Part shown: positions 1-64,000 of the stretch, piece by piece
Layout: every line of letters starts with the position of its first letter
Numbering within the stretch: the first letter of the stretch is position 1
Source of the DNA: Treponema sp.
GTDB lineage: Bacteria > Spirochaetota > Spirochaetia > Treponematales > Breznakiellaceae
Assembly (NCBI GenBank): GCA_031266875.1
Contig: JAISAE010000080.1
Coordinates: 21,417-85,416 of the forward strand
DNA length: 64,000 nt
Reading direction: 5' to 3'
Position numbers and translations under genes: made by a program
Notes under the pieces: generated by a model
The model's database searches: none
Told to the model about the DNA's origin: nothing
What the model saw: only the letters and a program-made list of their open reading frames with translations

Positions 1-211
1 CGGGGTTCTGGCTCTGATACAGGTCGATGGCCTTCTGGGTCAGCTCGATACGTGTGGAGTTACCCCAGAATGCCCAGCGGACGGTTGTCGTTCCCGCTGT
101 TGTGGCGCTACCTGTTGATGGCGAAGACGTGGAACCCTGTCTAGTCCCACCGGCGAAAAGCATCGCGCTTGTAGTCATAAGCGCGATCAGTACGAATGCA
201 ATTTTCTTCAT
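1..211 (-). CDS. Extracellular solute-binding protein of a sugar ABC importer, N-terminal part (runs off window)
   Basis: Minus-strand reading from ATG at 211 after AGGAGG: MKKIAFVLIALMTTSAMLFAGGTRQG...TTVRWAFWGNSTRIELTQKAIDLYQSQNP; signal peptide; adjacent to two permeases. Confidence 0.75.
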   Translation of the reverse strand, partial: MKKIAFVLIALMTTSAMLFAGGTRQGSTSSPSTGSATTAGTTTVRWAFWGNSTRIELTQKAIDLYQSQNP

Positions 212-289
212 GTTTTCCTCCTAAGAAGTGAAAATTGTATATTTATCAAAGGCTGGTCGTATACACGCCTGCCCTTAATACCAAAGTGA

Positions 290-1138
290 TTAACCCTTCA
301 TGCCAGTTGTAGCGATACCCTGTACAAAATATTTTTGCAGCGTAAAGAAGAGGATAAAGCTTGGCAAGAGGGAAACTACCGACATGGCGAACATCGCCCC
401 CCATGATGATATGCCCGATGCGTCAATAAAGAGCCTAAGCCCCATCGGAACGGTGTACATCTCAGGCGAGTTGAGGTAGAGCAACTGGTTAAAAAAGTCG
501 TCCCAGGTCCACAGGAACGTAAACAGCACTGTGGTGATCAATGCCGGAACACTGAGCGGCAGCACAATTTTGAGGTAAATGCCGAATTTATCACAGCCAT
601 CGATCCTCGCGGATTCATCCAAGTCTTTGGGAAGCCCGCGGATAAACTGCACGAGCAGAAAAATAAAGAAGGCGTCCGTAGCAAAGATTTTCGGCATGAC
701 CAGGGGCAGATAGGTATTAATCCAGCCAAACATACGGAAAATGATGTAGCGGGGAATGGTTGTTACGTGGGTTGGCAGCATCAGCGTAATCATCATAATG
801 GCGAACCAGATATTCCTGCCCGCAAATTTCAGCCGTCCAAAGGCATACGCGGTAATTGAGCAGAATATCGCGTTACATATCACGCACATAATGCAGACAA
901 AAAATGAATTTCTGATAAAGGTGCCAAAACCCACTATGCCGATGCCTTTCCAGCCCTCAACGTAGTTCTGGATAGTCCACGTTTTGGGGAGAAGGCTTGG
1001 ATCGCTGAATATCTGGGTACCCTGCTTGAACGACGCCATAATAAGCCAGATGACCGGATACAACATCACTACACCGAATATAATAATGATGACATTGGCA
1101 ACACCCGCGCTGATAAGCTCTTTCGTTTTTCTGATCAT
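290..1138 (-). CDS. Carbohydrate ABC transporter permease (MalG-like)
   Basis: ORF 282 aa, multiple TM segments, EAA-like loop 'ESARIDGCDKFGIYLKIVLPLSVPAL'. Confidence 0.9.
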   Translation of the reverse strand: MIRKTKELISAGVANVIIIIFGVVMLYPVIWLIMASFKQGTQIFSDPSLLPKTWTIQNYVEGWKGIGIVGFGTFIRNSFFVCIMCVICNAIFCSITAYAFGRLKFAGRNIWFAIMMITLMLPTHVTTIPRYIIFRMFGWINTYLPLVMPKIFATDAFFIFLLVQFIRGLPKDLDESARIDGCDKFGIYLKIVLPLSVPALITTVLFTFLWTWDDFFNQLLYLNSPEMYTVPMGLRLFIDASGISSWGAMFAMSVVSLLPSFILFFTLQKYFVQGIATTGMKG

Positions 1139-1168
1139 CTCTGCTCTCCTTTTTCCCTTACTATAAAA

Positions 1169-2089
1169 CTATTCGCCGCTGCCGTAGGAGACGAGCGAAC
1201 CCGACAGCTTGAAGGAAAGCGCGGTAAGCACGGCGATGATCAGGAGCAGGAACCACGCCATAGCTGAAGCGTAACCCATCTCAGTCCACGCGAAACCCCG
1301 TAGATAGAGGTAGAGGCTGTAGAACATGGTGGAATCAACCGGTCCGCCGTTACCGCCCGAAACAATGAACGCCTGGGTAAAAGACTGGAACGCGCTGATC
1401 ATCTGCATAACCATATTGAAGAAAATGATCGGCGAAAGGCTCGGCAATGTGATGGCGAAGAACTGCCGGGGCGGGCTTGCCCCGTCCACACTTGCCGCCT
1501 CGTAGTATTCATGGGGTATCTGTTTCAGCCCCGCGAGGAAAATGATCATGGGCGACCCGAATTGCCACACCGCGAGGATGATCAGGGTTCCCAGGGCGTA
1601 CTTTGGGGTGGATATCCATGAGGGCGGATTCACAAATCCGATTACCTTGAGAATGGTATTGATCGCTCCGTCTCCAGCAAAGAGCCTGCGCCACAGCACC
1701 GCAATGGCCACGGACCCGCCGAGCAGTGTGGGGATATAATAGATCGTACGGTAGAAGGGGATGAGGCGGAGCTTCTGGTTCATCAGCATGGCGACCGCTA
1801 GGGCAAAGAGCAGCTTCAGCGGCACTGAGATAAACACAAAGCGCAGCGTAACAAAGAGCGAGTTCAGGAAGCGGGTGTCTTTGGGGTACTGGCTATTTCC
1901 CACAAACATCACAAAGAAGTTCCGCCACCCAACCCACTGCGGCGGCTGGAGTATGTTGTACTGGGTGAATGACAGGTACAGTGAGAAGATCATTGGGTAC
2001 AGCGTGAGTACAAAGAATCCCAGTAGCCAGGGAGCCATAAAGAGGTACGATGTTATATTGTCGAGTATCACGTTTTTTCTCAAAGCCAT
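1169..2089 (-). CDS. Carbohydrate ABC transporter permease (MalF-like)
   Basis: ORF 306 aa, 'EAASVDGASPPRQFFAITLPSLSPIIFF' EAA loop. Confidence 0.9.
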   Translation of the reverse strand: MALRKNVILDNITSYLFMAPWLLGFFVLTLYPMIFSLYLSFTQYNILQPPQWVGWRNFFVMFVGNSQYPKDTRFLNSLFVTLRFVFISVPLKLLFALAVAMLMNQKLRLIPFYRTIYYIPTLLGGSVAIAVLWRRLFAGDGAINTILKVIGFVNPPSWISTPKYALGTLIILAVWQFGSPMIIFLAGLKQIPHEYYEAASVDGASPPRQFFAITLPSLSPIIFFNMVMQMISAFQSFTQAFIVSGGNGGPVDSTMFYSLYLYLRGFAWTEMGYASAMAWFLLLIIAVLTALSFKLSGSLVSYGSGE

Positions 2090-2101
2090 GCCATACTCCT
2101 T

Positions 2102-2989
2102 CTATGCGATGATGTTATTCGTTACGGACAAGACTCCGTCTTGTTCACTCAGCTCAATGAAGATGGGGCGTTCATGAGGCGTTTTATTCGGCGTATGAAT
2201 GGCGAGGTAGAGCTTGCCGTCTACGGTGTGGAACACCATGCCATGTCCCCCATCTGCGGCATACAGTGGTTCAGCCTGATGTCGCCACGGGCCGGTGATA
2301 TTGCCGCTTTCCGATGTGGAAACGCCGATGCTGTACTGTCCCGCCTCGTTGAACGATGACCATAGCAGGAGCAGGTCGCCGTTTTTCGCGGTATACACAA
2401 AAGGCCCGTCAGTAACGTAGTTGCCTGAATCGCGTCCGTGCAGAGGCCGGGTCCAGGGCGCGTCGCTGGCGTGGAAGAGTAGGCGCGGCGCGGCGCTTGC
2501 CCAACGCAGGTCTGGCGATAAGGGCATGAGGCACATCTCACCATCGCCCACCTGCTGCCATTCGTGGCAGAACACCATCCACGGCTTGCCCCGATCAATA
2601 AACAGGGTCCCGTCAAGACATTCCCAGTCACGCGGTGTAACCGGACCAGCGCTCCAGGGCTGAAACGGCCCAAGGGGATTGGTTGATCTGAGTATTGCGG
2701 TTCCCCGCCGTCCCTCATTGGGCTTAAACGTGGCAAACATGTAGAAGACGCCATGCCAGATGTGTACCTCCGACGCCCAGAAGTTCCGCGTTGCCCAGAA
2801 TCCAGCGGGTGGTCTGAACGCCGGAAACGGCCCCTCGAATGACCCAAGGTCTCCCTTGCTGACATATACGTCAAAACCAACCGCGTCCGCTCCCCAGATA
2901 TCTTTATCAGTTGACCCAAAGAGATACAGGAACTCGCCGTCGCGGAGTATAAAGGGGTCTCGTATTTGAATGTCCTGAATCTTTACCAT
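2102..2989 (-). CDS. Glycoside hydrolase family 43-like protein
   Basis: 'IQIRDPFILRDGEFLYLFGSTD', 'FWASEVHIWHGVFYMFATF', 'ECLDGTLFIDRGKPWMVFCHEWQQ' resemble GH43 five-blade propeller motifs. Confidence 0.8.
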   Translation of the reverse strand: MVKIQDIQIRDPFILRDGEFLYLFGSTDKDIWGADAVGFDVYVSKGDLGSFEGPFPAFRPPAGFWATRNFWASEVHIWHGVFYMFATFKPNEGRRGTAILRSTNPLGPFQPWSAGPVTPRDWECLDGTLFIDRGKPWMVFCHEWQQVGDGEMCLMPLSPDLRWASAAPRLLFHASDAPWTRPLHGRDSGNYVTDGPFVYTAKNGDLLLLWSSFNEAGQYSIGVSTSESGNITGPWRHQAEPLYAADGGHGMVFHTVDGKLYLAIHTPNKTPHERPIFIELSEQDGVLSVTNNIIA

Positions 2990-3089
2990 ACAATAAGTAT
3001 GAAGCCAGAAGCGCCGGAGTGCTTCTCATTTCTTGCTGACTTTTGATCAATTCTTGTCTTCTTACTTGCGTTTTCAATTCATTTCTTAG

Positions 3090-4196
3090 CTATTGTCCAA
3101 GACAGGTTCCCACAGCAAGCGCGGTATCAAGCATGTAGTGGGAATGGGGAACCAGCTTGGTTTTATCCGCTGGTACGCTCAGGTCAACCGAGCTTATCTC
3201 ATTGCCAATAAGGGCGACCATTCTGCCATATTCTCCACGCGCCAGCAGATCAGCGGCGGCGGTTCCAAAGCTTGTGGCAAGTACGCGGTCGGAAGCGCTG
3301 GGAATGCCGCCCCGCTGCACATACCCAAGCACCGTAGCCCGCGTGGTCATGCCGGTTTCATCCTCAATTTCACGCGCCACCCGATAGGCAATGGACGGTG
3401 TTACTGTCTCCTCACGGTAACGCTTGCGTTCCTTCTTGTCCATGTCAGCCTCTTTGCGTGATAACGCGCCTTCCGCCACTACCACAATAGCAAAAGTTTT
3501 GCCGCTCCGGGTGCGCTCAAGGAGGTGGCGGCCAATAACCTTAATGTCGTAAGGAATTTCCGGTATCAGAATCACGTCGCCGCCGCCCGCGACACCCGCG
3601 TACAGGGCAAGCCAGCCGGTTTTATGCCCCATAAGCTCAATCACCATGACGCGGTTATGGCTCTGCGCCGTGGAATGGAGCCGGTCTATTGCTTCGGTTC
3701 CTATCGAAAGTGCGGAATTAAAGCCAAACGTGAGGTCGGTTCCCTGAATATCGTTATCTATGGTTTTAGGAAGCCCGATTACATTCAGCCCCTCCTGCCT
3801 AAGCAGGTGTCCGGTGGTGTTGGTTCCATTGCCGCCGAGGATAACCAGACAGTCCAGCTTGAGCCTGTGATAGTTTTCCTTGATGGCAATAACCTTATCT
3901 TCAGTAAAATCTTTTTCCAGCTCGTCGTTAGAGCCTTTCTTAAACGGCTTCTCGCGGCTTGTCCCTAGAATGGTTCCGCCCCGCGTGAGTATGCCGGAAA
4001 AGTCTTCCGGCTTGAGGAGGCGGGCGTCTCCTTCGATCAGGCCGCGATACCCATTGGCAATGCCGAGTATGTTCATCGCGTAGCGGTCGTGAGCGGCACG
4101 GCACACACCCCGTATGGCCGCGTTCAGACCTGGGCAATCCCCACCGCTGGTCAAAATACCAATGCTCTTTGTTACACTGGAGCGAATTGTTTCCAT
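3090..4196 (-). CDS. pfkA: 6-phosphofructokinase
   Basis: 'GILTSGGDCPGLNAAIRG', 'LVILGGNGT', 'LPKTIDNDIQGTDLTFGF'. Confidence 0.9.
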   Translation of the reverse strand: METIRSSVTKSIGILTSGGDCPGLNAAIRGVCRAAHDRYAMNILGIANGYRGLIEGDARLLKPEDFSGILTRGGTILGTSREKPFKKGSNDELEKDFTEDKVIAIKENYHRLKLDCLVILGGNGTNTTGHLLRQEGLNVIGLPKTIDNDIQGTDLTFGFNSALSIGTEAIDRLHSTAQSHNRVMVIELMGHKTGWLALYAGVAGGGDVILIPEIPYDIKVIGRHLLERTRSGKTFAIVVVAEGALSRKEADMDKKERKRYREETVTPSIAYRVAREIEDETGMTTRATVLGYVQRGGIPSASDRVLATSFGTAAADLLARGEYGRMVALIGNEISSVDLSVPADKTKLVPHSHYMLDTALAVGTCLGQ

Positions 4197-4372
4197 AATT
4201 TCAGTATCGGAATGAACGGCGCGGCGCGCTGCTCACTTATTGTACGAAATGCCTGGACACCGCGCAGCACCCCGCAGAGAGGAAACTAGGCGAAAGTAGA
4301 TTTCTTTTATAATATTGGGTTTGTTCATTGACTACGAACAAACCTGATTTTGCGAAACTAAGTGGAGGTGTT

Positions 4373-5290
4373 ATGCGCTTATTAACCAGATCCGATTTTG
4401 ACGGATTAGCCTGCGGCGCGTTACTGGAGTCTCTGGGGCTGATTGACGAATGGAAGTTCGTTCACCCCAAGGACCTTCAGGACGGGCTTGTGAACGTTAC
4501 GAATAACGATGTGCTTGCCAATGTTCCCTATGTCAAAGGGTGCAAGCTGTGGTTCGATCACCACTCCAGCGAAACAGAACGTCTGGGGAGCAAGGTGTTC
4601 TTTGAAGGCGTGTGCCGGAAAGCCCCAAGCTGCGCCCATGTGGTGTACCACTATTATGGCGGTAAGAAGAAACTGGGGCATTTCGCTGAGATGGTTCACT
4701 ATGTGGATAAGGTGGATTCAGCCGATTTGACACAGGCCGAGGTACTCAACCCTAGTGGCTGGATACTTTTAGGCTTCATCATGGATCCCCGCACCGGTCT
4801 TGGCAGGTTCAAGAACTTTACCATCAGCAATTATGCGCTCATGGAAATGCTGGCAAAAGCCTGTATCACCAAAAGCATCGACGAAATCCTGGCCATGAGC
4901 GATGTGAAAGAGCGCATTGATGTGTACTTCGAGCAGGACAAACTGTACCGCGAGATGATGCAAAAATATGCCCGCGCTGAGGATAACGTGATCATGGTCG
5001 ATGTACGAAACGTTGATCCAATATACGCGGGGAATCGCTTCCTGATTTACACCCTTTTCCCTGAGCAGAACATCTCCATCTGGGTGATGGACGGCAAGGA
5101 CAAGGCTAACTGTGCAATCAATGTGGGGTATAGCATCATCACCAAAACCGCCACGCTTGATGTGGGCAGTCTGCTGCTCAAGTACGGCGGCGGCGGCCAT
5201 CGCCAGGTGGGAGGCTGCCAAGTCGCTTACGAGGATGCGGATCGCGTGATCGCGGAAATTGTGGCTCAGTGCAAAACGCAGCCGGAGTAG
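4373..5290 (+). CDS. DHH-family phosphoesterase
   Basis: 'LLTRSDFDGLACGALLES', 'FDHHSSE', 'GGGGHRQVGGCQV' (DHH/DHHA1-like). Start at 4373 favoured by GGAGGTG SD; track start 4328. Confidence 0.85.
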   Translation: MRLLTRSDFDGLACGALLESLGLIDEWKFVHPKDLQDGLVNVTNNDVLANVPYVKGCKLWFDHHSSETERLGSKVFFEGVCRKAPSCAHVVYHYYGGKKKLGHFAEMVHYVDKVDSADLTQAEVLNPSGWILLGFIMDPRTGLGRFKNFTISNYALMEMLAKACITKSIDEILAMSDVKERIDVYFEQDKLYREMMQKYARAEDNVIMVDVRNVDPIYAGNRFLIYTLFPEQNISIWVMDGKDKANCAINVGYSIITKTATLDVGSLLLKYGGGGHRQVGGCQVAYEDADRVIAEIVAQCKTQPE

Positions 5291-5305
5291 TTTTTTTTGA
5301 ACTAA

Positions 5306-5337
5306 CACTGTCTGTTTTTGTAGACAGACAGTGTTGC
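5306..5337 (+). terminator. Stem-loop terminator downstream of DHH gene
   Basis: aacactgtctg-tttttgtaga-cagacagtgtt, 11-bp stem. Confidence 0.6.
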
Positions 5338-5456
5338 GAAAAAGCGTAATATAAGTCTTATACTCTATATATAGTGTATTTCAAAAGAACATGTGCTATA
5401 TCTACACTATTAGAGGTAGTGAGCTGGACTGGCACAGGCTATGCTATAGTACCGGT

Positions 5457-6113
5457 ATGGAGATAGAAGTGGAAAAAACGCGACAGGAAGTATTAGTGGT
5501 TCAACTGCCAAAAGTACATACGAGGGTAATCAACTTCCATGAAGTAAAGACTGAAATCATCAGGAAAGCGATACATTTTCTTATCGCGTTAAGCCCTACG
5601 CTTGCGGAGCTTAACCATCCGCTCACCATGATTTTCCTTATGGCTGGCACGCTGTTTTACACATGGGTAGAATACCTGCGTCTTTCAGGCATCAATGTTC
5701 CCCTCATCTCTTCCATTACTAATATGGCGTCGCGCACCCGCGATAAGGGGCGGTTCGTGCTGGGGCCAGTTACGCTGGGCCTTGGCGCACTGCTTTCCCT
5801 CCTGCTCTACCCGTCGCCCGCCGCTACCATTGCCATTTATGCGCTGGCCTTTGGCGATGGCGTTGCTAGTCTCGTCGGCAAGCTCTTTGGCCGCTATCGT
5901 CCCGCATTCCTGCGCGGCAAAAGCCTCGAAGGTTCCATTGCCTGCTTTATGGCGGTGTTCCTTGCCGCCTACTACGTTTGCTGGGATTACAAAATCGCCC
6001 TGAGCGCCGCCATAAGCGCCACGCTTGCGGAGGCTCTGCCGATCAGGGACTACGACAATCTGATCATTCCGCTCATTGTAGGTTTCACGGTTAAGTTAGT
6101 AGCCGGTGTTTAG
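5457..6113 (+). CDS. Dolichol/phytol kinase-like (SEC59/DGK1) CTP-transferase family membrane protein
   Basis: 'IIRKAIHFLIALSPTLAELNHPLTM', 'ALAFGDGVASLVGKLFGRYRPAFLRGKSLEGSIACF'; start ATG 5457 likely (track 5391). Confidence 0.75.
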   Translation: MEIEVEKTRQEVLVVQLPKVHTRVINFHEVKTEIIRKAIHFLIALSPTLAELNHPLTMIFLMAGTLFYTWVEYLRLSGINVPLISSITNMASRTRDKGRFVLGPVTLGLGALLSLLLYPSPAATIAIYALAFGDGVASLVGKLFGRYRPAFLRGKSLEGSIACFMAVFLAAYYVCWDYKIALSAAISATLAEALPIRDYDNLIIPLIVGFTVKLVAGV

Positions 6114-6612
6114 CTCCGAGCCTAGCGCGGTATGCTTCGAGCCTAAGCGTTGTTTAGCTCTGAGCGTATTGCGTTTGGTTCCGAGTGTATCGTGTTTAGC
6201 TCCGAGCGTATTGTGTTTGGTTCCGAGCCTAGTGCGTTTAGTTCCGAGCGTATTATGTTTAGCTCCGAGCGTATTGCGTTTGGTTCCGAGCGTATCGTGT
6301 TTAGCTTCGAGCGTATTATGTTTAGCTCTGAGCGTATTATGTTTGGTTCCGAGCGTATCGTGTTTAGCTCCGAGAGTATTGCGTTCAGTTCCGAGCATAT
6401 TGTGTTTAGCTCCGAGAGTATTGCGTTTAGTTCCGAGCGTATTATGTTTAGCTCCGAGAGTATTGCGTTTAGTTCCGAGCGTATTATGTTTAGCTCCGAG
6501 AGTATCGTGTTTAGCTCCGAAGCTACCGCGTTTAGTTCCGAGCGTATTATGTTTAGCTCCGAGCATATTATGTTTAGCTCTGAGAGTATCGTGTTTAGTT
6601 CCGAGGGTACAG
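6106..6612. repeat. Tandem array 1, 21-bp period, consensus ~TTTAGCTCCGAGCGTATTGTG, about 24 degenerate units
   Basis: Read directly; first unit contains the TAG stop of the upstream gene. Confidence 0.95.
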
Positions 6613-6652
6613 CTAGGCTGCCCTGTCATTCCAATGTGAGGTACGCGCCCTG

Positions 6653-7456
6653 ATGATAGAGTTAAGGGATATACACAAAACGTTTCGCGTGGCTAGGCGT
6701 GAAAAAGGCGTAGTGGCGGCGGCAAAGGCGCTTTTTCACCGGCAGTACGAGGAAAAACACGCCCTTGCCGGCATTTCCTTCACGGTTGAAGCCGGCGAAA
6801 TCGTAGGCTTCATCGGGCCAAATGGCGCGGGCAAGTCCACAGCCATCAAGATTATGAGTGGAATTCTGGTTCCCGACTCAGGCCAGTGTACGGTTCTGGG
6901 CGTTACCCCGTGGAAGAACCGCGTCTCCTATGTGTCGCATATCGGGGTGGTGTTCGGTCAGCGAATCCAGCTTTGGTGGGATGTGCCGGTTCAGGATTCG
7001 TTTGAGCTATTGAGGGACATTTACCGGATTCCCCAGCCGCAGTTTGATGAAACGCTGGCGGAATTGACTGATGTGCTGGAACTGGCAGAGCTTCTGGCTG
7101 TGCCGCTGCGTCAACTCAGTTTGGGTCAGCGAATGCGTTGTGAGATTGCCGCCTCGCTCCTGCACAAACCAGCAGTGCTGTTTCTGGACGAGCCGACTAT
7201 TGGGCTTGACGCGATCTCAAAGCTGGCGACCCGCGCCTTTATTGCGCGGCTTAACCAAACGCGCAAGATCACGGTTATCCTCACCTCGCACGACATGGAT
7301 GACATAGAGGCGCTCACCGACCGAATCCTGCTCATTGACGCGGGGAAGATACGCTACGACGGTTCTCTGGCAGGGATTCGGGAACGCTATGACCATGACG
7401 GCGGGCGTAGTATTGAGGAGATTATTGCCGCGCTTTATCAGGACCGGAATCTATGA
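6653..7456 (+). CDS. ABC-2 type transporter ATP-binding protein
   Basis: Walker A 'GFIGPNGAGKSTAIK', signature 'LSLGQRMRCEI', Walker B 'VLFLDEPTIGLD'. Confidence 0.92.
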   Translation: MIELRDIHKTFRVARREKGVVAAAKALFHRQYEEKHALAGISFTVEAGEIVGFIGPNGAGKSTAIKIMSGILVPDSGQCTVLGVTPWKNRVSYVSHIGVVFGQRIQLWWDVPVQDSFELLRDIYRIPQPQFDETLAELTDVLELAELLAVPLRQLSLGQRMRCEIAASLLHKPAVLFLDEPTIGLDAISKLATRAFIARLNQTRKITVILTSHDMDDIEALTDRILLIDAGKIRYDGSLAGIRERYDHDGGRSIEEIIAALYQDRNL

Positions 7457-7728
7457 AGCGGGAATATCATTTCAGCGCGTATTGGGCTATCTTCAGGATG
7501 CGCCTCATCGCGGGTATGCAGTACCGCGCCGCAGCTTGGGCAGGCATTGCTACGCAGTTCTTCTGGGGCGGCATAGAACTCCTCGTATACGCCGCCTTTT
7601 ATCGAAGCGCGTCAGCACCCGCGCCCATTGCCTACGGCCAACTCGCCGACCTCATTTGGCTGCGGGAACGCTATGACCATGATGGTGGGCGCAGTATTGC
7701 CGCGCTTTATCAGGACCGGAATCTATGA
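7453..7728 (+). pseudogene. Truncated tandem-duplicate ORF: permease N-terminus fused to C-terminus of the ATPase
   Basis: 91-aa ORF = first ~71 residues of the 7725 permease followed by 'RERYDHDGGRSIAALYQDRNL', the tail of the 6653 ATPase. Confidence 0.85.
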
Positions 7729-8543
7729 AGCGGAGAGGTCATTTCAGCGCGTATTGGGCTATCTTCAGGATGCGCCTCATCGCGGGTATGCAGTACCGCG
7801 CCGCAGCCTGGGCGGGCATTGCTACGCAGTTCTTCTGGGGTGGCATCGAACTCCTCGTATACGCCGCCTTTTACCGAAGCGCGTCAGCACCCGCGCCCAT
7901 TGCCTACGGCCAACTCGCCGACCTCATTTGGCTGCGGCAGGCGTTTCTGGCGCTTGTGATGCTTTGGATGCAGGATAACAGCCTGCTCGACATGGTAGTA
8001 AAGGGCGATGTGGCCTATGAACTGTGTCGCCCTTTGGACCTGTACTCTTTCTGGTTTGCGCGACTCCTCGCGCTCCGGCTTTCCCGCGCTGCCCTGCGCT
8101 GTGTGCCTATTCTCGTGATTGCCGCCTTATTGCCTGAACCGTTTTGTTTTCACCTGCCGCCCAGCCCACAGGCCGCCGCCTATTTCCTGCTGGCGCTGGC
8201 CTTTGCCGTGTTTCTGGTCGTAGCACTTTCCATGTTTATCTACCTTCTTACCTTTATTACCCTTAACTCCTACAGTCGCCTTATCATTAGCGTTGCTTCA
8301 GACTTTCTCATGGGCGCATTGATTCCCATACCTCTGATGCCTGATTCTTTACAACGTGTCCTGGCCTTGCTGCCCTTTCGTTATATGGCCGACTTCCCGT
8401 TTCGCGTATACAGCGGCCATATTGCCGGAACTGAGGCGCTCGTAGGGTTAGGCATACAGCTATGCTGGATAATGTTTTTGACCATAAGCGGCGGCTTGGC
8501 ATTTCGCGGGATTCAGAGACGGCTTGTGGTACAGGGAGGATGA
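7725..8543 (+). CDS. ABC-2 type transporter permease
   Basis: 272 aa multi-TM protein translationally coupled to the upstream ORF (ATGA). Confidence 0.85.
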   Translation: MKRRGHFSAYWAIFRMRLIAGMQYRAAAWAGIATQFFWGGIELLVYAAFYRSASAPAPIAYGQLADLIWLRQAFLALVMLWMQDNSLLDMVVKGDVAYELCRPLDLYSFWFARLLALRLSRAALRCVPILVIAALLPEPFCFHLPPSPQAAAYFLLALAFAVFLVVALSMFIYLLTFITLNSYSRLIISVASDFLMGALIPIPLMPDSLQRVLALLPFRYMADFPFRVYSGHIAGTEALVGLGIQLCWIMFLTISGGLAFRGIQRRLVVQGG

Positions 8544-8546
8544 GTC

Positions 8547-9320
8547 ATGCTTTATCTAAAATACATCGCTATGCACCTGCGCTCGCTTATGCAATACCGG
8601 ATTTCAACCTTGCTTATGACACTGGGTCAGTTTTTTGTCGCGTTCTTTTCGTTTCTCAGTATCTCGTTCCTGTTTGAACGCTTTGGTACTATCGACGGCT
8701 GGACCTTTTCTGAGGTATGCCTCTGTTTCGCGGTAACAAACATGGCTTTTTCCATAACCGAATGTATTGCGCGTGGCTTTGATACGTTTTCCGGTCTGGT
8801 CATTCGCGGCGATTTTGACCGCATACTGCTCCGGCCCCGGTCTACGCTTTTGCAAGTGCTTGGCGCGGGCTTTGAAATCTCCCGCATAGGCAAGCTCTTG
8901 CAGAGCATTGTGGTTCTGGTTATTGCCATTCCTCTTATGACTGTTGACTGGACAGGTCCAAAAGTCATCACGCTCATCTTTATGATAAGCGGCGGCATCG
9001 CGGTCTTTATGGGCATATTCATTCTGGGCGCGACTGTGTGCTTCTTCACGCTGGAAGGGCTTGAGTTCATCAACATTTTCACAGACGGCGGTCGTGAACT
9101 CGCCGCTTACCCACTGCCTGTGTACGGGAAGTGGGTACAGCGTTTCTTTACGTTCATCATTCCCTTCGGCTGTATCAACTACCTGCCGCTTTTGTACATC
9201 ACAGGCCGCGCCGAATCCATGCTGTATATGCTTATACCTCTTCTGGGCATACTCTTTCTCGCGCCCTGCGCGCTTATCTGGCGCTTGGGTGTCAGACACT
9301 ATACCTCGTCAGGCTCGTAG
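8547..9320 (+). CDS. ABC-2 type transporter permease
   Basis: 257 aa multi-TM, paralogous layout to preceding permease ('MQYRISTLLMTLGQFFVAFF'). Confidence 0.85.
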   Translation: MLYLKYIAMHLRSLMQYRISTLLMTLGQFFVAFFSFLSISFLFERFGTIDGWTFSEVCLCFAVTNMAFSITECIARGFDTFSGLVIRGDFDRILLRPRSTLLQVLGAGFEISRIGKLLQSIVVLVIAIPLMTVDWTGPKVITLIFMISGGIAVFMGIFILGATVCFFTLEGLEFINIFTDGGRELAAYPLPVYGKWVQRFFTFIIPFGCINYLPLLYITGRAESMLYMLIPLLGILFLAPCALIWRLGVRHYTSSGS

Positions 9321-9337
9321 TGCCAGACCGCGCCCAC

Positions 9338-11152
9338 TCAGGCGTCGCGGGATTCCGCCTTGTTATCGCTTTGCAGCTCGAAGATACGGCGGTAACTGCC
9401 GTTTCTTGCCATGAGTTCAGCGTGGGAACCAAGCTCTTCCACGGTTCCGTCTTTCAGCACCAGTATGTGGTCGGCCTGCATCAGACTGGAAATGCGGTGG
9501 GAGATGATGATTACAGCCGCGTCTTTAACACGCCTGCGGAGACCGGCGCGGATGTTCGCGTCAGTCTCCGTGTCCACCGCTGAAAGGCTATCATCAAAAA
9601 TCATCACCGGCGGATTCGCGGCAAGCATACGCGCTATGGCAACGCGCTGCTTCTGGCCGCCTGAAAGGGTAACGCCGCGCTCGCCAATCACGGTGTCATA
9701 GCCATTGGCAAATTCCATGATGGTCTCGTCAACCTGAGCCACCGCAGCGGCGCTCCTGACCTCTTCTATTGCCGCGCCGTGAACCGCGATGTTTTCTTGT
9801 ATGGTCTTGGAAAAAAGGAACGGTTCCTGAAGGCAAAGACCAATGTAACGGCGGAGGTGATGGCGGGCTATACGGCGTATGTCCACGCCGTCAATGCTTA
9901 TACAGCCACTGTGTTCGCCTACGTCGTAGAGGCGGCTGAGCAGATGCACCAGCGACGATTTCCCGGAACCAGTTCCGCCAAGTATGGCAAGGGTGTTGCC
10001 CGGCTTCACGGTAAACGAAATATCCCGTAAGACCGGCTCGTTTTTCCCATAAGCAAAACTAACCTTGTCAAAACGAAGTTCGCCCTTGATTGCGGGTGTC
10101 AGAGAACTTGCAACGTCGATTTCCGGCTCAGCCTGAAGAACATCTCGCACGCGGCCAACAGCAACCATTGTCTTGGAAAGATCAGAGAGTATACGGCCAA
10201 GCTGCCGTACCGGCCAGATCATCCAGTTGCAGTAGGTGTAGAAGGCAAGGAAGGTTCCGGGGGAAAGATCGCCGCGTGCGCCTCGATAAATGCCGGCCGT
10301 TACCATAATGACAAGCTGCAGGCCGCTCATCAAATCACCGGCGCCCCAGAACAGCCCAAGCATCTTACCAATATGCTGCCAAATGTCCGCGTAAGCCTTA
10401 GTCTTTTCCGAAAAACGCTCAACCTCAAAGGATTCCCGGCCAAAGGCACGCACCACCCGCACACCAGTATAGTTTTCCTGAGCGCAGGCTTGCATGGCTC
10501 CCTCTGCAGCGTCAGCTTTGGCAAACTGCTCGGCAACACGCCGGAAGTACATAATCGAAAACACCACAATAAAGGGAACCAATACAAGCGCCACTATGGT
10601 CATAAAGACATCCATAGAAAACATCAGGATAAGGGCAATAGTAAAGACGCAGAAGGTACGCAGTAACTCGCCCAGCTGGTTTTGGATAAAGTTACGGATG
10701 GTGTCTACATCTGAAGTACAGCGCTGGATGATGTCCCCAGTCTGGCAGCTTACGTGCCAGTCGTAGGGCAGTCTCTGGATATGGCCGTAAAGCGTGTTCC
10801 TCAGTCGCCATGCGATTGTTTCCCCAATCTCCATACAGGTATATTTTCTCACGATGTTAAAAGCTCCAGAGCAGACAGCCACCGCGATGATGAACAGGGC
10901 GCACATCCAGAGGTTTTGCCGCAGCATGACAGCGCCCCCCAGCGCGTCAAGCAGACGCAAGACCAATGCCGGAGCGTCAAAAGGCGCTGAACCAATCACC
11001 GAATCAATGGTATATCTGATGATTTGGGGGGTTACAAAAGAAAAAGAGACGGTTCCGATTGTGGCAAGACAACACAGGATGAAACGGAAACGCCGGCCCT
11101 CTGCCGCCGCGAGGATTAGCGCGGAACGGCTTTTTGTCCAAGGTAATTGCAT
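9338..11152 (-). CDS. ABC exporter half-transporter (TM domain + ATPase)
   Basis: 'LAILGGTGSGKSSLVHLLSRLYD', 'TLSGGQKQRVAIARML', 'VMIFDDSLSAVD'. Confidence 0.93.
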   Translation of the reverse strand: MQLPWTKSRSALILAAAEGRRFRFILCCLATIGTVSFSFVTPQIIRYTIDSVIGSAPFDAPALVLRLLDALGGAVMLRQNLWMCALFIIAVAVCSGAFNIVRKYTCMEIGETIAWRLRNTLYGHIQRLPYDWHVSCQTGDIIQRCTSDVDTIRNFIQNQLGELLRTFCVFTIALILMFSMDVFMTIVALVLVPFIVVFSIMYFRRVAEQFAKADAAEGAMQACAQENYTGVRVVRAFGRESFEVERFSEKTKAYADIWQHIGKMLGLFWGAGDLMSGLQLVIMVTAGIYRGARGDLSPGTFLAFYTYCNWMIWPVRQLGRILSDLSKTMVAVGRVRDVLQAEPEIDVASSLTPAIKGELRFDKVSFAYGKNEPVLRDISFTVKPGNTLAILGGTGSGKSSLVHLLSRLYDVGEHSGCISIDGVDIRRIARHHLRRYIGLCLQEPFLFSKTIQENIAVHGAAIEEVRSAAAVAQVDETIMEFANGYDTVIGERGVTLSGGQKQRVAIARMLAANPPVMIFDDSLSAVDTETDANIRAGLRRRVKDAAVIIISHRISSLMQADHILVLKDGTVEELGSHAELMARNGSYRRIFELQSDNKAESRDA

Positions 11153-11421
11153 TTTTTTAGATACTCACTTTTTTATGAGCATGGCCTACTTTACTATTGA
11201 TTGCAAGCCACGCCGCGTTATTGTTACGCCACTGTAATGCCTCTCAGTGAAACTAAAACGGCCAGTTCAACAGGCTGCTCTGAAGCTCCTAAACATAAGC
11301 CATCACACGCGAACCAATGCGCACGCTTGACAAATCATCTGTATGAACCTAGAGTACCAATACTAATAATATAACTACTATAATATCTGGTGAATTCTGA
11401 CTATTGTATCTGGGAGAGACT

Positions 11422-12246
11422 ATGGCAGAGGTATATTACGCCGCTTTGAACAATGGCTGTTTTATTCGGCAAACCCAAAAGGATAAATTTTCCATACGCC
11501 CTAAGATTTTCGCGGGTCAGATCAAGGTTGAGCAACTCCAATCTGCCTCTGGTGAATCTCAATCTGCCCCCGCCAGACTCCAGTCGTCCTCCGCCAGAAT
11601 TCAATCGGCCTTTTCTGAAGTTCAATCTGCCACCGCCAGACCCCAGTCGGCCTTTGCTGAACTCCAATCTGCCTCTGGTGAATCTCAATCTGCCCCCGCC
11701 AGACTCCAGTCGTCCTTCGCCAGAATTCAATCGGCCTTTTCCGAAGTTCAATCTGCCTCTGGTGAATCTCAATCGGTATCCGCTGAACTTCAACCGGACC
11801 ACAGCGAACTACAATATGCCCTTGCCGAAGTTCAATATGTCCTCAATGAACCACAATCTGACCTTATCGAAGTTCAATACGCCCTTGCTGAAGCTCAATA
11901 TGCCCTTGATGAACCACAATCTGACCTTATCGAAGTTCAATACGCCCTTGCTGAAGCTCAATATGCCCTTGATGAACCACAATCTGACCTTATCGAAGTT
12001 CAATACACCCTTGACGAAGCTCAATACACCCTTGACGAAGCTCAATATGTCCTTGATGAACCTCAATACACCCTTGACGAAGCTCAATATGTCCTTGATG
12101 AACCTCAATACGCCCTTAACGAAGCTCAATACATCCTCAATGAACCTCAATACGCCCTTGCCGAAGTTCAATATGTCCTCGATGAACTACAATACGCCCT
12201 TAACGAAGTTCAATATGTCATTGATGAACCTCAATACTCCTTTTAA
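11422..12246 (+). CDS. Possible heptad-repeat protein encoded by tandem array 2 (unique N-terminus MAEVYYAALNNGCFIRQTQKDKFSIRPKIFAG)
   Basis: GGGAGAG 4 nt before ATG 11422; ~35-residue non-repetitive N-terminus runs in frame into E-x-Q-Y-x-L-x heptads. Confidence 0.4.
   Translation: MAEVYYAALNNGCFIRQTQKDKFSIRPKIFAGQIKVEQLQSASGESQSAPARLQSSSARIQSAFSEVQSATARPQSAFAELQSASGESQSAPARLQSSFARIQSAFSEVQSASGESQSVSAELQPDHSELQYALAEVQYVLNEPQSDLIEVQYALAEAQYALDEPQSDLIEVQYALAEAQYALDEPQSDLIEVQYTLDEAQYTLDEAQYVLDEPQYTLDEAQYVLDEPQYALNEAQYILNEPQYALAEVQYVLDELQYALNEVQYVIDEPQYSF
11527..12246. repeat. Tandem array 2, 21-bp period, consensus ~GAAGTTCAATACGCCCTTGCT, about 34 units, with 63-bp and 126-bp higher-order repeats
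   Basis: Read directly; gaaccacaatctgaccttatcgaagttcaatacgcccttgctgaagctcaatatgcccttgat (63 bp) repeats nearly three times. Confidence 0.95.
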
Positions 12247-12260
12247 GGAACAAAAACAAC

Positions 12261-12881
12261 ATGATTAACATGAAAAAAATCAAGCTCGCTGTGTTTCCAG
12301 CCGTGGCGATTCTGCACGTCTGCCTCATCTTCTTTCTGGTGTTTACCATGAATACCATTGCTGGTGAAGCTGAGCCGGTTGCGGACATTATGAAGCTGGT
12401 TGACGTTCAGGAAGAAACGCCGCCAGCCCCGCCGCCTCAAGAAGCGGCGCCGCCGAGCGAGCAGAACACAGTGGAAGCAGTCGCGGCGAACATGAAAGCC
12501 GTTGATGTGGTTCCGCAGCAGACCGTTGTCTCATCCGTATCGCGTCCGGTAGTAGAGACGCAGGAGATTGAGTACCTTCCGGCGCATAAAATTTCCCAAA
12601 CCCCGAAGTTTTCTGCTCAGGTTCGTGATCAGCTTGTATATCCACCGATTGCCCAGCGTTCCGGCGTTGAGGGCCTGGTCATTCTGGACATGTTCATTGA
12701 CGCTCAGGGGAACATACAGCGAATTGAGGTGCTTAAAGAAGACCCGCCTGAACGCGGTTTTGCTGAAGCCGCGCTTAACGCTTTCCGGGGCGTCAAAGCC
12801 ACGCCCGCAGAGGCCAATGGTAAAGCGGTTGGCACGCGCTACCGTTATCCGGTCAGGTTTACGATCAAAAAGAACCGATAG
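12261..12881 (+). CDS. TonB-like energy transducer
   Basis: N-terminal TM, Pro/Glu-rich linker 'PPAPPPQEAAPPSEQ', C-terminal 'YPPIAQRSGVEGLVILDMFIDAQGNIQRIEVLKEDPPERGFAEAALNAFRG'. Confidence 0.85.
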   Translation: MINMKKIKLAVFPAVAILHVCLIFFLVFTMNTIAGEAEPVADIMKLVDVQEETPPAPPPQEAAPPSEQNTVEAVAANMKAVDVVPQQTVVSSVSRPVVETQEIEYLPAHKISQTPKFSAQVRDQLVYPPIAQRSGVEGLVILDMFIDAQGNIQRIEVLKEDPPERGFAEAALNAFRGVKATPAEANGKAVGTRYRYPVRFTIKKNR

Positions 12882-12923
12882 AAAGGCAAGAATCACTAAG
12901 GTATTCAGCATAAGGAGGCAACA

Positions 12924-14144
12924 TTGAGAACATTCGAGAAATCTATAAAACTGAGTGATGTGTGTTACGACATTCGGGGGCCGGTATTGAAAGAGGCAAA
13001 GCTCATGGAGGAGGAAGGGCTTCGTATTCTCAAGCTCAATATAGGGAATCCCGCGGCGTTTGGCTTTAACGCGCCGGACGAGATCATCCATGATATTATC
13101 TTCAACCTACAAAACGCGCAGGGCTACTGTGATTCGCAGGGGCTTTTTGCGGCGAGAAAGGCTGTCATGCACGATTTCCAGAACAAGGGCGTCATGGACG
13201 TGGGTATTGAGGATATTTTTATTGGTAATGGGGTGAGTGAACTCATTATGATATCCATGCAGGGACTGCTGGACACGGGCGACGAGGTATTGGTGCCTGC
13301 GCCGGACTATCCGCTGTGGACTGCGGCGATAACGCTTTCTGGCGGTAAAGCGGTGCATTACTACTGCGATGAGGGCGCGGGCTGGAATCCCGACCTTCAG
13401 GACATAGCCGGTAAGGTAACGCCTCGAACCAAAGCCATTGTGGTAATTAACCCAAACAACCCCACTGGCGCGGTGTATGAGCGCGAAGTGCTTGAAGGCA
13501 TTGCCCACATTGCTGTGGAGCATGGGTTGATTATCTATGCTGACGAGATTTACGACCGCATTGTGTATGACGGGGTAAAGCATACAACTATGGCCACGAT
13601 AGAGCCGGAGGTTCTGAATGTGAGCTTTAACGGCTTATCTAAGGCGTACCGGTCGGCGGGTTTCCGCGCTGGCTGGATGGTGCTGTCAGGTAACAAGAAG
13701 CTGGCCGCTGGCTACCGCGAGGGGCTGGAGATGCTTAGCAATATGCGGGTTTGTCCGAATGTACCGGCTCAATTCGGTATACAGACCGCGCTTGGCGGCT
13801 ATCAGAGTATCAACGACCTCACCATGCCCGGAGGCAGGCTCAAGGAGCAGCGGGATGTGGCAGTGAGCCTCATCAACGCCATTCCGGGGCTTTCGGTGGT
13901 TATGCCCAAGGGGGCGCTCTACTGTTTTCCCCGCATTGATACGGCGCGTTTCAACATCCGCGACGATGAGCGTTTTGTTATGGACTTGCTCAAAGAAAAA
14001 CACCTGCTCCTCGTGCAGGGTACGGGCTTTAACTGGAATGTGCCTGATCACTTCCGCGTGGTCTTTTTGCCTGACAAGGAAACCCTCATTGATGCGTTTA
14101 ACCGTATGCGCCTTTTCCTTGGCCATTACCAACAGGCGCTTTAA
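12924..14144 (+). CDS. PLP-dependent aminotransferase (AlaA/AspC-like class I)
   Basis: 'VVINPNNPTGAVYEREVLE', 'YADEIYDRIVYDG', 'FNGLSKAYRSAGFRAGWM'. Confidence 0.9.
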   Translation: MRTFEKSIKLSDVCYDIRGPVLKEAKLMEEEGLRILKLNIGNPAAFGFNAPDEIIHDIIFNLQNAQGYCDSQGLFAARKAVMHDFQNKGVMDVGIEDIFIGNGVSELIMISMQGLLDTGDEVLVPAPDYPLWTAAITLSGGKAVHYYCDEGAGWNPDLQDIAGKVTPRTKAIVVINPNNPTGAVYEREVLEGIAHIAVEHGLIIYADEIYDRIVYDGVKHTTMATIEPEVLNVSFNGLSKAYRSAGFRAGWMVLSGNKKLAAGYREGLEMLSNMRVCPNVPAQFGIQTALGGYQSINDLTMPGGRLKEQRDVAVSLINAIPGLSVVMPKGALYCFPRIDTARFNIRDDERFVMDLLKEKHLLLVQGTGFNWNVPDHFRVVFLPDKETLIDAFNRMRLFLGHYQQAL

Positions 14145-14147
14145 AAA

Positions 14148-14186
14148 CAAAAGACGGTGCGCCTGGACGTCAGTGTGCGCACCGTC
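14148..14186. terminator. Stem-loop terminator
   Basis: agacggtgcgc ... gcgcaccgtct, 11-bp stem followed by tgtattt. Confidence 0.65.
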
Positions 14187-14270
14187 TTGTATTTAAGGGT
14201 TTATCCCCTCCCAATAGTTTATATATCGGACTACTATTTCGGGCCTTTAGTAAAAAGATCACACTTATTG

Positions 14271-15155
14271 CTAATCAAGCAGTTCCAGCAGAGTGGTTGT
14301 AACGAAGTTTGACAACTGGGTGCGTATAAAGCTCTGTTCCGGCGGGAGTGTCGCAAGACAGGTTTCCCATTGCGCGATGGCGGCGTGGGCATCTTTACGG
14401 CTCAACGGCAGGTGTTTCCCACTCAACAGGCTCTCGGTGCGCTTATCCTCAAGCACGGTACTGCCGGCGAACACGATCCTGATGTCGGAGAGAATGTCTT
14501 TCTGGTTTCTGAGAAGCAGGACAATAACCCCCGCGTCAGGGTCCGTGTTATCCAGAGCAGAGCGCCGGAACTTCCGGTATAACGAATAGTTCCACGGTTC
14601 AAGGGGGATGCGGATCCGCGTGAGCAGTTCACGGGGGGCGAGAGACGCGGGCATGAAGCGCGACGCGGCTATCCAGCGCGTTGAAGATTGCGTAGAAAAC
14701 AATGAAGATAGCGTAAACGACGCAGGCGGCGCGGAAGCCATGGAGCGCAGCTCGTAGCGGGCGTCCAAAGCAATAAGCGCGGCGCAAGAATCCATGTGAT
14801 TGATTGTGGTGCAGATGTTTCCGCCAATGGTGGCGCTGTTTCTAATCTGCGGGCCAGCAATCCCCTCAAGACACTTTCTGAGTATCTCAGGAACTATTGT
14901 ACCCAGATGGATAATCTCACTCAGGCGCACCATAGCCCCAAGCTCAAGGTACTGTTCGGTTCGGGTAACGCGGTGCAGTTCCTCAATATCCTCAAGCGAA
15001 ATGAGCTTACGCGGGAGTATTGGCGCCCGTTTGCCCTGGAAGCGGAGGAATTGAATACCGCCGGCAAAAGGAACCGCGTCAGGGTTACTGTTCCAGAAGT
15101 TGAAAAGCCCTTCCCACGTGGTGAGAGGGGGAACTTGATTAAATGGCGCGTCCAT
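14271..15155 (-). CDS. Molybdenum hydroxylase FAD-binding subunit (CoxM/XdhB-like)
   Basis: 'VPFAGGIQFLRFQG', 'GPQIRNSATIGGNICT'. Confidence 0.85.
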   Translation of the reverse strand: MDAPFNQVPPLTTWEGLFNFWNSNPDAVPFAGGIQFLRFQGKRAPILPRKLISLEDIEELHRVTRTEQYLELGAMVRLSEIIHLGTIVPEILRKCLEGIAGPQIRNSATIGGNICTTINHMDSCAALIALDARYELRSMASAPPASFTLSSLFSTQSSTRWIAASRFMPASLAPRELLTRIRIPLEPWNYSLYRKFRRSALDNTDPDAGVIVLLLRNQKDILSDIRIVFAGSTVLEDKRTESLLSGKHLPLSRKDAHAAIAQWETCLATLPPEQSFIRTQLSNFVTTTLLELLD

Positions 15156-15624
15156 ATAACCTCAGTTGGCGTATTGAAGCCGCGATAAGCACTCCCTCAA
15201 TAAGGCTATCAGGTTCGGTACAGCGGCAGCGAATGCCGTTAAAGCTGGCTAGGATATCGAGTCGTGAGGGGTGCGAATCTTGCACAAGCAATGTTTCCAC
15301 AGTGAGTATTTTGCCTGCGTCGCAGTAGCCGCAGTTCCGTACACCGGCGCGGGCAAAGCCCTGAACAATGTCTCGATACTCATCGGTATGAGCAAAACCT
15401 TCTATAGTAATGAGCTTACTGCCACGTACCTGAAACGCGGGTATAAGGCAGGCCTTAACCACCTTATGGTTAAAGATGATGGAACAAGCGCCGCAGTTTC
15501 CGGCCAAACAGCCGCATTTCGCGCCGGTGAGCGGGAAGGTTTCCCGCAGTATATTGATGAGTCGCTCATTTGCGTTGGCATTGAATGTACGTTCTTCGCC
15601 ATTGAGTGTGCAGTGTATGGTCAT
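15139..15624 (-). CDS. Molybdenum hydroxylase 2Fe-2S subunit (CoxS/XdhC-like)
   Basis: 'GAKCGCLAGNCGACSI', 'NCGYCDAGKILTVETLL', 'GIRCRCT'. Confidence 0.9.
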   Translation of the reverse strand: MTIHCTLNGEERTFNANANERLINILRETFPLTGAKCGCLAGNCGACSIIFNHKVVKACLIPAFQVRGSKLITIEGFAHTDEYRDIVQGFARAGVRNCGYCDAGKILTVETLLVQDSHPSRLDILASFNGIRCRCTEPDSLIEGVLIAASIRQLRLYGRAI

Positions 15625-15661
15625 ACGTTTACTGCCTCACAGTATATCAGGAAGAACTCAG

Positions 15662-17830
15662 TCACGGAAGTTGCCCATGTAGAGACTGAAGACGCGCCTT
15701 TTCAACATTCCACAGATCAGGAGGGGTTAAGGGGATTTTCTCAAATGGGTGATCCATTGCCTGAGAGACAGCCTGAACGTATGCCGCTGGCACGCAGCTA
15801 AAGGGTAGTTCCCCAATACCCTTGCAATGAGAAACATCACGTTTCATAAAATCAATATAAATCAAGGGCAGTTCGGCGATTGAGGGAATGTCATAACCAA
15901 ACATGCGACTATCGGGAATCTTACCTAGTTTATAGGAAAGCTCCTCGTGCGCGGCCCAGCCCAGCGCATGGATGGTCGAGGTTTTGAGGCTGAGGCGGGC
16001 CTGTTCTGTGGAAAAAATGCGACCTGCCTCCACTCCCAGCCAGACGCCGCGTATATTCGGAATATACGAGACTTGGTCTATGGAAACTTCCACCACTGCC
16101 GCTGCCCAGCTCAGGTTTGACAGCGCCCGCTCGTCAATCTGTTTCCCGCTATCTTCTCCCCACGCGCTTCTTAACACAGGGCAGTACACCCGTCGCGTAT
16201 ATAGCGGAAGGCTTTCAGCCGGGTTCGCCCGCCGTTCCTTCAGTTCATTGCAGGCTTCTTCCACTAGGCCGGTGATTGTTCCCACGTTTTGGGAACAGCT
16301 TGCTGGCCCGGAATTCGGGGCCGTGTCGGTGTTACCCGCACTGACATTGATATAATCCTCATCGATCAAAAGAATTTCCGCCGCGATGCCCCGCCAACGC
16401 TCGACACAGCTATCTCTGGATGTGTTAGAAAGGACAAGTCCGGTACGTATCTCAAGGGAATTTTTATTAAGGGTGAGTTCAATGGCATAAGCCTCGTCCT
16501 TGCTCCACTGGTATAGAAAACCGTTTCCCTGATACGCGACCGCGATGCCGATACCACGCGGCGATTCGTCGCACACCTGCCAGGCTTTGCCGCGCCGTTT
16601 CTGGCGAAGCAGCTCATAAGATGCCCATTTCCGGTAATAGCCACTCATTGCAGCGGTGCTATCGATAAGCTCGGCAATGGGTGGCGCATCAGACCCCGTG
16701 TTACACGGTGCGCCAATGCCCAGTTGCCCTTGAAGCGCGTGGTTTTTTCGCCACTCAGCCGGGTCCTGCTGGAGACTATCGGCAATACGGGAAACATGGC
16801 GCTCAATGGCGAAAAAGCCCTGGGCCAAACCAAAACCAGAAAGCGGCCCCTGCGGTGGTAGGTTTGTCGAGAAAGCACATCCTTCCATGGTAAGGCGCGG
16901 CCATGAGTAAGCGCCCAGGCTTCCCAGACAAGTATAGTCAAGGATTGCGTCAGTGAAGATACCCTGCGCTCCCAAGTCTGCATGTACCATAATATCAGTT
17001 TCCAGCGTTTTTTCCTTCAACCCGATAGTGCTTGTTATGCTTATAACCGTAGCGTTGCGCTTTGGTGAATAACGAAAATCTTCTTCTCTGGTCAGCATGA
17101 GTTTCACGGGGCGCCGGATGATATGAGCCGCGAGTGCCGCGTGGCAGGCAACGAGGGATGGATACCAGATTTTTCCATCCAGATGAAGGCCGATAAGCGA
17201 AGGCTCGATCACAAGGGCGGCTGATAGGATGCCGAGTACCTGGCACACTGAGCGTTTGACATGAAAGGGCCAGAGCGTGGCTGTATGGATAAGCATTTTG
17301 TTCAGGGGGTTTTTCTCTTCAGGGTGGCTATCATGGACGAGTTGGTCTTGTGCTGGAATCGCCACCGCGCCGTGCGGCTCGGCGTACCAGTGTTCCTGTA
17401 TGCCGGTTTTATAGACGCCGCTTACGGTCTGAGCAGCCTCTTCGCGCTCAGTAGCGCTGCCCAGACTAACGCGCCGTTCCGCCAGTATGTGCGATGGGGG
17501 AATCTCCCCGCTTGAAAAGACCGGACTCAGTTCTTCGCAGATCACCTCGCACTGGGTGGCGTAGTCCTCCAGCTTCCGCATGTCAAAGCCGGTGAGTATG
17601 CCGACCGGCTCGCCAATGTACGACAGAGTATCATCAGCGAGTACCTGAACTGGAAAGTCCGCGATTTGGTTCACTCCGGGTATATCCGTTGCTGTGATAA
17701 GGGTGTAAGAGTTGGGCATATCCGGGCATTGAATCGCCTTGAGTCGTCCGTGGGCAATCGGGGAGCGTATGATCACAGCGAAGTAAGTTCCCTGAATTTT
17801 GATGTCATCAACAAAATGGGGTGTATTCAT
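15662..17830 (-). CDS. Molybdenum hydroxylase molybdopterin-binding subunit (xanthine dehydrogenase-like)
   Basis: 722 aa; N-terminal 'GTYFAVIIRSPIAHGRLKAI', 'YIGEPVGILTG', 'EPHGAVAIP', 'PVKLMLTREEDF'. Confidence 0.85.
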   Translation of the reverse strand: MNTPHFVDDIKIQGTYFAVIIRSPIAHGRLKAIQCPDMPNSYTLITATDIPGVNQIADFPVQVLADDTLSYIGEPVGILTGFDMRKLEDYATQCEVICEELSPVFSSGEIPPSHILAERRVSLGSATEREEAAQTVSGVYKTGIQEHWYAEPHGAVAIPAQDQLVHDSHPEEKNPLNKMLIHTATLWPFHVKRSVCQVLGILSAALVIEPSLIGLHLDGKIWYPSLVACHAALAAHIIRRPVKLMLTREEDFRYSPKRNATVISITSTIGLKEKTLETDIMVHADLGAQGIFTDAILDYTCLGSLGAYSWPRLTMEGCAFSTNLPPQGPLSGFGLAQGFFAIERHVSRIADSLQQDPAEWRKNHALQGQLGIGAPCNTGSDAPPIAELIDSTAAMSGYYRKWASYELLRQKRRGKAWQVCDESPRGIGIAVAYQGNGFLYQWSKDEAYAIELTLNKNSLEIRTGLVLSNTSRDSCVERWRGIAAEILLIDEDYINVSAGNTDTAPNSGPASCSQNVGTITGLVEEACNELKERRANPAESLPLYTRRVYCPVLRSAWGEDSGKQIDERALSNLSWAAAVVEVSIDQVSYIPNIRGVWLGVEAGRIFSTEQARLSLKTSTIHALGWAAHEELSYKLGKIPDSRMFGYDIPSIAELPLIYIDFMKRDVSHCKGIGELPFSCVPAAYVQAVSQAMDHPFEKIPLTPPDLWNVEKARLQSLHGQLP

Positions 17831-18358
17831 TTATATATTGGAATTTTCAATCATTTCAAAAGCTAAATCAATGGCAAATGAATCCTCGTAGAGGTCAAGC
17901 TTGATCTTTGCCCGTCCTTTTCGCTTATCAACCTTAATGATATACCCTTCAAGTCCCATGAGCGGCCCATCCACCACCACGATACGGGAGTTTTCGTCAA
18001 AGTAGACCTTGGATTTGCCAGCTATAGGCCCGATCCTCTTGATAAAGTGGAGTACCACCTCTAAATCTCTACCCGTAAGGGCATGAATGTCCTGATTCGA
18101 GCGTAGGAAGCGGAAAAAACCGTCGGTTCTGCGGAACTCCCAGTGGTAGTTGATGATAGAATCTTCATCATCAATCTCAATAAAGACATAACCGGGGAAT
18201 ACTGGCGCGTCGGTTTTGAGTATTTGCCCTTCGCGCCTGATGTCAAGTCTGCGCTGAGGGAAGTAGATGGGGATAGTAATCTCCGGGTGCAAAGCTCTGA
18301 AGCGTTTGATATACTTGTCTTCCCACCGCGTTCTTACCTGAATAGCGTAATAGTTCAT
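17831..18358 (-). CDS. NusG-family transcription elongation paralog (NusG^SP/LoaP-like)
   Basis: 'MNYYAIQVRTRWEDKYIKRF', 'APVFPGYVFIEID', 'VVDGPLMGLEGYIIKVDKRKGRAKIKLDLYE' (NGN + KOW). Track start 18502; internal ATG 18358 fits the family better. Confidence 0.8.
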   Translation of the reverse strand: MNYYAIQVRTRWEDKYIKRFRALHPEITIPIYFPQRRLDIRREGQILKTDAPVFPGYVFIEIDDEDSIINYHWEFRRTDGFFRFLRSNQDIHALTGRDLEVVLHFIKRIGPIAGKSKVYFDENSRIVVVDGPLMGLEGYIIKVDKRKGRAKIKLDLYEDSFAIDLAFEMIENSNI

Positions 18359-18546
18359 AGGGACAGAATACGGTTTCTGCGCCTGTTTATGCAATGTCAT
18401 TACGGAGTCATCGGTCATCATGGATGATTTCTGAGGATACATCGTGCTGGCGTGGCGCTGATAATATGAAAACTTTTCTTGACAAAGGTATAAAGTAAGC
18501 ATAAACTTTTATATATAAACTAACCCATATTTATAGGGAGGCCATA

Positions 18547-19677
18547 ATGGCAAAGGTAGAATTGAAAGGTATTGGTAAGGTCTATGAGGGCGGCGTCCGT
18601 GCGGTGGATAATCAGAGCATCGTTGTTGAAGACCGCGAGTTCTGCGTATTCGTAGGACCCTCTGGCTGTGGCAAATCGACGACGCTTCGCATGATCGCCG
18701 GTTTGGAAGACATCACCGAGGGTGAGCTGTACATTGATGGTGAACTTATGAACGATGTTCCCCCCAAGGACCGGAATATCGCGATGGTGTTTCAGAACTA
18801 CGCGCTCTATCCGCACATGACCGTGTATGACAACATGGCATTCGGTCTGCGGATCAAGAAAGTGGCGAAAGACGAGATCGATCGCCGCGTGAGAGAAGCC
18901 GCCCGTATTCTCGACATTGAGAAGTTCCTTGATCGTAAGCCCAAGGCTCTCTCAGGCGGTCAGCGCCAGCGTGTCGCGGTCGGACGCGCCATTGTCCGTA
19001 ACCCCAAGGTATTCCTTTTTGATGAGCCGCTGTCTAACTTGGACGCCAAGCTCCGTGTTACCATGCGTGCTGAGATCGCCAAGCTCCACGTTGATCTCAA
19101 CGCCACCATGATTTATGTTACCCACGACCAAGTAGAAGCCATGACAATGGCCAACAAGATCGTGGTTATGAAAGATGGAAAAGTCCAGCAGATCGGGTCC
19201 CCGCTTACTCTCTACAACCACCCTGTTAACAAGTTCGTGGCCGGCTTTATTGGATCGCCGCCCATGAACTTCCTCAATGTCCGGGTCGCGGACAAGGGCG
19301 GTTCCATTGTTCTTGATGAAGGCTCCTTTGAGATCAAACCAGCCGCAGAACACGCCGCGTATCTTAAACGCTTTGTGGGCAAGGAAATCACTTTTGGTAT
19401 CCGTCCCGAAGACCTGCTGTATCAAGAGAAGCCCGGATCTGTGGGCAATATGCCCTTGAAAGTAACAGTGGTTGAGCCGCTCGGCGCCGACATCCACCTC
19501 TGGCTCACGACTTCTTCCTCTGCGGCCCAGCAGTTGGTTGCCCGTACTGAGCCTCAGTTCACTTTCAAAGTGGGAGATATCGCCAACTTTATTCCTCGCC
19601 TTGAGAAGGCTCGATATTTTGACAAGGACACGGAACTTTCTCTCCTCGCCGAACTCGACGCCGCCGCCAAGGACTAA
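18547..19677 (+). CDS. ugpC: Sugar ABC transporter ATP-binding protein (UgpC/MsmK-like)
   Basis: 'VGPSGCGKSTTLRMIAGLE', 'LSGGQRQRVAVGRAIVRNPKVFLFDEPLSNLDAKLR' and C-terminal TOBE-like region. Confidence 0.93.
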   Translation: MAKVELKGIGKVYEGGVRAVDNQSIVVEDREFCVFVGPSGCGKSTTLRMIAGLEDITEGELYIDGELMNDVPPKDRNIAMVFQNYALYPHMTVYDNMAFGLRIKKVAKDEIDRRVREAARILDIEKFLDRKPKALSGGQRQRVAVGRAIVRNPKVFLFDEPLSNLDAKLRVTMRAEIAKLHVDLNATMIYVTHDQVEAMTMANKIVVMKDGKVQQIGSPLTLYNHPVNKFVAGFIGSPPMNFLNVRVADKGGSIVLDEGSFEIKPAAEHAAYLKRFVGKEITFGIRPEDLLYQEKPGSVGNMPLKVTVVEPLGADIHLWLTTSSSAAQQLVARTEPQFTFKVGDIANFIPRLEKARYFDKDTELSLLAELDAAAKD

Positions 19678-19852
19678 GGGAAAAAGCGCACGTGACATCG
19701 CGTGCGCTGAACGAGTTACCGGTAAGGAATCTGGAGATGGGGTTTCTTCCATCTCTTTTTTTAATCCATCCGGTAATGCTCTTGACAAACCTTCTTCTTA
19801 TGGAGAAGGATCAAATGATAAAAAATAGAAACTATTTTTTAAGGAGTTTTAT

Positions 19853-20515
19853 ATGAAAAAAATCGTCTTTTTCGTACTGGTACTGGGTCTTGTAGTGTCA
19901 GTTTTTGCACAACAAACGCCACAGCCCCAGTTCGCGGTAGGCACTTGGGTTTCCATGAATGGCCGGTACTACCAAAATGACGAAAAAGCCCCACTAGCAA
20001 AGGCGAACATTCAGGTTCCGCAGAAAGGCTCCATGCTGTATGACTTCAACGTCCGGTATGAAGGTGGTGGTGAAGATGGTCATGGCGGCTTTGGCGTACA
20101 CATCTTTGTTGATCGCGCCTACAATGGCGCTTCATGGGGAAGCGGCAACTCGTACTTGCTGTGGCTTAACTACGATGAAAAGCCGCTCGACAATACCATC
20201 CCCGCCGGTTTGAGCGGCCAGCTTTACCGTAGCTATTCCAATACCAGAATGGAACTACTGCAAAGCGTCGATCTGAATGAATACCTGCCTATCCTGCTGT
20301 ACAACGTGAGTCTGAATACGATCATCTCGTTCAGAATCTGGGTAAATGGCGAAACCGGTGAGATACGAGTCTACGATCCGGGTAACCCGCTCAAGTATTA
20401 CCTCATTGAGCTGGACAAAAAAGAACTCCCGCTTCAGGGAGATTGGGTCGCAGTGCGGACAAACCGCATTAAACTGTCCTTTGCTCCCGGCTTAGTCTCG
20501 CTTTCCGGTATGTAA
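19853..20515 (+). CDS. Secreted hypothetical protein
   Basis: SD AAGGAG, signal peptide MKKIVFFVLVLGLVVSVFAQ. Confidence 0.75.
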   Translation: MKKIVFFVLVLGLVVSVFAQQTPQPQFAVGTWVSMNGRYYQNDEKAPLAKANIQVPQKGSMLYDFNVRYEGGGEDGHGGFGVHIFVDRAYNGASWGSGNSYLLWLNYDEKPLDNTIPAGLSGQLYRSYSNTRMELLQSVDLNEYLPILLYNVSLNTIISFRIWVNGETGEIRVYDPGNPLKYYLIELDKKELPLQGDWVAVRTNRIKLSFAPGLVSLSGM

Positions 20516-20544
20516 GCTACGGCTTGTCAGTCGGCGCTTACTCC

Positions 20545-20585
20545 AAAAACAACAATCCCCGTCTGTGGCGGGGATTGTTGTTTTT
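20545..20585. terminator. Bidirectional stem-loop terminator
   Basis: aaaaacaacaatccccg-tctgtgg-cggggattgttgttttt. Confidence 0.9.
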
Positions 20586-20638
20586 GGAGAAAAAAGACTT
20601 TTCATGCTATACTATCTTTATCACTTCGTTAGAGGAGC

Positions 20639-21185
20639 ATGAACATGAATCTATGGTATAGGTATACCAGTCCCGCCACAAAATGGGTTGCGGCCTTGCC
20701 GTCACTGGGAAACCTGCTTCTCTATTTTCCCCACAGCGCCGGGGATACGTATAAGCGGACACTGGCCATAGATCGCGCAGCCGAGGAAACCTGCCGCGAA
20801 TGTGAGAATACGCTCTACCGCCCCAAGGTGTTTATTTCAGCGCCGGATAATCTTATGGTAATCCAGCCGTCCACCGGCAAACCCGCGCAACTGAGCCTGC
20901 GGATTCTGGCGCAAAGTCAGCTCCGCACCAGCGTCTGTGTGAGCGACAATACCCTTATTGCAGAACATCAAGGGCAGAATACACCTGCTTCCCTCGCTTC
21001 CCGGCGCGTGGAAAGCAGGTCTTGCAAGGGCCTTTGCGCGAAACGCCGCGCTACTGTGGACATATTCTGGAACAAGCAAAGCGTTAGCGCGACACTGCTG
21101 CGGCCCCTTGACCTGTACTGCCGTGAGGTGAAACAACAGCGTGCTGAGCTTCAGGTGGGAAAACCCCTTATACGAACTTGCTTTA
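20639..21185 (+). pseudogene. Decayed GH95 (alpha-L-fucosidase-like) N-terminal fragment, open in frame into the downstream lipoprotein
   Basis: 'NLWYRYTSPATKWVAALP' + 'LGNLLLYFPHSAGDTYKRTLAIDRAAEETCRECENTLYRPKVFISAPDNLMVIQPSTGKPAQLSLRI' resembles two separated blocks of GH95 N-terminal domains. Confidence 0.5.
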
Positions 21186-22051
21186 TGAAAACAAAAAAGG
21201 CGGGAAACGCTCTGCTCATTGCCGTATGTGCGCTTGTGTTCATGGCCGTTTGTGCAGGCTGCTCAAGCGGCGGAACTACGCCGGCAGACGACCTTACAAT
21301 GTCTGGCGTCACAAATGCCGCAGAGTACGTTGATATGTACTATTTTTACGAGGAGCTTTGCGGTTCCTGTACTGCGGATGCTGTGGAAGCGTTCTATTCG
21401 ATTCTTAGAGAGAAGGTGCCTTATGAGGAACGTGAGCAGTATCCCCACCGCTTACACACCAACAATGTGTATGAACAGCAGGGGCGGCCAATCTGGGAGC
21501 AGGTAACGGATGCTATGGGGCTTGATCGAGAGTCTCTGCAAATGCCGCTCCTCATTGTGGGGGGACGAGCGTTTCAGGGGCATGAGAACATTGCCAACAA
21601 CATCCGTGAGGCTTTTCTGACTGCCTGCGAAGATATGTTTGTGTATAAACGGGTGTACAATCCGGCCACGCGAAAAACCGGCAAGCAGCTCTTTGACGAT
21701 TACGCCATTGATCCCGATCATGTAACGCTGGTCTATTACTACCGCATCACCTGTTCTGAATGTGCCAAGACAAAACCGCTCATTGATGAGCTACCGGCGA
21801 GCATTATGGTGAATGGCGAAAATGTCCCACTCGACATTATCAGGATAAATACTCGTTCCGGCAACAACGGGGATCGTATCGCCGCGTTTTTTGAGGCATA
21901 TAACGTGCCGGACGAGGATCGCAGGGTTCCCATTGTGTTTTTCTCGGACTCGTACCTTGTTGGTGTTGATTCAATCAAAGCAGGCATATTCGACAAACTG
22001 GCGGAAGTCCCCGAAACATGGCGGCCTTTGATACCTAAAACGGTAAAATAA
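21186..22051 (+). CDS. Thioredoxin-fold-like lipoprotein
   Basis: Internal lipoprotein signal MKTKKAGNALLIAVCALVFMAVCAGCSS; two Cys-X2-Cys sites 'EELCGSCTA' and 'RITCSECAK'. Confidence 0.65.
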
Positions 22052-22330
22052 AACGGAGATGGCCAAGCTTGCCAGGATGATCTAGTTTCTCCACAGGTTG
22101 ACATCAACGATGTCTTTCGGCGGCAACTTTACGCGCCGGATGTGGTTCAGGCAGGAGAGCGCCATGGTGGGGTTGTAGAGGCGGACATTGGCGCGCTTGT
22201 TAAAGAGATGGCCGTTGTAACAGCGCTCCATATACGCAGTGATGAGCGCCTCCACCTCATTCTGGGTGAAGCCGAGGCGCTGGACGCGCTTTTGTACCAG
22301 ACCTTGAGCTGTGAAGCGGGGCGATATGTA

Positions 22331-22837
22331 CTAAGCGCGGTTTAGCGATAATTCACTATTCAGAGACGTGTCTCGTAATGCAAACAATTTTTTGCTTGGA
22401 GTAATATCAAGTGCTTTAATAAACAAAATTGACTCACTTTCCCTGCTATAAAACTCCTCAAACCGCCGCCAGCACTTTTTAAGATTTTTCGGCGCCGAAA
22501 CAGCCTTATATCCCCGATATTCCCCACTGATATACCGCTCTTCCTGAAGATAAATAATAAAATCAGCAATATTAACCAGCGTCCTGACAATATCCTTACA
22601 GCGCCGTGTAAATTCATGCCGCGGACTCGCGTTGTCATCGCAGTTTTTTTCATACACGTACATAACGAGCTTATTGACCACCGGCGTATAAAGCGTAAAC
22701 TTCATGCCCGGCTCAAAGCCGCCTTCAAACGCCCGCATATAATCGCGCAGCGTCTCAGGCGGCTCTTTTCCCTCATAAACCGCGAGCAAGTAATTAACGA
22801 CGTCTCCATGTAACTGATTAAAGACTTCGATAGGCAT
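22331..22837 (-). CDS. Hypothetical protein
   Basis: 168-aa ORF with a normal start region; reading frame continues open past its TAG stop to ~22085. Confidence 0.55.
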   Translation of the reverse strand: MPIEVFNQLHGDVVNYLLAVYEGKEPPETLRDYMRAFEGGFEPGMKFTLYTPVVNKLVMYVYEKNCDDNASPRHEFTRRCKDIVRTLVNIADFIIYLQEERYISGEYRGYKAVSAPKNLKKCWRRFEEFYSRESESILFIKALDITPSKKLFALRDTSLNSELSLNRA

Positions 22838-22877
22838 AAAATCGTTTAATGCCTCCTTTTTTTCGGATTTTTTGCAT

Positions 22878-22910
22878 AAAAAAGACCCGTCTTTTGACGG
22901 GTCTTTTTGT
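22878..22910. terminator. Stem-loop terminator
   Basis: aaaaagacccgtc-ttttgac-gggtcttttt. Confidence 0.85.
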
Positions 22911-23119
22911 AAGTGTTATCGTTTTAAAGTATAATCGTTGGCGCGATTACTCAGGCGGAAGTTCTTTCATAGGGCAGGCGGTACGTTTTCCTGAAAACAC
23001 CACCGCCTGCCGCACATGCTCGCTGACGCGCAGCCGCGTATCGCTCGCAATACGCTTTTTCTTTAGATTCGCGCCTTACTTCACTTCGTTCAACAGAACT
23101 TTGCTGAAATATGTACCGA

Positions 23120-24329
23120 TCAAGATGCTTGCGATCGAGAACCCGTAGAAATGATAATATTCAGCATATCCAGCGCAAGTTTGTCACGGCTGAAATTTTT
23201 GGCTATAAACCCGCGTCCATGATAAAAATCTCTACCATTTGTTTTAATCCGGCTAATTGCGTTTATCAGCTCGCGCTCATTTTCCGGCTCCATAGTTTCA
23301 CCGGCCTGTGCCTCAAGCACAATATTTCGCGCCTCGCCTTCAACGCCTATAATAACCGGAACTTCCATTGCCATAAGCTCAAACATTTTTGACGGGATAA
23401 CAGTAGCAAATAATTTGCTTTTTTTTAGATGGATAAGGGAAGCGTCAGAAGCGGCAATAATCGCGGGAATTTCATTCTTGGGAAGTAAGCCCGTAAAACG
23501 AATGTTTCTAAGCCCGGAAGCTTCCGCTTCCAACATTTCCTTGCAGGCTCCATCCCCAACGATTAAAAACAACACATCTGTTTGAATTTGCCGTGCCGCC
23601 CTCAACACAACGTCAAGGCCGTGAGCCATGCCGATGGTTCCAATATATGAACAGATAAAAGTATTATTATCAGCATATCGCTCACGAATACGCATATTTT
23701 TCCGGGTTAAATTGATCGAGATCAACACCGTTTGTGATCACTGATATTTTTTCAGGCGGTATACCCTTTTGAATAATATTATCACGATACCCGTTTCCCA
23801 CTGTGATAATGCGATCCGCCCGTTTATACATGGTGATTTCCATTTTTTCAAGCAGTTTAATAATAAATGATTTTTTCATCGCGCCAACCGCGAGTATTGA
23901 TTCAGGCCATATATCCCGTATCTCAAGAATAAATGGCTTTTTTCTGAATATTGAAATAACCATGCCTGCCCAGCCAGTAAAAAACTGCGGCGAGGTAGCG
24001 ATTAAACGATCATACCTTTGCTTGGAAAAAAGTACATACAGAGTCATCATCAGCATCGACGACACATAATTGATAACTCGCGGAAAAAACCTGCTATTTG
24101 CCGCAATAAAGCTCCACAAGCGAATCACGGTGATACCATCCATTATTTCTTTTTGTATTACCTTGTTGCGATAGCCCGCGAATATTTTCGCGTTAGGGGC
24201 ATTTGGAACACAGGTAAGCACAGTGATTTTATGACCCGCCTTCACCCACCGCTTGCAATGTTCGTAGGTACGGGTCGCCGGAGCGTTCACTTCCGGTGGA
24301 AAATAATGGGTGAGGAAAAGCAGACGCAT
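23120..24329 (-). pseudogene. Glycosyltransferase family 4, frameshifted (ORFs 23682..24329 and 23120..23728)
   Basis: N-half 'LFLTHYFPPEVNAPATRTYEHCKRWVKAGHKITVLT ... SVITNGVDLDQFNP', C-half 'CSYIGTIGMAHGLDVVLRAARQI ... VIPSKMFELMAMEVPVI' in +1 frame. Confidence 0.8.
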
Positions 24330-24334
24330 GGATT

Positions 24335-25927
24335 TTACAGAAAATCAAGCAGTGTTGTTAAATACTTTTCAAATATAATTTCAATCGTATAATTGTTCTG
24401 AAACAGATTATATCCATCCGGTATTTGTGTTTGAGTTATCGTAATATTGTTCGTATTTTCAAAACTGATTACTACGCTTCCAATTTTAACTGACAAGTCC
24501 CGCTTTTCCGGCGTATATGACGGCGCTATATGCAAATAAGCTTTGCCTTCCAAAACTTTACCGGCTAAGAAATCGGTAATCACAATTTTTCTGTCGGAAA
24601 AAGTCCATTGCCGTTTATGAATTGTCCCTATTCTTTTATACCCGTCATGTTCGGCAATAACACTTTGCGCCGTATCTTCAATAATCCGCACATGTGCCCG
24701 CCGCGCCGCCCTAAACGACGACCATACCTCAGACGAATCCCGGTCCAGCACGGTAACCGTATTATGCGCGGCTGTTCCACGTTCATGCGAACGGACTTTT
24801 CCAGAATCATACGTTGAGATTCCGGTGTCAATAATAAGCGGTTTATGATAGGCATTAAGCACAAAATTAAAAGTATCCGCGTGGGCGTGACCAGGCTGAT
24901 ACGACGGCCCAATCCGGCCAATATCAAGCATACATTCGTATACGTCATTCTTAAAACAGCGATAGCCCGATTCTGACAGTCTCGCCGGATTATAACGATC
25001 AATATCTCCTTGCGCGATTATCTTCAAATCTAAAGCATATTGGTCGAGCTGCTCCGTTGTTGGCGCGATTCCTGGAACCGCGTCATTTAATAACGGAATT
25101 GCACCATTCGCAAATGTTATGGCATTGAGCCATGACAGCATCCTCTTTGCTTTATCTTGCATAAAGGCAAGCAGACATTCCTGCTTGTCGAATCGCTTGT
25201 TATGCTGTGCCAGATTTATCGTGTCCAGCAAGCGATACAGCATAATCTGGTGATACATGGGGCTTAGTTCAAAATGAGCGCCGTCCGGCAATAGCTGCTC
25301 TTGTAATTCCGAGTGTAACAGCGTATATGCTTTATGGTAAAAAGCGCTGTCCTGAAAATAAAAAGCGCCAAAAAGCAGTGAAAAAGCGTTTTCAAGCAAA
25401 TGGTTGCCCAATACATGATATTCCAGGTTTCCAAACAATATTTTATAAGCGCCATATAAGAAGGCGTCTATCCGTTCATCCTGTATCGCGTGTCTTGTTA
25501 TAAAACGTATCCAGAATATATTACGCAGTGATATTGGATAAGAATCGTATCCAATACGAACTTCTTTATAGTGATCGATAAAATCGTTAATTAATTTTAA
25601 TCCGGTTTCCTTGTCAAATCCGTATTGATGCAAAAACTCAAAGTAGTTTAAATTATACGCCCACAGCATACCATGGCCAGCGTAGTTCCAGTCAATTTTA
25701 CCGTAAAATTGATATGCCTTATTCAAAAAAACAAATTTCATATCATTAAAGTAAGTTGGATAAGAATAAAGACTGTCCTTCATATTCAATAAAGCAGGTT
25801 TCTTCGGATAAGTTTTTATGCTCGCGGATTTATTTCTTTTGCATATACTATAAAATAATCGAAAAACTATCTGTTTAAATTTTAGAGTCTGTAATGTGCG
25901 TACATATATACATATTTTAGTCGGCAT
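24335..25927 (-). CDS. Heparinase II/III-like protein
   Basis: 'GPSYQPGHAHADTFNFVLNAYHKPLIIDTGISTYDSGKVRSHERGTAAHNTVTVL'. Confidence 0.9.
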   Translation of the reverse strand: MPTKICIYVRTLQTLKFKQIVFRLFYSICKRNKSASIKTYPKKPALLNMKDSLYSYPTYFNDMKFVFLNKAYQFYGKIDWNYAGHGMLWAYNLNYFEFLHQYGFDKETGLKLINDFIDHYKEVRIGYDSYPISLRNIFWIRFITRHAIQDERIDAFLYGAYKILFGNLEYHVLGNHLLENAFSLLFGAFYFQDSAFYHKAYTLLHSELQEQLLPDGAHFELSPMYHQIMLYRLLDTINLAQHNKRFDKQECLLAFMQDKAKRMLSWLNAITFANGAIPLLNDAVPGIAPTTEQLDQYALDLKIIAQGDIDRYNPARLSESGYRCFKNDVYECMLDIGRIGPSYQPGHAHADTFNFVLNAYHKPLIIDTGISTYDSGKVRSHERGTAAHNTVTVLDRDSSEVWSSFRAARRAHVRIIEDTAQSVIAEHDGYKRIGTIHKRQWTFSDRKIVITDFLAGKVLEGKAYLHIAPSYTPEKRDLSVKIGSVVISFENTNNITITQTQIPDGYNLFQNNYTIEIIFEKYLTTLLDFL

Positions 25928-25942
25928 AAACAGCCTGCGTAA

Positions 25943-27112
25943 TTATTCAAAAAACATTTCTGATGTATATTTTTCTATTTTTAGAAAAATATCTTTTTCA
26001 TTGTTATCAAGACGGCGATCCAAGTTCTTTTTTACCAGTTCCAATAATTTTTCTTCTTCCCCAATAAAAACATAATCCTGCTTATAGTCGCTTAAAATAC
26101 CGGGTCCCTTTAATCCCCAGGTTTTATCAAAGTAACCTATACAGGAGGTCCCCGCTGACAGCGCAAGAAGGATGGAATGAAGACGCATTCCAATTAACAA
26201 ATCACAGGTTCTATAAAAATTCCGCAATGCTAACGGATCATTGCTTTCATAGAAAAGAACATTTTCGGTGTCGCTAAAATATTCTTGGACACGCTTTGTA
26301 GAAAGTGTATCTTTTTCCGTTTGCACGACAAAAATAATCTTATAATTATTTTTTAAGAGCATACCGGTTATGGCAAGCAATACAGCTTCAATTTGTTTTA
26401 TCTTTATATCGGGCAAATCATAATAGTCTCCAATAGTGCTGGCCCGTATAGTAACAGCAACTTTTCTGGTTATGATTCTTTGTGTGTATGCAACGGGCCG
26501 CATAAAAAACACCAGATCGGTATTTAAGAAAATGGAAGACTTCGGGAAATATTGCTTAAATACGTCGTAAGACAACGCTTCCCGGCAGTATACTTTTTCA
26601 GCGGCGTTTAATACCGGCTTTATTGTTCGCCTTCCCAGCCAATTGAATTCGGTGGTAGACTGCGGCAAAATAACAAACGGAACTTTTGCTTTTTTAGCAA
26701 GTCTTAATGGATATAGCAGCGCCGTCATCCTGATAAAATCAGTTACGGTAGTACAGTGTAACGAGTTCCCGCCATTAAAATATACTGCATCAAAGTATTT
26801 TATTTGCTTTCTTAAAACAGGCTCAGGCATAATGCCCATAAGCTTTAATAATCCTGAAAAATACCGCATAACAATGGTAAGCCTTGAAGCGTTCCGGTCA
26901 AATTCAAACGGACACGGCAATACTTTTATTAAAGGATATAATTTTTTTAAATATGCGGAACTTTCTCTAAAATAGCTATCATTCGCGTGCCGCGACACCA
27001 CGGTTAATTCGATCTCTTTCCGCAAAAGCAAATCAATTGCCCCAAGGGTCATAGCCAGATCGCCGGCGTTTTTCTTGCCTGAAAAAGCATAATACAAAAG
27101 AATCTTTTTCAT
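25943..27112 (-). CDS. Polysaccharide pyruvyl transferase family protein
   Basis: 'GAIDLLLRKEIELTVVSRH', 'YFNGGNSLH', 'CDLLIGMRLHSILLALSAGTSCIGYFD'. Confidence 0.85.
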   Translation of the reverse strand: MKKILLYYAFSGKKNAGDLAMTLGAIDLLLRKEIELTVVSRHANDSYFRESSAYLKKLYPLIKVLPCPFEFDRNASRLTIVMRYFSGLLKLMGIMPEPVLRKQIKYFDAVYFNGGNSLHCTTVTDFIRMTALLYPLRLAKKAKVPFVILPQSTTEFNWLGRRTIKPVLNAAEKVYCREALSYDVFKQYFPKSSIFLNTDLVFFMRPVAYTQRIITRKVAVTIRASTIGDYYDLPDIKIKQIEAVLLAITGMLLKNNYKIIFVVQTEKDTLSTKRVQEYFSDTENVLFYESNDPLALRNFYRTCDLLIGMRLHSILLALSAGTSCIGYFDKTWGLKGPGILSDYKQDYVFIGEEEKLLELVKKNLDRRLDNNEKDIFLKIEKYTSEMFFE

Positions 27113-28293
27113 TTTTCCACCATAGTATTAACGTTCATTGGTTTTCTCAGTTTGTCAAAACAACGCCGGACAATCTTTTGCAGTAACATCCTAAAAATAA
27201 GCAGATAATCAGTGTATTTTTTTACAAGGGTATCAAACGGCATCGTATCCAAATGCTTAAAAAACAAATCCCTATTCCTATGCCTTCCCTTGAAACACTT
27301 GAATGTGGTGCGGGCATATTCTTTTGACAATTCACTATTTATATAAACATATTTACATTGCGCTTTGATATGTTCAAAGAGTTCTTTGCCCTTTTCCGAA
27401 TTGAGGATAACCAATGAAGTGCCATATCGGTCATACATACCGGGAAAATATTTTTTAATTTTCCAGAAATCGCCAAGTGTTATATCCGAACCCTGATTTA
27501 CCGGCCTGAAATTACATTGAAAACAGGAAGGCCGGAGCGATATGCCGTATCCATAGGATTTATGAAAATACAGATCGTTTTTACTTACATATCGTACGCC
27601 ATTCTCAAATTCAAGCAACATATACATGGGATTCCAATTAGGATTTTTATACCTGAAACTTATGCGCACCGGTTTCGAGTGATATATGCTTTTTTGATAT
27701 GCAAGATATTTCTCCCAAACTTTTGGGGATGAAGCGCCGCCGCAAATAAGATCAAGACAATAAAGATTAGTATATTCAGATTGCAGATACGCTTTCAAAC
27801 CGGCAATCTGGCACGGAGTTCCGCTAAAAAGCGCTTTTTGTCCCTCGTCAAGTCTTTTTTTGCATGCCTTGTAACTTTCACCTATGCTGCTTTGGACATA
27901 CTTTGAACCCCGAAAAGCCGCAAGTCCTTCAATACTCTCAGCAGCGTCATGTTGCACATGAAAATCAGCGTCAAACGCCGCGCCAAACACGGCTCCATGT
28001 TGACGAATGACTGTTTCCGCTAACAGCGTAAACACGCCCCCCGAAGAACTGATCTTTCGGGTTGCCGCATCATTATTTATCACCGCGATTAAATTATCAG
28101 GCTGAATCTTTTGTTTTTCCCGATGTAACGCGGGGCAAATTTTTTCACACAACCCACAGTTTTTACACTGTAACGTATCAATGCGAGGATATAAAAACCC
28201 CTCGTGATCGGGCGTCATGCTGATACAGTTCCAGGGACATATACTATAACAAGCATGACAGCCATTACAAAGAGAATTTCTCACTACACTCAT
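27109..28293 (-). CDS. Fe-S protein, coenzyme F420 hydrogenase/dehydrogenase beta subunit-like
   Basis: Two 4Fe-4S motifs CNGCHACYSICPWNC / CKNCGLCEKICPA; 'SSGGVFTLLAE', 'FSGTPCQIAGLKAYL'. Confidence 0.85.
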   Translation of the reverse strand: MSVVRNSLCNGCHACYSICPWNCISMTPDHEGFLYPRIDTLQCKNCGLCEKICPALHREKQKIQPDNLIAVINNDAATRKISSSGGVFTLLAETVIRQHGAVFGAAFDADFHVQHDAAESIEGLAAFRGSKYVQSSIGESYKACKKRLDEGQKALFSGTPCQIAGLKAYLQSEYTNLYCLDLICGGASSPKVWEKYLAYQKSIYHSKPVRISFRYKNPNWNPMYMLLEFENGVRYVSKNDLYFHKSYGYGISLRPSCFQCNFRPVNQGSDITLGDFWKIKKYFPGMYDRYGTSLVILNSEKGKELFEHIKAQCKYVYINSELSKEYARTTFKCFKGRHRNRDLFFKHLDTMPFDTLVKKYTDYLLIFRMLLQKIVRRCFDKLRKPMNVNTMVEK

Positions 28294-28322
28294 TTTGCTT
28301 ATCCTGCTAAAAAACCAAGGAA

Positions 28323-29639
28323 TTAGCGTATATCGGAAATCACCAGCCGCAGCTTTCCTGTTTTGGTGCGGGGTATTGTTTCAACATAATTGATCGTTAT
28401 AAAAACCGAGTCATCTATACGTTCTCTTATTTCTTGCATCAATTGTTTTTCATCTTCAACGGTATAGTCCTTTCCCTTAACTATATCAAAATCTATGTGA
28501 TATAAATCTTTTTGATGAATTTGCGCTTCTTTAATGGCTGTTAGAGGTTTAAACAGGTGGTTTAACTGTCCCAATTTCACGCCGTTTGGCAATGTAATAG
28601 CATCTTCTATTCGCCCATCAATGCAGCTAATTTTTCCATCCATGAATTCCGCAATATCGCCGGTATCATACCGAATCAATGGAAAAGCCTCATTTGAAAA
28701 ACCGGTGCCGACTATTTTATATAAATTTTCATTTCCTTCTATGGGAAGAAATTCAATATAGCAATAATCATTATTAATGATAAATTCATCCTGTGCGTTT
28801 TGGTATATACTTGCGACTCCTTCCGTTAATCCATAATGCTGGCATATTCTGGCATTGGGAAATATCCTTTTTAGAATATCTTTTTGGTGTCCCAATAAAG
28901 TCTCGGACGATAAGGAGATATTTTTTACGCAACCCAGGGGAGGCAAGTTGTTTTCATATATTAGTGAAGCTAAGAGAGATATTTGTGAAGGATACCCGGT
29001 CAACCATTTTAGCTGCCTTTTGTGGATTTCGTTATAATAGCTTTCGACGGTATTGCCGCTTAAATGAATAGAGCTAAACATAACCTGTTTTCCGGGTTTA
29101 TTTATTCTCCAAAAAGGCGGATTTTTGTTTTTAGATGAAATAATTTTCTTGGTGCCGAACCAGCCGCACCACCAATCCATTTCAATCCCATTCAAACGCC
29201 GGTATCGCCAATTTACCGCCCATTGCTTATTTTCCATCTCAACGGTATAGGGCAAGGCCATGCCGCTTCCGGTTGACCCGCTGGTTTTCATTTCAATGGT
29301 CTTTGCCTTGCAGGTTGGATTAACAAAGAGTTTGACATCTTTTTTCACTATTTCTTTGTTAATTACCGGCAGCTTCTTTAGTTCCGTATAAATATCCCCG
29401 GCATTAACATTAAATCCACATTCCCTGAATAACTTCTTATAAAACGGGGTTTCAGAAACCGCGTGCAAAAAGTTTTTCAAACACTGATCAGGCTGGTACT
29501 CTCTTTTCTGAAATTTTTCCAGATATTCATAAAAATTCCGGTTAAACCTTCTCCGAAAAATTAAGTAACCTTTTACAGAGCAAAATAAATTTTGAATAAC
29601 AACCGGAGAATTATCGTAGATTCTTTCTATACATGACAT
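28323..29639 (-). CDS. Phenylacetate-CoA ligase/CapK-like adenylate-forming protein
   Basis: 'KTSGSTGSGMALPYT', 'HYGLTEGVASIYQN', 'IRYDTGDIAEF', 'IPRTKTGKLRLV'. Confidence 0.85.
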   Translation of the reverse strand: MSCIERIYDNSPVVIQNLFCSVKGYLIFRRRFNRNFYEYLEKFQKREYQPDQCLKNFLHAVSETPFYKKLFRECGFNVNAGDIYTELKKLPVINKEIVKKDVKLFVNPTCKAKTIEMKTSGSTGSGMALPYTVEMENKQWAVNWRYRRLNGIEMDWWCGWFGTKKIISSKNKNPPFWRINKPGKQVMFSSIHLSGNTVESYYNEIHKRQLKWLTGYPSQISLLASLIYENNLPPLGCVKNISLSSETLLGHQKDILKRIFPNARICQHYGLTEGVASIYQNAQDEFIINNDYCYIEFLPIEGNENLYKIVGTGFSNEAFPLIRYDTGDIAEFMDGKISCIDGRIEDAITLPNGVKLGQLNHLFKPLTAIKEAQIHQKDLYHIDFDIVKGKDYTVEDEKQLMQEIRERIDDSVFITINYVETIPRTKTGKLRLVISDIR

Positions 29640-29645
29640 TATATT

Positions 29646-29688
29646 TCCTCCTATAGGACTTTCATAAGTCCTTCATGGTATATAGTTA
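29646..29688. repeat. 43-bp direct repeat, copy 1
   Basis: tcctcctataggactttcataagtccttcatggtatatagtta; one mismatch to 31295..31337. Confidence 0.97.
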
Positions 29689-29692
29689 GGGG

Positions 29693-30169
29693 TTACGGCA
29701 AAGATCGTTGGGGCATTTCACTTATTTTTATAAAAAGTTCAACATCAGTTTTTATTATTTCCCATACATCTTCAATTTCTTTTATTAAAGGTCCCATTTC
29801 ATTCCAATCTAATTCTGAACTATACGCATGCCTTATAAAATGCCTAAACAATAAATATTTTTCCAATTTCTTTTTTACATCATTCCTGATAATTTTTATA
29901 TTTCTTGAATTATTTCCAAATGCCATTTCAAATAATGTTTTATGCCATTTAAAATCATTGGGCAATTTTTCATTTAAATATTTAAAAATTAATACAATAA
30001 CACTTTCAACACCATTATAAAACGAATGTAGTACCTGCGCCGCCGCTGTTATTTCTATAATATCAGGTTCCTTTATCTTGCATAAATCCAATAAAGGTTT
30101 TACATCCGTCAATGATTTTTCTATCCGTGAAATCTCATGTTCGATTTTTATTTTTACATTATCATCCAA
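29693..30169 (-). CDS. HepT-like HEPN-domain protein (putative toxin)
   Basis: All-helical ORF with RHFIRHAY (R-x4-H-x-Y), overlapping a MNT-type nucleotidyltransferase gene. Confidence 0.75.
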   Translation of the reverse strand: MDDNVKIKIEHEISRIEKSLTDVKPLLDLCKIKEPDIIEITAAAQVLHSFYNGVESVIVLIFKYLNEKLPNDFKWHKTLFEMAFGNNSRNIKIIRNDVKKKLEKYLLFRHFIRHAYSSELDWNEMGPLIKEIEDVWEIIKTDVELFIKISEMPQRSLP

Positions 30170-30455
30170 TTTGAATAACTTCGCCTATCCTGTTGAGCAT
30201 TGAATAAAAATCAGAATTTAAGTCAAAATCTACTAAATCAATTTTATGTTCAATGTCAAAATATAATCTTGAATATACGTCAAAAAATTTGCCTTTTGGG
30301 AGTCCTTTAATACCAATATCTATATCAGAATTCTCATGTATTTTTCCTGAAACCAGTGAGCCAAACAAAAAAACTGATTGGCAGCCTTCACTTTTGAGTA
30401 AATTTGTTGCAATTTCAATATCTTTTCGATATTTTGAAGGAATATTGAGTTCCAT
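30162..30455 (-). CDS. MntA-like minimal nucleotidyltransferase (putative antitoxin)
   Basis: 'FLFGSLVSGKIHENSDIDIGI' = GS-x10-D-x-D. Confidence 0.85.
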   Translation of the reverse strand: MELNIPSKYRKDIEIATNLLKSEGCQSVFLFGSLVSGKIHENSDIDIGIKGLPKGKFFDVYSRLYFDIEHKIDLVDFDLNSDFYSMLNRIGEVIQIG

Positions 30456-30569
30456 GTTCAGATTATATCTTATTTTTTCATTATGTCAACTTATGTCTTT
30501 GTATAATTTATTATACATTTTTGCCCCTAACGGTGCATATCTAAAAAATAGCAACTATTAAAGAACAAA

Positions 30570-30636
30570 AAGCTGACCCATTGACGCTCAGAGCGAACCC
30601 GTCAAACCATTAAGCTGACCCATTGACGCTCAGAGC
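30570..30636. repeat. Two direct copies of a 25-mer (30570..30594 and 30612..30636), 42-bp period
   Basis: aagctgacccattgacgctcagagc exactly twice. Confidence 0.95.
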
Positions 30637-30648
30637 TTATTGGTCAGG

Positions 30649-31158
30649 CTAGGAACCGGCGCTCTCACCCGCCTCGGAGCCTTCCCCGCCACCCTTGCGG
30701 CTCCGGCTGGGCAGCCGGCTCGACAGGTCTTCTAACTGTGCCTTTGCGCCGGCCACATTCTCCCGCGCCGCAAGTTTCAGCGCGTTGTAGTACACGTAAG
30801 CCGCTTCAAGCGCGTCGCTCCCCTCGGCGGAAAGCGTGTCCTTGAGAGTAACGGCAAACTGTTCGACCTTGTCTATGAGGTTCCACAACTCGTGCGTCGT
30901 TTCAAGATGTCCGGTGAACGCCGCCATATCAAAGTGTCCGGGGCGAAACTCCGGGTTCACCTTAGCGTAAGCCTCGGCGTGTTCCACAAACGACTGGGTT
31001 TTCGGCCCCATCTTCGCCATACGCTTCCGGTCGTCCAGGGTGAGCGGGCGCAAATACGGCTCAAGCGGCGCGATGAGGGCGGTCAGCGCCGTTTCCGCCG
31101 CGTCGATTACAGCTGCGGGTATCCTCTTCGTCAGAGTGTCTTCGTTTGATTCAGGCAT
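30649..31158 (-). CDS. Hypothetical protein
   Basis: Starts MPESNEDTLTKR after GGAGGCACTT; soluble helical protein; track ORF extends to 31257. Confidence 0.6.
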   Translation of the reverse strand: MPESNEDTLTKRIPAAVIDAAETALTALIAPLEPYLRPLTLDDRKRMAKMGPKTQSFVEHAEAYAKVNPEFRPGHFDMAAFTGHLETTHELWNLIDKVEQFAVTLKDTLSAEGSDALEAAYVYYNALKLAARENVAGAKAQLEDLSSRLPSRSRKGGGEGSEAGESAGS

Positions 31159-31294
31159 AAGTGCCTCCTTGTTCGTAACATTTTCGGGTAGTATACTCTT
31201 CTCCTTGCCAATGTCAAGGGCAGAACGAGCGCATACCCAGCCGGAGCTTGCCTTCACGGTTAAAAATTCTCATCAGACACCGGACAGGATCGTA

Positions 31295-31337
31295 TCCTCC
31301 TATAGGACTTTCATAAGTCCCTCATGGTATATAGTTA
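31295..31337. repeat. 43-bp direct repeat, copy 2 (encodes the C-terminus of the adjacent glycosyltransferase)
   Basis: tcctcctataggactttcataagtccctcatggtatatagtta. Confidence 0.97.
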
Positions 31338-32427
31338 CCGGAGAGCCTTGTTGTATCTGTTCTACGATGCGTAAAAAACGTTCGGCGGCAAGCTCCGGCG
31401 ACCAATTATGTACTATCCACTCCCGTGAATAATGCTTAAATTTTTCCAAAATCTCTCTGTTGTCAATAAGATACAGCAGCTTTTCAGCCAATTGCCGGTA
31501 ATTGCCCGGCTTAAAAACAAAACCATTCACGCCGTCTTCTATCATGGTTCTAACAGAACCCGCCATGTTAGAACCAATCACCACGCAGGATTCCGTCATG
31601 GCCTCATTTACAACAGTTCCCCAGCCTTCATGCCCGGAACTCGGAAGAACATATATATCCGATCCCCACATTATTTTTTTTATTTTGTCCAGGGGCTGAA
31701 AATTGAGTATCGTTATATGGTCCGATATCGCTAATGTAGCGCCCAGACGTATGATTTTTTTCTTTTGTTCCCCTTCGCCAACAAGAATTAATTGTGCTTC
31801 TTTTTTTTGTTTCAGTATAAGCGCGAATGCCTTTAATAAAGTATCAACCCTTTTCAATCCCACCATGTGGCCGCACCAGAAAATGTGTATTTTATTCGGC
31901 AAAAAAAAGGAATTATGCTCTATGGATGAGGTTTCAGATGGTGAAAAATAACCAAAATTAAATATCCGGCCTGTGCATATATGTAAAAAATTGAAATCCC
32001 GCGCAGCGTAGTGTCCCTGAGCTAAATAATAAAATAATGGAAAAGAGGATAATTTCTTTAATTGAAAAACCAACTTTGCCTTGCGAGGATGGACTAAACG
32101 AAATTTTCCAAAAGGAGGCTTGAACCATCTTTCAGACGCATAAAAAGTTATTTTATTATGTTCCAGCCTCTTTTGCATCAAATGGAAATATTTTGACATT
32201 CTGCATACAACGACATCGGCTTCGTAAAAATGACGTTCAAATTTTTCTTTGTCGCTGTTTATCGTAAATATCCACGGCTCATTAAGAGCGGCAAAAGACA
32301 TTCCCTTCCTTCTTGGGTTATCCAGTTGGCCTGCCGCGAGAAGAACTTCTTCATTGGTTGCTTTTAACACCTCCGCTATAAAAACCGTGATATGATAATT
32401 AACCACTTCTTCTACAAAGAGTATCAA
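31300..32427 (-). CDS. Glycosyltransferase family 4
   Basis: 'IHIFWCGHMVGLKRVDTLLKAFALIL', 'VLPSSGHEGWGTVVNEAMTESCVVIGSNMAG'. Confidence 0.88.
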   Translation of the reverse strand: MILFVEEVVNYHITVFIAEVLKATNEEVLLAAGQLDNPRRKGMSFAALNEPWIFTINSDKEKFERHFYEADVVVCRMSKYFHLMQKRLEHNKITFYASERWFKPPFGKFRLVHPRKAKLVFQLKKLSSFPLFYYLAQGHYAARDFNFLHICTGRIFNFGYFSPSETSSIEHNSFFLPNKIHIFWCGHMVGLKRVDTLLKAFALILKQKKEAQLILVGEGEQKKKIIRLGATLAISDHITILNFQPLDKIKKIMWGSDIYVLPSSGHEGWGTVVNEAMTESCVVIGSNMAGSVRTMIEDGVNGFVFKPGNYRQLAEKLLYLIDNREILEKFKHYSREWIVHNWSPELAAERFLRIVEQIQQGSPVTIYHEGLMKVL

Positions 32428-32430
32428 ACC

Positions 32431-33582
32431 TTATCCCTGCGTTTTAAATAGAATGCTGGCATACGTGTATCCGTCGCTGACAAAAAAGCATTTAATACAT
32501 AAAATACCAAAGGTTATCAAAAATATAACGATAAGCAATAGTTCTTTTTCATATCGAAAGAACGCCGCCCTTTCAAGCAGGGTTTTCACTAAAAAATAGA
32601 TCGGATATACCAATGAAACCTCAAAATAATGCGTTACCCTCATTAACAAAATGGTGTTTAAGGCTATTAATTTAAGGCAAAATGAAAAAATTCCTATGGC
32701 AAACAAAACCCGTTCTTTTCTGGCGCGTATATATTTATAACATAATAAAGACAAAAAATAAACCGGCAAATTACTATACCGCACCAATCTTGTCGTCAGC
32801 GGTATCCTGGTTGCGGCATATTCACCCCCTATATAGTGAGCATAAGGCGCAATATATTCCAGCCAGGATAGGATAATTTTTTCCAGATTAATGACAGACA
32901 GCAAAGACGAACCCGCTAACGCAAGAAATAAAACAGTAACATTCGATTTTTCAAACAGTATAGCCAAAAAGTAAAACGGCGCGAGAAAGAGGAGCGATTG
33001 ATGAAATCCCGCGCCAATTAAGATGCATAGAACATACAAAACCAACTTTCGTTCAATAATACATATAATTGCAAGAAGAAAAAAGCTGACGGCTATATAC
33101 TGTCTTATCGCATTAAATTGATTATAAAATGATATGGAAATAGTAAAATATAAATATATATACGCATATAAATACTTTACATCCAGATACATAATATAGG
33201 CAAATAATCCCGCCATAGTAATAAAGGCGCAAAGTATAATGCCAAGCTGGGGGTCTAAATTATTGGTTATAACAAAAATCGCTAAACCTGAAAAAAATAT
33301 TTCATTTTTTGCGGCGCCAAGCCACCCCGCAAGTTTCTTATCAGAAAAATAAAGTAAATATGAAAAATAATCTTTGCCAACATTATATTGCAGCCCTATA
33401 AACAAAACCCATATCCCAAATGTTAGCAAAAACAACAGCCTGGGATTACTAAGGCGGGAAGGTCTTTTGACGGTAACTGACGTATTGTTTTTTATGCCCA
33501 GCGACACACAAAAAGCAACATTTATACATAGAAATATAAGATATGCCATATCTATCGTATGATAGTGCTCATTCTTTGACAA
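32431..33582 (-). CDS. EpsG/Wzy-like polysaccharide polymerase
   Basis: Multi-TM; 'FNAIRQYIAVSFFLLAI', 'GAGFHQSLLFLAPFYFLAI'. Confidence 0.8.
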   Translation of the reverse strand: MSKNEHYHTIDMAYLIFLCINVAFCVSLGIKNNTSVTVKRPSRLSNPRLLFLLTFGIWVLFIGLQYNVGKDYFSYLLYFSDKKLAGWLGAAKNEIFFSGLAIFVITNNLDPQLGIILCAFITMAGLFAYIMYLDVKYLYAYIYLYFTISISFYNQFNAIRQYIAVSFFLLAIICIIERKLVLYVLCILIGAGFHQSLLFLAPFYFLAILFEKSNVTVLFLALAGSSLLSVINLEKIILSWLEYIAPYAHYIGGEYAATRIPLTTRLVRYSNLPVYFLSLLCYKYIRARKERVLFAIGIFSFCLKLIALNTILLMRVTHYFEVSLVYPIYFLVKTLLERAAFFRYEKELLLIVIFLITFGILCIKCFFVSDGYTYASILFKTQG

Positions 33583-34694
33583 CCAGCGTCAAAACTAAAG
33601 TAATCCATATAATCATTTTGTATCTGTTTGTTATCAATCATATTATTTTTATAAAGGTCCATAAGACATTTGATTCCTTTTGTAAAAGTTTCTTCATCAT
33701 CATATATCTGAAAATACGATTTATTAAAAAAATAATCATAACCTCTTGCAGAAACTTTATGTGCTAATACTGGAAGACCCTGTCTAAGACCGTCCATAAT
33801 CCTTAATTTTAGACCGCCCCCAACATTTGTTGGACAATAATATATGATTCCATATTTAATAACATCTTCCATGTTTTCCGGATTTCGTATAATCGTTATA
33901 GTCCCAGTTTCTTTTTGAGCAATACCCATAATTGTTTTATTTGGATTTCTTCCGGCAAAAAGTATTTTGACATTTGGCAATTCTTTGCATAACAATACGT
34001 AATAATGCTTATAAAAATCTTTAATCCCACATTCAGTCTGCCGGCTTCCCAAGGATCCGGTAATTACCATTGTATAAGGGCCGGACACCTTTTCTATAAG
34101 GGGAAGCGCCCGTTGAAAAGGTTCAAATGTTCCAATTACGGCCCTTTCGCCATTACATTTCCCATATTGTCTTTCAAAAAGCGCCATATCCGACTTAGTC
34201 AAAAATAAATTCAAATCGGCCTGATAATAAGCGTTCTTTTCATTCCTGATAACATAATAGGGAAAAAATCCCCGGAAGGAAGACAAAGTTTTATTATCTA
34301 CAGCATATTCTCTTTCATAATTGTGATGAATAACAACAACTTTGATATCAAATGATTTAATGCCATCAACCATATCTCCGGCATAAGTACCGCCATTTAT
34401 TATACATAATTTATATCGTCCTGGATACTTTTTTAAATGTAAAAAAATATATTTTCTAAAACGATGTAAATTTCCAAATATGGAAGATAGTATTGCAATT
34501 ATTTTTTTACGCCTCGGTACGCCAAAATAGTTCCCTTTAGTTACTGTATTACCAATTGATTCTTGAGGCAGAATTAAATCAATATTCTCTGAGCCATAAA
34601 CATACTTTACCGCCTCATAATACGCCAAAACAGCCAGCCCTCCGCCAAAACGAACAAACAAGTCATTTGTTGCAATATAAAGTATTTTATTCAC
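33552..34694 (-). CDS. Glycosyltransferase
   Basis: Rossmann-like, 'VVVIHHNYEREYA', 'VGGGLKLRIMDGLRQGLPVLAHKVSARGYDY'. Confidence 0.78.
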   Translation of the reverse strand: MNKILYIATNDLFVRFGGGLAVLAYYEAVKYVYGSENIDLILPQESIGNTVTKGNYFGVPRRKKIIAILSSIFGNLHRFRKYIFLHLKKYPGRYKLCIINGGTYAGDMVDGIKSFDIKVVVIHHNYEREYAVDNKTLSSFRGFFPYYVIRNEKNAYYQADLNLFLTKSDMALFERQYGKCNGERAVIGTFEPFQRALPLIEKVSGPYTMVITGSLGSRQTECGIKDFYKHYYVLLCKELPNVKILFAGRNPNKTIMGIAQKETGTITIIRNPENMEDVIKYGIIYYCPTNVGGGLKLRIMDGLRQGLPVLAHKVSARGYDYFFNKSYFQIYDDEETFTKGIKCLMDLYKNNMIDNKQIQNDYMDYFSFDAGCQRMSTIIR

Positions 34695-34817
34695 ATCTTC
34701 CCCGAAAATATTGCACTATAAGGCACGAATAAATCATAATAACCGCTTAAGAAAAAACTACTATAGCTTTTTAAATCAAATAATTTCCGATTTATTCTTC
34801 TGATAATGTTAATATTA

Positions 34818-36320
34818 TTAGAAAGAAGAAAATAATGATTTGAAATGCAACAATATATATCCTATGCCTGGGACAGCCAATATTATTCCCACCTTAAATG
34901 CATATTTAATCCAGTCAAAATTGGATATGCCCGAATACGGAATGGCACATTTTATTATGTATATAGCTATAAAATAGCATAATCCCCATAGCATGATCCT
35001 GATTCCGGTATATTTAACTTTATCATTAAGAATCTTTGTATGAGAATAAATTATTATATCGACTGTACGATATGCAAAAGAACAGACAGAACCAATTAAT
35101 ACGCCACTTAGTCCATATTTAATCACAAAAAAAAGTGACGCTATAATATTAATCATAACTTCCAGCATCGATCTATTTTTCGTTTCTTTAAAATGTCCTG
35201 CGGCGCTTATTAATAAATCAGCAGGCACTCGCAATTTATTGGCAATTCCTACCACCACAAACAAAGTCGCCAACATTGGTTGTATATATTCTGCATCAAT
35301 CATATTTTTTGTGTATAGTTTCATAAAAGGAATAGTCAAAATATAAGCGCATGAATATATCCAACCTAATATAATAAAATACATTGTCTCATATTTTTGA
35401 TAAATCGAATTTATTCTTTTCTCAAATAATAATTTGCCAAAAAAAGCTTGCATTCCAGTAGAAATGCACCCAATTAAATTGCCAAGACCAACAAAAACCA
35501 CTGAGTATACGGCATAAATACTGACAGTATTCAAATCACAAAATATACTTAATAAGACTATTGGCGAATTAAATATAATCAATCCACCTATTTGATGTAT
35601 AAGCACATCCCATTTCTGTTGCAGTATATTAACATTTGGCGAATTAAATATATAAAGGTTATGATATTTTTGTTTAATGTAAGAAACTATCAAAACATAC
35701 TTTAATAAAAAAGAAAATGAAATTACTGATTGCATCATTAATATTGATGATATATTAAATAACTTTATAAGCGCTATTGAAATAACAGTATTTGAAATAA
35801 TTTCTATGGTATGTATGAAGGCAACTACATAATTCTTTCTATCAGCAACAAGTAATACCCGATATTTGCCGATTAAAAAAAAATCCGCTATGCCTGATAT
35901 GCCCAGAATTAATACCATTAATCTTGATAAATTATTTTTTTCTTGACTTTTAATAATAAGTGGGTATATAATTGCAAGAATAATAACTAATCCAGTAAAT
36001 AAAAAACCAGATTTGTTGTAAAAATGTCTGGTTGCAGATAATATTTCATTTCTAGACTGGATATTTTTCTCTGCTAATGGTTTATATAATATGGCAATTG
36101 ATGCGCCTCCTATCCCTGATTCCACAACACCCAGATATGCAATAAACTGTTTTATAGATGAGGTCATACCATTTAATTCTGAACCAAAGGTTTGAACTAT
36201 CAATGGCGGTAAGATAAAACCGCAAATTATATTTACTGTTTGTAATAATAAATTGATTGAAACATTATATACTACTTCTTTTTTTTGCGATATACGATGT
36301 ATATTGTTATTATGTATCAT
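34818..36320 (-). CDS. Polysaccharide flippase (Wzx-like)
   Basis: 500 aa, ~12-14 TM, 'VYNVSINLLLQTVNIICGFILPPLIVQTFGSELNGMTSSIKQFIAYL'. Confidence 0.85.
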   Translation of the reverse strand: MIHNNNIHRISQKKEVVYNVSINLLLQTVNIICGFILPPLIVQTFGSELNGMTSSIKQFIAYLGVVESGIGGASIAILYKPLAEKNIQSRNEILSATRHFYNKSGFLFTGLVIILAIIYPLIIKSQEKNNLSRLMVLILGISGIADFFLIGKYRVLLVADRKNYVVAFIHTIEIISNTVISIALIKLFNISSILMMQSVISFSFLLKYVLIVSYIKQKYHNLYIFNSPNVNILQQKWDVLIHQIGGLIIFNSPIVLLSIFCDLNTVSIYAVYSVVFVGLGNLIGCISTGMQAFFGKLLFEKRINSIYQKYETMYFIILGWIYSCAYILTIPFMKLYTKNMIDAEYIQPMLATLFVVVGIANKLRVPADLLISAAGHFKETKNRSMLEVMINIIASLFFVIKYGLSGVLIGSVCSFAYRTVDIIIYSHTKILNDKVKYTGIRIMLWGLCYFIAIYIIKCAIPYSGISNFDWIKYAFKVGIILAVPGIGYILLHFKSLFSSF

Positions 36321-36589
36321 AAATTTATATTATTAGATGATCTGTTGTACGGTTTCAAGTTTATTTTAATATATGCATGATTATCTTAACCTCCGCAATA
36401 AGGAATTCAAATCTGAATACCACGTCAATTGATTGTTAAGATTGCTATATCCACGTTCAGCAGAAATAAGAGCGGCTTTACAACCTCCATTTACTCCAGC
36501 CTATATGTCCCGATCATCTTTTGCTCTTCATTAATTTAAATTTGCACATCATACCAGTGAAGCAGCTTATTTAATATTAAAACCTAATA

Positions 36590-37714
36590 CTAAAAAATAT
36601 TGATTATTTTTTTCCATGCTGTTCCATCCCCGTAAGGGTTATGCGCTCTGGCCATTGCCTGATATGTGCCTTCATCAGACAGGAGCCGCTCAACATTCTC
36701 TACTATTGCCGCGCTGTCTGTTCCCACCAGCCGCACCGTGTCGGCGTCCACCGCCTCGGGGCGCTCGGTGGTGTCCCGCATCACCAGCACCGGCTTCCCA
36801 AGCGAGGGGGCTTCTTCCTGCACGCCGCCGGAGTCGGTCAAGAGCAGGTAACAATGCCGCATCAGGCACACAAAAGGGAGATAATCAAGCGGCGGAATCA
36901 GATAAATGTTGGTGATATTTGCTAAAAGCTCATATACCGGCTTTTGTACATTCGGGTTCAGATGGACAGGATACACAATGTCTGTATCGGGGTGAGTACG
37001 GGCTATCTCTTTTAATGCGTTACAAATACGCAAAAAGCCTTCGCCAAAGTTTTCACGCCGGTGGCCGGTTACCAGAATATAGCGCTTGTCCGCCACAGGC
37101 TTGTATCCTTTTTCCTCCAATTCTTTGAGTATCTGTAGGCGCAAGTCAGGAGTAGTATTGATAATTTCTGTCGCCATCAACAGGGTGTCTATCACCGTGT
37201 TTCCCGTAACCGTGATATTCGCGCTTATTTTTTCCTGTAACAGATTATTCCGCGAAGTTTCGGTCGGCGCAAAACAATAATCGCAGAGACGGTCAGTTAG
37301 CTGCCGATTCATTTCTTCTGGCCAGGGGGATGCCATGTTATAGGTCCGCAGGCCCGCTTCCACATGGGCTACTTTTATGTGCTGGTAAAACGCGGCAAGT
37401 CCGGCGGCGAGAGATGTGGTCGTGTCGCCATGCACAAAGACAATGTCAGGTCTAGCGTCTTTTAATACGTCGCGCATACCAAGCAGAACTTTTGAGGTAA
37501 TGTCGTATAAGTCCTGATTAGGGGCCATGATGTTGAGGTCATAATCAGGTTTTATGTCAAAGACCGCTAATATCTGATCCAGCATCTGCCGGTGCTGGCC
37601 AGTTACGCAGACTTTGACATCAAATTGATGAGGATATTTTTGAAAGGCTTTTACCACCGGCGCCATTTTTATGGCTTCGGGACGGGTGCCAAATACCAGT
37701 AATATTTTTTTCAT
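36590..37714 (-). CDS. wecB: UDP-N-acetylglucosamine 2-epimerase (non-hydrolysing)
   Basis: '[17 protein letters not shown]', '[10 protein letters not shown]', 'HVEAGLRT', '[28 protein letters not shown]'. Confidence 0.95.
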
Positions 37715-37746
37715 TACATTATCTTTTTCGGTCTGCGGATTACACG

Positions 37747-37834
37747 GATTTTCGTGGAATAAGAAAAAATAGATAGAACAAAATCCATGTTAATTCGCGT
37801 AATCCATGGACTTTTTTCTTATTCCACAAAAATC
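37747..37834. repeat. Imperfect inverted repeat (23-bp arms, ~42-bp loop) overlapping the wecC 3' end
   Basis: gattttcgtggaataagaaaaaa / ttttttcttattccacaaaaatc. Confidence 0.9.
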
Positions 37835-39010
37835 AAACTCAATCTTTCCAATGGCTGCCGGTATGTTCAGAAATTCCTTATGCCGTACCAGCCATACCAC
37901 AATATCCGCCTTTTGATACGCTTCCTGATACGGCGCTAAATTAAACATTTTATGGCTTTTGATGTTGGGTTCCACCACCAGCACGTCCGCGTTGGCTTCG
38001 GAGATTATCCGCGAGGTGATGTACTTCGCGGGAGACTCGCGCAGGTCGTCAATGTCCGGCTTGAAGGCCAGGCCCATGCAGGCGATAAGCGGCGGGCGGC
38101 CTGTGTTGTGTGTGAAATTCACGCAGGCTTCTAAAGTATGGTTGGCGCACCAGTCAGCTTTGTAGTCGTTGGTTTCACGGGCGCGTTTGATGATTTGCGC
38201 CTGTTCGGGGAAATCGGACACGATGAACCAGGGGTCTACCGCGATACAGTGGCCGCCTACGCCGCAGCCGGGCTGTAATATATTTACGCGGGGATGCTTA
38301 TTCGCCAGTTCGATTAAATCCCATACATTAACGCCGGCCTTATTGCATATCATCGATAGTTCGTTGGCAAAGGCGATTTGCGCGTCTCGTGAGGAGTTTT
38401 CAGTGAGCTTGCACATTTCCGCAGTGCGGGCGTTTGTCTTGTGCAGGACACCTTTTACAAATTGGGCATAAAAGGCCGCCGCTTTGTCGGCTGATTCGGG
38501 ATTCAAGCCGCCTATCACGCGGTTGTTGTGTTCTAATTCATATAGCACATTTCCCGGCAATACCCGCTCCGGGCAATAGGCGATATATACCTTATTTTTT
38601 AATTCCGGGCGCAGTTTGAAGATGAGGTCTGCCATTTTCTCGGTGGTCAATACCGGCGAGGTGGATTCTATCACAAAAAGATTGCCCTCTCGCAGAAACG
38701 GGATCACCATGCGTGTGGCTGATTCCACGAATGATATATCAGCGCGGTGATTTTGCTTAAAAGGAGTGGGAACAACGATGAAAAAGGCGTCCGCTTCTTC
38801 GGGCTGCGATGTGGCTTTCAACGCGCCCTTTTCCACGACTTGTTTTACCAGCGCGTCAAGTTCAGGCTCAACAATATGTATTTTCCCCTGATTGATAATA
38901 TTCACCACTTCCGGGTTTACATCCACACCAGTAACGCTAATGTCCTTGCTTGCCACAACTGCGGCGGTAGGAAGGCCGATATAGCCTAGACCCATGAATA
39001 TTACTTTCAC
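37790..39010 (-). CDS. wecC: UDP-N-acetyl-D-mannosamine dehydrogenase
   Basis: 'GLGYIGLPTAAVVAS', 'PERVLPGNVLYEL', 'CKLTENSSRDAQIAFANELSMIC', 'GVGGHCIAVDPWF'. Confidence 0.95.
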   Translation of the reverse strand: MKVIFMGLGYIGLPTAAVVASKDISVTGVDVNPEVVNIINQGKIHIVEPELDALVKQVVEKGALKATSQPEEADAFFIVVPTPFKQNHRADISFVESATRMVIPFLREGNLFVIESTSPVLTTEKMADLIFKLRPELKNKVYIAYCPERVLPGNVLYELEHNNRVIGGLNPESADKAAAFYAQFVKGVLHKTNARTAEMCKLTENSSRDAQIAFANELSMICNKAGVNVWDLIELANKHPRVNILQPGCGVGGHCIAVDPWFIVSDFPEQAQIIKRARETNDYKADWCANHTLEACVNFTHNTGRPPLIACMGLAFKPDIDDLRESPAKYITSRIISEANADVLVVEPNIKSHKMFNLAPYQEAYQKADIVVWLVRHKEFLNIPAAIGKIEFDFCGIRKKSMDYAN

Positions 39011-39498
39011 TGTTTTATTCCTCGACCAAATAGTATTTTGAAAAACAGAAATGAAAAGAGCAGACCCTACAAATGTGGAATATAAAACGTTGACATACTA
39101 GTAAACAGGGGATTAATCAGACAGCTCTATTACATCTTGATATAACACGTCCAGCAGCATAACACGTTTTCATACCTATGCCTGAAAAAAATGTACTATG
39201 ATTGTTATCTTCTAACCAAACCCATCCGCTATGTTGCCAAGCGAAATAGGTGGTATTGCTGAAGGAGGACTTTGCAGTGTTGAAAATATTCACAGAAAAA
39301 CACCCTCATCAGGCGTCTTTCTTAACAGTATAAATGTTTCCACAAATACACCAATAGCCACTGAATCCATGCCGTAAGCCGTAACATTATCGGTCATACA
39401 ATTCAGATTATAATAAAACTCAAAACTACAGGCATCTTTAATACAGATGCCAAAATAAACTCAAACCACCAGTCTAAAAGATATACCTCTCCGACGGC

Positions 39499-39703
39499 CT
39501 ATTCATACAGACAACACAATAACGAGAAAACACAAAACACCTGCAACAGTGTTTTGAAAACAAGAGTATAGGAACACTTATATAAAGGAAGAAAGAAAGT
39601 GAATTTTCTAGAGATACATTGCAATTGTCCCATGGGGGGGGGGGGGGGGGCAGGCTATAGACAGATCTCTAACACTATACGAAATATGAGGCTTATTTAA
39701 CAT
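39499..39703 (-). other. Short ORF(s) with perfect SD whose frame depends on a C17 tract (putative phase-variable leader)
   Basis: ATG 39703 preceded by AAGGAGGG (39709..39716); C17 on the minus strand (G17 at 39634..39650 on +). Confidence 0.5.
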
Positions 39704-39804
39704 GTCTACCCTCCTTCTAAACGCACCACAGACGGCGCTCAGATTCTCACCATACGACCAAACCGCAGGCGACTTATAAGTACACCCTTACAAGTATAAA
39801 TATA

Positions 39805-39834
39805 TATATATCACACACTGAATTCTTTTGTCAA
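39805..39834 (-). promoter_or_regulatory. Putative sigma-70 promoter reading toward wecC
   Basis: TTGACA (39829..39834) - 18 bp - TATATA (39805..39810), minus strand. Confidence 0.6.
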
Positions 39835-40244
39835 GCGTTTTACTAAAAAATGTGAAAGAGAATTGATAGATTCATCGGTATAGGTCAAAGCGAACCTTGC
39901 ACCGGTGGCGTAGTTCCTGGGCCTATCACCTTGCTGGCCCAGGTCAAAGAGAGCGGCAGCTTGTCGCGCATGAAAGGCCAGTTCATGCGCGGGCTAAGGT
40001 TGTCGCTCTCTTTTTAGTCTACCGCGTACAGACGGCACGGTGTTTCTGCCCGGCCATCACGGAGCGGTTGTCATAGCGCCGCGCTCCATGAGGCTTCCCG
40101 CAGCAAGGACTTCGCCCGCTCACTTGCTGGGCGAAGTGAAGAAATTTGCCCCCGACGCCTATAAGGGCGGGGACAACAAAATCATTATCACAGGCATTGC
40201 TCTTTCGATTGGCCGGGAGCGGTGAGCTTAAACATTAGGAGGAA

Positions 40245-40885
40245 ATGCTGCCTCTGGAGTTTCTACACACATCTCTGGAAGTTCTACACATATCTCTGGA
40301 GTTTCCAAAGCTGCCTCTGGAGTTTCTACACACAGCTCTAGAAATTCTACACATAGCTCTGAAAACTCTACACACATCTCTGAAGTTTCCAAAGCCATCT
40401 CTGGAAGCTCTACACACACCCTGGAGTTTCTACACACAGCTTTTGAGTTTCCAAAGCCGTATCTGGAAACTCTACACACATCTCTGGAGGTTTCAAAGCT
40501 ACCTCTGGAAGTGCTACACACATCTCTGAAAGATCTACACATATCTCTGGAGTTTCTACATACACCTCTGGAGTTTCCAAAGACGTCTCTGGAAGTTCTA
40601 CACATACCTTTGGAGTTTATAAAGCCATCTCTGGAGATTCTACATATACCTCTAGAAGTTCTACACACAGCTTTTTGAGTTTCCAAAGCCGTATCTGGAA
40701 GCTCTACACATATCTCTGGAGGTTCCAAAGCCACATCTGGAGTTTCTACACACATCTCTGGAGGTTCCAAAGCCACATCTGGAAGTGCTACACATATCTC
40801 TGGAAGTGCTAAAATTGGCTTGAAAAGGCTTGGAGATGGATGTATACTTTTCAAAGTTGGCTTTGGAAGTGCTAAAGGTGGCTTG
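40245..40885. repeat. Tandem array 3, 21-bp period, consensus ~TCTACACACATCTCTGGAAGT, about 29 units
   Basis: Read directly; begins at an ATG preceded by AGGAGGA. Confidence 0.95.
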
Positions 40886-40946
40886 AAAAGTGTTACAGGC
40901 GGCTATGCTGCTTTCACAAGAGGCTTGGGGCAGTAAGGAGGTTTAT

Positions 40947-41612
40947 ATGCCGGGCTCTGGTTGGCTTCCCGCGAGGGAACAGGATTTAGTGGATTTATGC
41001 GTTAGATGGAAGGTGTCGCTGGAAGACCCGGCGAAACTTGCCGCTTACGCTTGGGATCAGGGGGAAGTTACGGCGACTTCGGGTAAGGTGGACGCCTTTC
41101 TGAGCGCCCGAAATGCCTATGAAGCGAACAATTCCACGGCAAAGCGAATCGCCAAGGACGAAGCAAAGGAAGCGGCTATAGACGCGATGCGGGATTTCGC
41201 CAATTCTTTCGTCCGGTTCAACAAAAAGATGAATGACGCGGCCAGACTGGACATGGGCATACGTCCCAAGGACACGACGATGACGCCCCACGGGAAGCCC
41301 ACGAGTCAGCCCGACACGAAGGTTGAGAACACGTCCAACCATTTTGAGCATAAGGTAATAGTTCTTCACAAGGGCAGCGTTTCCAAGCCGTCAGACGCCT
41401 ACGGAGTGTGCTACGCATGGCAGATTGAGGGCGAAAAACCCGTTTCCGGTGCGGGGATCCGGGGATATTCAAAATTCAGCCGGAAGACGAGCTTCATTGT
41501 TACCCATACGGAGGCGGACAAAGGCAAGGTTTGTTACTACGCGACCTGCTATGAGAATTCCAAAGGGGATCAGGGGGCTTGGTCTTTGGTGGAAGAAGCG
41601 GTGATTAGTTAA
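40947..41612 (+). CDS. Hypothetical protein
   Basis: AAGGAGG SD, ATG 40947 MPGSGWLPAREQDLVDLCVRWKVSLEDPAKLAAYAWDQGEV; track start 40890. Confidence 0.7.
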   Translation: MPGSGWLPAREQDLVDLCVRWKVSLEDPAKLAAYAWDQGEVTATSGKVDAFLSARNAYEANNSTAKRIAKDEAKEAAIDAMRDFANSFVRFNKKMNDAARLDMGIRPKDTTMTPHGKPTSQPDTKVENTSNHFEHKVIVLHKGSVSKPSDAYGVCYAWQIEGEKPVSGAGIRGYSKFSRKTSFIVTHTEADKGKVCYYATCYENSKGDQGAWSLVEEAVIS

Positions 41613-41709
41613 GGCTTTTTGAAGGCTTGCGGTTGAAGCGGGGTTTGGAGCGGTGTTCCAGACCCCGTATGTTTGTGTATAGTATCTATAGAACTAATGG
41701 AGGCATACG

Positions 41710-42123
41710 GTGTCAATAGTATATACTGAAATAACGCTCAAGAATGCCGTTGATGAGGCTATTGTTACGGCGGGAATAGTCAAAGATCATGAGGTGCGGC
41801 AAACCACTGTTCAGGCGGTGGTTGATACTGGCGCGTGGACCCTGGTCATCAGTGAGGATATTCGTAAAGAGCTTGGCCTGCGGATAACAGGAGCTGATTC
41901 GGGAACCCTGGCCGACGGGACAAGAGGCTCCTACCCTGTCGCAGGCCCGTTGGAAGTAGTATGGAAAGACCGCCGGACGATTTGTGAAGCTATCGTATTG
42001 CCCAATGCCAAGGATGTTCTGCTCGGTGCTATCCCTCTTGAGGCATTGGATTTGATTGTCAATCCTCGCGCAGAGGAAGTTGTGGGCGCTCATGGGGAGC
42101 AGCCGCTTCATTACCTAATGTGA
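41710..42123 (+). CDS. Clan AA (retropepsin-like) aspartic protease
   Basis: 'AVVDTGAWTLVI' and 'VLLGAIPLEALDLIVNP'. Confidence 0.8.
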   Translation: MSIVYTEITLKNAVDEAIVTAGIVKDHEVRQTTVQAVVDTGAWTLVISEDIRKELGLRITGADSGTLADGTRGSYPVAGPLEVVWKDRRTICEAIVLPNAKDVLLGAIPLEALDLIVNPRAEEVVGAHGEQPLHYLM

Positions 42124-42253
42124 ACGTCTCACGCTTAGGGTCTCTAGGGTCTGTGGCGTTGGGTCTCCGGTAGAAGAAGCGGTGATTGGTTAAGGTTTTT
42201 GGGTTGAAACGGGCTTCTGGGACGGCGTTCCAGATTTAATACATCACAAACAA

Positions 42254-42341
<88 letters not shown>

Positions 42342-42360
42342 AAATCTACAATAATCGTAA

Positions 42361-42445
42361 CGGAGAGAGAGGGATTCGAACCCTCGGAGCCCGAAGGCTC
42401 AACGGTTTTCGAGACCGCCCGATTCGACCGCTCTCGCATCTCTCC
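42361..42445 (-). tRNA. tRNA-Ser(CGA)
   Basis: 85 nt; GGAGAGA/TCTCTCC acceptor, anticodon loop CTCGAAA, long variable arm. Confidence 0.95.
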
Positions 42446-42637
42446 ATATCAAGGTGCACACGCCTTATAACTAACTATTCATTTATACCCCAAACTCTTT
42501 CAGTGTGTCAAGCAATATTTTACTCCACACGTTCATAATAGAGCGCGTCTCAGCGCCTTTGAACTAATGCTTTCCTTATAAATACTACTACCTGTTTCTT
42601 GTTTTGCATTTTGCCCTGATACGCGCTTATACAATGA

Positions 42638-43954
42638 CTACCAGCGGGTCTTCTCAGCCCAGAGTCCGAGTGCGGGGTTGGGAACAAAGAACACGCGCTC
42701 TCCATTGGGCAAGGTATTCCAGCCATAGCTAAGGGTGTTGATGTCATAACAGGCAAGAGCGGCGTTAAGGTCGCCCCACTCAAAGCCGGCGCTTTCGATT
42801 TCAGCGCGGCTCAGGGCTGGTCCCGGGCAATAGCGCACGGTGAACCGGCCTTCGCTTGAGCCGTGGATCAGGTGGGCCGCTGCGCTGAGGCTACTGGCAA
42901 GTTCCGTGTCGTGGAGCACTTTGTCTTGTATAACCTTAGCTGGCCGGTAACCATGTTTACGGATAAGCGCGTCAATGTCTTTGTCCTCACCAAATCGCTC
43001 AAGCCCGGGCGCGATAATGAGTAGCTCACCGCCGTCGGCCATTGCCATGCGGGTACGGTAGATTGCCTTGTTGCCCAGCCATGTTGTGCGGAACTCGTCG
43101 CTTTCAAGGTAGACCACGGCCTTTTTCACCGGCTCATCCAGAATATCCACGTTGAGCTCACGCGCCAGCGCCGCCGCCTGCTCAAAACATTCGCGGCCAA
43201 AGCCCACAAACAGGCCGCGCACCGCCAGTGAGCCACGCGGTTTGCCGGTGGCAGCGATTTCCGCGTCGCTGCGGGCGCTCACCACAGTCAAGGCCCAGAG
43301 TATAGGCGGCAGGGCGCTACCGAAACGCTTGACGCCTTCGTCGAACATGGCCCTGACCGGCGTGTCGGTTCTGCCCATCATGCGTTCCATACCATAAGAC
43401 GCGCCTACAAAGTGGCTTTTGTCGATGGCCTCTTTGCCGCCGGTTCCCACGAAGATGTTCTTAGCATGGTTCGCCATACCCACTACTTCATGCGGCACTA
43501 CCTGTCCAATAGAAACAATGAGCGAAAAACCGCCGTCTCTAAGCATTTTGTTCACCTGCACTGGCCAGTCATAACGCGCCGCGCCCTCAGACGCCTGTTC
43601 CACCCACTCAGCGGGCAGGCGTCCAAGTTCCACCACGTCATTGCGCCAGTCATGGACAAAAATTTTTTCAAGGGGCGTCTGTGGAAACATACGGCGCAGC
43701 TCCGCCTCAGTCATAGGCATGTGCGTACCGAGCGCCGGCAGAACCGCACCCAGCCGTTTACCCAGCTCCCGCGCCGCGATGTCCGTCAAAAAGCCGGCCC
43801 GCGAATGAAAGCGTGTAATATCCGGCGGCAGAACCAGCACGGGTCCGGTTTTTGCCCCAGTCTCAAGCGCCTTTGCCAGCGCTTTTGAAAATAACTCATC
43901 GAGATCCTCGTCAGACAGGTCTAACGCGGCTCCGCCTTTAGCTATATAAGTCAT
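42638..43954 (-). CDS. LarA-like lactate racemase-domain protein (DUF2088)
   Basis: 'LVLPPDITRFHSRAGFLTDIAARELG', 'LPALGTHMPMTEAELRRMFP'. Confidence 0.85.
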   Translation of the reverse strand: MTYIAKGGAALDLSDEDLDELFSKALAKALETGAKTGPVLVLPPDITRFHSRAGFLTDIAARELGKRLGAVLPALGTHMPMTEAELRRMFPQTPLEKIFVHDWRNDVVELGRLPAEWVEQASEGAARYDWPVQVNKMLRDGGFSLIVSIGQVVPHEVVGMANHAKNIFVGTGGKEAIDKSHFVGASYGMERMMGRTDTPVRAMFDEGVKRFGSALPPILWALTVVSARSDAEIAATGKPRGSLAVRGLFVGFGRECFEQAAALARELNVDILDEPVKKAVVYLESDEFRTTWLGNKAIYRTRMAMADGGELLIIAPGLERFGEDKDIDALIRKHGYRPAKVIQDKVLHDTELASSLSAAAHLIHGSSEGRFTVRYCPGPALSRAEIESAGFEWGDLNAALACYDINTLSYGWNTLPNGERVFFVPNPALGLWAEKTRW

Positions 43955-44068
43955 AGAATCTCCTATTTTATGGATACTTGCGTAGATAGCATAATCTTTC
44001 CAATTTTTGTTGACAACCCATTTATAGCGGATTAAGCTTATGGCAATAAAATTTTAGGAGGATCCTTT

Positions 44069-45718
44069 ATGAAAAAATTGGAAGTTACGCTACTCACGCT
44101 GACGGTCTGCATATTTGTGGGTTGTAGTAACAAAAGTAATCAGACCGCGCAAAATAGTGTTTCAGGGGGGGGGGGGGTCGTTAGATCAAACGTCACTACC
44201 GCGCAAAGTGGACTGAATTTTACTGGTTACCCCATGAATGCAACGGATCAGACCATAACTTGGTTCGCCAGTAACGGTTATTTGCCGAATACGGCGTATG
44301 GTTCGGCCAAAGAATCGCCATTTCACTCCGGATTGCAGGATATGCTTGGTGTGAAAATTGATTGGCAGTTCCCGGTTACCGGCACTGATACCAATCAGGC
44401 GTTCAATCTTGTCATGGCGAATGAGAAGCTGCCGGACGTCATTTTTCATGGTCTTATGAAAGACGCGCAACGGTACATGGACGAAGGTACTATCTACGAC
44501 CTGACCCCATACATTCAGCAGTGGGCGCCAAACTACTACAAATGGCTCCAGACCAATCCCGAATACGACCGTACATTCAAAACCGACGAAGGCAAGTATT
44601 ATGGTTTTGGTTTCTTCCGCGAGGCTGGTGGCTGGAACGACAGCTATCTGGGGCCGGTGGTACGGAAAGACTGGCTCGACGAATGTGGTCTGCCCATACC
44701 GGAAACCATCGGAGACTGGGACAAGACGCTGCGGGCATTCAAGGACCGCTATGGAGCCGTGCTGAGTTTTGCGCGTTCCCGCGTGGCTGACTACGGAAGC
44801 GGCATCTCTGGCGCATTTGGAGCGTATACCATGCTTACCTTCAGGCTTTATGTTGACGATAACCACAAGATTCAGTCGGCAACGTCGCAGCCTCAGTGGA
44901 GGGATTACCTTAGCAAGCTGAACGAGTGGTGGCGCGACGGCCTGCTGGACCAGGACTTTATGACCAATGACGACACAATGACGCGAACCAATGCCTTAAA
45001 CGGCAAGATGGGCATATCCATTACCTCAATGGGACAGCTCTCCAACTGGGTGAATGATGCTGAAAGCTCTGGTAACGGCGCTCAGTGGATCGGGCTTCAG
45101 TACCCCCATGGCGATGATGGTACATTGAGCATGATTCCGGGTGGTTATGGCATTGGAACCAACGCCGCAGTCATTACCACAAGCTGTTCTCAAGAGAAGC
45201 TGGAACTCGTGATGAGAGCGCTCGACTACGCCTACAGCGACGAAGGCAATCTGTACTGGAACTTTGGTAAGCAGGGTGTGTCGTGGGAGTATGACGCGAA
45301 TGGGCAGCCCGCCTATCTGCCACTCGTTACAAATGATCCTGATGGATTAAACAACGCCATCGACAAGTTCGGCGGCTCAACATGGAGCGGTAACTGCATT
45401 CAGGCGACGCTGTTGCTGTACCTCAAGAACACTCAGCAAGCCATTGACGCCAACGACCTGTGGTTCTACCCGAATGAGGCGGTAAGCGCCAAGTGGACCG
45501 TGCCGCCGGGCGTTACACTGACGCCGGACGAGAGTAGTCGTGCCGCTGAACTGCAAAATACCATCAGCACCTATTCCAATGAAATGGCGATCAAGTTCAT
45601 CACTGGTCAGGAGCCGTTCAGTAACTTCGATAGCTTTGTCGCACGGGTCAACCAGATGGGCATGCCGGAACTGCTGAACATTAACCAGACCGCTTACGAC
45701 CGGTATCTCTCCCGTTAA
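44069..45718 (+). CDS. Extracellular solute-binding lipoprotein (LplA-like) containing an in-frame G13 tract
   Basis: Lipobox ICIFVGCSN; SBP; upstream of two LplB/LplC-type permeases; G13 at 44165..44177 (SGGGGVV). Confidence 0.85.
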   Translation: MKKLEVTLLTLTVCIFVGCSNKSNQTAQNSVSGGGGVVRSNVTTAQSGLNFTGYPMNATDQTITWFASNGYLPNTAYGSAKESPFHSGLQDMLGVKIDWQFPVTGTDTNQAFNLVMANEKLPDVIFHGLMKDAQRYMDEGTIYDLTPYIQQWAPNYYKWLQTNPEYDRTFKTDEGKYYGFGFFREAGGWNDSYLGPVVRKDWLDECGLPIPETIGDWDKTLRAFKDRYGAVLSFARSRVADYGSGISGAFGAYTMLTFRLYVDDNHKIQSATSQPQWRDYLSKLNEWWRDGLLDQDFMTNDDTMTRTNALNGKMGISITSMGQLSNWVNDAESSGNGAQWIGLQYPHGDDGTLSMIPGGYGIGTNAAVITTSCSQEKLELVMRALDYAYSDEGNLYWNFGKQGVSWEYDANGQPAYLPLVTNDPDGLNNAIDKFGGSTWSGNCIQATLLLYLKNTQQAIDANDLWFYPNEAVSAKWTVPPGVTLTPDESSRAAELQNTISTYSNEMAIKFITGQEPFSNFDSFVARVNQMGMPELLNINQTAYDRYLSR

Positions 45719-45796
45719 AGGCGGGTGTTTGATTAGCAATGATTAGGAGTAAGTTGTTTCAGTTAATGGCTTACTCCACTTTTATTAGGAGAAACT

Positions 45797-46738
45797 ATGG
45801 CTAAAGCAAATGTCTCAATATCCCATGTGCCGTTAAAGACTATGCTAGCAAGGGACTTCGCGCTGAATAAGTGGAAGTACCTGCTTATCCTGCCGGTGCT
45901 GGTGTACTTCGCGTTGTTTGTATACAAGCCGATGTATGGTCTTATCATCGCGTTCAAGGACTATCGCCCAAACTTGGGCTTTGATCGCAGCCGCTGGGTT
46001 GGGCTTAAACACTTCATCGACTTCTTTAACGATGTATATTTCTTCCGTTTGCTGAGGAATACGCTATCGATCAGCCTTTTAAGCATATTGTTCGGCTTCC
46101 CTGCCCCTATACTACTGGCGCTTCTGCTCAATGAAATCCAGAACACCAGTTTCAAAAAGACCGTACAGACCATAACCTATATGCCGTACTTCATCTCAAT
46201 GGTCGTGGTGGCATCGCTGATTCGTACCTACAGCGCCAGTAACGGTATCTTTGCGCAGATTGCGATCATGCTTGGTGGTGAGGGTAAGAACTACCTTATG
46301 CACAATCAGTATTTCTACCCAATCTACGTTATATCCGACATCTGGCAGGGCATTGGCTGGAATTCCATCATTTACCTCGCGGCGCTCACCGGCATTGATC
46401 AGGAGCAGTACGAAGCGGCGCGTATTGATGGCGCGGGACGTATTCGGCGCATATTCAGCGTTACCCTGCCAAACCTTCTGCCTACCATCATGGTTCTGTT
46501 CATCCTGCGTATGGGTGGCATACTCAACGTAGGCTTTGAGAAGATCATCCTGCTGTACAACGAAGGTATTTACGAGGTGGCTGACGTCATTTCGACCTAT
46601 GTCTACCGGCGGGGCATTATTCAGGCCGCGTTCAGCTATGCTTCGGCGGTTGGCTTGTTCAACTCGCTGGTGAATGTGGCGTTTCTGGTTGCAGCGAACA
46701 CGCTCAGCAAGAAATTTACCGAGTCAAGTCTGTTTTAA
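45797..46738 (+). CDS. ABC transporter permease (LplB-like)
   Basis: 'YEAARIDGAGRIRRIFSVTLPNLLPTIMVLFIL'. Confidence 0.9.
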   Translation: MAKANVSISHVPLKTMLARDFALNKWKYLLILPVLVYFALFVYKPMYGLIIAFKDYRPNLGFDRSRWVGLKHFIDFFNDVYFFRLLRNTLSISLLSILFGFPAPILLALLLNEIQNTSFKKTVQTITYMPYFISMVVVASLIRTYSASNGIFAQIAIMLGGEGKNYLMHNQYFYPIYVISDIWQGIGWNSIIYLAALTGIDQEQYEAARIDGAGRIRRIFSVTLPNLLPTIMVLFILRMGGILNVGFEKIILLYNEGIYEVADVISTYVYRRGIIQAAFSYASAVGLFNSLVNVAFLVAANTLSKKFTESSLF

Positions 46739-46750
46739 GAGGCCAAACAT

Positions 46751-47632
46751 ATGCTGTATAAAAAATCATCTGGCGATATTGCGTTTGATGTCATTAACAT
46801 GATCATTATGCTCTTTCTGGTGTTCGTTACGCTCTATCCCATGTACTATGTGGTGGTTGCATCGGTAACGGACAACATCGCATTGCTGGCGACGCCCGGT
46901 TTTCTGTGGTACCCTAAGGGCTTCACGCTCGGCGCGTTTCGGCTCGCCTTCACCCACCCCCTGCTGATAAGCGGTTACAAGAACATTCTTATTATTATGG
47001 TGGTGTCGCTGTTCATTAACATCTTTCTGTCATTGTTCACGGCCTTCTTCCTTGCCTCTAAGAACATGCTGTTCAAGAAACCAGTGTTGTTTATCATCCT
47101 CTTTACCATGTTCTTTCGCGGCGGCATGATTCCTGACTATCTCAATATCAGGAGTCTGCATCTGTACAACACGCTCTGGGCGCTGATACTGCCAGGCGCG
47201 ATCAGTGTGTACAACTGCATTATTTATCGCACGGCCATCGAAACTATTCCTGACAGCCTCTCGGAGTCGGCGCGCATCGACGGCGCGAATGACATAACAA
47301 TACTGTTCCGTATCATCTTCCCACTGATCAAGCCGACAACCGTTGTGTTACTGCTCTATTATGGCATTGGACATTGGAATAGCTGGTTTCCCGCTTCGAT
47401 CTATATGCAGGATAACTACAAACTGCCGATTCAGAATGTGCTGCGGGCAATTCTGATAGCAAATTCAAACATACTGAACTCAGCCGCAACGGAAACCGAC
47501 CAGATCAACCAGTTCGCCGAGTCCATCAAATACGCTGCTATCGTCATTACCACTGTGCCGATTCTGTTTGTGTACCCGTTCCTGCAACGTTACTTCGTGA
47601 AGGGCGTGATGCTTGGCGCGGTGAAGGGGTGA
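46751..47632 (+). CDS. ABC transporter permease (LplC-like)
   Basis: 'LSESARIDGANDITILFRIIFPLIKPTTVVLLLYYGIGHWN'. Confidence 0.9.
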   Translation: MLYKKSSGDIAFDVINMIIMLFLVFVTLYPMYYVVVASVTDNIALLATPGFLWYPKGFTLGAFRLAFTHPLLISGYKNILIIMVVSLFINIFLSLFTAFFLASKNMLFKKPVLFIILFTMFFRGGMIPDYLNIRSLHLYNTLWALILPGAISVYNCIIYRTAIETIPDSLSESARIDGANDITILFRIIFPLIKPTTVVLLLYYGIGHWNSWFPASIYMQDNYKLPIQNVLRAILIANSNILNSAATETDQINQFAESIKYAAIVITTVPILFVYPFLQRYFVKGVMLGAVKG

Positions 47633-47649
47633 GTTACGGGGCGCGGTAT

Positions 47650-47682
47650 AAAGTTGAGGCAAGGCATACCGCCTCAACTTTG
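47650..47682. terminator. Stem-loop between convergent genes
   Basis: aaagttgaggc-aaggcatacc-gcctcaacttt. Confidence 0.6.
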
Positions 47683-47723
47683 CCACGCCCGTCTGTAACG
47701 GTTTTATCGCGCCCAACCGCAAT

Positions 47724-49055
47724 TTACGCGCTGAACAACTGATTGACCATGAGGGTTGGCTGCTGAGTCGCGTCAAGCGTATCGCGCCAGAGGGTGCCTT
47801 CCGGGTCAACGCGGTTACGGTGCGACACCGCCGCCTTCATAGGAATATGCACAAACTCGTTGTTCACCAGCCCTACGATGAGCTTCGTCTTACCAGCCAT
47901 TGCCGCGTGAACCGCCGCGTTCCCCAGTCGCTCGCAGTAGACCGAGTCAACCGGCGACGCGGGCGCAGAGCGGACAATGTAGCTGGGGTCAATGTACTTC
48001 AGGGTAATATCCATCTTTTTTTCCTCAAAGTATTCGATGATGCGGTCGCGCAAATACGTGCCAGCATCCGCCATTTTGAGGTTACCGCCAGCATCGGTGT
48101 TATGCTCGGTCAGCAGCTGCTCCTGCAATATGCCCTCGGCAAGGATAACGACAGCGTGCCGCCGTCTCCGCAGGCGCTGCTCAAGGTGGTGGAAGAAGCC
48201 GTTTTCGCCCTCAAGGTTGAACGGTACTTCGGGGATAAGCACGAAGTTGACCTCGTGGCTGGCAAGGGCGGTATGCACCGCGATAAAGCCGGATTCCCGC
48301 CCCATCAGCTTAACCAGCCCGATGCCGTTCATTTGGGAAGTGGCTTCCATGTGCGCCGACGCCACGACATCAACCGCCTTGGCAACCGCTGTATCAAAGC
48401 CAAAGGACTTCTGGATAAAGGCGAAGTCATTATCAACAGTCTTAGGCACGCCAATCATAGCGATCTTCAGCTTGCGCCGCTCAATCTCCTCGGCAATATC
48501 GAGAGAACCTCTCTGGGTTCCATCGCCGCCAATGGTGAAAAGCATATTGAGGTTAAGCTGCTCCATGGCGTCCACGATCTTGCCAACCTCCTTGCCGCCG
48601 CCACGGGCGCTTCCCAAGAACGTACCGCCGAGCTTGTGTATGCTATCAACGTTGTCAGGGTTCAGTTCCCGTGTCGGGTACTGATACTCCGGCAGAAAGC
48701 CTTTGTAGCCGTAGCGGATGCCGGTGATGCGATGAACGCCGTAGCGCTGCCAGAGACAGCGGACTATGGCGCGGATCACATCGTTGATGCCCGGACAAAG
48801 GCCGCCGCAACTGACAATACCGGCATGAACATGCGCCGGCATGAAGTAGATCATCTCACGCGGCCCCGCACACTCAAGCACCTGACTGCGCTTGAGCGCG
48901 TTTTGCGTCCCAAGCTTCACACTTGGGCTCCTACAGATAAACTGGTCATCCGTAACATAGTTCGCCATCATATCGCCCGCCGCACGGGACATCTCAATAG
49001 GCGATTTGTTGTTCCGTTTCCCCAGGTCCTCAATGGTAAAGTCAAACTCTTCCAT
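47724..49055 (-). CDS. 6-phosphofructokinase (second, longer paralog)
   Basis: '[20 protein letters not shown]', '[20 protein letters not shown]', '[22 protein letters not shown]'. Confidence 0.9.
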
Positions 49056-49154
49056 AAAAACTTGTTCTCCCTATCCTTAGTATGAGTAAATCATAATCCA
49101 GCTTCGCATATCAGTATATAGTCTTTTTTTGGTGTATCTATAACAATCCTGAGT

Positions 49155-49721
49155 ATGATTGAACTCATCGTGTTTCTGGGAAATCCGGGCGGCCAGTATG
49201 CGCGTAACCGGCACAACGCGGGACGCCTTCTGGCCGAGTCCCTGCCGTTTTCTTCATCGCTGGCCTGGGGGCGAAAGTACAAGGGACTATACGCTGCCTT
49301 TGACGGCAGGTATATGCTCATGCCTGAAACCTTTATGAACCTGTCGGGCGAGTCCGTAGGCGCGGCAGCAACGTTCTTCAAGATTCCGCCGGAACAAATC
49401 CTCGTGGTCCATGATGAACTGGAACTGCCCCTGGGAACTGTCTCGCTCAAGTTTTCAGGCGGACTCGGCGGGCATAACGGTCTGCGCTCAATCAAAGCCT
49501 GCCTCAATACCGCTGATTTCTGGCGGCTTCGCATCGGCATAGGCCGCCCCGCTCACAGCGACATCGCGTCATGGGTACTCTCGGACTTCACCACCGCCGA
49601 AACCGCCATACTCAAACAGGCGTTGGAAGCCTGCGCGGATGTCCTGCTCCATATCCTGAAAGAGGAACCAGCATCCCTCTTGCCAAAATGGAACAAGCAA
49701 AACTGCTGCCTTGAGGTATAG
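49155..49721 (+). CDS. pth: Peptidyl-tRNA hydrolase
   Basis: 'VFLGNPGGQYARNRHNAGRLL', 'PETFMNLSGESV', 'VHDELELPLGTVSLKFSGGLGGHNGLRSI'. Confidence 0.95.
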   Translation: MIELIVFLGNPGGQYARNRHNAGRLLAESLPFSSSLAWGRKYKGLYAAFDGRYMLMPETFMNLSGESVGAAATFFKIPPEQILVVHDELELPLGTVSLKFSGGLGGHNGLRSIKACLNTADFWRLRIGIGRPAHSDIASWVLSDFTTAETAILKQALEACADVLLHILKEEPASLLPKWNKQNCCLEV

Positions 49722-49956
49722 ACAACGCGATCTCGACGCATCAATGTCAGACACCACGATCGAGACACGCTATAAGCCACTAGCCCACAAAGGGGCGTTA
49801 GGAACTCACCGGCTCACGCTGGTATACAGGGTAAAGCCATGCCTCAAAGACGCCGATTTTATAAAAGATTGTTTTTAGAAACGGAATTTCTGGGAACAAT
49901 CCGGACGTGCGGTTCAACCGCACTGCTCCGCACACTTTTTTAGCAAGGATGCGTCT

Positions 49957-52116
49957 ATGAAACATGTGAAACATTCGAGACATTCTGTACTGTTTTTGAA
50001 ATTCGTGATGTCGCTGGTGCTTATTACTTCCAGCTTCTCGCTTTATGCCCAGCCAATTCAGGAAGGAACTAGTCCGGCGCCTGCCTCAGCTGCCATTCCA
50101 GCGGCGGCTCCAGCGCCATCCCCGGCTCCAGCGCCGCCTGCGGCGTCAACAACTGAGACAACCCCTTTTGTGTTGAACAAACTCGCGCTGTTTTCTTCTG
50201 GGGTTGGCTTCTTTGAGCATAGCGGCGTCATGGCCAATGACGCGGAAATAGTTCTGGCATTCAGCGTGGACGCGATCAATGACGTCTTAAAGTCTCTGGC
50301 GGTAAGCGATCTGGGTTCCAGAGAGCGGGCTATTGTGTATCCAGTGGATCAGCCGCTGGACCGCGCTCTGCAAAGCCTCAAGATCGATCTTTCAGGCAAC
50401 CCCAGCGTGGCGCGTATCCTTAATGGCTTGAAAGGCGAGGAAGTTGACGTATACGCTCCAAACCTCATCAGCGGACGGATCATCGCTGTTGAGGGCGAAG
50501 ACGATCCGCTCCTGCGCTACGCCACCGGCGTTACCGGCAATTATGGCATTGGACCAGCGGTAACACTCTACACAAACGCTGGTGTCAAAGTGGTTCGGCT
50601 CTCCGAAGTGCTGGGTTTCGCGTTCAAGAATCAGACGGTGAACGATGACTTAAATCGTGCGCTTGACCTTATTATGGCATCAAGCAACACCAATACCCGT
50701 AATCTTACGATTCAACTCAAGGGGAATACCACCCGCAAAATTTCGATTAGCTATGTGATTCCCGCTGCGGTATGGAAAGCCTCTTACCGGCTGGACCTTG
50801 TTGAGACGCCAAACGCCGCGTTCCAAGGCTGGGCCATTGTTGATAATGACAGCGACATGGACTGGAACAATATCCAGCTCTCTCTGGTTACCGGCCGTCC
50901 GGTCTCGTTCATTCAGGAACTTTACGCGCCTTACCATGTGAACCGCCCCATTGTCCCGCTCGCAATCGCGGGAACCGCGGAACCGGCTACCTATGAGTCA
51001 GGACGGAGCAATTCCGTCCTCACGTTTAATGATTCGGTATCGGGAACGGGATATGAACGAGCGCCGGAGACACAGGCAGCGCGGGCGGCTGGAGGGACCG
51101 CGCCAAAAGCCGCTTCCCTCACCGCCGCGATTGACCTCATCACTCCCCATGGACAGGACGCCGCCGAACAGTTCGAGTTCACCTTCCCCAACGCGGTGAG
51201 TATTCCGCGCCAGCAGAGCGCCATGCTTCCGCTCGTGGAAACGAGGCTTGAAGTAACAAAGACCCTGATCTTCCCAGCCACCGCGCCGAATAATCGCACC
51301 ATCCACCCCTTAGTGGGCGCGGAACTCATCAACAAAACACGACTGACGCTCCCCGCCGGCCCCATCACGGTCTATGACGGTGGAACCTATGCGGGCGACG
51401 CGCTCGTTGACTCCTTCCCGCCCAATGAGAAGCGCCTCATCTCCCACGGGGAAGACCTCGCCGTAAACGGCAGCGTGTCTATGAGCAGCAGCAGCCCCAT
51501 AACCACTGTTACCATAAGCCAAGGGGTTATGACCATCAACCGAAGCCAGGACTTTGTTAAGACCTACACGTTCAAGAACGCCAGCGCTGAATCCAAACGC
51601 CTTGTACTGGAACACCCGATTACTTCAGGTGCGCGGCTCGTCTCTCCCACATACACCGAGCGTACCGATACGGTCTATCGCTTTACGTTGACGCTAGCGC
51701 CCGGACAGGAACTGTCTTATGAGGTTAAGGAAGAGCGGCCCGCGTATGAGCGAATCACCCTGGGACGGCTCCAGCCTGAGACGTTGTTGAGCTATTCTAC
51801 CAACGGTGAAATACCTGCCAATGCGCGTACAAGCCTGCAAAAAGCTGTGGAGTTACGGCAGGCGCTTGATAACGCGAATACGGCGCTTGTCGCGCTGAAA
51901 ACAGAACGGGAGCGAGTTGTTACTGAACAGCAGCGCGTCCGGGAAATACTGAGCGTTGTGGGAAACACAGGCCCTCAAGGAGAGGAATACCTCGGACGGC
52001 TGGTTTCTTACGAAGGCAACCTAGACTCGCTCAGTGGGCAGATTAAGAGCGCGGAAGAGACGCTGAGAACAGCGCAAACCGATTACAATACCTACCTCGC
52101 CAACCTTAGCCTTTAA
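49957..52116 (+). CDS. Secreted DUF4139-type protein
   Basis: Signal peptide; 'SYVIPAAVWKASYRLDLVE', 'WAIVDNDSDMDWNNIQLSLVTGRPVSF'; C-terminal coiled coil. Confidence 0.75.
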   Translation: MKHVKHSRHSVLFLKFVMSLVLITSSFSLYAQPIQEGTSPAPASAAIPAAAPAPSPAPAPPAASTTETTPFVLNKLALFSSGVGFFEHSGVMANDAEIVLAFSVDAINDVLKSLAVSDLGSRERAIVYPVDQPLDRALQSLKIDLSGNPSVARILNGLKGEEVDVYAPNLISGRIIAVEGEDDPLLRYATGVTGNYGIGPAVTLYTNAGVKVVRLSEVLGFAFKNQTVNDDLNRALDLIMASSNTNTRNLTIQLKGNTTRKISISYVIPAAVWKASYRLDLVETPNAAFQGWAIVDNDSDMDWNNIQLSLVTGRPVSFIQELYAPYHVNRPIVPLAIAGTAEPATYESGRSNSVLTFNDSVSGTGYERAPETQAARAAGGTAPKAASLTAAIDLITPHGQDAAEQFEFTFPNAVSIPRQQSAMLPLVETRLEVTKTLIFPATAPNNRTIHPLVGAELINKTRLTLPAGPITVYDGGTYAGDALVDSFPPNEKRLISHGEDLAVNGSVSMSSSSPITTVTISQGVMTINRSQDFVKTYTFKNASAESKRLVLEHPITSGARLVSPTYTERTDTVYRFTLTLAPGQELSYEVKEERPAYERITLGRLQPETLLSYSTNGEIPANARTSLQKAVELRQALDNANTALVALKTERERVVTEQQRVREILSVVGNTGPQGEEYLGRLVSYEGNLDSLSGQIKSAEETLRTAQTDYNTYLANLSL

Positions 52117-52134
52117 TCCTTTCTTCTACTAAAA

Positions 52135-52170
52135 CAGGGGCTTGCTGATTGATTTCAGCAAGCCCCTGTT
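52135..52170. terminator. Stem-loop terminator
   Basis: acaggggcttgctga-ttgat-ttcagcaagcccctgt. Confidence 0.85.
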
Positions 52171-52249
52171 CATCTGCCTCCGCAGGACTTCAATCCACAC
52201 CCATCCAGCCTCGCGTAAGTTCCCTAGCGCGTGTGCTTTGTCCCGGAGC

Positions 52250-52465
52250 GCGTTTGCTCTGAGCCGGAGAACATTTTATTTGAGGCGGAGAACATTTTAT
52301 TTGAGGCAGAGAACACTTTCTCTGAGGCGGAGAAGTTTGTCTCTGAGGCGGAGAACATTTTATTTGAGGCGGAGAAGTTTGTCTCTGAGGCAGAGAACAT
52401 TTTATTTGAGACGGAGAACATTTTATTTGAGGCGGAGCGCGTTTTCTCTGAGCCAGAGAAATTTG
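52250..52465. repeat. Tandem array 4, 21-bp period, consensus ~GAGGCGGAGAACATTTTATTT, about 10 units
   Basis: Read directly. Confidence 0.95.
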
Positions 52466-52520
52466 TCTTTTCCTCAAAAATAAGCTCAATCTGCCCCGCC
52501 TTTTTTCGCCACGCCTCTGC

Positions 52521-54266
52521 TTAACCAAGATCGCCGGTCAAGCGTGCGTAGAGGCCATTACGCCGCATAAGTTCCGTGTGGGTTCCCTGCTCTCCAATGC
52601 CCTGTTCCGTGAGTACGATGATGCGTCCGGCGTTTCTGACTGTTGAAAGCCGGTGAGCAATGATGAGTGTGGCGCGGTTTTTGGCCAAGCCGGTGAGCGC
52701 CTCATGTACGATGCGCTCGCTTTCGTTATCCAGCGCGCTGGTTGCCTCGTCAAAAATCAGGATAGGCGGGTTTTTGAGGAACACGCGGGCAATGCTGAGG
52801 CGCTGACGCTGGCCCCCAGAAAGTTTCACGCCGCGCTGACCAATGTTGCTGTTATAGCCGTTGGGTAACGACATGATAAAATCATGGGCATTGGCCTTTT
52901 TCGCCGCCGTAATGACGTCCGCGTCATCCGCCGCAGGGTTCCCATAACGAATGTTGTCGAATACAGTTCCGGCAAAGAGATAAACGTCCTGCTGCACTAC
53001 GCCGATATGCCGCCGCAGGGTTTGCAGGTCAAAGCCGCGAATGTCAACGCCGTCCACCAGAATCGCTCCGGCGTTCACCTCGTAAAAACGGGGGATTAAC
53101 GCGCAGAGGCTTGTTTTACCCACGCCGGAATGACCAACGATTGCCACTGATTCACCGGCTTTTATATCCAGCGAAATATGCTCAAGCACGTTTTCTCGTC
53201 CCTCGTCGTATTTGAAACTGACATTGACAAACTCAATATGTCCCTGAATCACCGGTTCACTGTGTGTCATGTTTGTCAAACAGCCCGCCCCGTAACCTGT
53301 TTCAGGCGCTGTCTCCATGATTTCCATGAAGCGGTTGAAGCCCGCAAAGCCGTCCTGATATTGCTGAACAACAAAGGCAATCCGGGAAATGGGAGCGGTA
53401 AGATAACCCACATAAAGCAGGAAGGTGATGAGGTCAGCGACATTCAGCGACGCGCCGCTGATCCAGAGACTGCCCGCGGCAACCACTGCCACGGTAATAA
53501 GCTGGGCAAAAAAATACTCCATGCCGGTGAAGTAAAACGCCTCACGTTTGTAAATGAACGCCCGCCCCTGGAAGAATTGCTCATTGACCCCCGCGAATTT
53601 TTGCCACTCTTGTTCTTCGTTGGCGAATGATTTTACCACCCGGATTCCTCCGATGCTGTCTTCCAGTTGCGCGTTAAGTTCTGCGAGGCGCTCGCGGTTA
53701 TTCCGGTATGCGGCACGCATCTTGCCCTGAAAGAGCAGGGAATAAGCTGCCATCACGGGTAAAAAGGCGCATACCACCAGCGCAAGCCAAAGGTTGATGT
53801 TCATCAGGATGATCATCGCGCCAATGAAACGCAAGCCGTAAATCATCAGGTCTTCCGGGCCGTGATGATAGAGTTCCGCGAGATTCAGCAGATCATTGGT
53901 GATTCGGGACATGAGCGCGCCAGTTTTGTTTTTGTCGAAAAAACTAAAGGGCAGTTTCTGGCAGTGCGCGAAAAGCTCATTCCGCATATCCCGCTCCATC
54001 CTCGCGCCCATCTTGTGTCCCATATAATCATAGAACAGGGCGCAGGCGGTCTGGACACTTATCAATACCAGCATCGTCAGAGCGCCTCTCGAAAAATCGC
54101 GTGTAACGCCACCAAGCGCGTCCTGGGTAATATACCGGACACAGAGCGGCAGCATGAGTGAAACTATCGACACCCCAAGGGCGCAGATAATATCCGCAAC
54201 AAACAGTAGGGTATACGGTTTGTAAAATGAAAAGAACTTTCCAATTCGGTCTCTTGATTGAGACAT
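52521..54266 (-). CDS. ABC exporter half-transporter (TM domain + ATPase)
   Basis: 'VAIVGHSGVGKTSLCALIPRFYE', 'KLSGGQRQRLSIARVFLKNPPILIFDEATSALD'. Confidence 0.93.
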   Translation of the reverse strand: MSQSRDRIGKFFSFYKPYTLLFVADIICALGVSIVSLMLPLCVRYITQDALGGVTRDFSRGALTMLVLISVQTACALFYDYMGHKMGARMERDMRNELFAHCQKLPFSFFDKNKTGALMSRITNDLLNLAELYHHGPEDLMIYGLRFIGAMIILMNINLWLALVVCAFLPVMAAYSLLFQGKMRAAYRNNRERLAELNAQLEDSIGGIRVVKSFANEEQEWQKFAGVNEQFFQGRAFIYKREAFYFTGMEYFFAQLITVAVVAAGSLWISGASLNVADLITFLLYVGYLTAPISRIAFVVQQYQDGFAGFNRFMEIMETAPETGYGAGCLTNMTHSEPVIQGHIEFVNVSFKYDEGRENVLEHISLDIKAGESVAIVGHSGVGKTSLCALIPRFYEVNAGAILVDGVDIRGFDLQTLRRHIGVVQQDVYLFAGTVFDNIRYGNPAADDADVITAAKKANAHDFIMSLPNGYNSNIGQRGVKLSGGQRQRLSIARVFLKNPPILIFDEATSALDNESERIVHEALTGLAKNRATLIIAHRLSTVRNAGRIIVLTEQGIGEQGTHTELMRRNGLYARLTGDLG

Positions 54267-54507
54267 ACATTTCCTCCGCTAGTGTTTGGACAAGCGCACA
54301 CCGGAGGCAAGGTTTTTATATTGTTGAAAGGCTGCCAGCCGGATTAGCGCGTTGTCCTCATGAGATTGAGAACCTTGTTTTGTGTGTTGTTTGTTTTCAT
54401 TGAACGCTCCTTATGTGTATGTATATCACTCGGCAATGGTACTGATTCGTGTATACCCTGACTAGGCGGAAGCCCGCGCCTTGATTCGGACGCGCTCACG
54501 GGAACGC

Positions 54508-54870
54508 CGCCTAGCCTCGACCGGCACGCTCAAGCGCGTCTCGGCCTGCTGGTTGCGGAGGTTGAGGCTGACCGCCTGCTGCTTCAGGAGCCTTGCTGAC
54601 AAGGCGCACTAGGCCCGCCAATGAGGTGCGCCCAGTCAAGCACCAGCGTTCTCGCGCCTAGCCTCGACTGACGCGCTCAAGCGCGTCTCGCGCCTGCTGG
54701 TTGCGGGGGTTAAGAAAGGAGCGCCGCCTGCTTCAGGAGCCTTGCTGACAAGGCGCGATAGGCTCGCCAATGAGGTGCCGGTCAAGCACCGGCGTTCATG
54801 CGCCTAGCCCCGGCTGACGCGCTCAAGCGCGTCTCGCGCCTGCTGGTTGCGGGGGTTGAGGTTGACCGCC
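54508..54870. repeat. Three degenerate tandem copies (~146-bp period) derived from the 3' end of the TPR gene
   Basis: cgcctagcc..cg.c..acgcgctcaagcgcgtctcgcgcctgctggttgcgg at 54508, 54655, 54801. Confidence 0.9.
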
Positions 54871-55478
54871 TGCTCGTAAGCCTTAATCGCCTGAACACGC
54901 TCGCCTGCTGCTTCACGGCTCAGACCCAGATGATACCACCATGACGAATTATGCGGGTTAAGCTTGACTGCGGTAGTATAGGCGATGTCAGCGTGGAGAA
55001 AGCGCCGGTTCAGGTGATATATCTCACCAACAAAGAAATAGGCGGTCGCGGTGGCGCTGCCCTGGGGAACCGCATTAACGTAGCGCTGCATGAAACTCAG
55101 GGCGCGTTCATAGTCTTTGAGGTAGAAATACGCCTCGCCCATAGTTTCAATAAGCCGGTAGTCAGTATTCGTGCGAAGTCCGTGTTCGCCCCACTGAATC
55201 ACCTCGGAGTAACGTTCCTGCCGCGCCAGTGTCCAGGCGAGAATCACGTAAGACTCGGATCCGGCAGTGTTACTGGAAATCTCGTCCATACAGCGCCGTA
55301 CCGCCTCGTTATAGTATGGTATGGCTTCATTCATCCGGTTCCTCTCCTCCAGTTCCAGACCGATCTGGTAGTTCTGTAAGGCGCTATACGGCTGAAGCCC
55401 CGAAACACTGCCTGTTATCTGCGCGAATACGCTTTGGTTTACGAGATACAGAACAAAAAACAGAGTACATAGCTTCAT
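54804..55478 (-). CDS. Secreted TPR-repeat protein
   Basis: MKLCTLFFVLYLVNQSVFAQ start; TPR motifs to 'AYEQAVNLNPRNQQARDALERVSRG'. Track start 55556. Confidence 0.8.
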   Translation of the reverse strand: MKLCTLFFVLYLVNQSVFAQITGSVSGLQPYSALQNYQIGLELEERNRMNEAIPYYNEAVRRCMDEISSNTAGSESYVILAWTLARQERYSEVIQWGEHGLRTNTDYRLIETMGEAYFYLKDYERALSFMQRYVNAVPQGSATATAYFFVGEIYHLNRRFLHADIAYTTAVKLNPHNSSWWYHLGLSREAAGERVQAIKAYEQAVNLNPRNQQARDALERVSRG

Positions 55479-55756
55479 ATTTCCCTCACTTCTTAACTTA
55501 TCGGGTAACAGCAGGGGCTTACCGCACGGGATCGGTTCATGTCTACCTAAAACCACGGGCGCACAGCTTCGGCAAGCTCAGTGAGTGCGCTTTTCTTACA
55601 ATGGGATTCTCTATTGGAACTTGTGGTAACCGGAATGTTCCCCAAGACGTTGGGGTTTTGAAAAGGCCTCCGCGAAGCGGAGACCTTGTATGCAAAAATG
55701 GCGAGAAGGTTCCCCAGCGCGGATGGAGCGCGGAATAACCAGCCAAGGCAAAACTA

Positions 55757-56221
55757 TTAGGTCGTTGGCTTCCCGGCTGTTTCTACAGGCACTTCAAAAG
55801 TTATATCTTGAAGATTACGTTTAAGGTTGGCGGACGACAAAAATAACAGCTTTACACCCTTTACGTGCTGGGTATTCAGTTCTTCCGGCGTTGCCGTCCC
55901 CTCACTGGAAACCGAAATGCGGAACGAACCAAACCCTTCAAGGTTCACCGACTGCCCCTGCTTGAGGAAAGCCGGCAGCACTTCAACTAAGTTGGAGAGA
56001 ACGGTCCGCACGTCCCCCAGAGAAAGCGCCGACCGCTTCTCGATTTCCTTTGCGATATCCTTAATCCCTACGGTTCCTGATTGTTCCTGCGTCAAATACC
56101 ATTTTGACTGCGTTAAATCCTGAGGATTCTTCCTCTGAAGTTTTCTGAGCCAAAGCGCCATACGCGCCTCCTGTGCGTTAAAATATGCCTTCACTCTGCC
56201 ATATTGCGCTGAGAAAATCAA
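55757..56221 (-). CDS. HU/IHF-family DNA-binding protein
   Basis: 'IAKEIEKRSALSLGDVRTVLSNLVEVLPAFLKQGQSVNLEGFGSFRISVSSEG'. Confidence 0.8.
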   Translation of the reverse strand: MIFSAQYGRVKAYFNAQEARMALWLRKLQRKNPQDLTQSKWYLTQEQSGTVGIKDIAKEIEKRSALSLGDVRTVLSNLVEVLPAFLKQGQSVNLEGFGSFRISVSSEGTATPEELNTQHVKGVKLLFLSSANLKRNLQDITFEVPVETAGKPTT

Positions 56222-56357
56222 GTAATTTTTATAAGATGCGCGTCTCGTAAGAAAGAGACGCGGACTTTTGGGGGCTTAGGTCAATAGCCCGTGTTTACTG
56301 CGAAAGGCTATCCGCTAAAACTGTTGGATGGCGTGGGGACTTGTCAAGTTAAGCAAC

Positions 56358-57635
56358 CTATTTATGCCGCCGGTCAAGTTCGGCAAGCACTTCAGCGACA
56401 CTTACCTTTTCCCTGCTCATAAGCGCGGTAGTAAAGTACACAAGGTCTGCTACTTCCCAGACGACTTCGGCGTGGCTGCTGGCGGTGCAGACCTCAAAGG
56501 CTTCTTCCATAAGTTTTTTGCGTACCTTGCCGCTGTCCAGCGTCGCGGTGTACGAATCGGGCTGGGCGTTACGGAAGCGGTCTTCAATGATGGATTGCAG
56601 AAACTGCCAGGTGAACTGTCGATCTATGCTGAAGCATGACCAGCCTCCGGTGTGGCAGACTGGCCCTGCGGGTTCCACCTCGGCGAGAAGCGCGTCGCGG
56701 TCGCAATCGGCGCGGAGGCGAAGCAGGCGCAGGGTGTTGCCGGAGCCTTCACCCTTCATCCAGAGCGCGTTGCGGGTGCGGCTGTGGAGACAGAGATTGC
56801 CCCGCTTGAAGGTTTCGGTTACGGCCTCGCGGTCAACAAAGCCGGTCATAAGTACCTGACCATCGGGAGCTTGGGCAATGACGGGTAAGATACCGCTGCC
56901 CTTGCGCCAATTGAGCGAGCGGACAAAGGCATCGGCAAGCGCGATTTTACCGGTGTACAGCGCCATGCCGAGCTGCACATCACAGCCAAGAGCTGTCAGA
57001 GACTCGATTTCATCAAGGCTGGAAACCCCGCCCGCGACAGTAATAACGCTGAATAGCTCGGCCCGAAGGCGTTTTACGATTCCGCTGTCAATGCCGCTCA
57101 TGGTTCCTTCCCGTTCAACGCACGTAAAGAGCAGTTCGGCGGCATACGGCTCCACGGCTTTGGCGCTGTTGATGAGCGGCAGACCGGTTCGCGTTTTCCA
57201 AGCGTCCACGACGATTTCGCTGTCGCGGGCGTCTACCGCGACAATGAGCCGCTCACGGCCTATCGCATTGGCAAAGGCTTCAAGCAGTTCCGTGTTTACC
57301 TTAAATTGATCTGCCTGCTTTGGATCGCGGAACGCCTGGGAACCGATGATAATTTTTTTTGCCCCAAGTTTGATGAGCTGCTTTGCCTGCTCGACGGTCC
57401 TGATGCCGCCGCCAACGCGACACTCAGCTTTCCGCAAGAGCGGTACCAGCAGGCTGAAGTTGGAACCCTTGCCCATAGCGGCGTCAAGGTCTATGAGCGC
57501 CACTTCTCCGTAACGGTTGAATTCAACGGCCAATTCTTCAGGGTTATCCCGCTGTAAGACCAGTTCCTGTCCCTGTTTTAACTGAACAACTTTTCCGTTC
57601 TGTATATCTATAGAAGCGATTACCATCTGACACAA
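56358..57635 (-). CDS. HisA-HisI-HisE three-domain fusion
   Basis: HisA '[13 protein letters not shown] ... [11 protein letters not shown]'; HisI '[17 protein letters not shown] ... DCDRDALL ... GPVCHTG'; HisE '[16 protein letters not shown] ... [12 protein letters not shown]'. Confidence 0.9.
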
Positions 57636-58408
57636 ACTCCTTTTGCTTCAGCATATTTTTTGATTGCGGGAATAGTAGTTTTCCCAAAGTGCAGGAGCGA
57701 AGCCACCAGCGCGGCGTCAGCGTCTCCCCACGTATCGCGCACTCCAGCCGCGTTGGGCGGAAGCAGCACGCTGGCGATCTGGTCAAGGTTTCCCGCGCCG
57801 CCAGACGCGATAACCGGCACATGCACTGCGTCAAGTATGGCACGAGTGAGCGCGAGATCATAGCCCGCGCCGGTTCCGTCGGCGTCTATGGAATTGAGCA
57901 GTATCTCCCCGGCGCCCAGTTCCACAGCCTGTTTTGCCCACGCAACAGCGTCGATGCCGGTATCAGTTCTGCCGCCATAAGAAAAGGCGTGCCAGACATT
58001 TTCGTTGACACGCTTCGCGTCTATTGACAGCACTACACACTGACTCCCATAAGCCCGTGCCATCTCGCTGAGAAGCGATGGGTTCTTTAACGCTGACGTG
58101 CAGACTGATACCTTATCCGCGCCAGCATTCATGGCGTCGCGCATATCGTCCACGCTTCTGACGCCGCCGCCCACACAGAGCGGGATGAATACTTCACCGG
58201 CAACCTGCCGCACCACGTCAAGCAGAGTCGCCCTGCTCTTGTACGAAGCGCCGATGTCGAGGAACGTCAGCTCGTCTGCCCCCTCGTCGTTATAGCGCCG
58301 CGCCAGTTTCACTGGATCGCCTGCGTCCTGTATGCCCTTGAACTTGACACCCTTGACCACCCGTCCGTCATCAACGTCAAGGCAGGGGATGATTCGTTTT
58401 GCCTGCAT
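57620..58408 (-). CDS. hisF: Imidazole glycerol phosphate synthase cyclase subunit
   Basis: '[22 protein letters not shown]', '[25 protein letters not shown]'. Confidence 0.95.
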
Positions 58409-58417
58409 AAGTCTCCT

Positions 58418-59065
58418 TTACCTAATTAAAAAGTTTTCCAGCAGCTTTAAGCCAACGGCCCCTGACTTCTCAGGGTGAAACTGCGCTGCCGCCAGCGCCC
58501 CGCGCTCTATTGACGCACAGTAGCGCAGATAGTAGTCGGCAGTGGCGGCTGTTACCGCGTTGTCCAGCGGGTCAGCGTAGTACGAATGTATATAGTAGAA
58601 AAACGAACCAACAGGTAAGTCTTTGAATAGCGAGGAGCTAGCCCGTGCTTCGGTACTGTTCCAGCCAATCTGTGGAACCTTGCGCCCAGGAAAACGCCGC
58701 ACTGTGCCAGGTATCACGCCAAGTCCACGAATCGGCTTACCATCTATAGGCGGCGCTTCCTCAGAGCTGTCGAACAAAAGCTGTAAGCCAATGCAGATGC
58801 CGAGAAAAGGTTTATCGGCGGCGATCCATTCCTGTATGGCCTGTGCGTAACCTGAGCGTTCCAAAGACGCCATCGCAGTGGCGAAGTGGCCGTCGCCGGG
58901 GAAGATGATTTTTTCATAAGCGGAGAACCGTTCCGGCCCTTCGATAAAACGTGCCGGAGCGCCCAGCCGTGCGAGCGCATTCATCACTGAGCCGAGATTA
59001 CCGGCCCCGTAGTCAATAACACCAATCATAGTACCTACGGCGTGTGGAACCGTCTCCTTATACAT
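58418..59065 (-). CDS. hisH: Imidazole glycerol phosphate synthase amidotransferase subunit
   Basis: 'IGVIDYGAGNLGSVMNAL', 'FLGICIGLQLLFDSSEE', 'AAQFHPEKSG'; true start perhaps 59029. Confidence 0.95.
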   Translation of the reverse strand: MYKETVPHAVGTMIGVIDYGAGNLGSVMNALARLGAPARFIEGPERFSAYEKIIFPGDGHFATAMASLERSGYAQAIQEWIAADKPFLGICIGLQLLFDSSEEAPPIDGKPIRGLGVIPGTVRRFPGRKVPQIGWNSTEARASSSLFKDLPVGSFFYYIHSYYADPLDNAVTAATADYYLRYCASIERGALAAAQFHPEKSGAVGLKLLENFLIR

Positions 59066-60880
59066 CTATGCGTGCAGCGCCATTCTTTCGCGCATTACGC
59101 AGCCAGCAAGCGCGGCGACGAGATCGCTCACCGCAATCACTCGCGCCTCTTTCTCCCCACGGCGCTTTACTTCAACCGAAGCCTGCGGGAGGGCGAGATT
59201 TTTGTCGCCAATCACCACGCGCAGGGGAATACCGATGAGGTCGGCGTCCTTGAACTTGACGCCGGGGCGCTCGTTACGGTCGTCAAGCAGTACCTCAATG
59301 CCGGCTGTCTCAAGTTCCTGTTCCAGCCGGTCGGTTGTTTCTTTAACCGCGCCCTCGTACTTAATTGGGACAAGAATGACCTGATAGGGCGCGATGGTCA
59401 TAGGCCATATAATGCCGTCGTCGTCGTGGTGTTCCTCAATAACCGAGGCGAGGGTACGGTCAAGACCAATGCCGTAACTACCCATCGTGGGCGTGTGCGA
59501 CACGCCGTTTTCGTCCAAATAGCTTACGCGCATTGACCGCGTGTATTTGTACCCCAGCTTAAAGATATGCCCCAGCTCATTACCTTTTTTTTCGTAAAGA
59601 TCGCCGCCGCAGACCGGGCAGCGGTCGCCGGCTTTGACAGTGCGCACGTCTGACACCAGCCACGGTGTGAAATCACGCCCGCAGGCGACATGGGCATAGT
59701 GCAGGTCTTTGGCAAGCGCACCACAAACCGCGTTGTTCATGTTGACAACAGTCTCGTCGGCAATGAGCGGAACCATAATCAGCCCGACAGGACCGGCAAA
59801 ACCCACTGGAGCGCTGGTAATGCGCTCAACATCAGTGTCAGACGCCAGCGTCAGTTCTGAGGCTTTAAGCAGGGCGGCGAGTTTTTGCTCATTCACATCA
59901 AGGTCGCCGCGTATGGCGACGGCGAAGAAGGCTTCGGGATACACCGCCGGCGCTTCAGGCGCGGGGCGCTGTTTTGCCAGTTTTGAGCTACCGGGCGCAC
60001 TGCTCAGGTCAAGCTCAACGTTAATGGCACGATAGATCAGCGTTTTTATAAACGCCTTTGCGCCGGTCTTCAAAAACGCGCACAGCTCGCTGATGGTCTT
60101 CACCTCCGGCGTAGCTATTTTTTCGATAGGCACAAGCGTTGCTACTGCTGGGGCGTTATCAGGCTTGCACGCCGCCTTCTCCACATTAGCCGCGTAGTTA
60201 CAGTCCCGGCACAGCAGGAGTGTGTTATCGCCGACCTCGCTCTCCACCATAAACTCCTCAGAGCCACTGCCGCCCATAGCGCCGGAATCGGCCTTCACCG
60301 CGATCACCGAAAGCCCACAGCGCTTGAACACTTTGCGGTACGCCCGCCCCATGTCCTGATACGACCGGTCGAGGCTGGCGTCGTCAATGTTGTAGGAATA
60401 GGCGTCCTTCATCACAAACTCCCGCCCCCGCATAACCCCATAACGCGGACGCACCTCGTCGCGGTACTTGGTGTTAATCTGATAAAGCACAAGCGGCAAC
60501 TGCCGGTAGCTGGAAAGCTCGTCACGCACGATGCTGGTGAACGCCTCCTCCGCTGTTGGCGACACAACAAAGTCAGTGCCAAGCCGGTTTTTTACGCGCA
60601 GCATAGCGTCGCCAAAGGTCTGCCAGCGCCCGGATTCCTTCCATAGCTCGCCAGGAAGTACCACGCTTGGCTTGATCTCCAGCGCCCCAATAGCGTCCAT
60701 TTCCTGACGGATGATGGCCTCGACTTTCCTGAACGACCGCAATCCCAAAGGCAGATAGGCGAATAACCCGTTTGACAGTTTTCGTATCATGCCTGCGCGG
60801 AACATGAGCCGGTGGCTGACGACAACCGCGTCCGCTGGAACTTCCCGCAAAGTTGGTATAAAAGTTTGACTGAATCGCAT
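59066..60880 (-). CDS. proS: Prolyl-tRNA synthetase
   Basis: 'MRFSQTFIPTLREVPADA', 'RKLSNGLFAYLPLGLR', 'YRDEVRPRYGVMRGREFVMKDAYS', 'TMGSYGIGLDRTLASVIEEHHDDDGIIWP'. Confidence 0.95.
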   Translation of the reverse strand: MRFSQTFIPTLREVPADAVVVSHRLMFRAGMIRKLSNGLFAYLPLGLRSFRKVEAIIRQEMDAIGALEIKPSVVLPGELWKESGRWQTFGDAMLRVKNRLGTDFVVSPTAEEAFTSIVRDELSSYRQLPLVLYQINTKYRDEVRPRYGVMRGREFVMKDAYSYNIDDASLDRSYQDMGRAYRKVFKRCGLSVIAVKADSGAMGGSGSEEFMVESEVGDNTLLLCRDCNYAANVEKAACKPDNAPAVATLVPIEKIATPEVKTISELCAFLKTGAKAFIKTLIYRAINVELDLSSAPGSSKLAKQRPAPEAPAVYPEAFFAVAIRGDLDVNEQKLAALLKASELTLASDTDVERITSAPVGFAGPVGLIMVPLIADETVVNMNNAVCGALAKDLHYAHVACGRDFTPWLVSDVRTVKAGDRCPVCGGDLYEKKGNELGHIFKLGYKYTRSMRVSYLDENGVSHTPTMGSYGIGLDRTLASVIEEHHDDDGIIWPMTIAPYQVILVPIKYEGAVKETTDRLEQELETAGIEVLLDDRNERPGVKFKDADLIGIPLRVVIGDKNLALPQASVEVKRRGEKEARVIAVSDLVAALAGCVMRERMALHA

Positions 60881-61093
60881 AGTATGTCCTCATAGAGCAT
60901 AGAATTGCGCTCAACACCGGCGGAACTTTCCACCATCAGCCCTGAGCGACGCTTCCAGCATACCCGGCGTGTGGCTTGGGTTCAAGACCGTGCGGGCGAC
61001 CAACGGAGGTGCCAGAGACCGTGCGAAGGCGCCAGAGACCGCATGGCAGCGGCGTGCCTTCACAAACAAGTGATAGTGATGTAGATTTGGCGC

Positions 61094-62539
61094 ATGATTG
61101 AGACAAAAACCGAGGGACAGTTACTTTCCGAAAAGCTATCCTTTGAGATTAAGAACTGCTGGGAAACAGCAAAACCGGAAGAGTTCCCAAAGATAAACCT
61201 CTTCGCGGAACAGTATAAGGCGTTCCTGAACAAGGGGAAAACCGAGCGTGAGTGCGTGAGGCAGTGCGTGGAGCAGCTTGAGTGCGCGGGCTTTATCAGT
61301 CTTGATAAGGCGCTCGCTCAAGGCGGGCAGCTTGCCCCGGGCGCGAGAATTTATCAGAATGTCAGGGAAAAATCCCTGCTCTGCGCGGTTCTTGGCGAGA
61401 AATCTCTGCGCGAAGGCGTCAATATTGTAGGGGCGCATGTTGACGCCCCGCGTATGGACCTGAAAACCAATCCGCTCTATGAGGATTCCGGCTTTGCCCT
61501 GTTCGATACCCACTACTATGGCGGAATCAAGTATTACCAGTGGACAACTATTCCGCTTGCCCTGCACGGGGTGGTGTTTACCCGAAACGGGGAAAGGCGA
61601 GACATCTGTATCGGCGAGCATGAGAACGATCCGGTCTTTACGATTACCGATCTTCTGCCGCATCTGGCGCGGGAACAACTAAAGAAGGAAGCATCGCACT
61701 TTATTGACGGCGAAGACCTTGACGTTTTGGCCGGTTCCAAGCCCTATCAGGACAATAAGGTCGAGAATAAGGTGAAGCTTGAGGTTTTGCGGCTCCTGTA
61801 TGAAAAGTACGGCATGGTCGAGGAAGACTTCGCGGGCGCGGAACTTGAGCTTGTGCCAGCTGGCAAAGTGCGGGATGTTGGTCTTGACCGGAGCATGATT
61901 GGCGGCTATGGGCATGACGACCGATGCTGCGCCTACACCGCGTTTAGTGCGTTGCTTGAGCTTGCCACAGCCGATGCGCGGCCCGCAAAGACGATACTCT
62001 GCTTTTTAAGCGATAAAGAAGAGATCGGTTCCAGAGGAAATACCAGCGCGGACGCCCGCTTTTTCGAGAACTTCATCGCCTGCCTTTGCGCGAAAACAAT
62101 CGACTCTTACACCGAGATGGACCTGCGCCTTGCGCTGAGTACATCCTCCATGCTTTCGGCTGACGTGAACGCGGCCTTTGACCCCAACTACGCGGATGTG
62201 TACGACAAAAAAACCACATCCTGGTGCGGCAAGGGCATTGGTCTCTCCAAGTACACCGGCTCAGGCGGCAAGTACGGCGGCAGTGAGGCTAACGCCGAGT
62301 TCTGCCAGAAGGTGCAGGCGCTGTTTAACCAAAACAAGATTCGCTGGCAGTACGGGGATTTGGGCAAAGTAAACAAGGGCGGCGGCGGAACCATCGCCCT
62401 GTACGCGGCGCGTCTGGGGATTGATGTTCTGGACTGCGGTCTTGCGGTCTTGTCCATGCATTCCCCCTTTGAGGTGATAAGCAAGATCGACCTGTACACA
62501 GCGTATCAGGCGTATATCGCGTTCCTGCGGGATATGTAA
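61094..62539 (+). CDS. M18-family aminopeptidase
   Basis: 'VGAHVDAPRMDLK', 'GYGHDDRCCAYTAFSALLE', 'LSDKEEIGSRGNT', 'VLSMHSPFEVISKID'. Confidence 0.92.
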   Translation: MIETKTEGQLLSEKLSFEIKNCWETAKPEEFPKINLFAEQYKAFLNKGKTERECVRQCVEQLECAGFISLDKALAQGGQLAPGARIYQNVREKSLLCAVLGEKSLREGVNIVGAHVDAPRMDLKTNPLYEDSGFALFDTHYYGGIKYYQWTTIPLALHGVVFTRNGERRDICIGEHENDPVFTITDLLPHLAREQLKKEASHFIDGEDLDVLAGSKPYQDNKVENKVKLEVLRLLYEKYGMVEEDFAGAELELVPAGKVRDVGLDRSMIGGYGHDDRCCAYTAFSALLELATADARPAKTILCFLSDKEEIGSRGNTSADARFFENFIACLCAKTIDSYTEMDLRLALSTSSMLSADVNAAFDPNYADVYDKKTTSWCGKGIGLSKYTGSGGKYGGSEANAEFCQKVQALFNQNKIRWQYGDLGKVNKGGGGTIALYAARLGIDVLDCGLAVLSMHSPFEVISKIDLYTAYQAYIAFLRDM

Positions 62540-62604
62540 TTTCGACCCATAGGCATAGGCGCACATAGCCATTGTGCGCCTACCCACTACTATGGAACGC
62601 CCTC

Positions 62605-62660
62605 CTCCAAAACGTTTACACTCAGCTTTGGAAACGCTACACCTATTCTTCTGGAAGTGA
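62605..62660. repeat. Two degenerate units resembling array 3
   Basis: gtttacactcagctttggaaacgctacacctattcttctggaagtg. Confidence 0.5.
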
Positions 62661-62778
62661 TGATTCAGATTCGATTTAAAAAAAGCAGTAAAATTCTTGA
62701 TAGGCGCTTGTGTAACATGTTAAGAACCGCTACACTACCTCTATGCGTTTGATGAAGGCAAGCATAAGACTAGACTTC

Positions 62779-62813
62779 GCTCCCGGCTCCCGGCTCCCGG
62801 CTCCCGGCTCCCG
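62779..62813. repeat. Five perfect copies of heptanucleotide GCTCCCG
   Basis: Read directly. Confidence 0.97.
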
Positions 62814-63029
62814 GCGCATATTGTACAGACAAGCAGTCTCTCTGTCTATTAATCTTGACTAGTCCGCCCCTAAGTCGTTACAATGTAACTAGTTAATTAT
62901 ACTATATAGACTTATGACCTGTCAAGATGATTGTTATATTCGGAGTAAGCGTGATACTCCGACGTTAATGTAACGGGGCATGAAGGCTAGAATTGTCAGC
63001 CTTGTGGCGCGGCGGCACGGTTTGCCAAG

Positions 63030-63530
63030 CTACCAGACGACTGCCGCGACCCCCGCGCCAAGGGCGAGAACGCCCGCTACGATAGCCACCGTCCGCCAGA
63101 CACGGACGCTCCGGTCAAGGCGGGCGCTGTTCGCCCGCTCCCGCGACAGTTCCGTCTCCAGCAGCGTCGCGTCCTCCATCGCCCAGGCCAAGGAGTGTTC
63201 GGATTCGCTCAACCGCTCCCCCAGTTGCTCTGTCCAAACCCTCAAGCTCATGACCAATACCGATTGCTCGTTGTATAGTCCCTTGAGTGTCGTCAATGAG
63301 AAGGCCGCCGTGTTCAATTCGTTGTTCAAGCTCGTCAATAACTGTCGCTGCTTCCCCAAGTTGCTTTCTAAGAGACTCAAGTTCATATTGATGTCGCTCA
63401 AGGCTCGCGGTGAGAGCGTTACGCTCCCGTCCGTCAAAGACTCCACGCGCCACCCAACCTGACACCAAACAGATAACAGTGAGCAGTATAGCAACAACAA
63501 CAAAAACAAGATCCTTCTCGTCATACTCAT
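63030..63530 (-). CDS. Phage-lysis-region protein with signal/N-terminal TM, coiled coil and C-terminal TM
   Basis: MSMTRRILFLLLLLYCSLLSVWC ... VWRTVAIVAGVLALGAGVAAVVW; starts 4 nt inside the next-listed ORF and overlaps the endolysin stop. Confidence 0.55.
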   Translation of the reverse strand: MSMTRRILFLLLLLYCSLLSVWCQVGWRVESLTDGSVTLSPRALSDINMNLSLLESNLGKQRQLLTSLNNELNTAAFSLTTLKGLYNEQSVLVMSLRVWTEQLGERLSESEHSLAWAMEDATLLETELSRERANSARLDRSVRVWRTVAIVAGVLALGAGVAAVVW

Positions 63531-63534
63531 ACAC
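63115..63534 (-). CDS. Overlapping out-of-frame ORF: N-terminal TM + coiled coil (i-spanin/Rz-like architecture)
   Basis: GTG start 63534; KDLVFVVVAILLTVICLVSGWVA then ERHQYELESLRKQLGEAATVIDELEQRIEHG. Confidence 0.45.
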   Translation of the reverse strand: MYEYDEKDLVFVVVAILLTVICLVSGWVARGVFDGRERNALTASLERHQYELESLRKQLGEAATVIDELEQRIEHGGLLIDDTQGTIQRAIGIGHELEGLDRATGGAVERIRTLLGLGDGGRDAAGDGTVAGAGEQRPP

Positions 63535-63964
63535 CGGTTACCCCCTTCTGATTCTTGGGGCGGAGCCAGCCAATCACGTTGACGTAGTCATGCTCGGTCT
63601 CTGTGCATTTGGATAAGGCCGGCCAGTTTTGGTCAAACGACGTGAAGCCGTTTACGTCGCCGTGGATGAACACGCTGACATGCCCGTACCCCTTTCCCCG
63701 CTTCCTGTCCCAGACAATCACGTCGCCGTAACGCGGGACAGCTTCCGGCGCGTTCTTAATCAGCGTGAAGTTATCCCGTAACGCCGCGTCGCTACCATAG
63801 TTCTCAAAGAACGCCGCCGCTCCGTCCACCGGACGCGGCTGCGCGGGTAGTCCCAGCACGTCCTTGCAGTAAAACCGGAACAAATCCACGCACTGACCCG
63901 CGTAAGCCTTGTCATAGTCAAGACACTTCCCGATGTTCGCCTTAACAAATTCTCTAAACCTCAT
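63527..63964 (-). CDS. CHAP-like endolysin/peptidoglycan amidase (phage-type)
   Basis: 'YAGQCVDLFRFYCKDVLG' (Cys) and 'YGDVIVWDRKRGKGYGHVSVFI' (His); overlaps the downstream lysis ORFs. Confidence 0.75.
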   Translation of the reverse strand: MRFREFVKANIGKCLDYDKAYAGQCVDLFRFYCKDVLGLPAQPRPVDGAAAFFENYGSDAALRDNFTLIKNAPEAVPRYGDVIVWDRKRGKGYGHVSVFIHGDVNGFTSFDQNWPALSKCTETEHDYVNVIGWLRPKNQKGVTGV

Positions 63965-64000
63965 TGTAGCTCCTTAGTAAAGTATTTTGAGCGTTGCCAG

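Follow-up and report, generated by a model that had tools for sequence, protein, structure and literature searches.

This locus raises the question of whether a short translated leader that runs into a long homopolymer of cytosines may switch the polysaccharide genes lying downstream of it in a member of the genus Treponema. The window, i.e. the whole stretch of 64,000 nucleotides analysed here, corresponds to contig C53 of a 2.6-Mb draft genome consisting of 112 contigs. The elements of the leader and its immediate upstream neighbour are the following:

39851-40117, minus strand: repeat element directly 5' of the promoter, with copies at six other genome sites
39805-39834, minus strand: sigma-70-like promoter of the leader, TTGACA-18-TATATA, read directly
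39704-39800, minus strand: conserved 5' leader RNA with two predicted hairpins and the Shine-Dalgarno (SD) sequence AAGGAGGG at its end
39709-39716, minus strand: SD sequence AAGGAGGG, read directly
39608-39703, minus strand: leader ORF as assembled (C17), MLNKPHISYSVRDLSIAC-PPPPP-HGTIAMYL*, the closed frame
39671-39682, minus strand: S-Y-S-V codons, the window form of a genus-wide [A/S]-Y-S-[L/V] leader motif
39634-39650, minus strand: C17 homopolymer, the putative phase-variation tract, with prolines in every frame

The −35 box TTGACA (39834-39829) and the −10 box TATATA (39810-39805) are separated by 18 nt and carry 10 of the 12 consensus bases. This promoter is absent from the list of the promoter scanner because the scanner requires a T in the last position. 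Its sequence TTGACAAAAGA...TGTGATATATA is also kept in two other species. The ATG (39703-39701) is followed by MLNKPHISYSVRDLSIAC and then by the C17 tract, which lies 53 nt past the start codon's first base; the SYSV codons, which assign the leader to the motif-bearing family described below, are found 10 codons before the tract. The first-pass annotation had described promoter, SD sequence, ATG and C17 tract from the same minus strand, and direct reading shows this description to be accurate to the base. The 5' leader RNA folds with −29.8 kcal/mol (z −1.7), only weakly above shuffled sequences, and a search of the window against Rfam returned two tRNAs only, with no known RNA family matching the leader. 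The repeat upstream of the promoter is about 270 bp long, has long inverted repeats and is dispersed in the genome (window 39851-40117, L042, L044, L045, L046, L047 and L048:8940-9184). It occurs at several contig ends and at some sites just 5' of TTGACA promoters; it is absent upstream of the leader in the relatives G001 and G002.

The tract itself is far longer than expected by chance. The genome contains 27 C/G runs of at least 10 bases, most of them 12-22 long and internal to contigs, and for a genome of 2.6 Mb with the 49% G+C of the window only about 0.1-0.2 runs of at least 12 and about 1e-4 runs of at least 17 would be expected. Two runs at contig ends, G84 in L028 (end of G000:C78) and C22TCCGC6GCGGGC13 in L052:1-57, resemble artefacts of two-colour sequencing, and such contig-end runs should therefore be left out of tract counts.

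The length of the tract decides in which frame translation would leave it. As assembled, C17 leads into PPPPPHGTIAMYL* with a stop at 39610-39608, about 7-8 codons past the tract (+23 relative to the tract). With C18 the frame continues as ..WDNCNVSLENS.. up to a stop at 39476-39474 (+157), and with C16 or C19 as MGQLQCISRK.. up to 39501-39499 (+132). Translation of the frames thus gives the same three outcomes that had been noted before. The two open continuations and the modules and genes behind the tract are:

39499-39633, minus strand: open frame reached at C16 or C19, 44 codons past the tract
39474-39632, minus strand: open frame entered with C18, 52 codons past the tract
39533-39556, minus strand: terminator-like hairpin CAAAACACTG-TTG-CAGGTGTTTTG followed by TGTTTTCT, inside both open frames
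39431-39451, minus strand: second terminator-like hairpin before wecC, −9.9 kcal/mol
39309-39633, minus strand: post-tract module "family U", common to G001:C155, G001:C90 and three G004 loci
37790-39010, minus strand: wecC-like UDP-sugar dehydrogenase with GTG start, first gene of the downstream operon (PF03721/PF00984/PF03720)
23120-37714, minus strand: rest of the polysaccharide cluster, with wecB (PF02350), Wzx-like, EpsG/Wzy, glycosyltransferases, polysaccharide pyruvyl transferase, FrhB-like and heparinase II/III-like genes

When the same 240 nt are shuffled with dinucleotides preserved, a layout of two open frames and one closed frame (44, 52 and 7 codons) arises with P = 0.0015. An ordinary contingency gene with the tract inside its ORF, in which one frame is long and two are closed, was also considered for this locus and dismissed, as the longest continuation comprises 52 codons.

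The first hairpin is located at +78 to +101, and the C17 stop falls 51 nt short of it. With −8.9 kcal/mol and a weak U-tail it does not beat shuffled sequences, and neither does the second one with its poor U-tail. At the matching place stronger hairpins with a U-rich tail are present in L049 (−19.7 kcal/mol), L144 and L150. The start of wecC lies 623 nt past the tract. That the leader is fused directly or coupled translationally to wecC was rejected, the frame that overlaps the GTG being interrupted by many stops; an ATGA-type overlap is likewise absent, with the leader frames ending at +132 and +157. The first-pass annotation had placed wecC, wecB and further polysaccharide genes downstream in the same direction with no other strong promoter in front of them. 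The genes are indeed there (wecC, wecB, EpsG/Wzy, glycosyltransferases, pyruvyl transferase, heparinase-like), and from the tract to wecC the promoter scan yields no promoter-like site on the minus strand.

The leader is conserved within the genus. From promoter to tract (window 39852-39634) the identity is 86% to G002:C9 and 80% to G001:C27, and SD sequence, ATG, leader and C-tract are found at the same place in both. These two carriers are GenBank MAGs of Treponema sp. (Cd354_bin115 and Pcl387_bin137), for which the naming style of the isolates suggests an origin from termite guts. The G001 contig ends inside the tract and that of G002 76 bases past it. Mixed tract lengths would be expected to have this effect on short-read assembly, and low coverage would have it equally. 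The pattern of this leader (leader family A) is matched in the GTDB genome contigs by the two known relatives alone, and among viral contigs there is no match. A diverged relative exists in G001:C90 / L122, the G001:C90 copy having a C20 tract. The family U module sits behind other leaders in G001:C155 and at the three G004 loci, and in G001:C155 leader family A and the post-tract module are paired differently; leader and post-tract halves have thus been combined in different ways. Among 40 genomes searched, wec genes occur in only one other (G009), which has no such leader and whose DNA upstream of the wecC relative is unrelated to it. Common inheritance of leader and operon is consequently unsupported, no other of the 40 genomes having both. 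In other species related modules precede other genes. The genomes compared are drafts of 55-83% completeness, so that absences are weak evidence.

The window leader is one member of a larger family of leaders with a YSL motif and a poly-C tract; next to ordinary tracts within genes, short leaders with C on their sense strand make up a second class. Tracts were collected from five species of the genus (G000-G004) and counted per genome in these and six further genomes. The motif [A/S/V/T/I]-Y-[S/N]-[L/V/P] is present upstream of 17 of 67 C-sense tracts, of none of 66 G-sense tracts and of 1.1% of random positions. One frame closed within 10 codons together with two frames open for at least 35 was found at 22 of 69 C-sense tracts and 1 of 72 G-sense tracts (P = 3e-7), a value which, like the other P values given here, overstates the independence of the loci, since these are partly paralogous; motif and layout were moreover first noticed in the data in which they were tested. 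Of 19 loci compared singly with dinucleotide shuffles, some of them picked because they showed the layout, 14 give a P of about 0.01 or less for it. The open frames past the tract run for about 40-70 codons in the family, and both closed and open states occur as assembled among motif-bearing leaders. Most of these leaders have TTGACA-16..18-TAGAAT with the ATG 6-7 nt past the −10 box, and most are therefore probably without a 5' UTR; the window leader differs from them in its longer UTR and strong SD sequence.

Orthologous tracts vary in length between species (18 and 19 in L153 and L056; 12, 13, 13 and 14 for the window tract at 44165). The latter belongs to a lipoprotein gene at 44069-45718, whose G13 run (44165-44177; 13, 12 and 14 in three other species) lies 32 codons past the ATG and is in frame as assembled; this is an ordinary in-ORF contingency gene, and such tracts, with one frame long and the two others closed, are frequent in G000-G004. 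Another repeated element of G001 and G004, "leader B" (TTGACA...TAGAAT...ATGGACTTGAGGAAACGCCAG with a variable hairpin), was seen at L076, L077, L081, L082, L086, L089, L091, L095 and L098. Behind it stand (CCCGGCT)n heptamer arrays that differ in length, and at the end of several of these there is a promoter-like sequence in convergent orientation. In the same taxonomic family, other genera (G014, G017, G005 and others) have up to 123 C/G tracts of at least 13 per genome, and at the 25 tracts sampled there no YSL leaders were found.

Two kinds of output are apparent behind the tracts of the family. The first is a terminator: in 8 of 22 post-tract regions a terminator-like hairpin beats every shuffle (P = 1.5e-4), the strongest belonging to L049, which shares its post-tract family with the window, and to family T (L119, L141, L142, L130 and L156). 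In family T the tract is followed by terminator-like hairpins with T-runs, their energies being −18 to −22 kcal/mol. One of them lies inside the open leader frame and keeps a constant length of 34 nt with compensating changes; gaps within it or ahead of it come in multiples of three. The second is overlap with the next gene: a post-tract frame ending in an exact ATGA or GTGA overlap is present at 20 of 66 C-sense tracts, at none of 71 G-sense tracts and at 7.6% of random positions. Behind such coupled leaders there are genes for HAMP/Cache receptor-like proteins (L112, L114, L143), fn3-like lipoproteins (L153, L056) and a CsgG/OMP-like protein (L123), in whose ortholog L054:4934 the frame ends directly before the ATG. 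Many other leaders of the family are coupled in this way; that of the window is not.

Some further loci touch on the same subject. In L048:4021-5722 (G000:C9) consecutive genes of CMP-sugar-type cytidylyltransferases include three with poly-C at their 3' end, and the read-through frame ends on the GTGA of the next gene; slippage-gated coupling inside this operon is possible. A C14 run at L061:6933-6946 (G000:C86) lies within a gene or at its end, and a frame there ends on the ATGA of the following gene. By eye the product of the gene with the run resembles a PRD-like transcription antiterminator, possibly a phase-variable regulator. Degenerate tandem repeats of about 20 bp (window 40228-40854 and L049:15115-15375) adjoin genes of an uncharacterised family of the MIPTKDSELRSW... 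type, which recurs behind YSL leaders.

For the window the best reading, though we regard it as evenly balanced whether it holds, is a phase-variable leader ORF, i.e. a contingency locus, of the attenuation type. Its own promoter and ribosome binding site would drive translation of a short peptide into the poly-C tract, and slippage would alter the tract by single bases. In the C17 frame translation would halt about 8 codons past the tract, short of the terminator-like hairpin by the 51 nt given above; in the other two frames ribosomes would cross the hairpin and 20-60 nt beyond it. Transcription into the wec polysaccharide operon would accordingly be lower in the short-leader state and higher in the long-leader states. 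As neither coupling to wecC nor an intervening promoter was found, the simplest account is attenuation of the wec operon, with the target in real doubt; and since the hairpin is weak and wecC distant and uncoupled, control of the operon, suggested by the position of the leader, is only plausible. Of the earlier proposal that the slippery leader controls the operon, the translated, slippage-prone leader with conserved promoter and ribosome binding site, whose tract length sets read-through of about 45-55 codons, has held up. The control itself is no more than plausible in view of the distance to wecC, the frame stops, the −8.9 kcal/mol hairpin and the related modules before other genes.

It is possible, if rather doubtful, that the leader is a real YSL phase-variable element but does not regulate the wec operon; the module would then be a relic or have been rearranged, its original target gene having been replaced, and wecC would have a weak promoter of its own. 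In G001 and G004 the family U module is followed, about 820-900 nt on, by a MIPTKD-type gene, and genes of this family are found in direct coupling with a YSL leader at L105 and L054:15676. The many stops in the window frame overlapping the wecC start fit this as well, and the pairing of leader family A and post-tract module in G001:C155 suggests shuffling at the tract. However, promoter, ribosome binding site and tract are intact and conserved, the two-open/one-closed layout is equally intact, and by sequence nothing else is transcribed from the leader to wecC, where no better promoter is seen. An unlikely variant of polarity dispenses with an intrinsic terminator: in the closed frame the naked C/U-rich RNA past the stop would load Rho, as the T-rich composition of the post-tract region (42% T in the first 150 nt) and the premature termination known from poly-C variation in Neisseria siaD might suggest; yet about 480 nt would be untranslated even in the open states.

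We hold it for improbable that the product matters, i.e. that a small phase-variable peptide (YSL ... polyproline ... hydrophobic tail) has a function of its own. The YSL motif is kept across otherwise different leaders and the post-tract peptide of family T is moderately constrained (dN/dS about 0.3-0.4), but two different frames are open past the tract, and in two coupled ortholog pairs with reliable alignments dN/dS is 0.44 and 0.65. Variation around the motif shows no clear third-position bias or coding signature either, so that the motif may partly reflect shared DNA ancestry. Very improbable is an artefact of assembly or sequencing (two-colour poly-G) or a chimeric join. A few contig-end runs do look artificial (that of L028 and the start of contig C53), but the window tract is internal, is present at the same place in two other assemblies and stands in a defined frame context common to many loci; in addition, the contig names of the relatives (k119) point to k-mers of 119 bases, long enough to span it.

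The attenuation-type leader switch can be compared with several known systems. In Treponema pallidum the poly-G tracts of the tpr genes lie in promoters and change transcription initiation. Slippage of a G/C homopolymer in a treponeme and surface-related targets are common to both, but the tpr tracts are promoter tracts, and a tpr-type switch is rejected for the window by the position of its tract within the translated leader ORF. The siaD gene of Neisseria shows poly-C phase variation in an enzyme gene with premature termination. Frameshifting at a C-tract, possibly with polarity on a capsule operon, is again shared, but the siaD tract is part of the enzyme gene itself and that of the window part of a separate leader ORF without a recognisable product. 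In the pil1 and pil3 loci of S. gallolyticus slippage of repeats in a leader peptide relieves a terminator, as proven by mutants (Danne et al. 2014; PMC3894217). There 22+3n GCAGA repeats lead to a stop 39-49 nt before the terminator and to low expression, and other repeat numbers to a longer peptide into or through the hairpin and to high expression (PMC3894217). The window has likewise a simple repeat in a leader-peptide ORF that has a promoter and ribosome binding site to itself, a surface-structure operon downstream, and one frame stopping tens of nucleotides before a predicted stem-loop which the other two reach or cross. It differs in having poly-C instead of GCAGA pentamers and a weak hairpin instead of a terminator of −18.7 kcal/mol, and the comparison is sequence-based on its side; furthermore, the organism is a spirochaete, the downstream operon is one for a polysaccharide, and the leader belongs to a genus-wide family in which a peptide motif recurs and ATGA coupling is frequent. 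A gene may also be translationally coupled to a short ORF upstream of it, as described e.g. for iraD (PMC5574718). The many YSL leaders ending in an ATGA that overlaps the next start codon resemble this type, but a slippery tract would act as the switch of their coupling, and the window leader is uncoupled.

The first-pass annotation had regarded control of a polysaccharide operon through a leader ORF as new. Slippage combined with attenuation is already proven for pil1 and pil3 (PMC3894217), so that the mechanism has precedent, and it is the family and its scale that appear new. In the literature searched, which lay largely outside subscription journals, we found no poly-C in an attenuator role, no shared leader family, no slippage-gated ATGA coupling and no such spread over surface and sensory genes. 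We incline slightly towards the view that in one genus of termite-gut treponemes dispersed slippery leaders, mostly with a leaderless start and the YSL motif followed by poly-C or heptamers, gate the next gene, either by a terminator crossed by ribosomes or by a leader frame whose end coincides with the next start codon (ATGA). The many surface and sensory genes thus switched at random by one shared module would include those for outer-membrane proteins, lipoproteins, chemoreceptors and glycan clusters. Among the papers found, pil1/pil3 is the one clear experimental case of leader-peptide phase variation with attenuation. If the view is correct, the leader-peptide attenuation switch would be a general strategy, which reaches chemoreceptors and outer-membrane proteins and is joined with translational coupling, and one closed and two open frames past a homopolymer would provide a simple signature by which it can be searched for in sequences.

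Follow-up and report, generated by a model that had tools for sequence, protein, structure and literature searches.

A candidate poly-G frame switch in a carbohydrate-binding lipoprotein gene of Treponema and its counterparts in other sugar-uptake genes

RESULTS

Gene content of the locus

The window, meaning the whole stretch of 64,000 nucleotides of Treponema DNA that was analysed, carries on its plus strand a gene for a 549-aa lipoprotein, SBP1 (44069-45718). It is preceded by an AGGAGGA ribosome-binding site (44056-44062) and by the sequence TTGACA (44010-44015), which is invariant in an alignment of four species and may act as a -35-like element; a consensus promoter scan listed no plus-strand promoter at this site. 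According to spirochaete lipobox rules, the first part of the translation (44069-44125) reads as a signal peptide with the lipobox IFVGC, in which Cys19 would be the lipid attachment site. Downstream of SBP1, on the same strand, a domain search identified two ABC permeases of the BPD_transp_1 type, one MalF/UgpA-like (45797-46738) and one MalG/UgpE-like (46751-47632), and this permease pair adjoins SBP1 in relatives as well. The gap between SBP1 and the first permease contains a 13-pair stem-loop with a T-rich tail (45746-45777, plus strand). It came up in a terminator scan as a possible partial terminator, a weak candidate since two terminator-like sites were found compared with 1.6 in shuffled sequences. 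A nickel-dependent putative hexonate epimerase (LarA-like; NF052594, E 3.9e-171; PF09861) is encoded divergently on the minus strand (42638-43954).

Among PDB sequences, SBP1 matches AlgQ1/AlgQ2 and other family-1 oligosaccharide-binding proteins (1y3n, 1j1n, 5gub; also 5xs8) with E values of 1e-21 to 5e-25 over approximately residues 101-546. It exceeds the PF01547 cut-off in a profile search of the genome; a direct hmmscan of the protein listed no domain. These matches place SBP1, as far as its sequence tells, among the family-1 carbohydrate solute-binding proteins (SBPs) of ABC importers. The original prediction had spoken of a sugar or peptide SBP, and the AlgQ-type relatives, the MalF/MalG-like permeases and the divergent epimerase narrow this to a carbohydrate. 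Because of the AlgQ relatives and the hexonate epimerase neighbour, uronic or hexonic acid units are probably part of the carbohydrate substrate; AlgQ1/AlgQ2 and SBP1 are assigned to one family by sequence. We know of no comparable tract in the genes of AlgQ1/AlgQ2 or of other family-1 oligosaccharide-binding proteins.

The G13 tract and its reading frames

A homopolymer of exactly 13 G residues lies at 44165-44177 (plus strand) in the context TTTCA-G13-TCGTTAGA, as confirmed by a sequence check. It begins 96 bp into the open reading frame and forms codons 33-36. As assembled, the gene is in the ON frame and the translation reads MKKLEVTLLTLTVCIFVGC-SNKSNQTAQNSVS-GGGG-VVRSN. The tract had been described as lying just after the lipobox; it is indeed downstream of it, not directly but 14 residues past Cys19. 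Translation of the downstream sequence in the alternative frames gave GR* for G14, with the stop TAG at 44182-44184, and SLDQTSLPRKVD* for G12, with the stop TGA at 44214-44216 (both plus strand). Each single-base slip therefore terminates translation within 12 codons. An in-frame G13 that is ON as sequenced, an immediate stop with G14 and a stop after about 12 codons with G12 had all been predicted, and all three agree with the 549-aa reading frame and its alternatives. Tract lengths here and below come from short-read metagenome-assembled genomes (MAGs), and each may be off by one base.

AlphaFold2 gives residues 1-48 a pLDDT below 50. The encoded glycines thus lie in a disordered tether (44126-44212) that follows the lipid anchor, and the gain or loss of a few of them there should be harmless to SBP1. 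A promoter switch of the tpr/tp0126 type, in which poly-G acts as promoter spacer, was ruled out for SBP1, as the tract is located downstream of the start codon and inside the reading frame. Folding of 44120-44230 as single-stranded DNA, in a calculation that does not include G-quadruplexes, showed nothing special (z -0.99).

Long G/C runs in the window and the genome

The string G8 has 16 overlapping matches in the window compared with a shuffle mean of 1.6, and none of 100 shuffles reached 16. G/C runs of 7-12 nucleotides are absent, and there is a single run each of 13 and 17 nucleotides; A/T runs reach at most 9. In the whole genome (G000; 2.6 Mb in 112 contigs) we counted 31 G/C runs of at least 9 nucleotides; 29 of these are at least 11 long, whereas the base composition would lead one to expect about 0.8. 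Of these 29, two are G84 runs located at contig ends; they are artefacts of the reads and were left out of the biological interpretation. Nine of the 31 runs are found no more than 120 bp from the end of a contig, where about 1% would be expected (contigs with runs near their ends: C42, C53, C63, C69, C70, C78, C89 and C104). Apart from the two G84 runs, these may reflect assembly breaks at variable tracts. A chance origin of the SBP1 tract was ruled out by the shuffles, by the expectation from base composition and by the presence of a tract in the same codons of four species.

The run of 17 in the window is an intergenic G17 (39634-39650). In minus-strand orientation, 623 bp separate it from a nucleotide-sugar dehydrogenase-like gene located downstream, and its flanking sequences are similar to those around a C13 tract in a sister species (L172 in G002). 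Another intergenic segment (40240-40880) consists of imperfect repeats of a TCTGGAGTTTCTACACACA-type unit that give rise to spurious repetitive open reading frames. Two members of the family (G010 and G015) have more than 50 tracts of exactly 11 G/C each, far above most relatives.

Conservation of the SBP1 tract

The nearest named orthologs of SBP1 are found in Treponema MAGs with the isolate codes Pcl387, Gsp477, Nm470, Kf353 and Im510, which we take to be of termite-gut origin judging by the style of the codes. A comparison of four species, with one genome per species and lengths known to ±1 base, showed the tract in the same codons throughout: G13 and ON in the window, G13 and ON in L061, G14 and ON in L062, and G12 and out of frame in L063. 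The four loci are approximately 91-93% identical in DNA, and SBP1 has a dS of 0.29-0.42. Between the out-of-frame allele L063 (genome G003) and the window, dN/dS is 0.043, which indicates a working gene under strong purifying selection and no pseudogene. Decay to pseudogenes was ruled out for the OFF alleles of SBP1 and of a second SBP gene, SBP2, with dN/dS values of 0.03-0.05.

Other orthologs have an altered tract, upstream poly-C or neither. L106 (75% identical) has an interrupted GGGGGAGGGGG in the same linker. L064 and L065 (69-71%) lack an in-gene tract and carry C11 and C15 approximately 220-300 bp upstream of the gene, and a 46% relative, L107, has C18 upstream. The ortholog L080 has neither an in-gene tract nor upstream poly-C.

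In-gene tracts in other uptake genes

SBP2 (PF01547; G000:C1:60931) carries G16 directly after the signal peptide and is out of frame. Its counterpart in the sister genome G002 has G19 and is also out of frame, and dN/dS between these two OFF alleles is 0.038. SBP2 of G001 and of G004 has no in-gene tract; G004 instead has C13 upstream. G004 further contains a DUF3502-type SBP with G12 within the signal peptide (OFF) and an SBP_bac_5 protein with G12 in the middle of the gene (ON). Two AraC-type regulators of G001 have an in-frame G14 in a linker or loop, and one of them adjoins an LplA-like SBP gene.

Outside the genus, tract loci were taken from G054 and G158, which represent two other genera, and 45 tracts lay away from the fetched ends. 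In-gene G tracts in SBPs of this survey were G20 in L257 (ON), G13 in L264 (ON), G16 in L271 (OFF), G16 in SBP2 (OFF) and G17 in SBP2b (OFF); in addition, SBP2 of G158 has G25 (ON). The survey also contained a PTS sugar permease with G17 between its domains (ON), an ABC permease with G11 in the gene and an AraC-type regulator with G21 (OFF).

Altogether, in-gene tracts occur in eight different SBP genes from three Treponema genera; two of these genes are paralogs with 53% identity. The seven besides SBP1 carry G12-G25, in six cases in or beside the signal peptide or tether. Seven SBP alleles are in frame (SBP1 in three species, SBP2 with G25, SBP_bac_5, L257 and L264) and seven are out of frame (SBP1 in one species, three of SBP2, SBP2b, SBP3 and L271), as expected of switches caught in either state. 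In the genus, tracts well inside the gene were seen in six annotated gene groups, four of which are SBPs. With an SBP share of 2-3% of genes (PF01547, 34 matches in G000, plus other SBP families; gene number estimated from genome size), the binomial probability is 2e-6 to 1e-5. This enrichment test is a post hoc one; the pattern was repeated in the two other genera. Use of poly-G on an SBP was originally judged unusual; in this lineage SBPs are the commonest in-gene poly-G target found.

Upstream poly-C tracts

The remaining tracts of the genus are mainly C runs, read on the coding strand, that precede genes for chemoreceptors, lipoproteins, a CsgG/outer-membrane-type protein and an OMP-like family by 50-280 bp. 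They resemble the promoter or leader tracts of tprL and tp0126 in T. pallidum (PMC7864442) and the tlpB tract of H. pylori (PMC8295292). Such upstream poly-C is a second class of tract and does not explain the in-gene G tracts. Methyl-accepting chemotaxis protein genes of four species (L195, L133, L140, L162 and L173) have C14-C22 at 50-222 bp upstream, an arrangement reminiscent of H. pylori tlpB. Elsewhere in G000 (L187:3188-6382, contig C9), tandem cytidylyltransferase-type genes each end in or are separated by C14-C16, followed by a repeated spacer.

Clustering of the tract flanks returned mostly orthologs, together with one module that is common to the OMP-like family and SBP2 of G004. 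This module, TTATAGTTTAGATTA-poly-C-TGTARRGTTATAAATTTCAT, lies upstream of the OMP-like genes and of G004 SBP2 (L137, L154, L160, L183 and L161; genomes G001, G004 and G002), as if a poly-C regulatory cassette had spread. The hexamer CTAACG stands directly before the C run, in minus-strand sense, at six tracts (L131, L134, L136 and L139 in G001, L174 in G002, L105 in G003), among 195 genomes only in the genus of the window; the reversed control pattern gave three scattered matches. At the SBP1 tract of the window, the minus strand reads CTAACGA (44178-44184). The recurrence of this hexamer might hint at a dispersed mobile element.

DISCUSSION

A probable slippage switch in SBP1

Our data make it very probable that G13 is a slippage switch, a translational contingency device that turns the uptake of one sugar on and off in single cells. 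Slipped-strand mispairing at G13 during replication would add or remove G residues. G13, and by frame also G10 and G16 (congruent with 13 modulo 3), would yield the full-length lipoprotein with a few tether glycines, while G12 or G14 would end translation early and leave the cell with no binding protein and, presumably, no uptake via the SBP1 transporter. Polar loss of the two permeases may accompany the OFF state. A clone would therefore comprise cells in which uptake by one carbohydrate transporter is reversibly ON or OFF, and tract lengths would be mixed within the population. The benefit would most likely be bet-hedging over diet-derived substrates, or else hiding an exposed lipoprotein from phages.

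The locus shows what characterises an SSR translational phase-variable locus: a homopolymer near the 5' end that is beyond chance and whose slips lead to premature stops, and, between species, changes of length with both in-frame and out-of-frame alleles, the OFF alleles being intact and under selection. Phase variation of the SBP, as originally predicted, is in keeping with the contingency logic of the frames, with conservation in four species that includes an out-of-frame allele under purifying selection, and with the recurrence in further SBPs; for the behaviour of single populations, it would be an expectation. Of 17 poly-G tracts of at least 8 nucleotides in T. pallidum, 76% varied in length (PMC7864442).

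Alternative explanations

Neutral expansion is unlikely. Under it, the lineage would be biased to long G/C runs that are tolerated in Gly-rich tethers, so that slippage is real and switching a by-product. Poly-G is abundant in some relatives (G010 and G015), tract-free orthologs exist (L080 and SBP2 of G001), and the in-gene tracts are located in linkers, loops or signal peptides; as Gly-rich tethers tolerate G runs, placement alone is no proof of selection for switching. However, the in-gene tracts concentrate on sugar uptake and regulators in three genera (the eight SBP genes, the PTS, the permease and three AraC types), poly-C stands upstream of the same genes in other species, and purifying selection persists on out-of-frame alleles.

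Less probable still is a switch that serves the divergent gene. Seen from the minus strand, the SBP1 tract is a C13 approximately 210 bp upstream of the hexonate epimerase and could act there, the effect on SBP1 being secondary or both genes being switched. The distance from tract to epimerase start is 144-213 bp in the four species, in a genus where coding-strand C tracts upstream of genes predominate. On the other hand, the frame effect on SBP1 is unavoidable, and a divergent gene at such a distance is lacking for the tracts of SBP2, SBP3 and the mid-gene SBP_bac_5, which leaves the coding effect as the common factor.

It is highly improbable that the run encodes only a fixed flexible linker whose length has no regulatory use. 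The tract is in frame in the window and two relatives, and the 75% ortholog has its interrupted GGGGGAGGGGG at the same place, both of which would suit a tether. A linker needs no perfect homopolymer, yet only pure GGG codons are used, and single-base length shifts between species and the seven out-of-frame SBP alleles rule this explanation out. A sequencing or assembly artefact, of which the two G84 runs are clear cases and to which the excess of runs near contig ends might point, has next to no probability here, as the tract lies in the interior of an 85-kb contig, flanked by coding sequence, and tracts in the same codons of four independent MAGs rule the artefact out; the exact length is known to ±1 base.

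These sequences are best read as phase variation at the level of translation, by slipped-strand mispairing, that affects carbohydrate uptake and is in use across the lineage. The same device appears to have been used repeatedly on sugar-uptake genes and AraC-type regulators in termite-gut treponemes. A broader version, to which we give an even chance, is a combinatorial, slippage-driven uptake menu: SBPs, a PTS permease, an ABC permease and AraC-type regulators would carry independent poly-G switches that split a clone into sugar diets, and in the course of evolution the switch of a given gene would change from in-gene poly-G to upstream poly-C or back.

Relation to known systems

Most of what is known about phase variation by homopolymers concerns the surface antigens of pathogens. 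The closest precedent is the p78 gene of Mycoplasma fermentans (Theiss and Wise 1997), which encodes a surface lipoprotein of an ABC operon and, as cited in PMC2831843 and PMC3711429, likewise has a homopolymer near its 5' end in which a one-base change inactivates the gene. As a lipoprotein of an ABC operon, P78 qualifies the original view that an SBP, rather than an adhesin, would be an unusual target; the P78 tract is a poly-A of 7 in a single mollicute gene, whereas here poly-G of 12-25 occurs in many sugar SBPs of gut spirochaetes. The poly-G loci of T. pallidum (tprE/G/J, tprL and tp0126; PMC7864442) belong to the same broad lineage and also use poly-G of variable length as a switch. The tracts studied there act transcriptionally in promoters of outer-membrane proteins, in contrast to a tract in the coding sequence of an uptake protein. 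The contingency genes of Neisseria, Campylobacter and Helicobacter share in-gene poly-G/C with ON and OFF frames, but their targets are, in the available parts of PMC5084427 and PMC6321876, mostly surface structures and the enzymes for them, and ABC SBPs were not found among the targets in those parts. Phase-variable nutrient use links our locus to the invertible nutrient-acquisition loci of Bacteroides and to glpK of M. tuberculosis, although the former switch by DNA inversion and the latter encodes a glycerol kinase and not an uptake protein (PMC11868660). A 2025 review names nutrient acquisition as a notable newer target of phase variation, via DNA inversion in Bacteroides, and regards phase-variation surveys as biased toward pathogens and commensals (PMC11868660).

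In the literature searched, mostly outside subscription journals, we found no description of poly-G switching in termite treponemes or in a set of sugar-uptake genes. The mechanism is established (Mycoplasma P78; promoter poly-G of T. pallidum); the target class and the scale in a gut symbiont look new within this literature. One practical consequence is a warning against taking SBP genes of such MAGs for pseudogenes when they are out of frame. For the biology of these spirochaetes, our findings suggest that a symbiont lineage puts slippage switches repeatedly on its sugar-uptake genes, which would make it a testable case of genetic bet-hedging over diet.

Follow-up and report, generated by a model that had tools for sequence, protein, structure and literature searches.

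Lysis genes at the end of the contig

The window, i.e., the whole 64,000-nt stretch of Treponema sp. DNA analyzed here, ends at position 64000 together with its contig, and a lysis cassette was found on the minus strand at this end. The contig thus offers no sequence beyond 64 kb, where the original prediction proposed to look for phage structural genes. The outermost gene is holin-like; its C-terminal end, with the last 12 codons (...WQRSKYFTKELQ*), is present at 63961..63999 and the remainder lies beyond the contig end. It was named by sequence comparison with a complete 65-aa, two-TM gene of the same genome (L026:327-524), for which no match was found in PHROG. The stop codon of the holin-like gene overlaps the start codon of an endolysin gene (63527..63964, minus strand) in the sequence ATGA. 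The 145-aa endolysin carries a CHAP domain (Pfam, 33.5 bits against a cut-off of 26) and matches PHROG endolysin families (best E 3.1e-26), and its catalytic residues C25 and H95 were invariant in six aligned sequences.

Two start codons 4 nt apart, GTG 63534 and ATG 63530, lie within the endolysin stop region, as the original prediction had described. The first opens frame A (139 aa, 63115..63534, minus strand) and the second opens frame B (166 aa, 63030..63530, minus strand). A Shine-Dalgarno-like stretch, AGAAGGGGG (63541..63549, minus strand), is spaced 6 nt from the GTG and 10 nt from the ATG, a position from which it could serve both starts alike. Frame A has an acidic N-terminus and a single N-terminal hydrophobic segment (predicted TM, residues ~9-28), and the rest is helical and predicted to be periplasmic, which agrees with the one TM and coil originally proposed. 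The proposal of membrane segments at both ends of B, with a coil between them, was likewise borne out; B has a predicted signal peptide, a hydrophobic segment at either terminus (the C-terminal TM is predicted at ~147-166) and an uninterrupted helix between them. AlphaFold2 predicted a helix at residues 3-33 and then one helix at 41-165 with a pLDDT of ~95, and, with a rise of 1.5 A per residue, the ~105 residues that precede the TM would form a periplasmic rod of ~16 nm.

The succession of holin end, endolysin and A/B is the lysis-cassette location expected of two-component spanins, and it was found both in the window and in a second, complete-looking cassette on contig C100 of the same genome, which has a phage integrase ~1.4 kb downstream. 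The endolysins of two cassettes of this genome (window 63527 and L026:976) are 93% identical, and the homology ends at the endolysin end, with the subsequent A/B pairs sharing only ~28% identity, which would fit an exchange of the lysis module at this point. Fragments of the 3' half of B were also seen on four other contigs of the genome (L173:9654-9884, L169:19788-19954, L174:5986-6078 and L175:9067-9184) with 78-92% DNA identity, and their homology mostly stops close to the B stop codon. The fragment in L169 (contig C66) reaches the contig end and may be part of a complete copy, and in L175 (contig C39) a deletion fuses an endolysin remnant to a B remnant. In the window itself, a short tandem GCCGGGA array (62780-62812) separates the lysis genes from a convergent aminopeptidase-like gene (61094-62539, plus strand), which was named by eye.

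Conservation and dual coding of the nested frames

Homologous nested A/B pairs were found in spirochaete genomes and viral contigs, giving 69 curated cassettes, in all of which B is in phase A+1. A scripted scan of 168 loci had yielded 50 unique nested candidates, and B is in this phase in 46; the other-phase candidates L071, L084, L087 and L122, as well as L106, were judged to be chance and were dropped before the counts. The curated 69 correspond to 72 cassettes minus L079, L086 and a minus-strand hit in L120. Among 32 loci fetched via B alone, some of which are in the query profile, the A frame was open over the hit in 32/32; it exceeded the third frame in length in 30, matched it in one and fell short of it in one, which is at a contig edge. 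An N-terminal start for A is missing from two of these loci, and five lie at contig edges. A recognizable A was present in 23 of 24 further loci fetched through B, several of which re-find known cassettes, and the sole exception, L208, is an unrelated coiled-coil protein. The interruption of one frame by stops in homologues, which the original prediction named as a refuting observation, was thus not seen in the B-found loci (32/32 and 23/24). A and B show similar identities between relatives (e.g., 52/63% and 57/58%).

Database searches placed neither protein in a described family. No curated Pfam or NCBIfam cut-off was reached by A or B, and the labels obtained with PHROG, Pfam and NCBIfam (tape measure, SMC, myosin, Rz-like) were treated as coiled-coil noise. 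A tblastn search of INPHARED phages with the B proteins of the window, L045, L161 and L114 gave no match. A phylum-wide search gave matches in 155/392 genomes at E<=0.001, a figure not used as prevalence because many of the weak matches fall within long ORFs and resemble coiled coil of a generic kind.

In the window, A and B share ~137 codons, over which the third frame of the same strand has 15 stops. When B was shuffled among synonymous codons, frame A stayed open in 4.0% of cases; the reciprocal shuffling of A left B open in 2.6%. Since an antisense ORF of 160 aa (62980..63462, plus strand) is also open over the same DNA, and since the shuffled pairs had been chosen for being open, openness alone is weak evidence, and the case that A and B are open for more than chance reasons comes from the comparison of homologues. 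A substitution test was carried out on 23 disjoint homologous cassette pairs, none of which includes the window pair. Given the A+1 phase of B, each site belongs to one of the classes X (A1/B3), Y (A2/B1) and Z (A3/B2), and Z would be expected to be the slowest class if B alone mattered. In the overlap, substitutions numbered 788/2440 for X, 563/2457 for Y and 665/2457 for Z, and in the B-only tail they numbered 373/706, 227/685 and 191/685, respectively. Z therefore exceeded Y in the overlap (OR 1.25, p=0.0009), with the order reversed in the tail (interaction p=0.0005); an earlier set of 13 pairs agrees with this pattern. The excess of Z over Y, seen only in the overlap, shows both frames to be constrained at the level of the family, which is the outcome that the originally suggested codon-level check was meant to detect.

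The statistics for dual coding are weaker for cassettes in which A has a TM, the type found in the window, than for the whole family. For pairs in which A is a lipoprotein, the Z/Y interaction remained significant when they were considered alone (p=0.0003), whereas for TM-type pairs alone neither the excess of Z over Y (p=0.18) nor the interaction (p=0.16) was significant; the rate of X in the TM type was also lower in the overlap (0.355) than in the tail (0.589). That one frame is a real gene and the other its open but meaningless shadow could be argued from the long chance ORFs that GC-rich overlaps leave, of which the antisense ORF would be an example. This explanation is nevertheless extremely improbable, as both proteins are conserved, both frames are constrained across the family, and the lipobox or TM of A is kept in homologues fetched via B. 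Taken together, these sequence comparisons confirm A and B as two real overlapping genes.

The muralytic enzymes found beside the nested pair include CHAP, Amidase_2, M15/VanY, C39-like and M23 types, and this variety of five enzyme types indicates a module that is independent of any one enzyme; separate holin-like genes adjoin several of the pairs. Among 100 CHAP-family endolysin loci, 27 had the nested pair only, 25 had a conventional i-/o-spanin pair only, one had both and 47 had neither. The conventional-spanin assignments in this count are uncurated (L056 looks doubtful), and the 47 include two loci missed by the filters, L065 (nested, at a contig edge) and L119 (conventional). The nested call at the single locus with both, L106, was spurious. 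Spirochaete cassettes that lack the nested pair and carry a conventional one include L112, L113, L118, L119 and L125. Such a lack of co-occurrence would be expected of a nested pair that takes the place of spanins. The near-identical conventional spanin cassettes L117 and L118 come from horse-faeces MAGs titled Lachnospiraceae and Treponema, one of which is probably misbinned.

Membrane anchors of A and B

A is a lipoprotein in 28 of the 69 cassettes, with lipoboxes such as FSGC, LTGC and FSAC, and has an N-terminal TM in 41, including the window. This split is a hand correction of a scripted 27/42, in which L002 and L053 were changed to TM and L134, L160 and L198 to lipoprotein. With the pattern [LVI][ASTVI][GAS]C as the criterion, no canonical lipobox was found in A or B of the window, the only candidates being TVIC in A and SVWC in B, neither of which was accepted; a lipobox as used to define two-component spanins is thus absent from the window and, for this reason, the pair was not classed as a known spanin. 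A search within ~2.5-3 kb of 23 TM-type cassettes gave no separate lipoprotein ORF for 21 of them, and the lipoprotein hits near the remaining two (L002 and L099) are A itself. Taking into consideration that A of the window has no lipobox and that a lipoprotein ORF is not found nearby, an outer-membrane anchor is missing exactly in the type to which the window belongs. Profile comparison linked the lipoprotein- and TM-type sets of A with 94.6% probability (E 7e-8, starting at the lipobox or TM) and the corresponding sets of B with 97.4% probability, links that run largely through the coiled coil. Two unusual arrangements were also observed. In genome G089 (L020:2277-3095), frame A continues without a stop into the following region, which looks like a phage structural gene, for 272 aa overall. 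In G067 (L157:1408-1875), a lipobox-like A-type stretch (LCGCTS) is read in the B frame, which suggests a frameshift by mutation or sequencing error.

Several features of the B N-terminus are consistent with an export signal. Across the 69 cassettes, it consists of a basic n-region followed by a hydrophobic segment with a median length of 16 residues, and the first charge after this segment is acidic in 49. The N-terminal segments of TM-type A have a median length of 20 residues with a basic first charge in 38/42, and conventional i-spanin N-terminal TMs have a median length of 21 residues with a basic first charge in 14 of the 15 typed. Cleavage sites identified by eye in relatives of B include AWG|Q, AEA|Q, LQA|Q and CYA|Q; other B proteins have no Cys at the place aligned with that of the window and mostly have A, G or S at -1 and then Q, E or D. 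In the window, cleavage is predicted at ...SVWC|Q. Because the Cys is then the -1 residue and the relatives end in SPase I-like sequences, the B N-terminus is better read as an export signal than as a lipobox. The original prediction was right that B lacks a clear lipobox; its description of B as a nonstandard o-spanin did not stand, since with the Cys at -1 B is not a failed o-spanin. A motif like xITESEL directly follows the signal in 25/69 B proteins, with partners of either A type.

B would accordingly differ in orientation from a classical i-spanin: it is likely to be a type I (N-out/C-in) inner-membrane protein with a signal peptide and a C-terminal TM. With a basic N-terminus and two membrane segments, the coil would be periplasmic with the signal either cleaved or retained. 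The signal peptidase pattern, searched as a regular expression, does not discriminate for B, as it was also matched by 30/42 TM-type A proteins and 8/15 conventional i-spanins. Moreover, basic residues flank the C-terminal TM, with a mean net charge of +2.8 before and +1.7 after it, and those before it are not what the positive-inside rule would favour for an N-out B. Periplasmic Cys residues, a criterion for two-component spanins, are absent from B in 56/69 cassettes and from the rod in the window. B has a C-terminal TM without the lipobox that would accompany it in a unimolecular spanin. With regard to the type II topology of i-spanins, A of the window has an N-terminal TM but an acidic N-terminus, and B is predicted to be type I.

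A spanin-like candidate and its relation to known systems

Based on these observations, we consider it probable (about 0.6) that A and B form a spanin-like module for disruption of the outer membrane with an inverted inner-membrane subunit. The original prediction of a divergent spanin-type lysis system thus most likely holds as regards overlapping genes in a holin-endolysin cassette, but its topology needs to be corrected. The module would act after the holin and the endolysin, at the stage where phage proteins break the outer membrane. B would be exported by Sec, its signal peptide would be removed, and its C-terminal TM would hold it in the inner membrane with the coiled-coil rod in the periplasm, in the reverse of the classical i-spanin orientation. 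A of the lipoprotein type would be expected in the outer membrane as the partner of B, so that such a pair would bridge both membranes, and A of the TM type would be anchored by its N-terminal TM, as classical i-spanins are. Once the peptidoglycan is cut, A-B complexes could collapse and draw the membranes together. For the window and 40 others of the 69 cassettes, it is conceivable, although doubtful, that the module is a lipid-free spanin made of a type II A and a type I B without a lipoprotein anchor, in which B would have the layout of a class I viral fusion protein. The order of signal peptide, coiled coil, basic-aromatic stretch and C-terminal TM in B was likened to that of such proteins, and this likeness is part of the same tentative reading.

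The anchoring of both proteins apparently in the inner membrane in 41/69 cassettes, the window included, and the position of the pair directly behind holin and endolysin would also suit an inner-membrane device for lysis timing (a holin partner, antiholin or endolysin regulator) that does not disrupt the outer membrane. This is rather unlikely, given that A is a lipoprotein in the other 28, that the pair does not co-occur with conventional spanins and that separate holin-like genes lie near several pairs. It is still less probable that A is a classical type II i-spanin, with its o-spanin encoded elsewhere and B serving another purpose: A of the window does resemble an i-spanin with an N-terminal TM, and weak matches to Rz-like PHROG families were obtained (phrog_89, E 0.013), but the TM-type cassettes tested have no lipoprotein ORF within the distance given above, and in a lipoprotein-type pair the lipoprotein is A, which leaves B as the sole partner in the inner membrane. 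That B is a unimolecular spanin whose lipobox, SVWC, is degenerate, with A as an accessory, is very unlikely. Unimolecular spanins have a C-terminal TM and no periplasmic Cys (PMC6139136), as B mostly does, and AWAC is an example of an unusual lipobox, but the aligned Cys is absent from other B proteins and the periplasmic part of B is helical, not beta, in the AlphaFold2 model. With no usable lipobox and with SPase I-like ends in the relatives, B was rejected both as an o-spanin and as a unimolecular spanin.

The preferred reading, a spanin-like module with an inverted subunit, is close to the lambda Rz/Rz1-type spanins in that the pair comprises the last genes of a holin-endolysin cassette, consists of two overlapping envelope genes with a coiled-coil periplasmic domain, includes a lipoprotein partner in part of the family and is not found with conventional pairs at the same loci. 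It differs in the type I layout of B, the missing lipobox of A in the window and the mostly Cys-free periplasmic part of B. In addition, A and B start at the same end, which makes Rz/Rz1, cited originally as the precedent for the overlap, a loose one; embedded o-spanin genes usually start ~0.4-0.5 into the i-spanin gene (PMC6139136). Unimolecular spanins of the T1 gp11 type share with B an N-terminal export signal and the two features named above, whereas B lacks their lipobox, has a helical rod in place of a beta domain and is encoded with an overlapping second protein. A cellular precedent for B is found in TIGR04211 (SH3_and_anchor), whose layout comprises an export signal, a coiled coil and a C-terminal anchor. 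The T. pallidum B protein matches this family weakly (E 1.5e-6, 28 bits), as do other B proteins, the similarity lying in the coiled coil and the C-terminal anchor, but the score is far under the 65-bit cut-off, B has no SH3 domain and the family is not a nested pair.

Neither the nested pair nor a spirochaete spanin study of this kind was found in open-licence full texts. Kongari et al. (2018) assigned no spanin to 91/677 phages of Gram-negative hosts and stated that type I inner-membrane proteins could be i-spanins, but did not consider them in the search (PMC6139136). A survey from 2025 filters I-spanins on a TM and O-spanins on a lipid box, and 'spirochaet' does not occur in its main text (PMC12596118). 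In Leptospira transposable prophages, predicted spanins lie near an M23 enzyme (PMC8705779). The membrane orientation of B therefore appears to have been proposed earlier, with no report of it in the literature searched, and A/B is likely to be new relative to that literature, a spanin by its likely function without assignment to a known class.

A nested pair was also found in genome G127, behind a VanY/M15 enzyme (L010:1263-1743; L172:5089-5569, i.e., G127:C1:228088-228568). For TP0222 of T. pallidum Nichols, an E46D polymorphism at nucleotide 228259 has been reported (PMC10013896); in G127 this nucleotide falls within codon 46 of B (GAA), and the two published primers for TP0222 have their sites inside the nested-pair locus. 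The codon match and the primer positions identify the hypothetical protein TP0222 as frame B of the pair. Frame A at this locus has 135 codons, with 12 stops in the third frame of the overlap, and is similar by eye to A of L205 and L207 (GIDP[AE]R...); it is not mentioned in the consulted passages of PMC10013896. Unlike the cassette of the window, TP0222 has chromosomal housekeeping genes on both sides; phage genes were not seen in 10 kb, and the pair is probably a chromosomal lysis module that was domesticated or survives as a relic.

The nested-pair family thus provides, in phages of an entire phylum, a concrete, widespread and testable candidate for the spanin gap left by Kongari et al. (2018). 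It is also a large natural collection of genes that overlap on one strand, always in the same phase, and it traces a hypothetical protein of the syphilis spirochaete to its origin.
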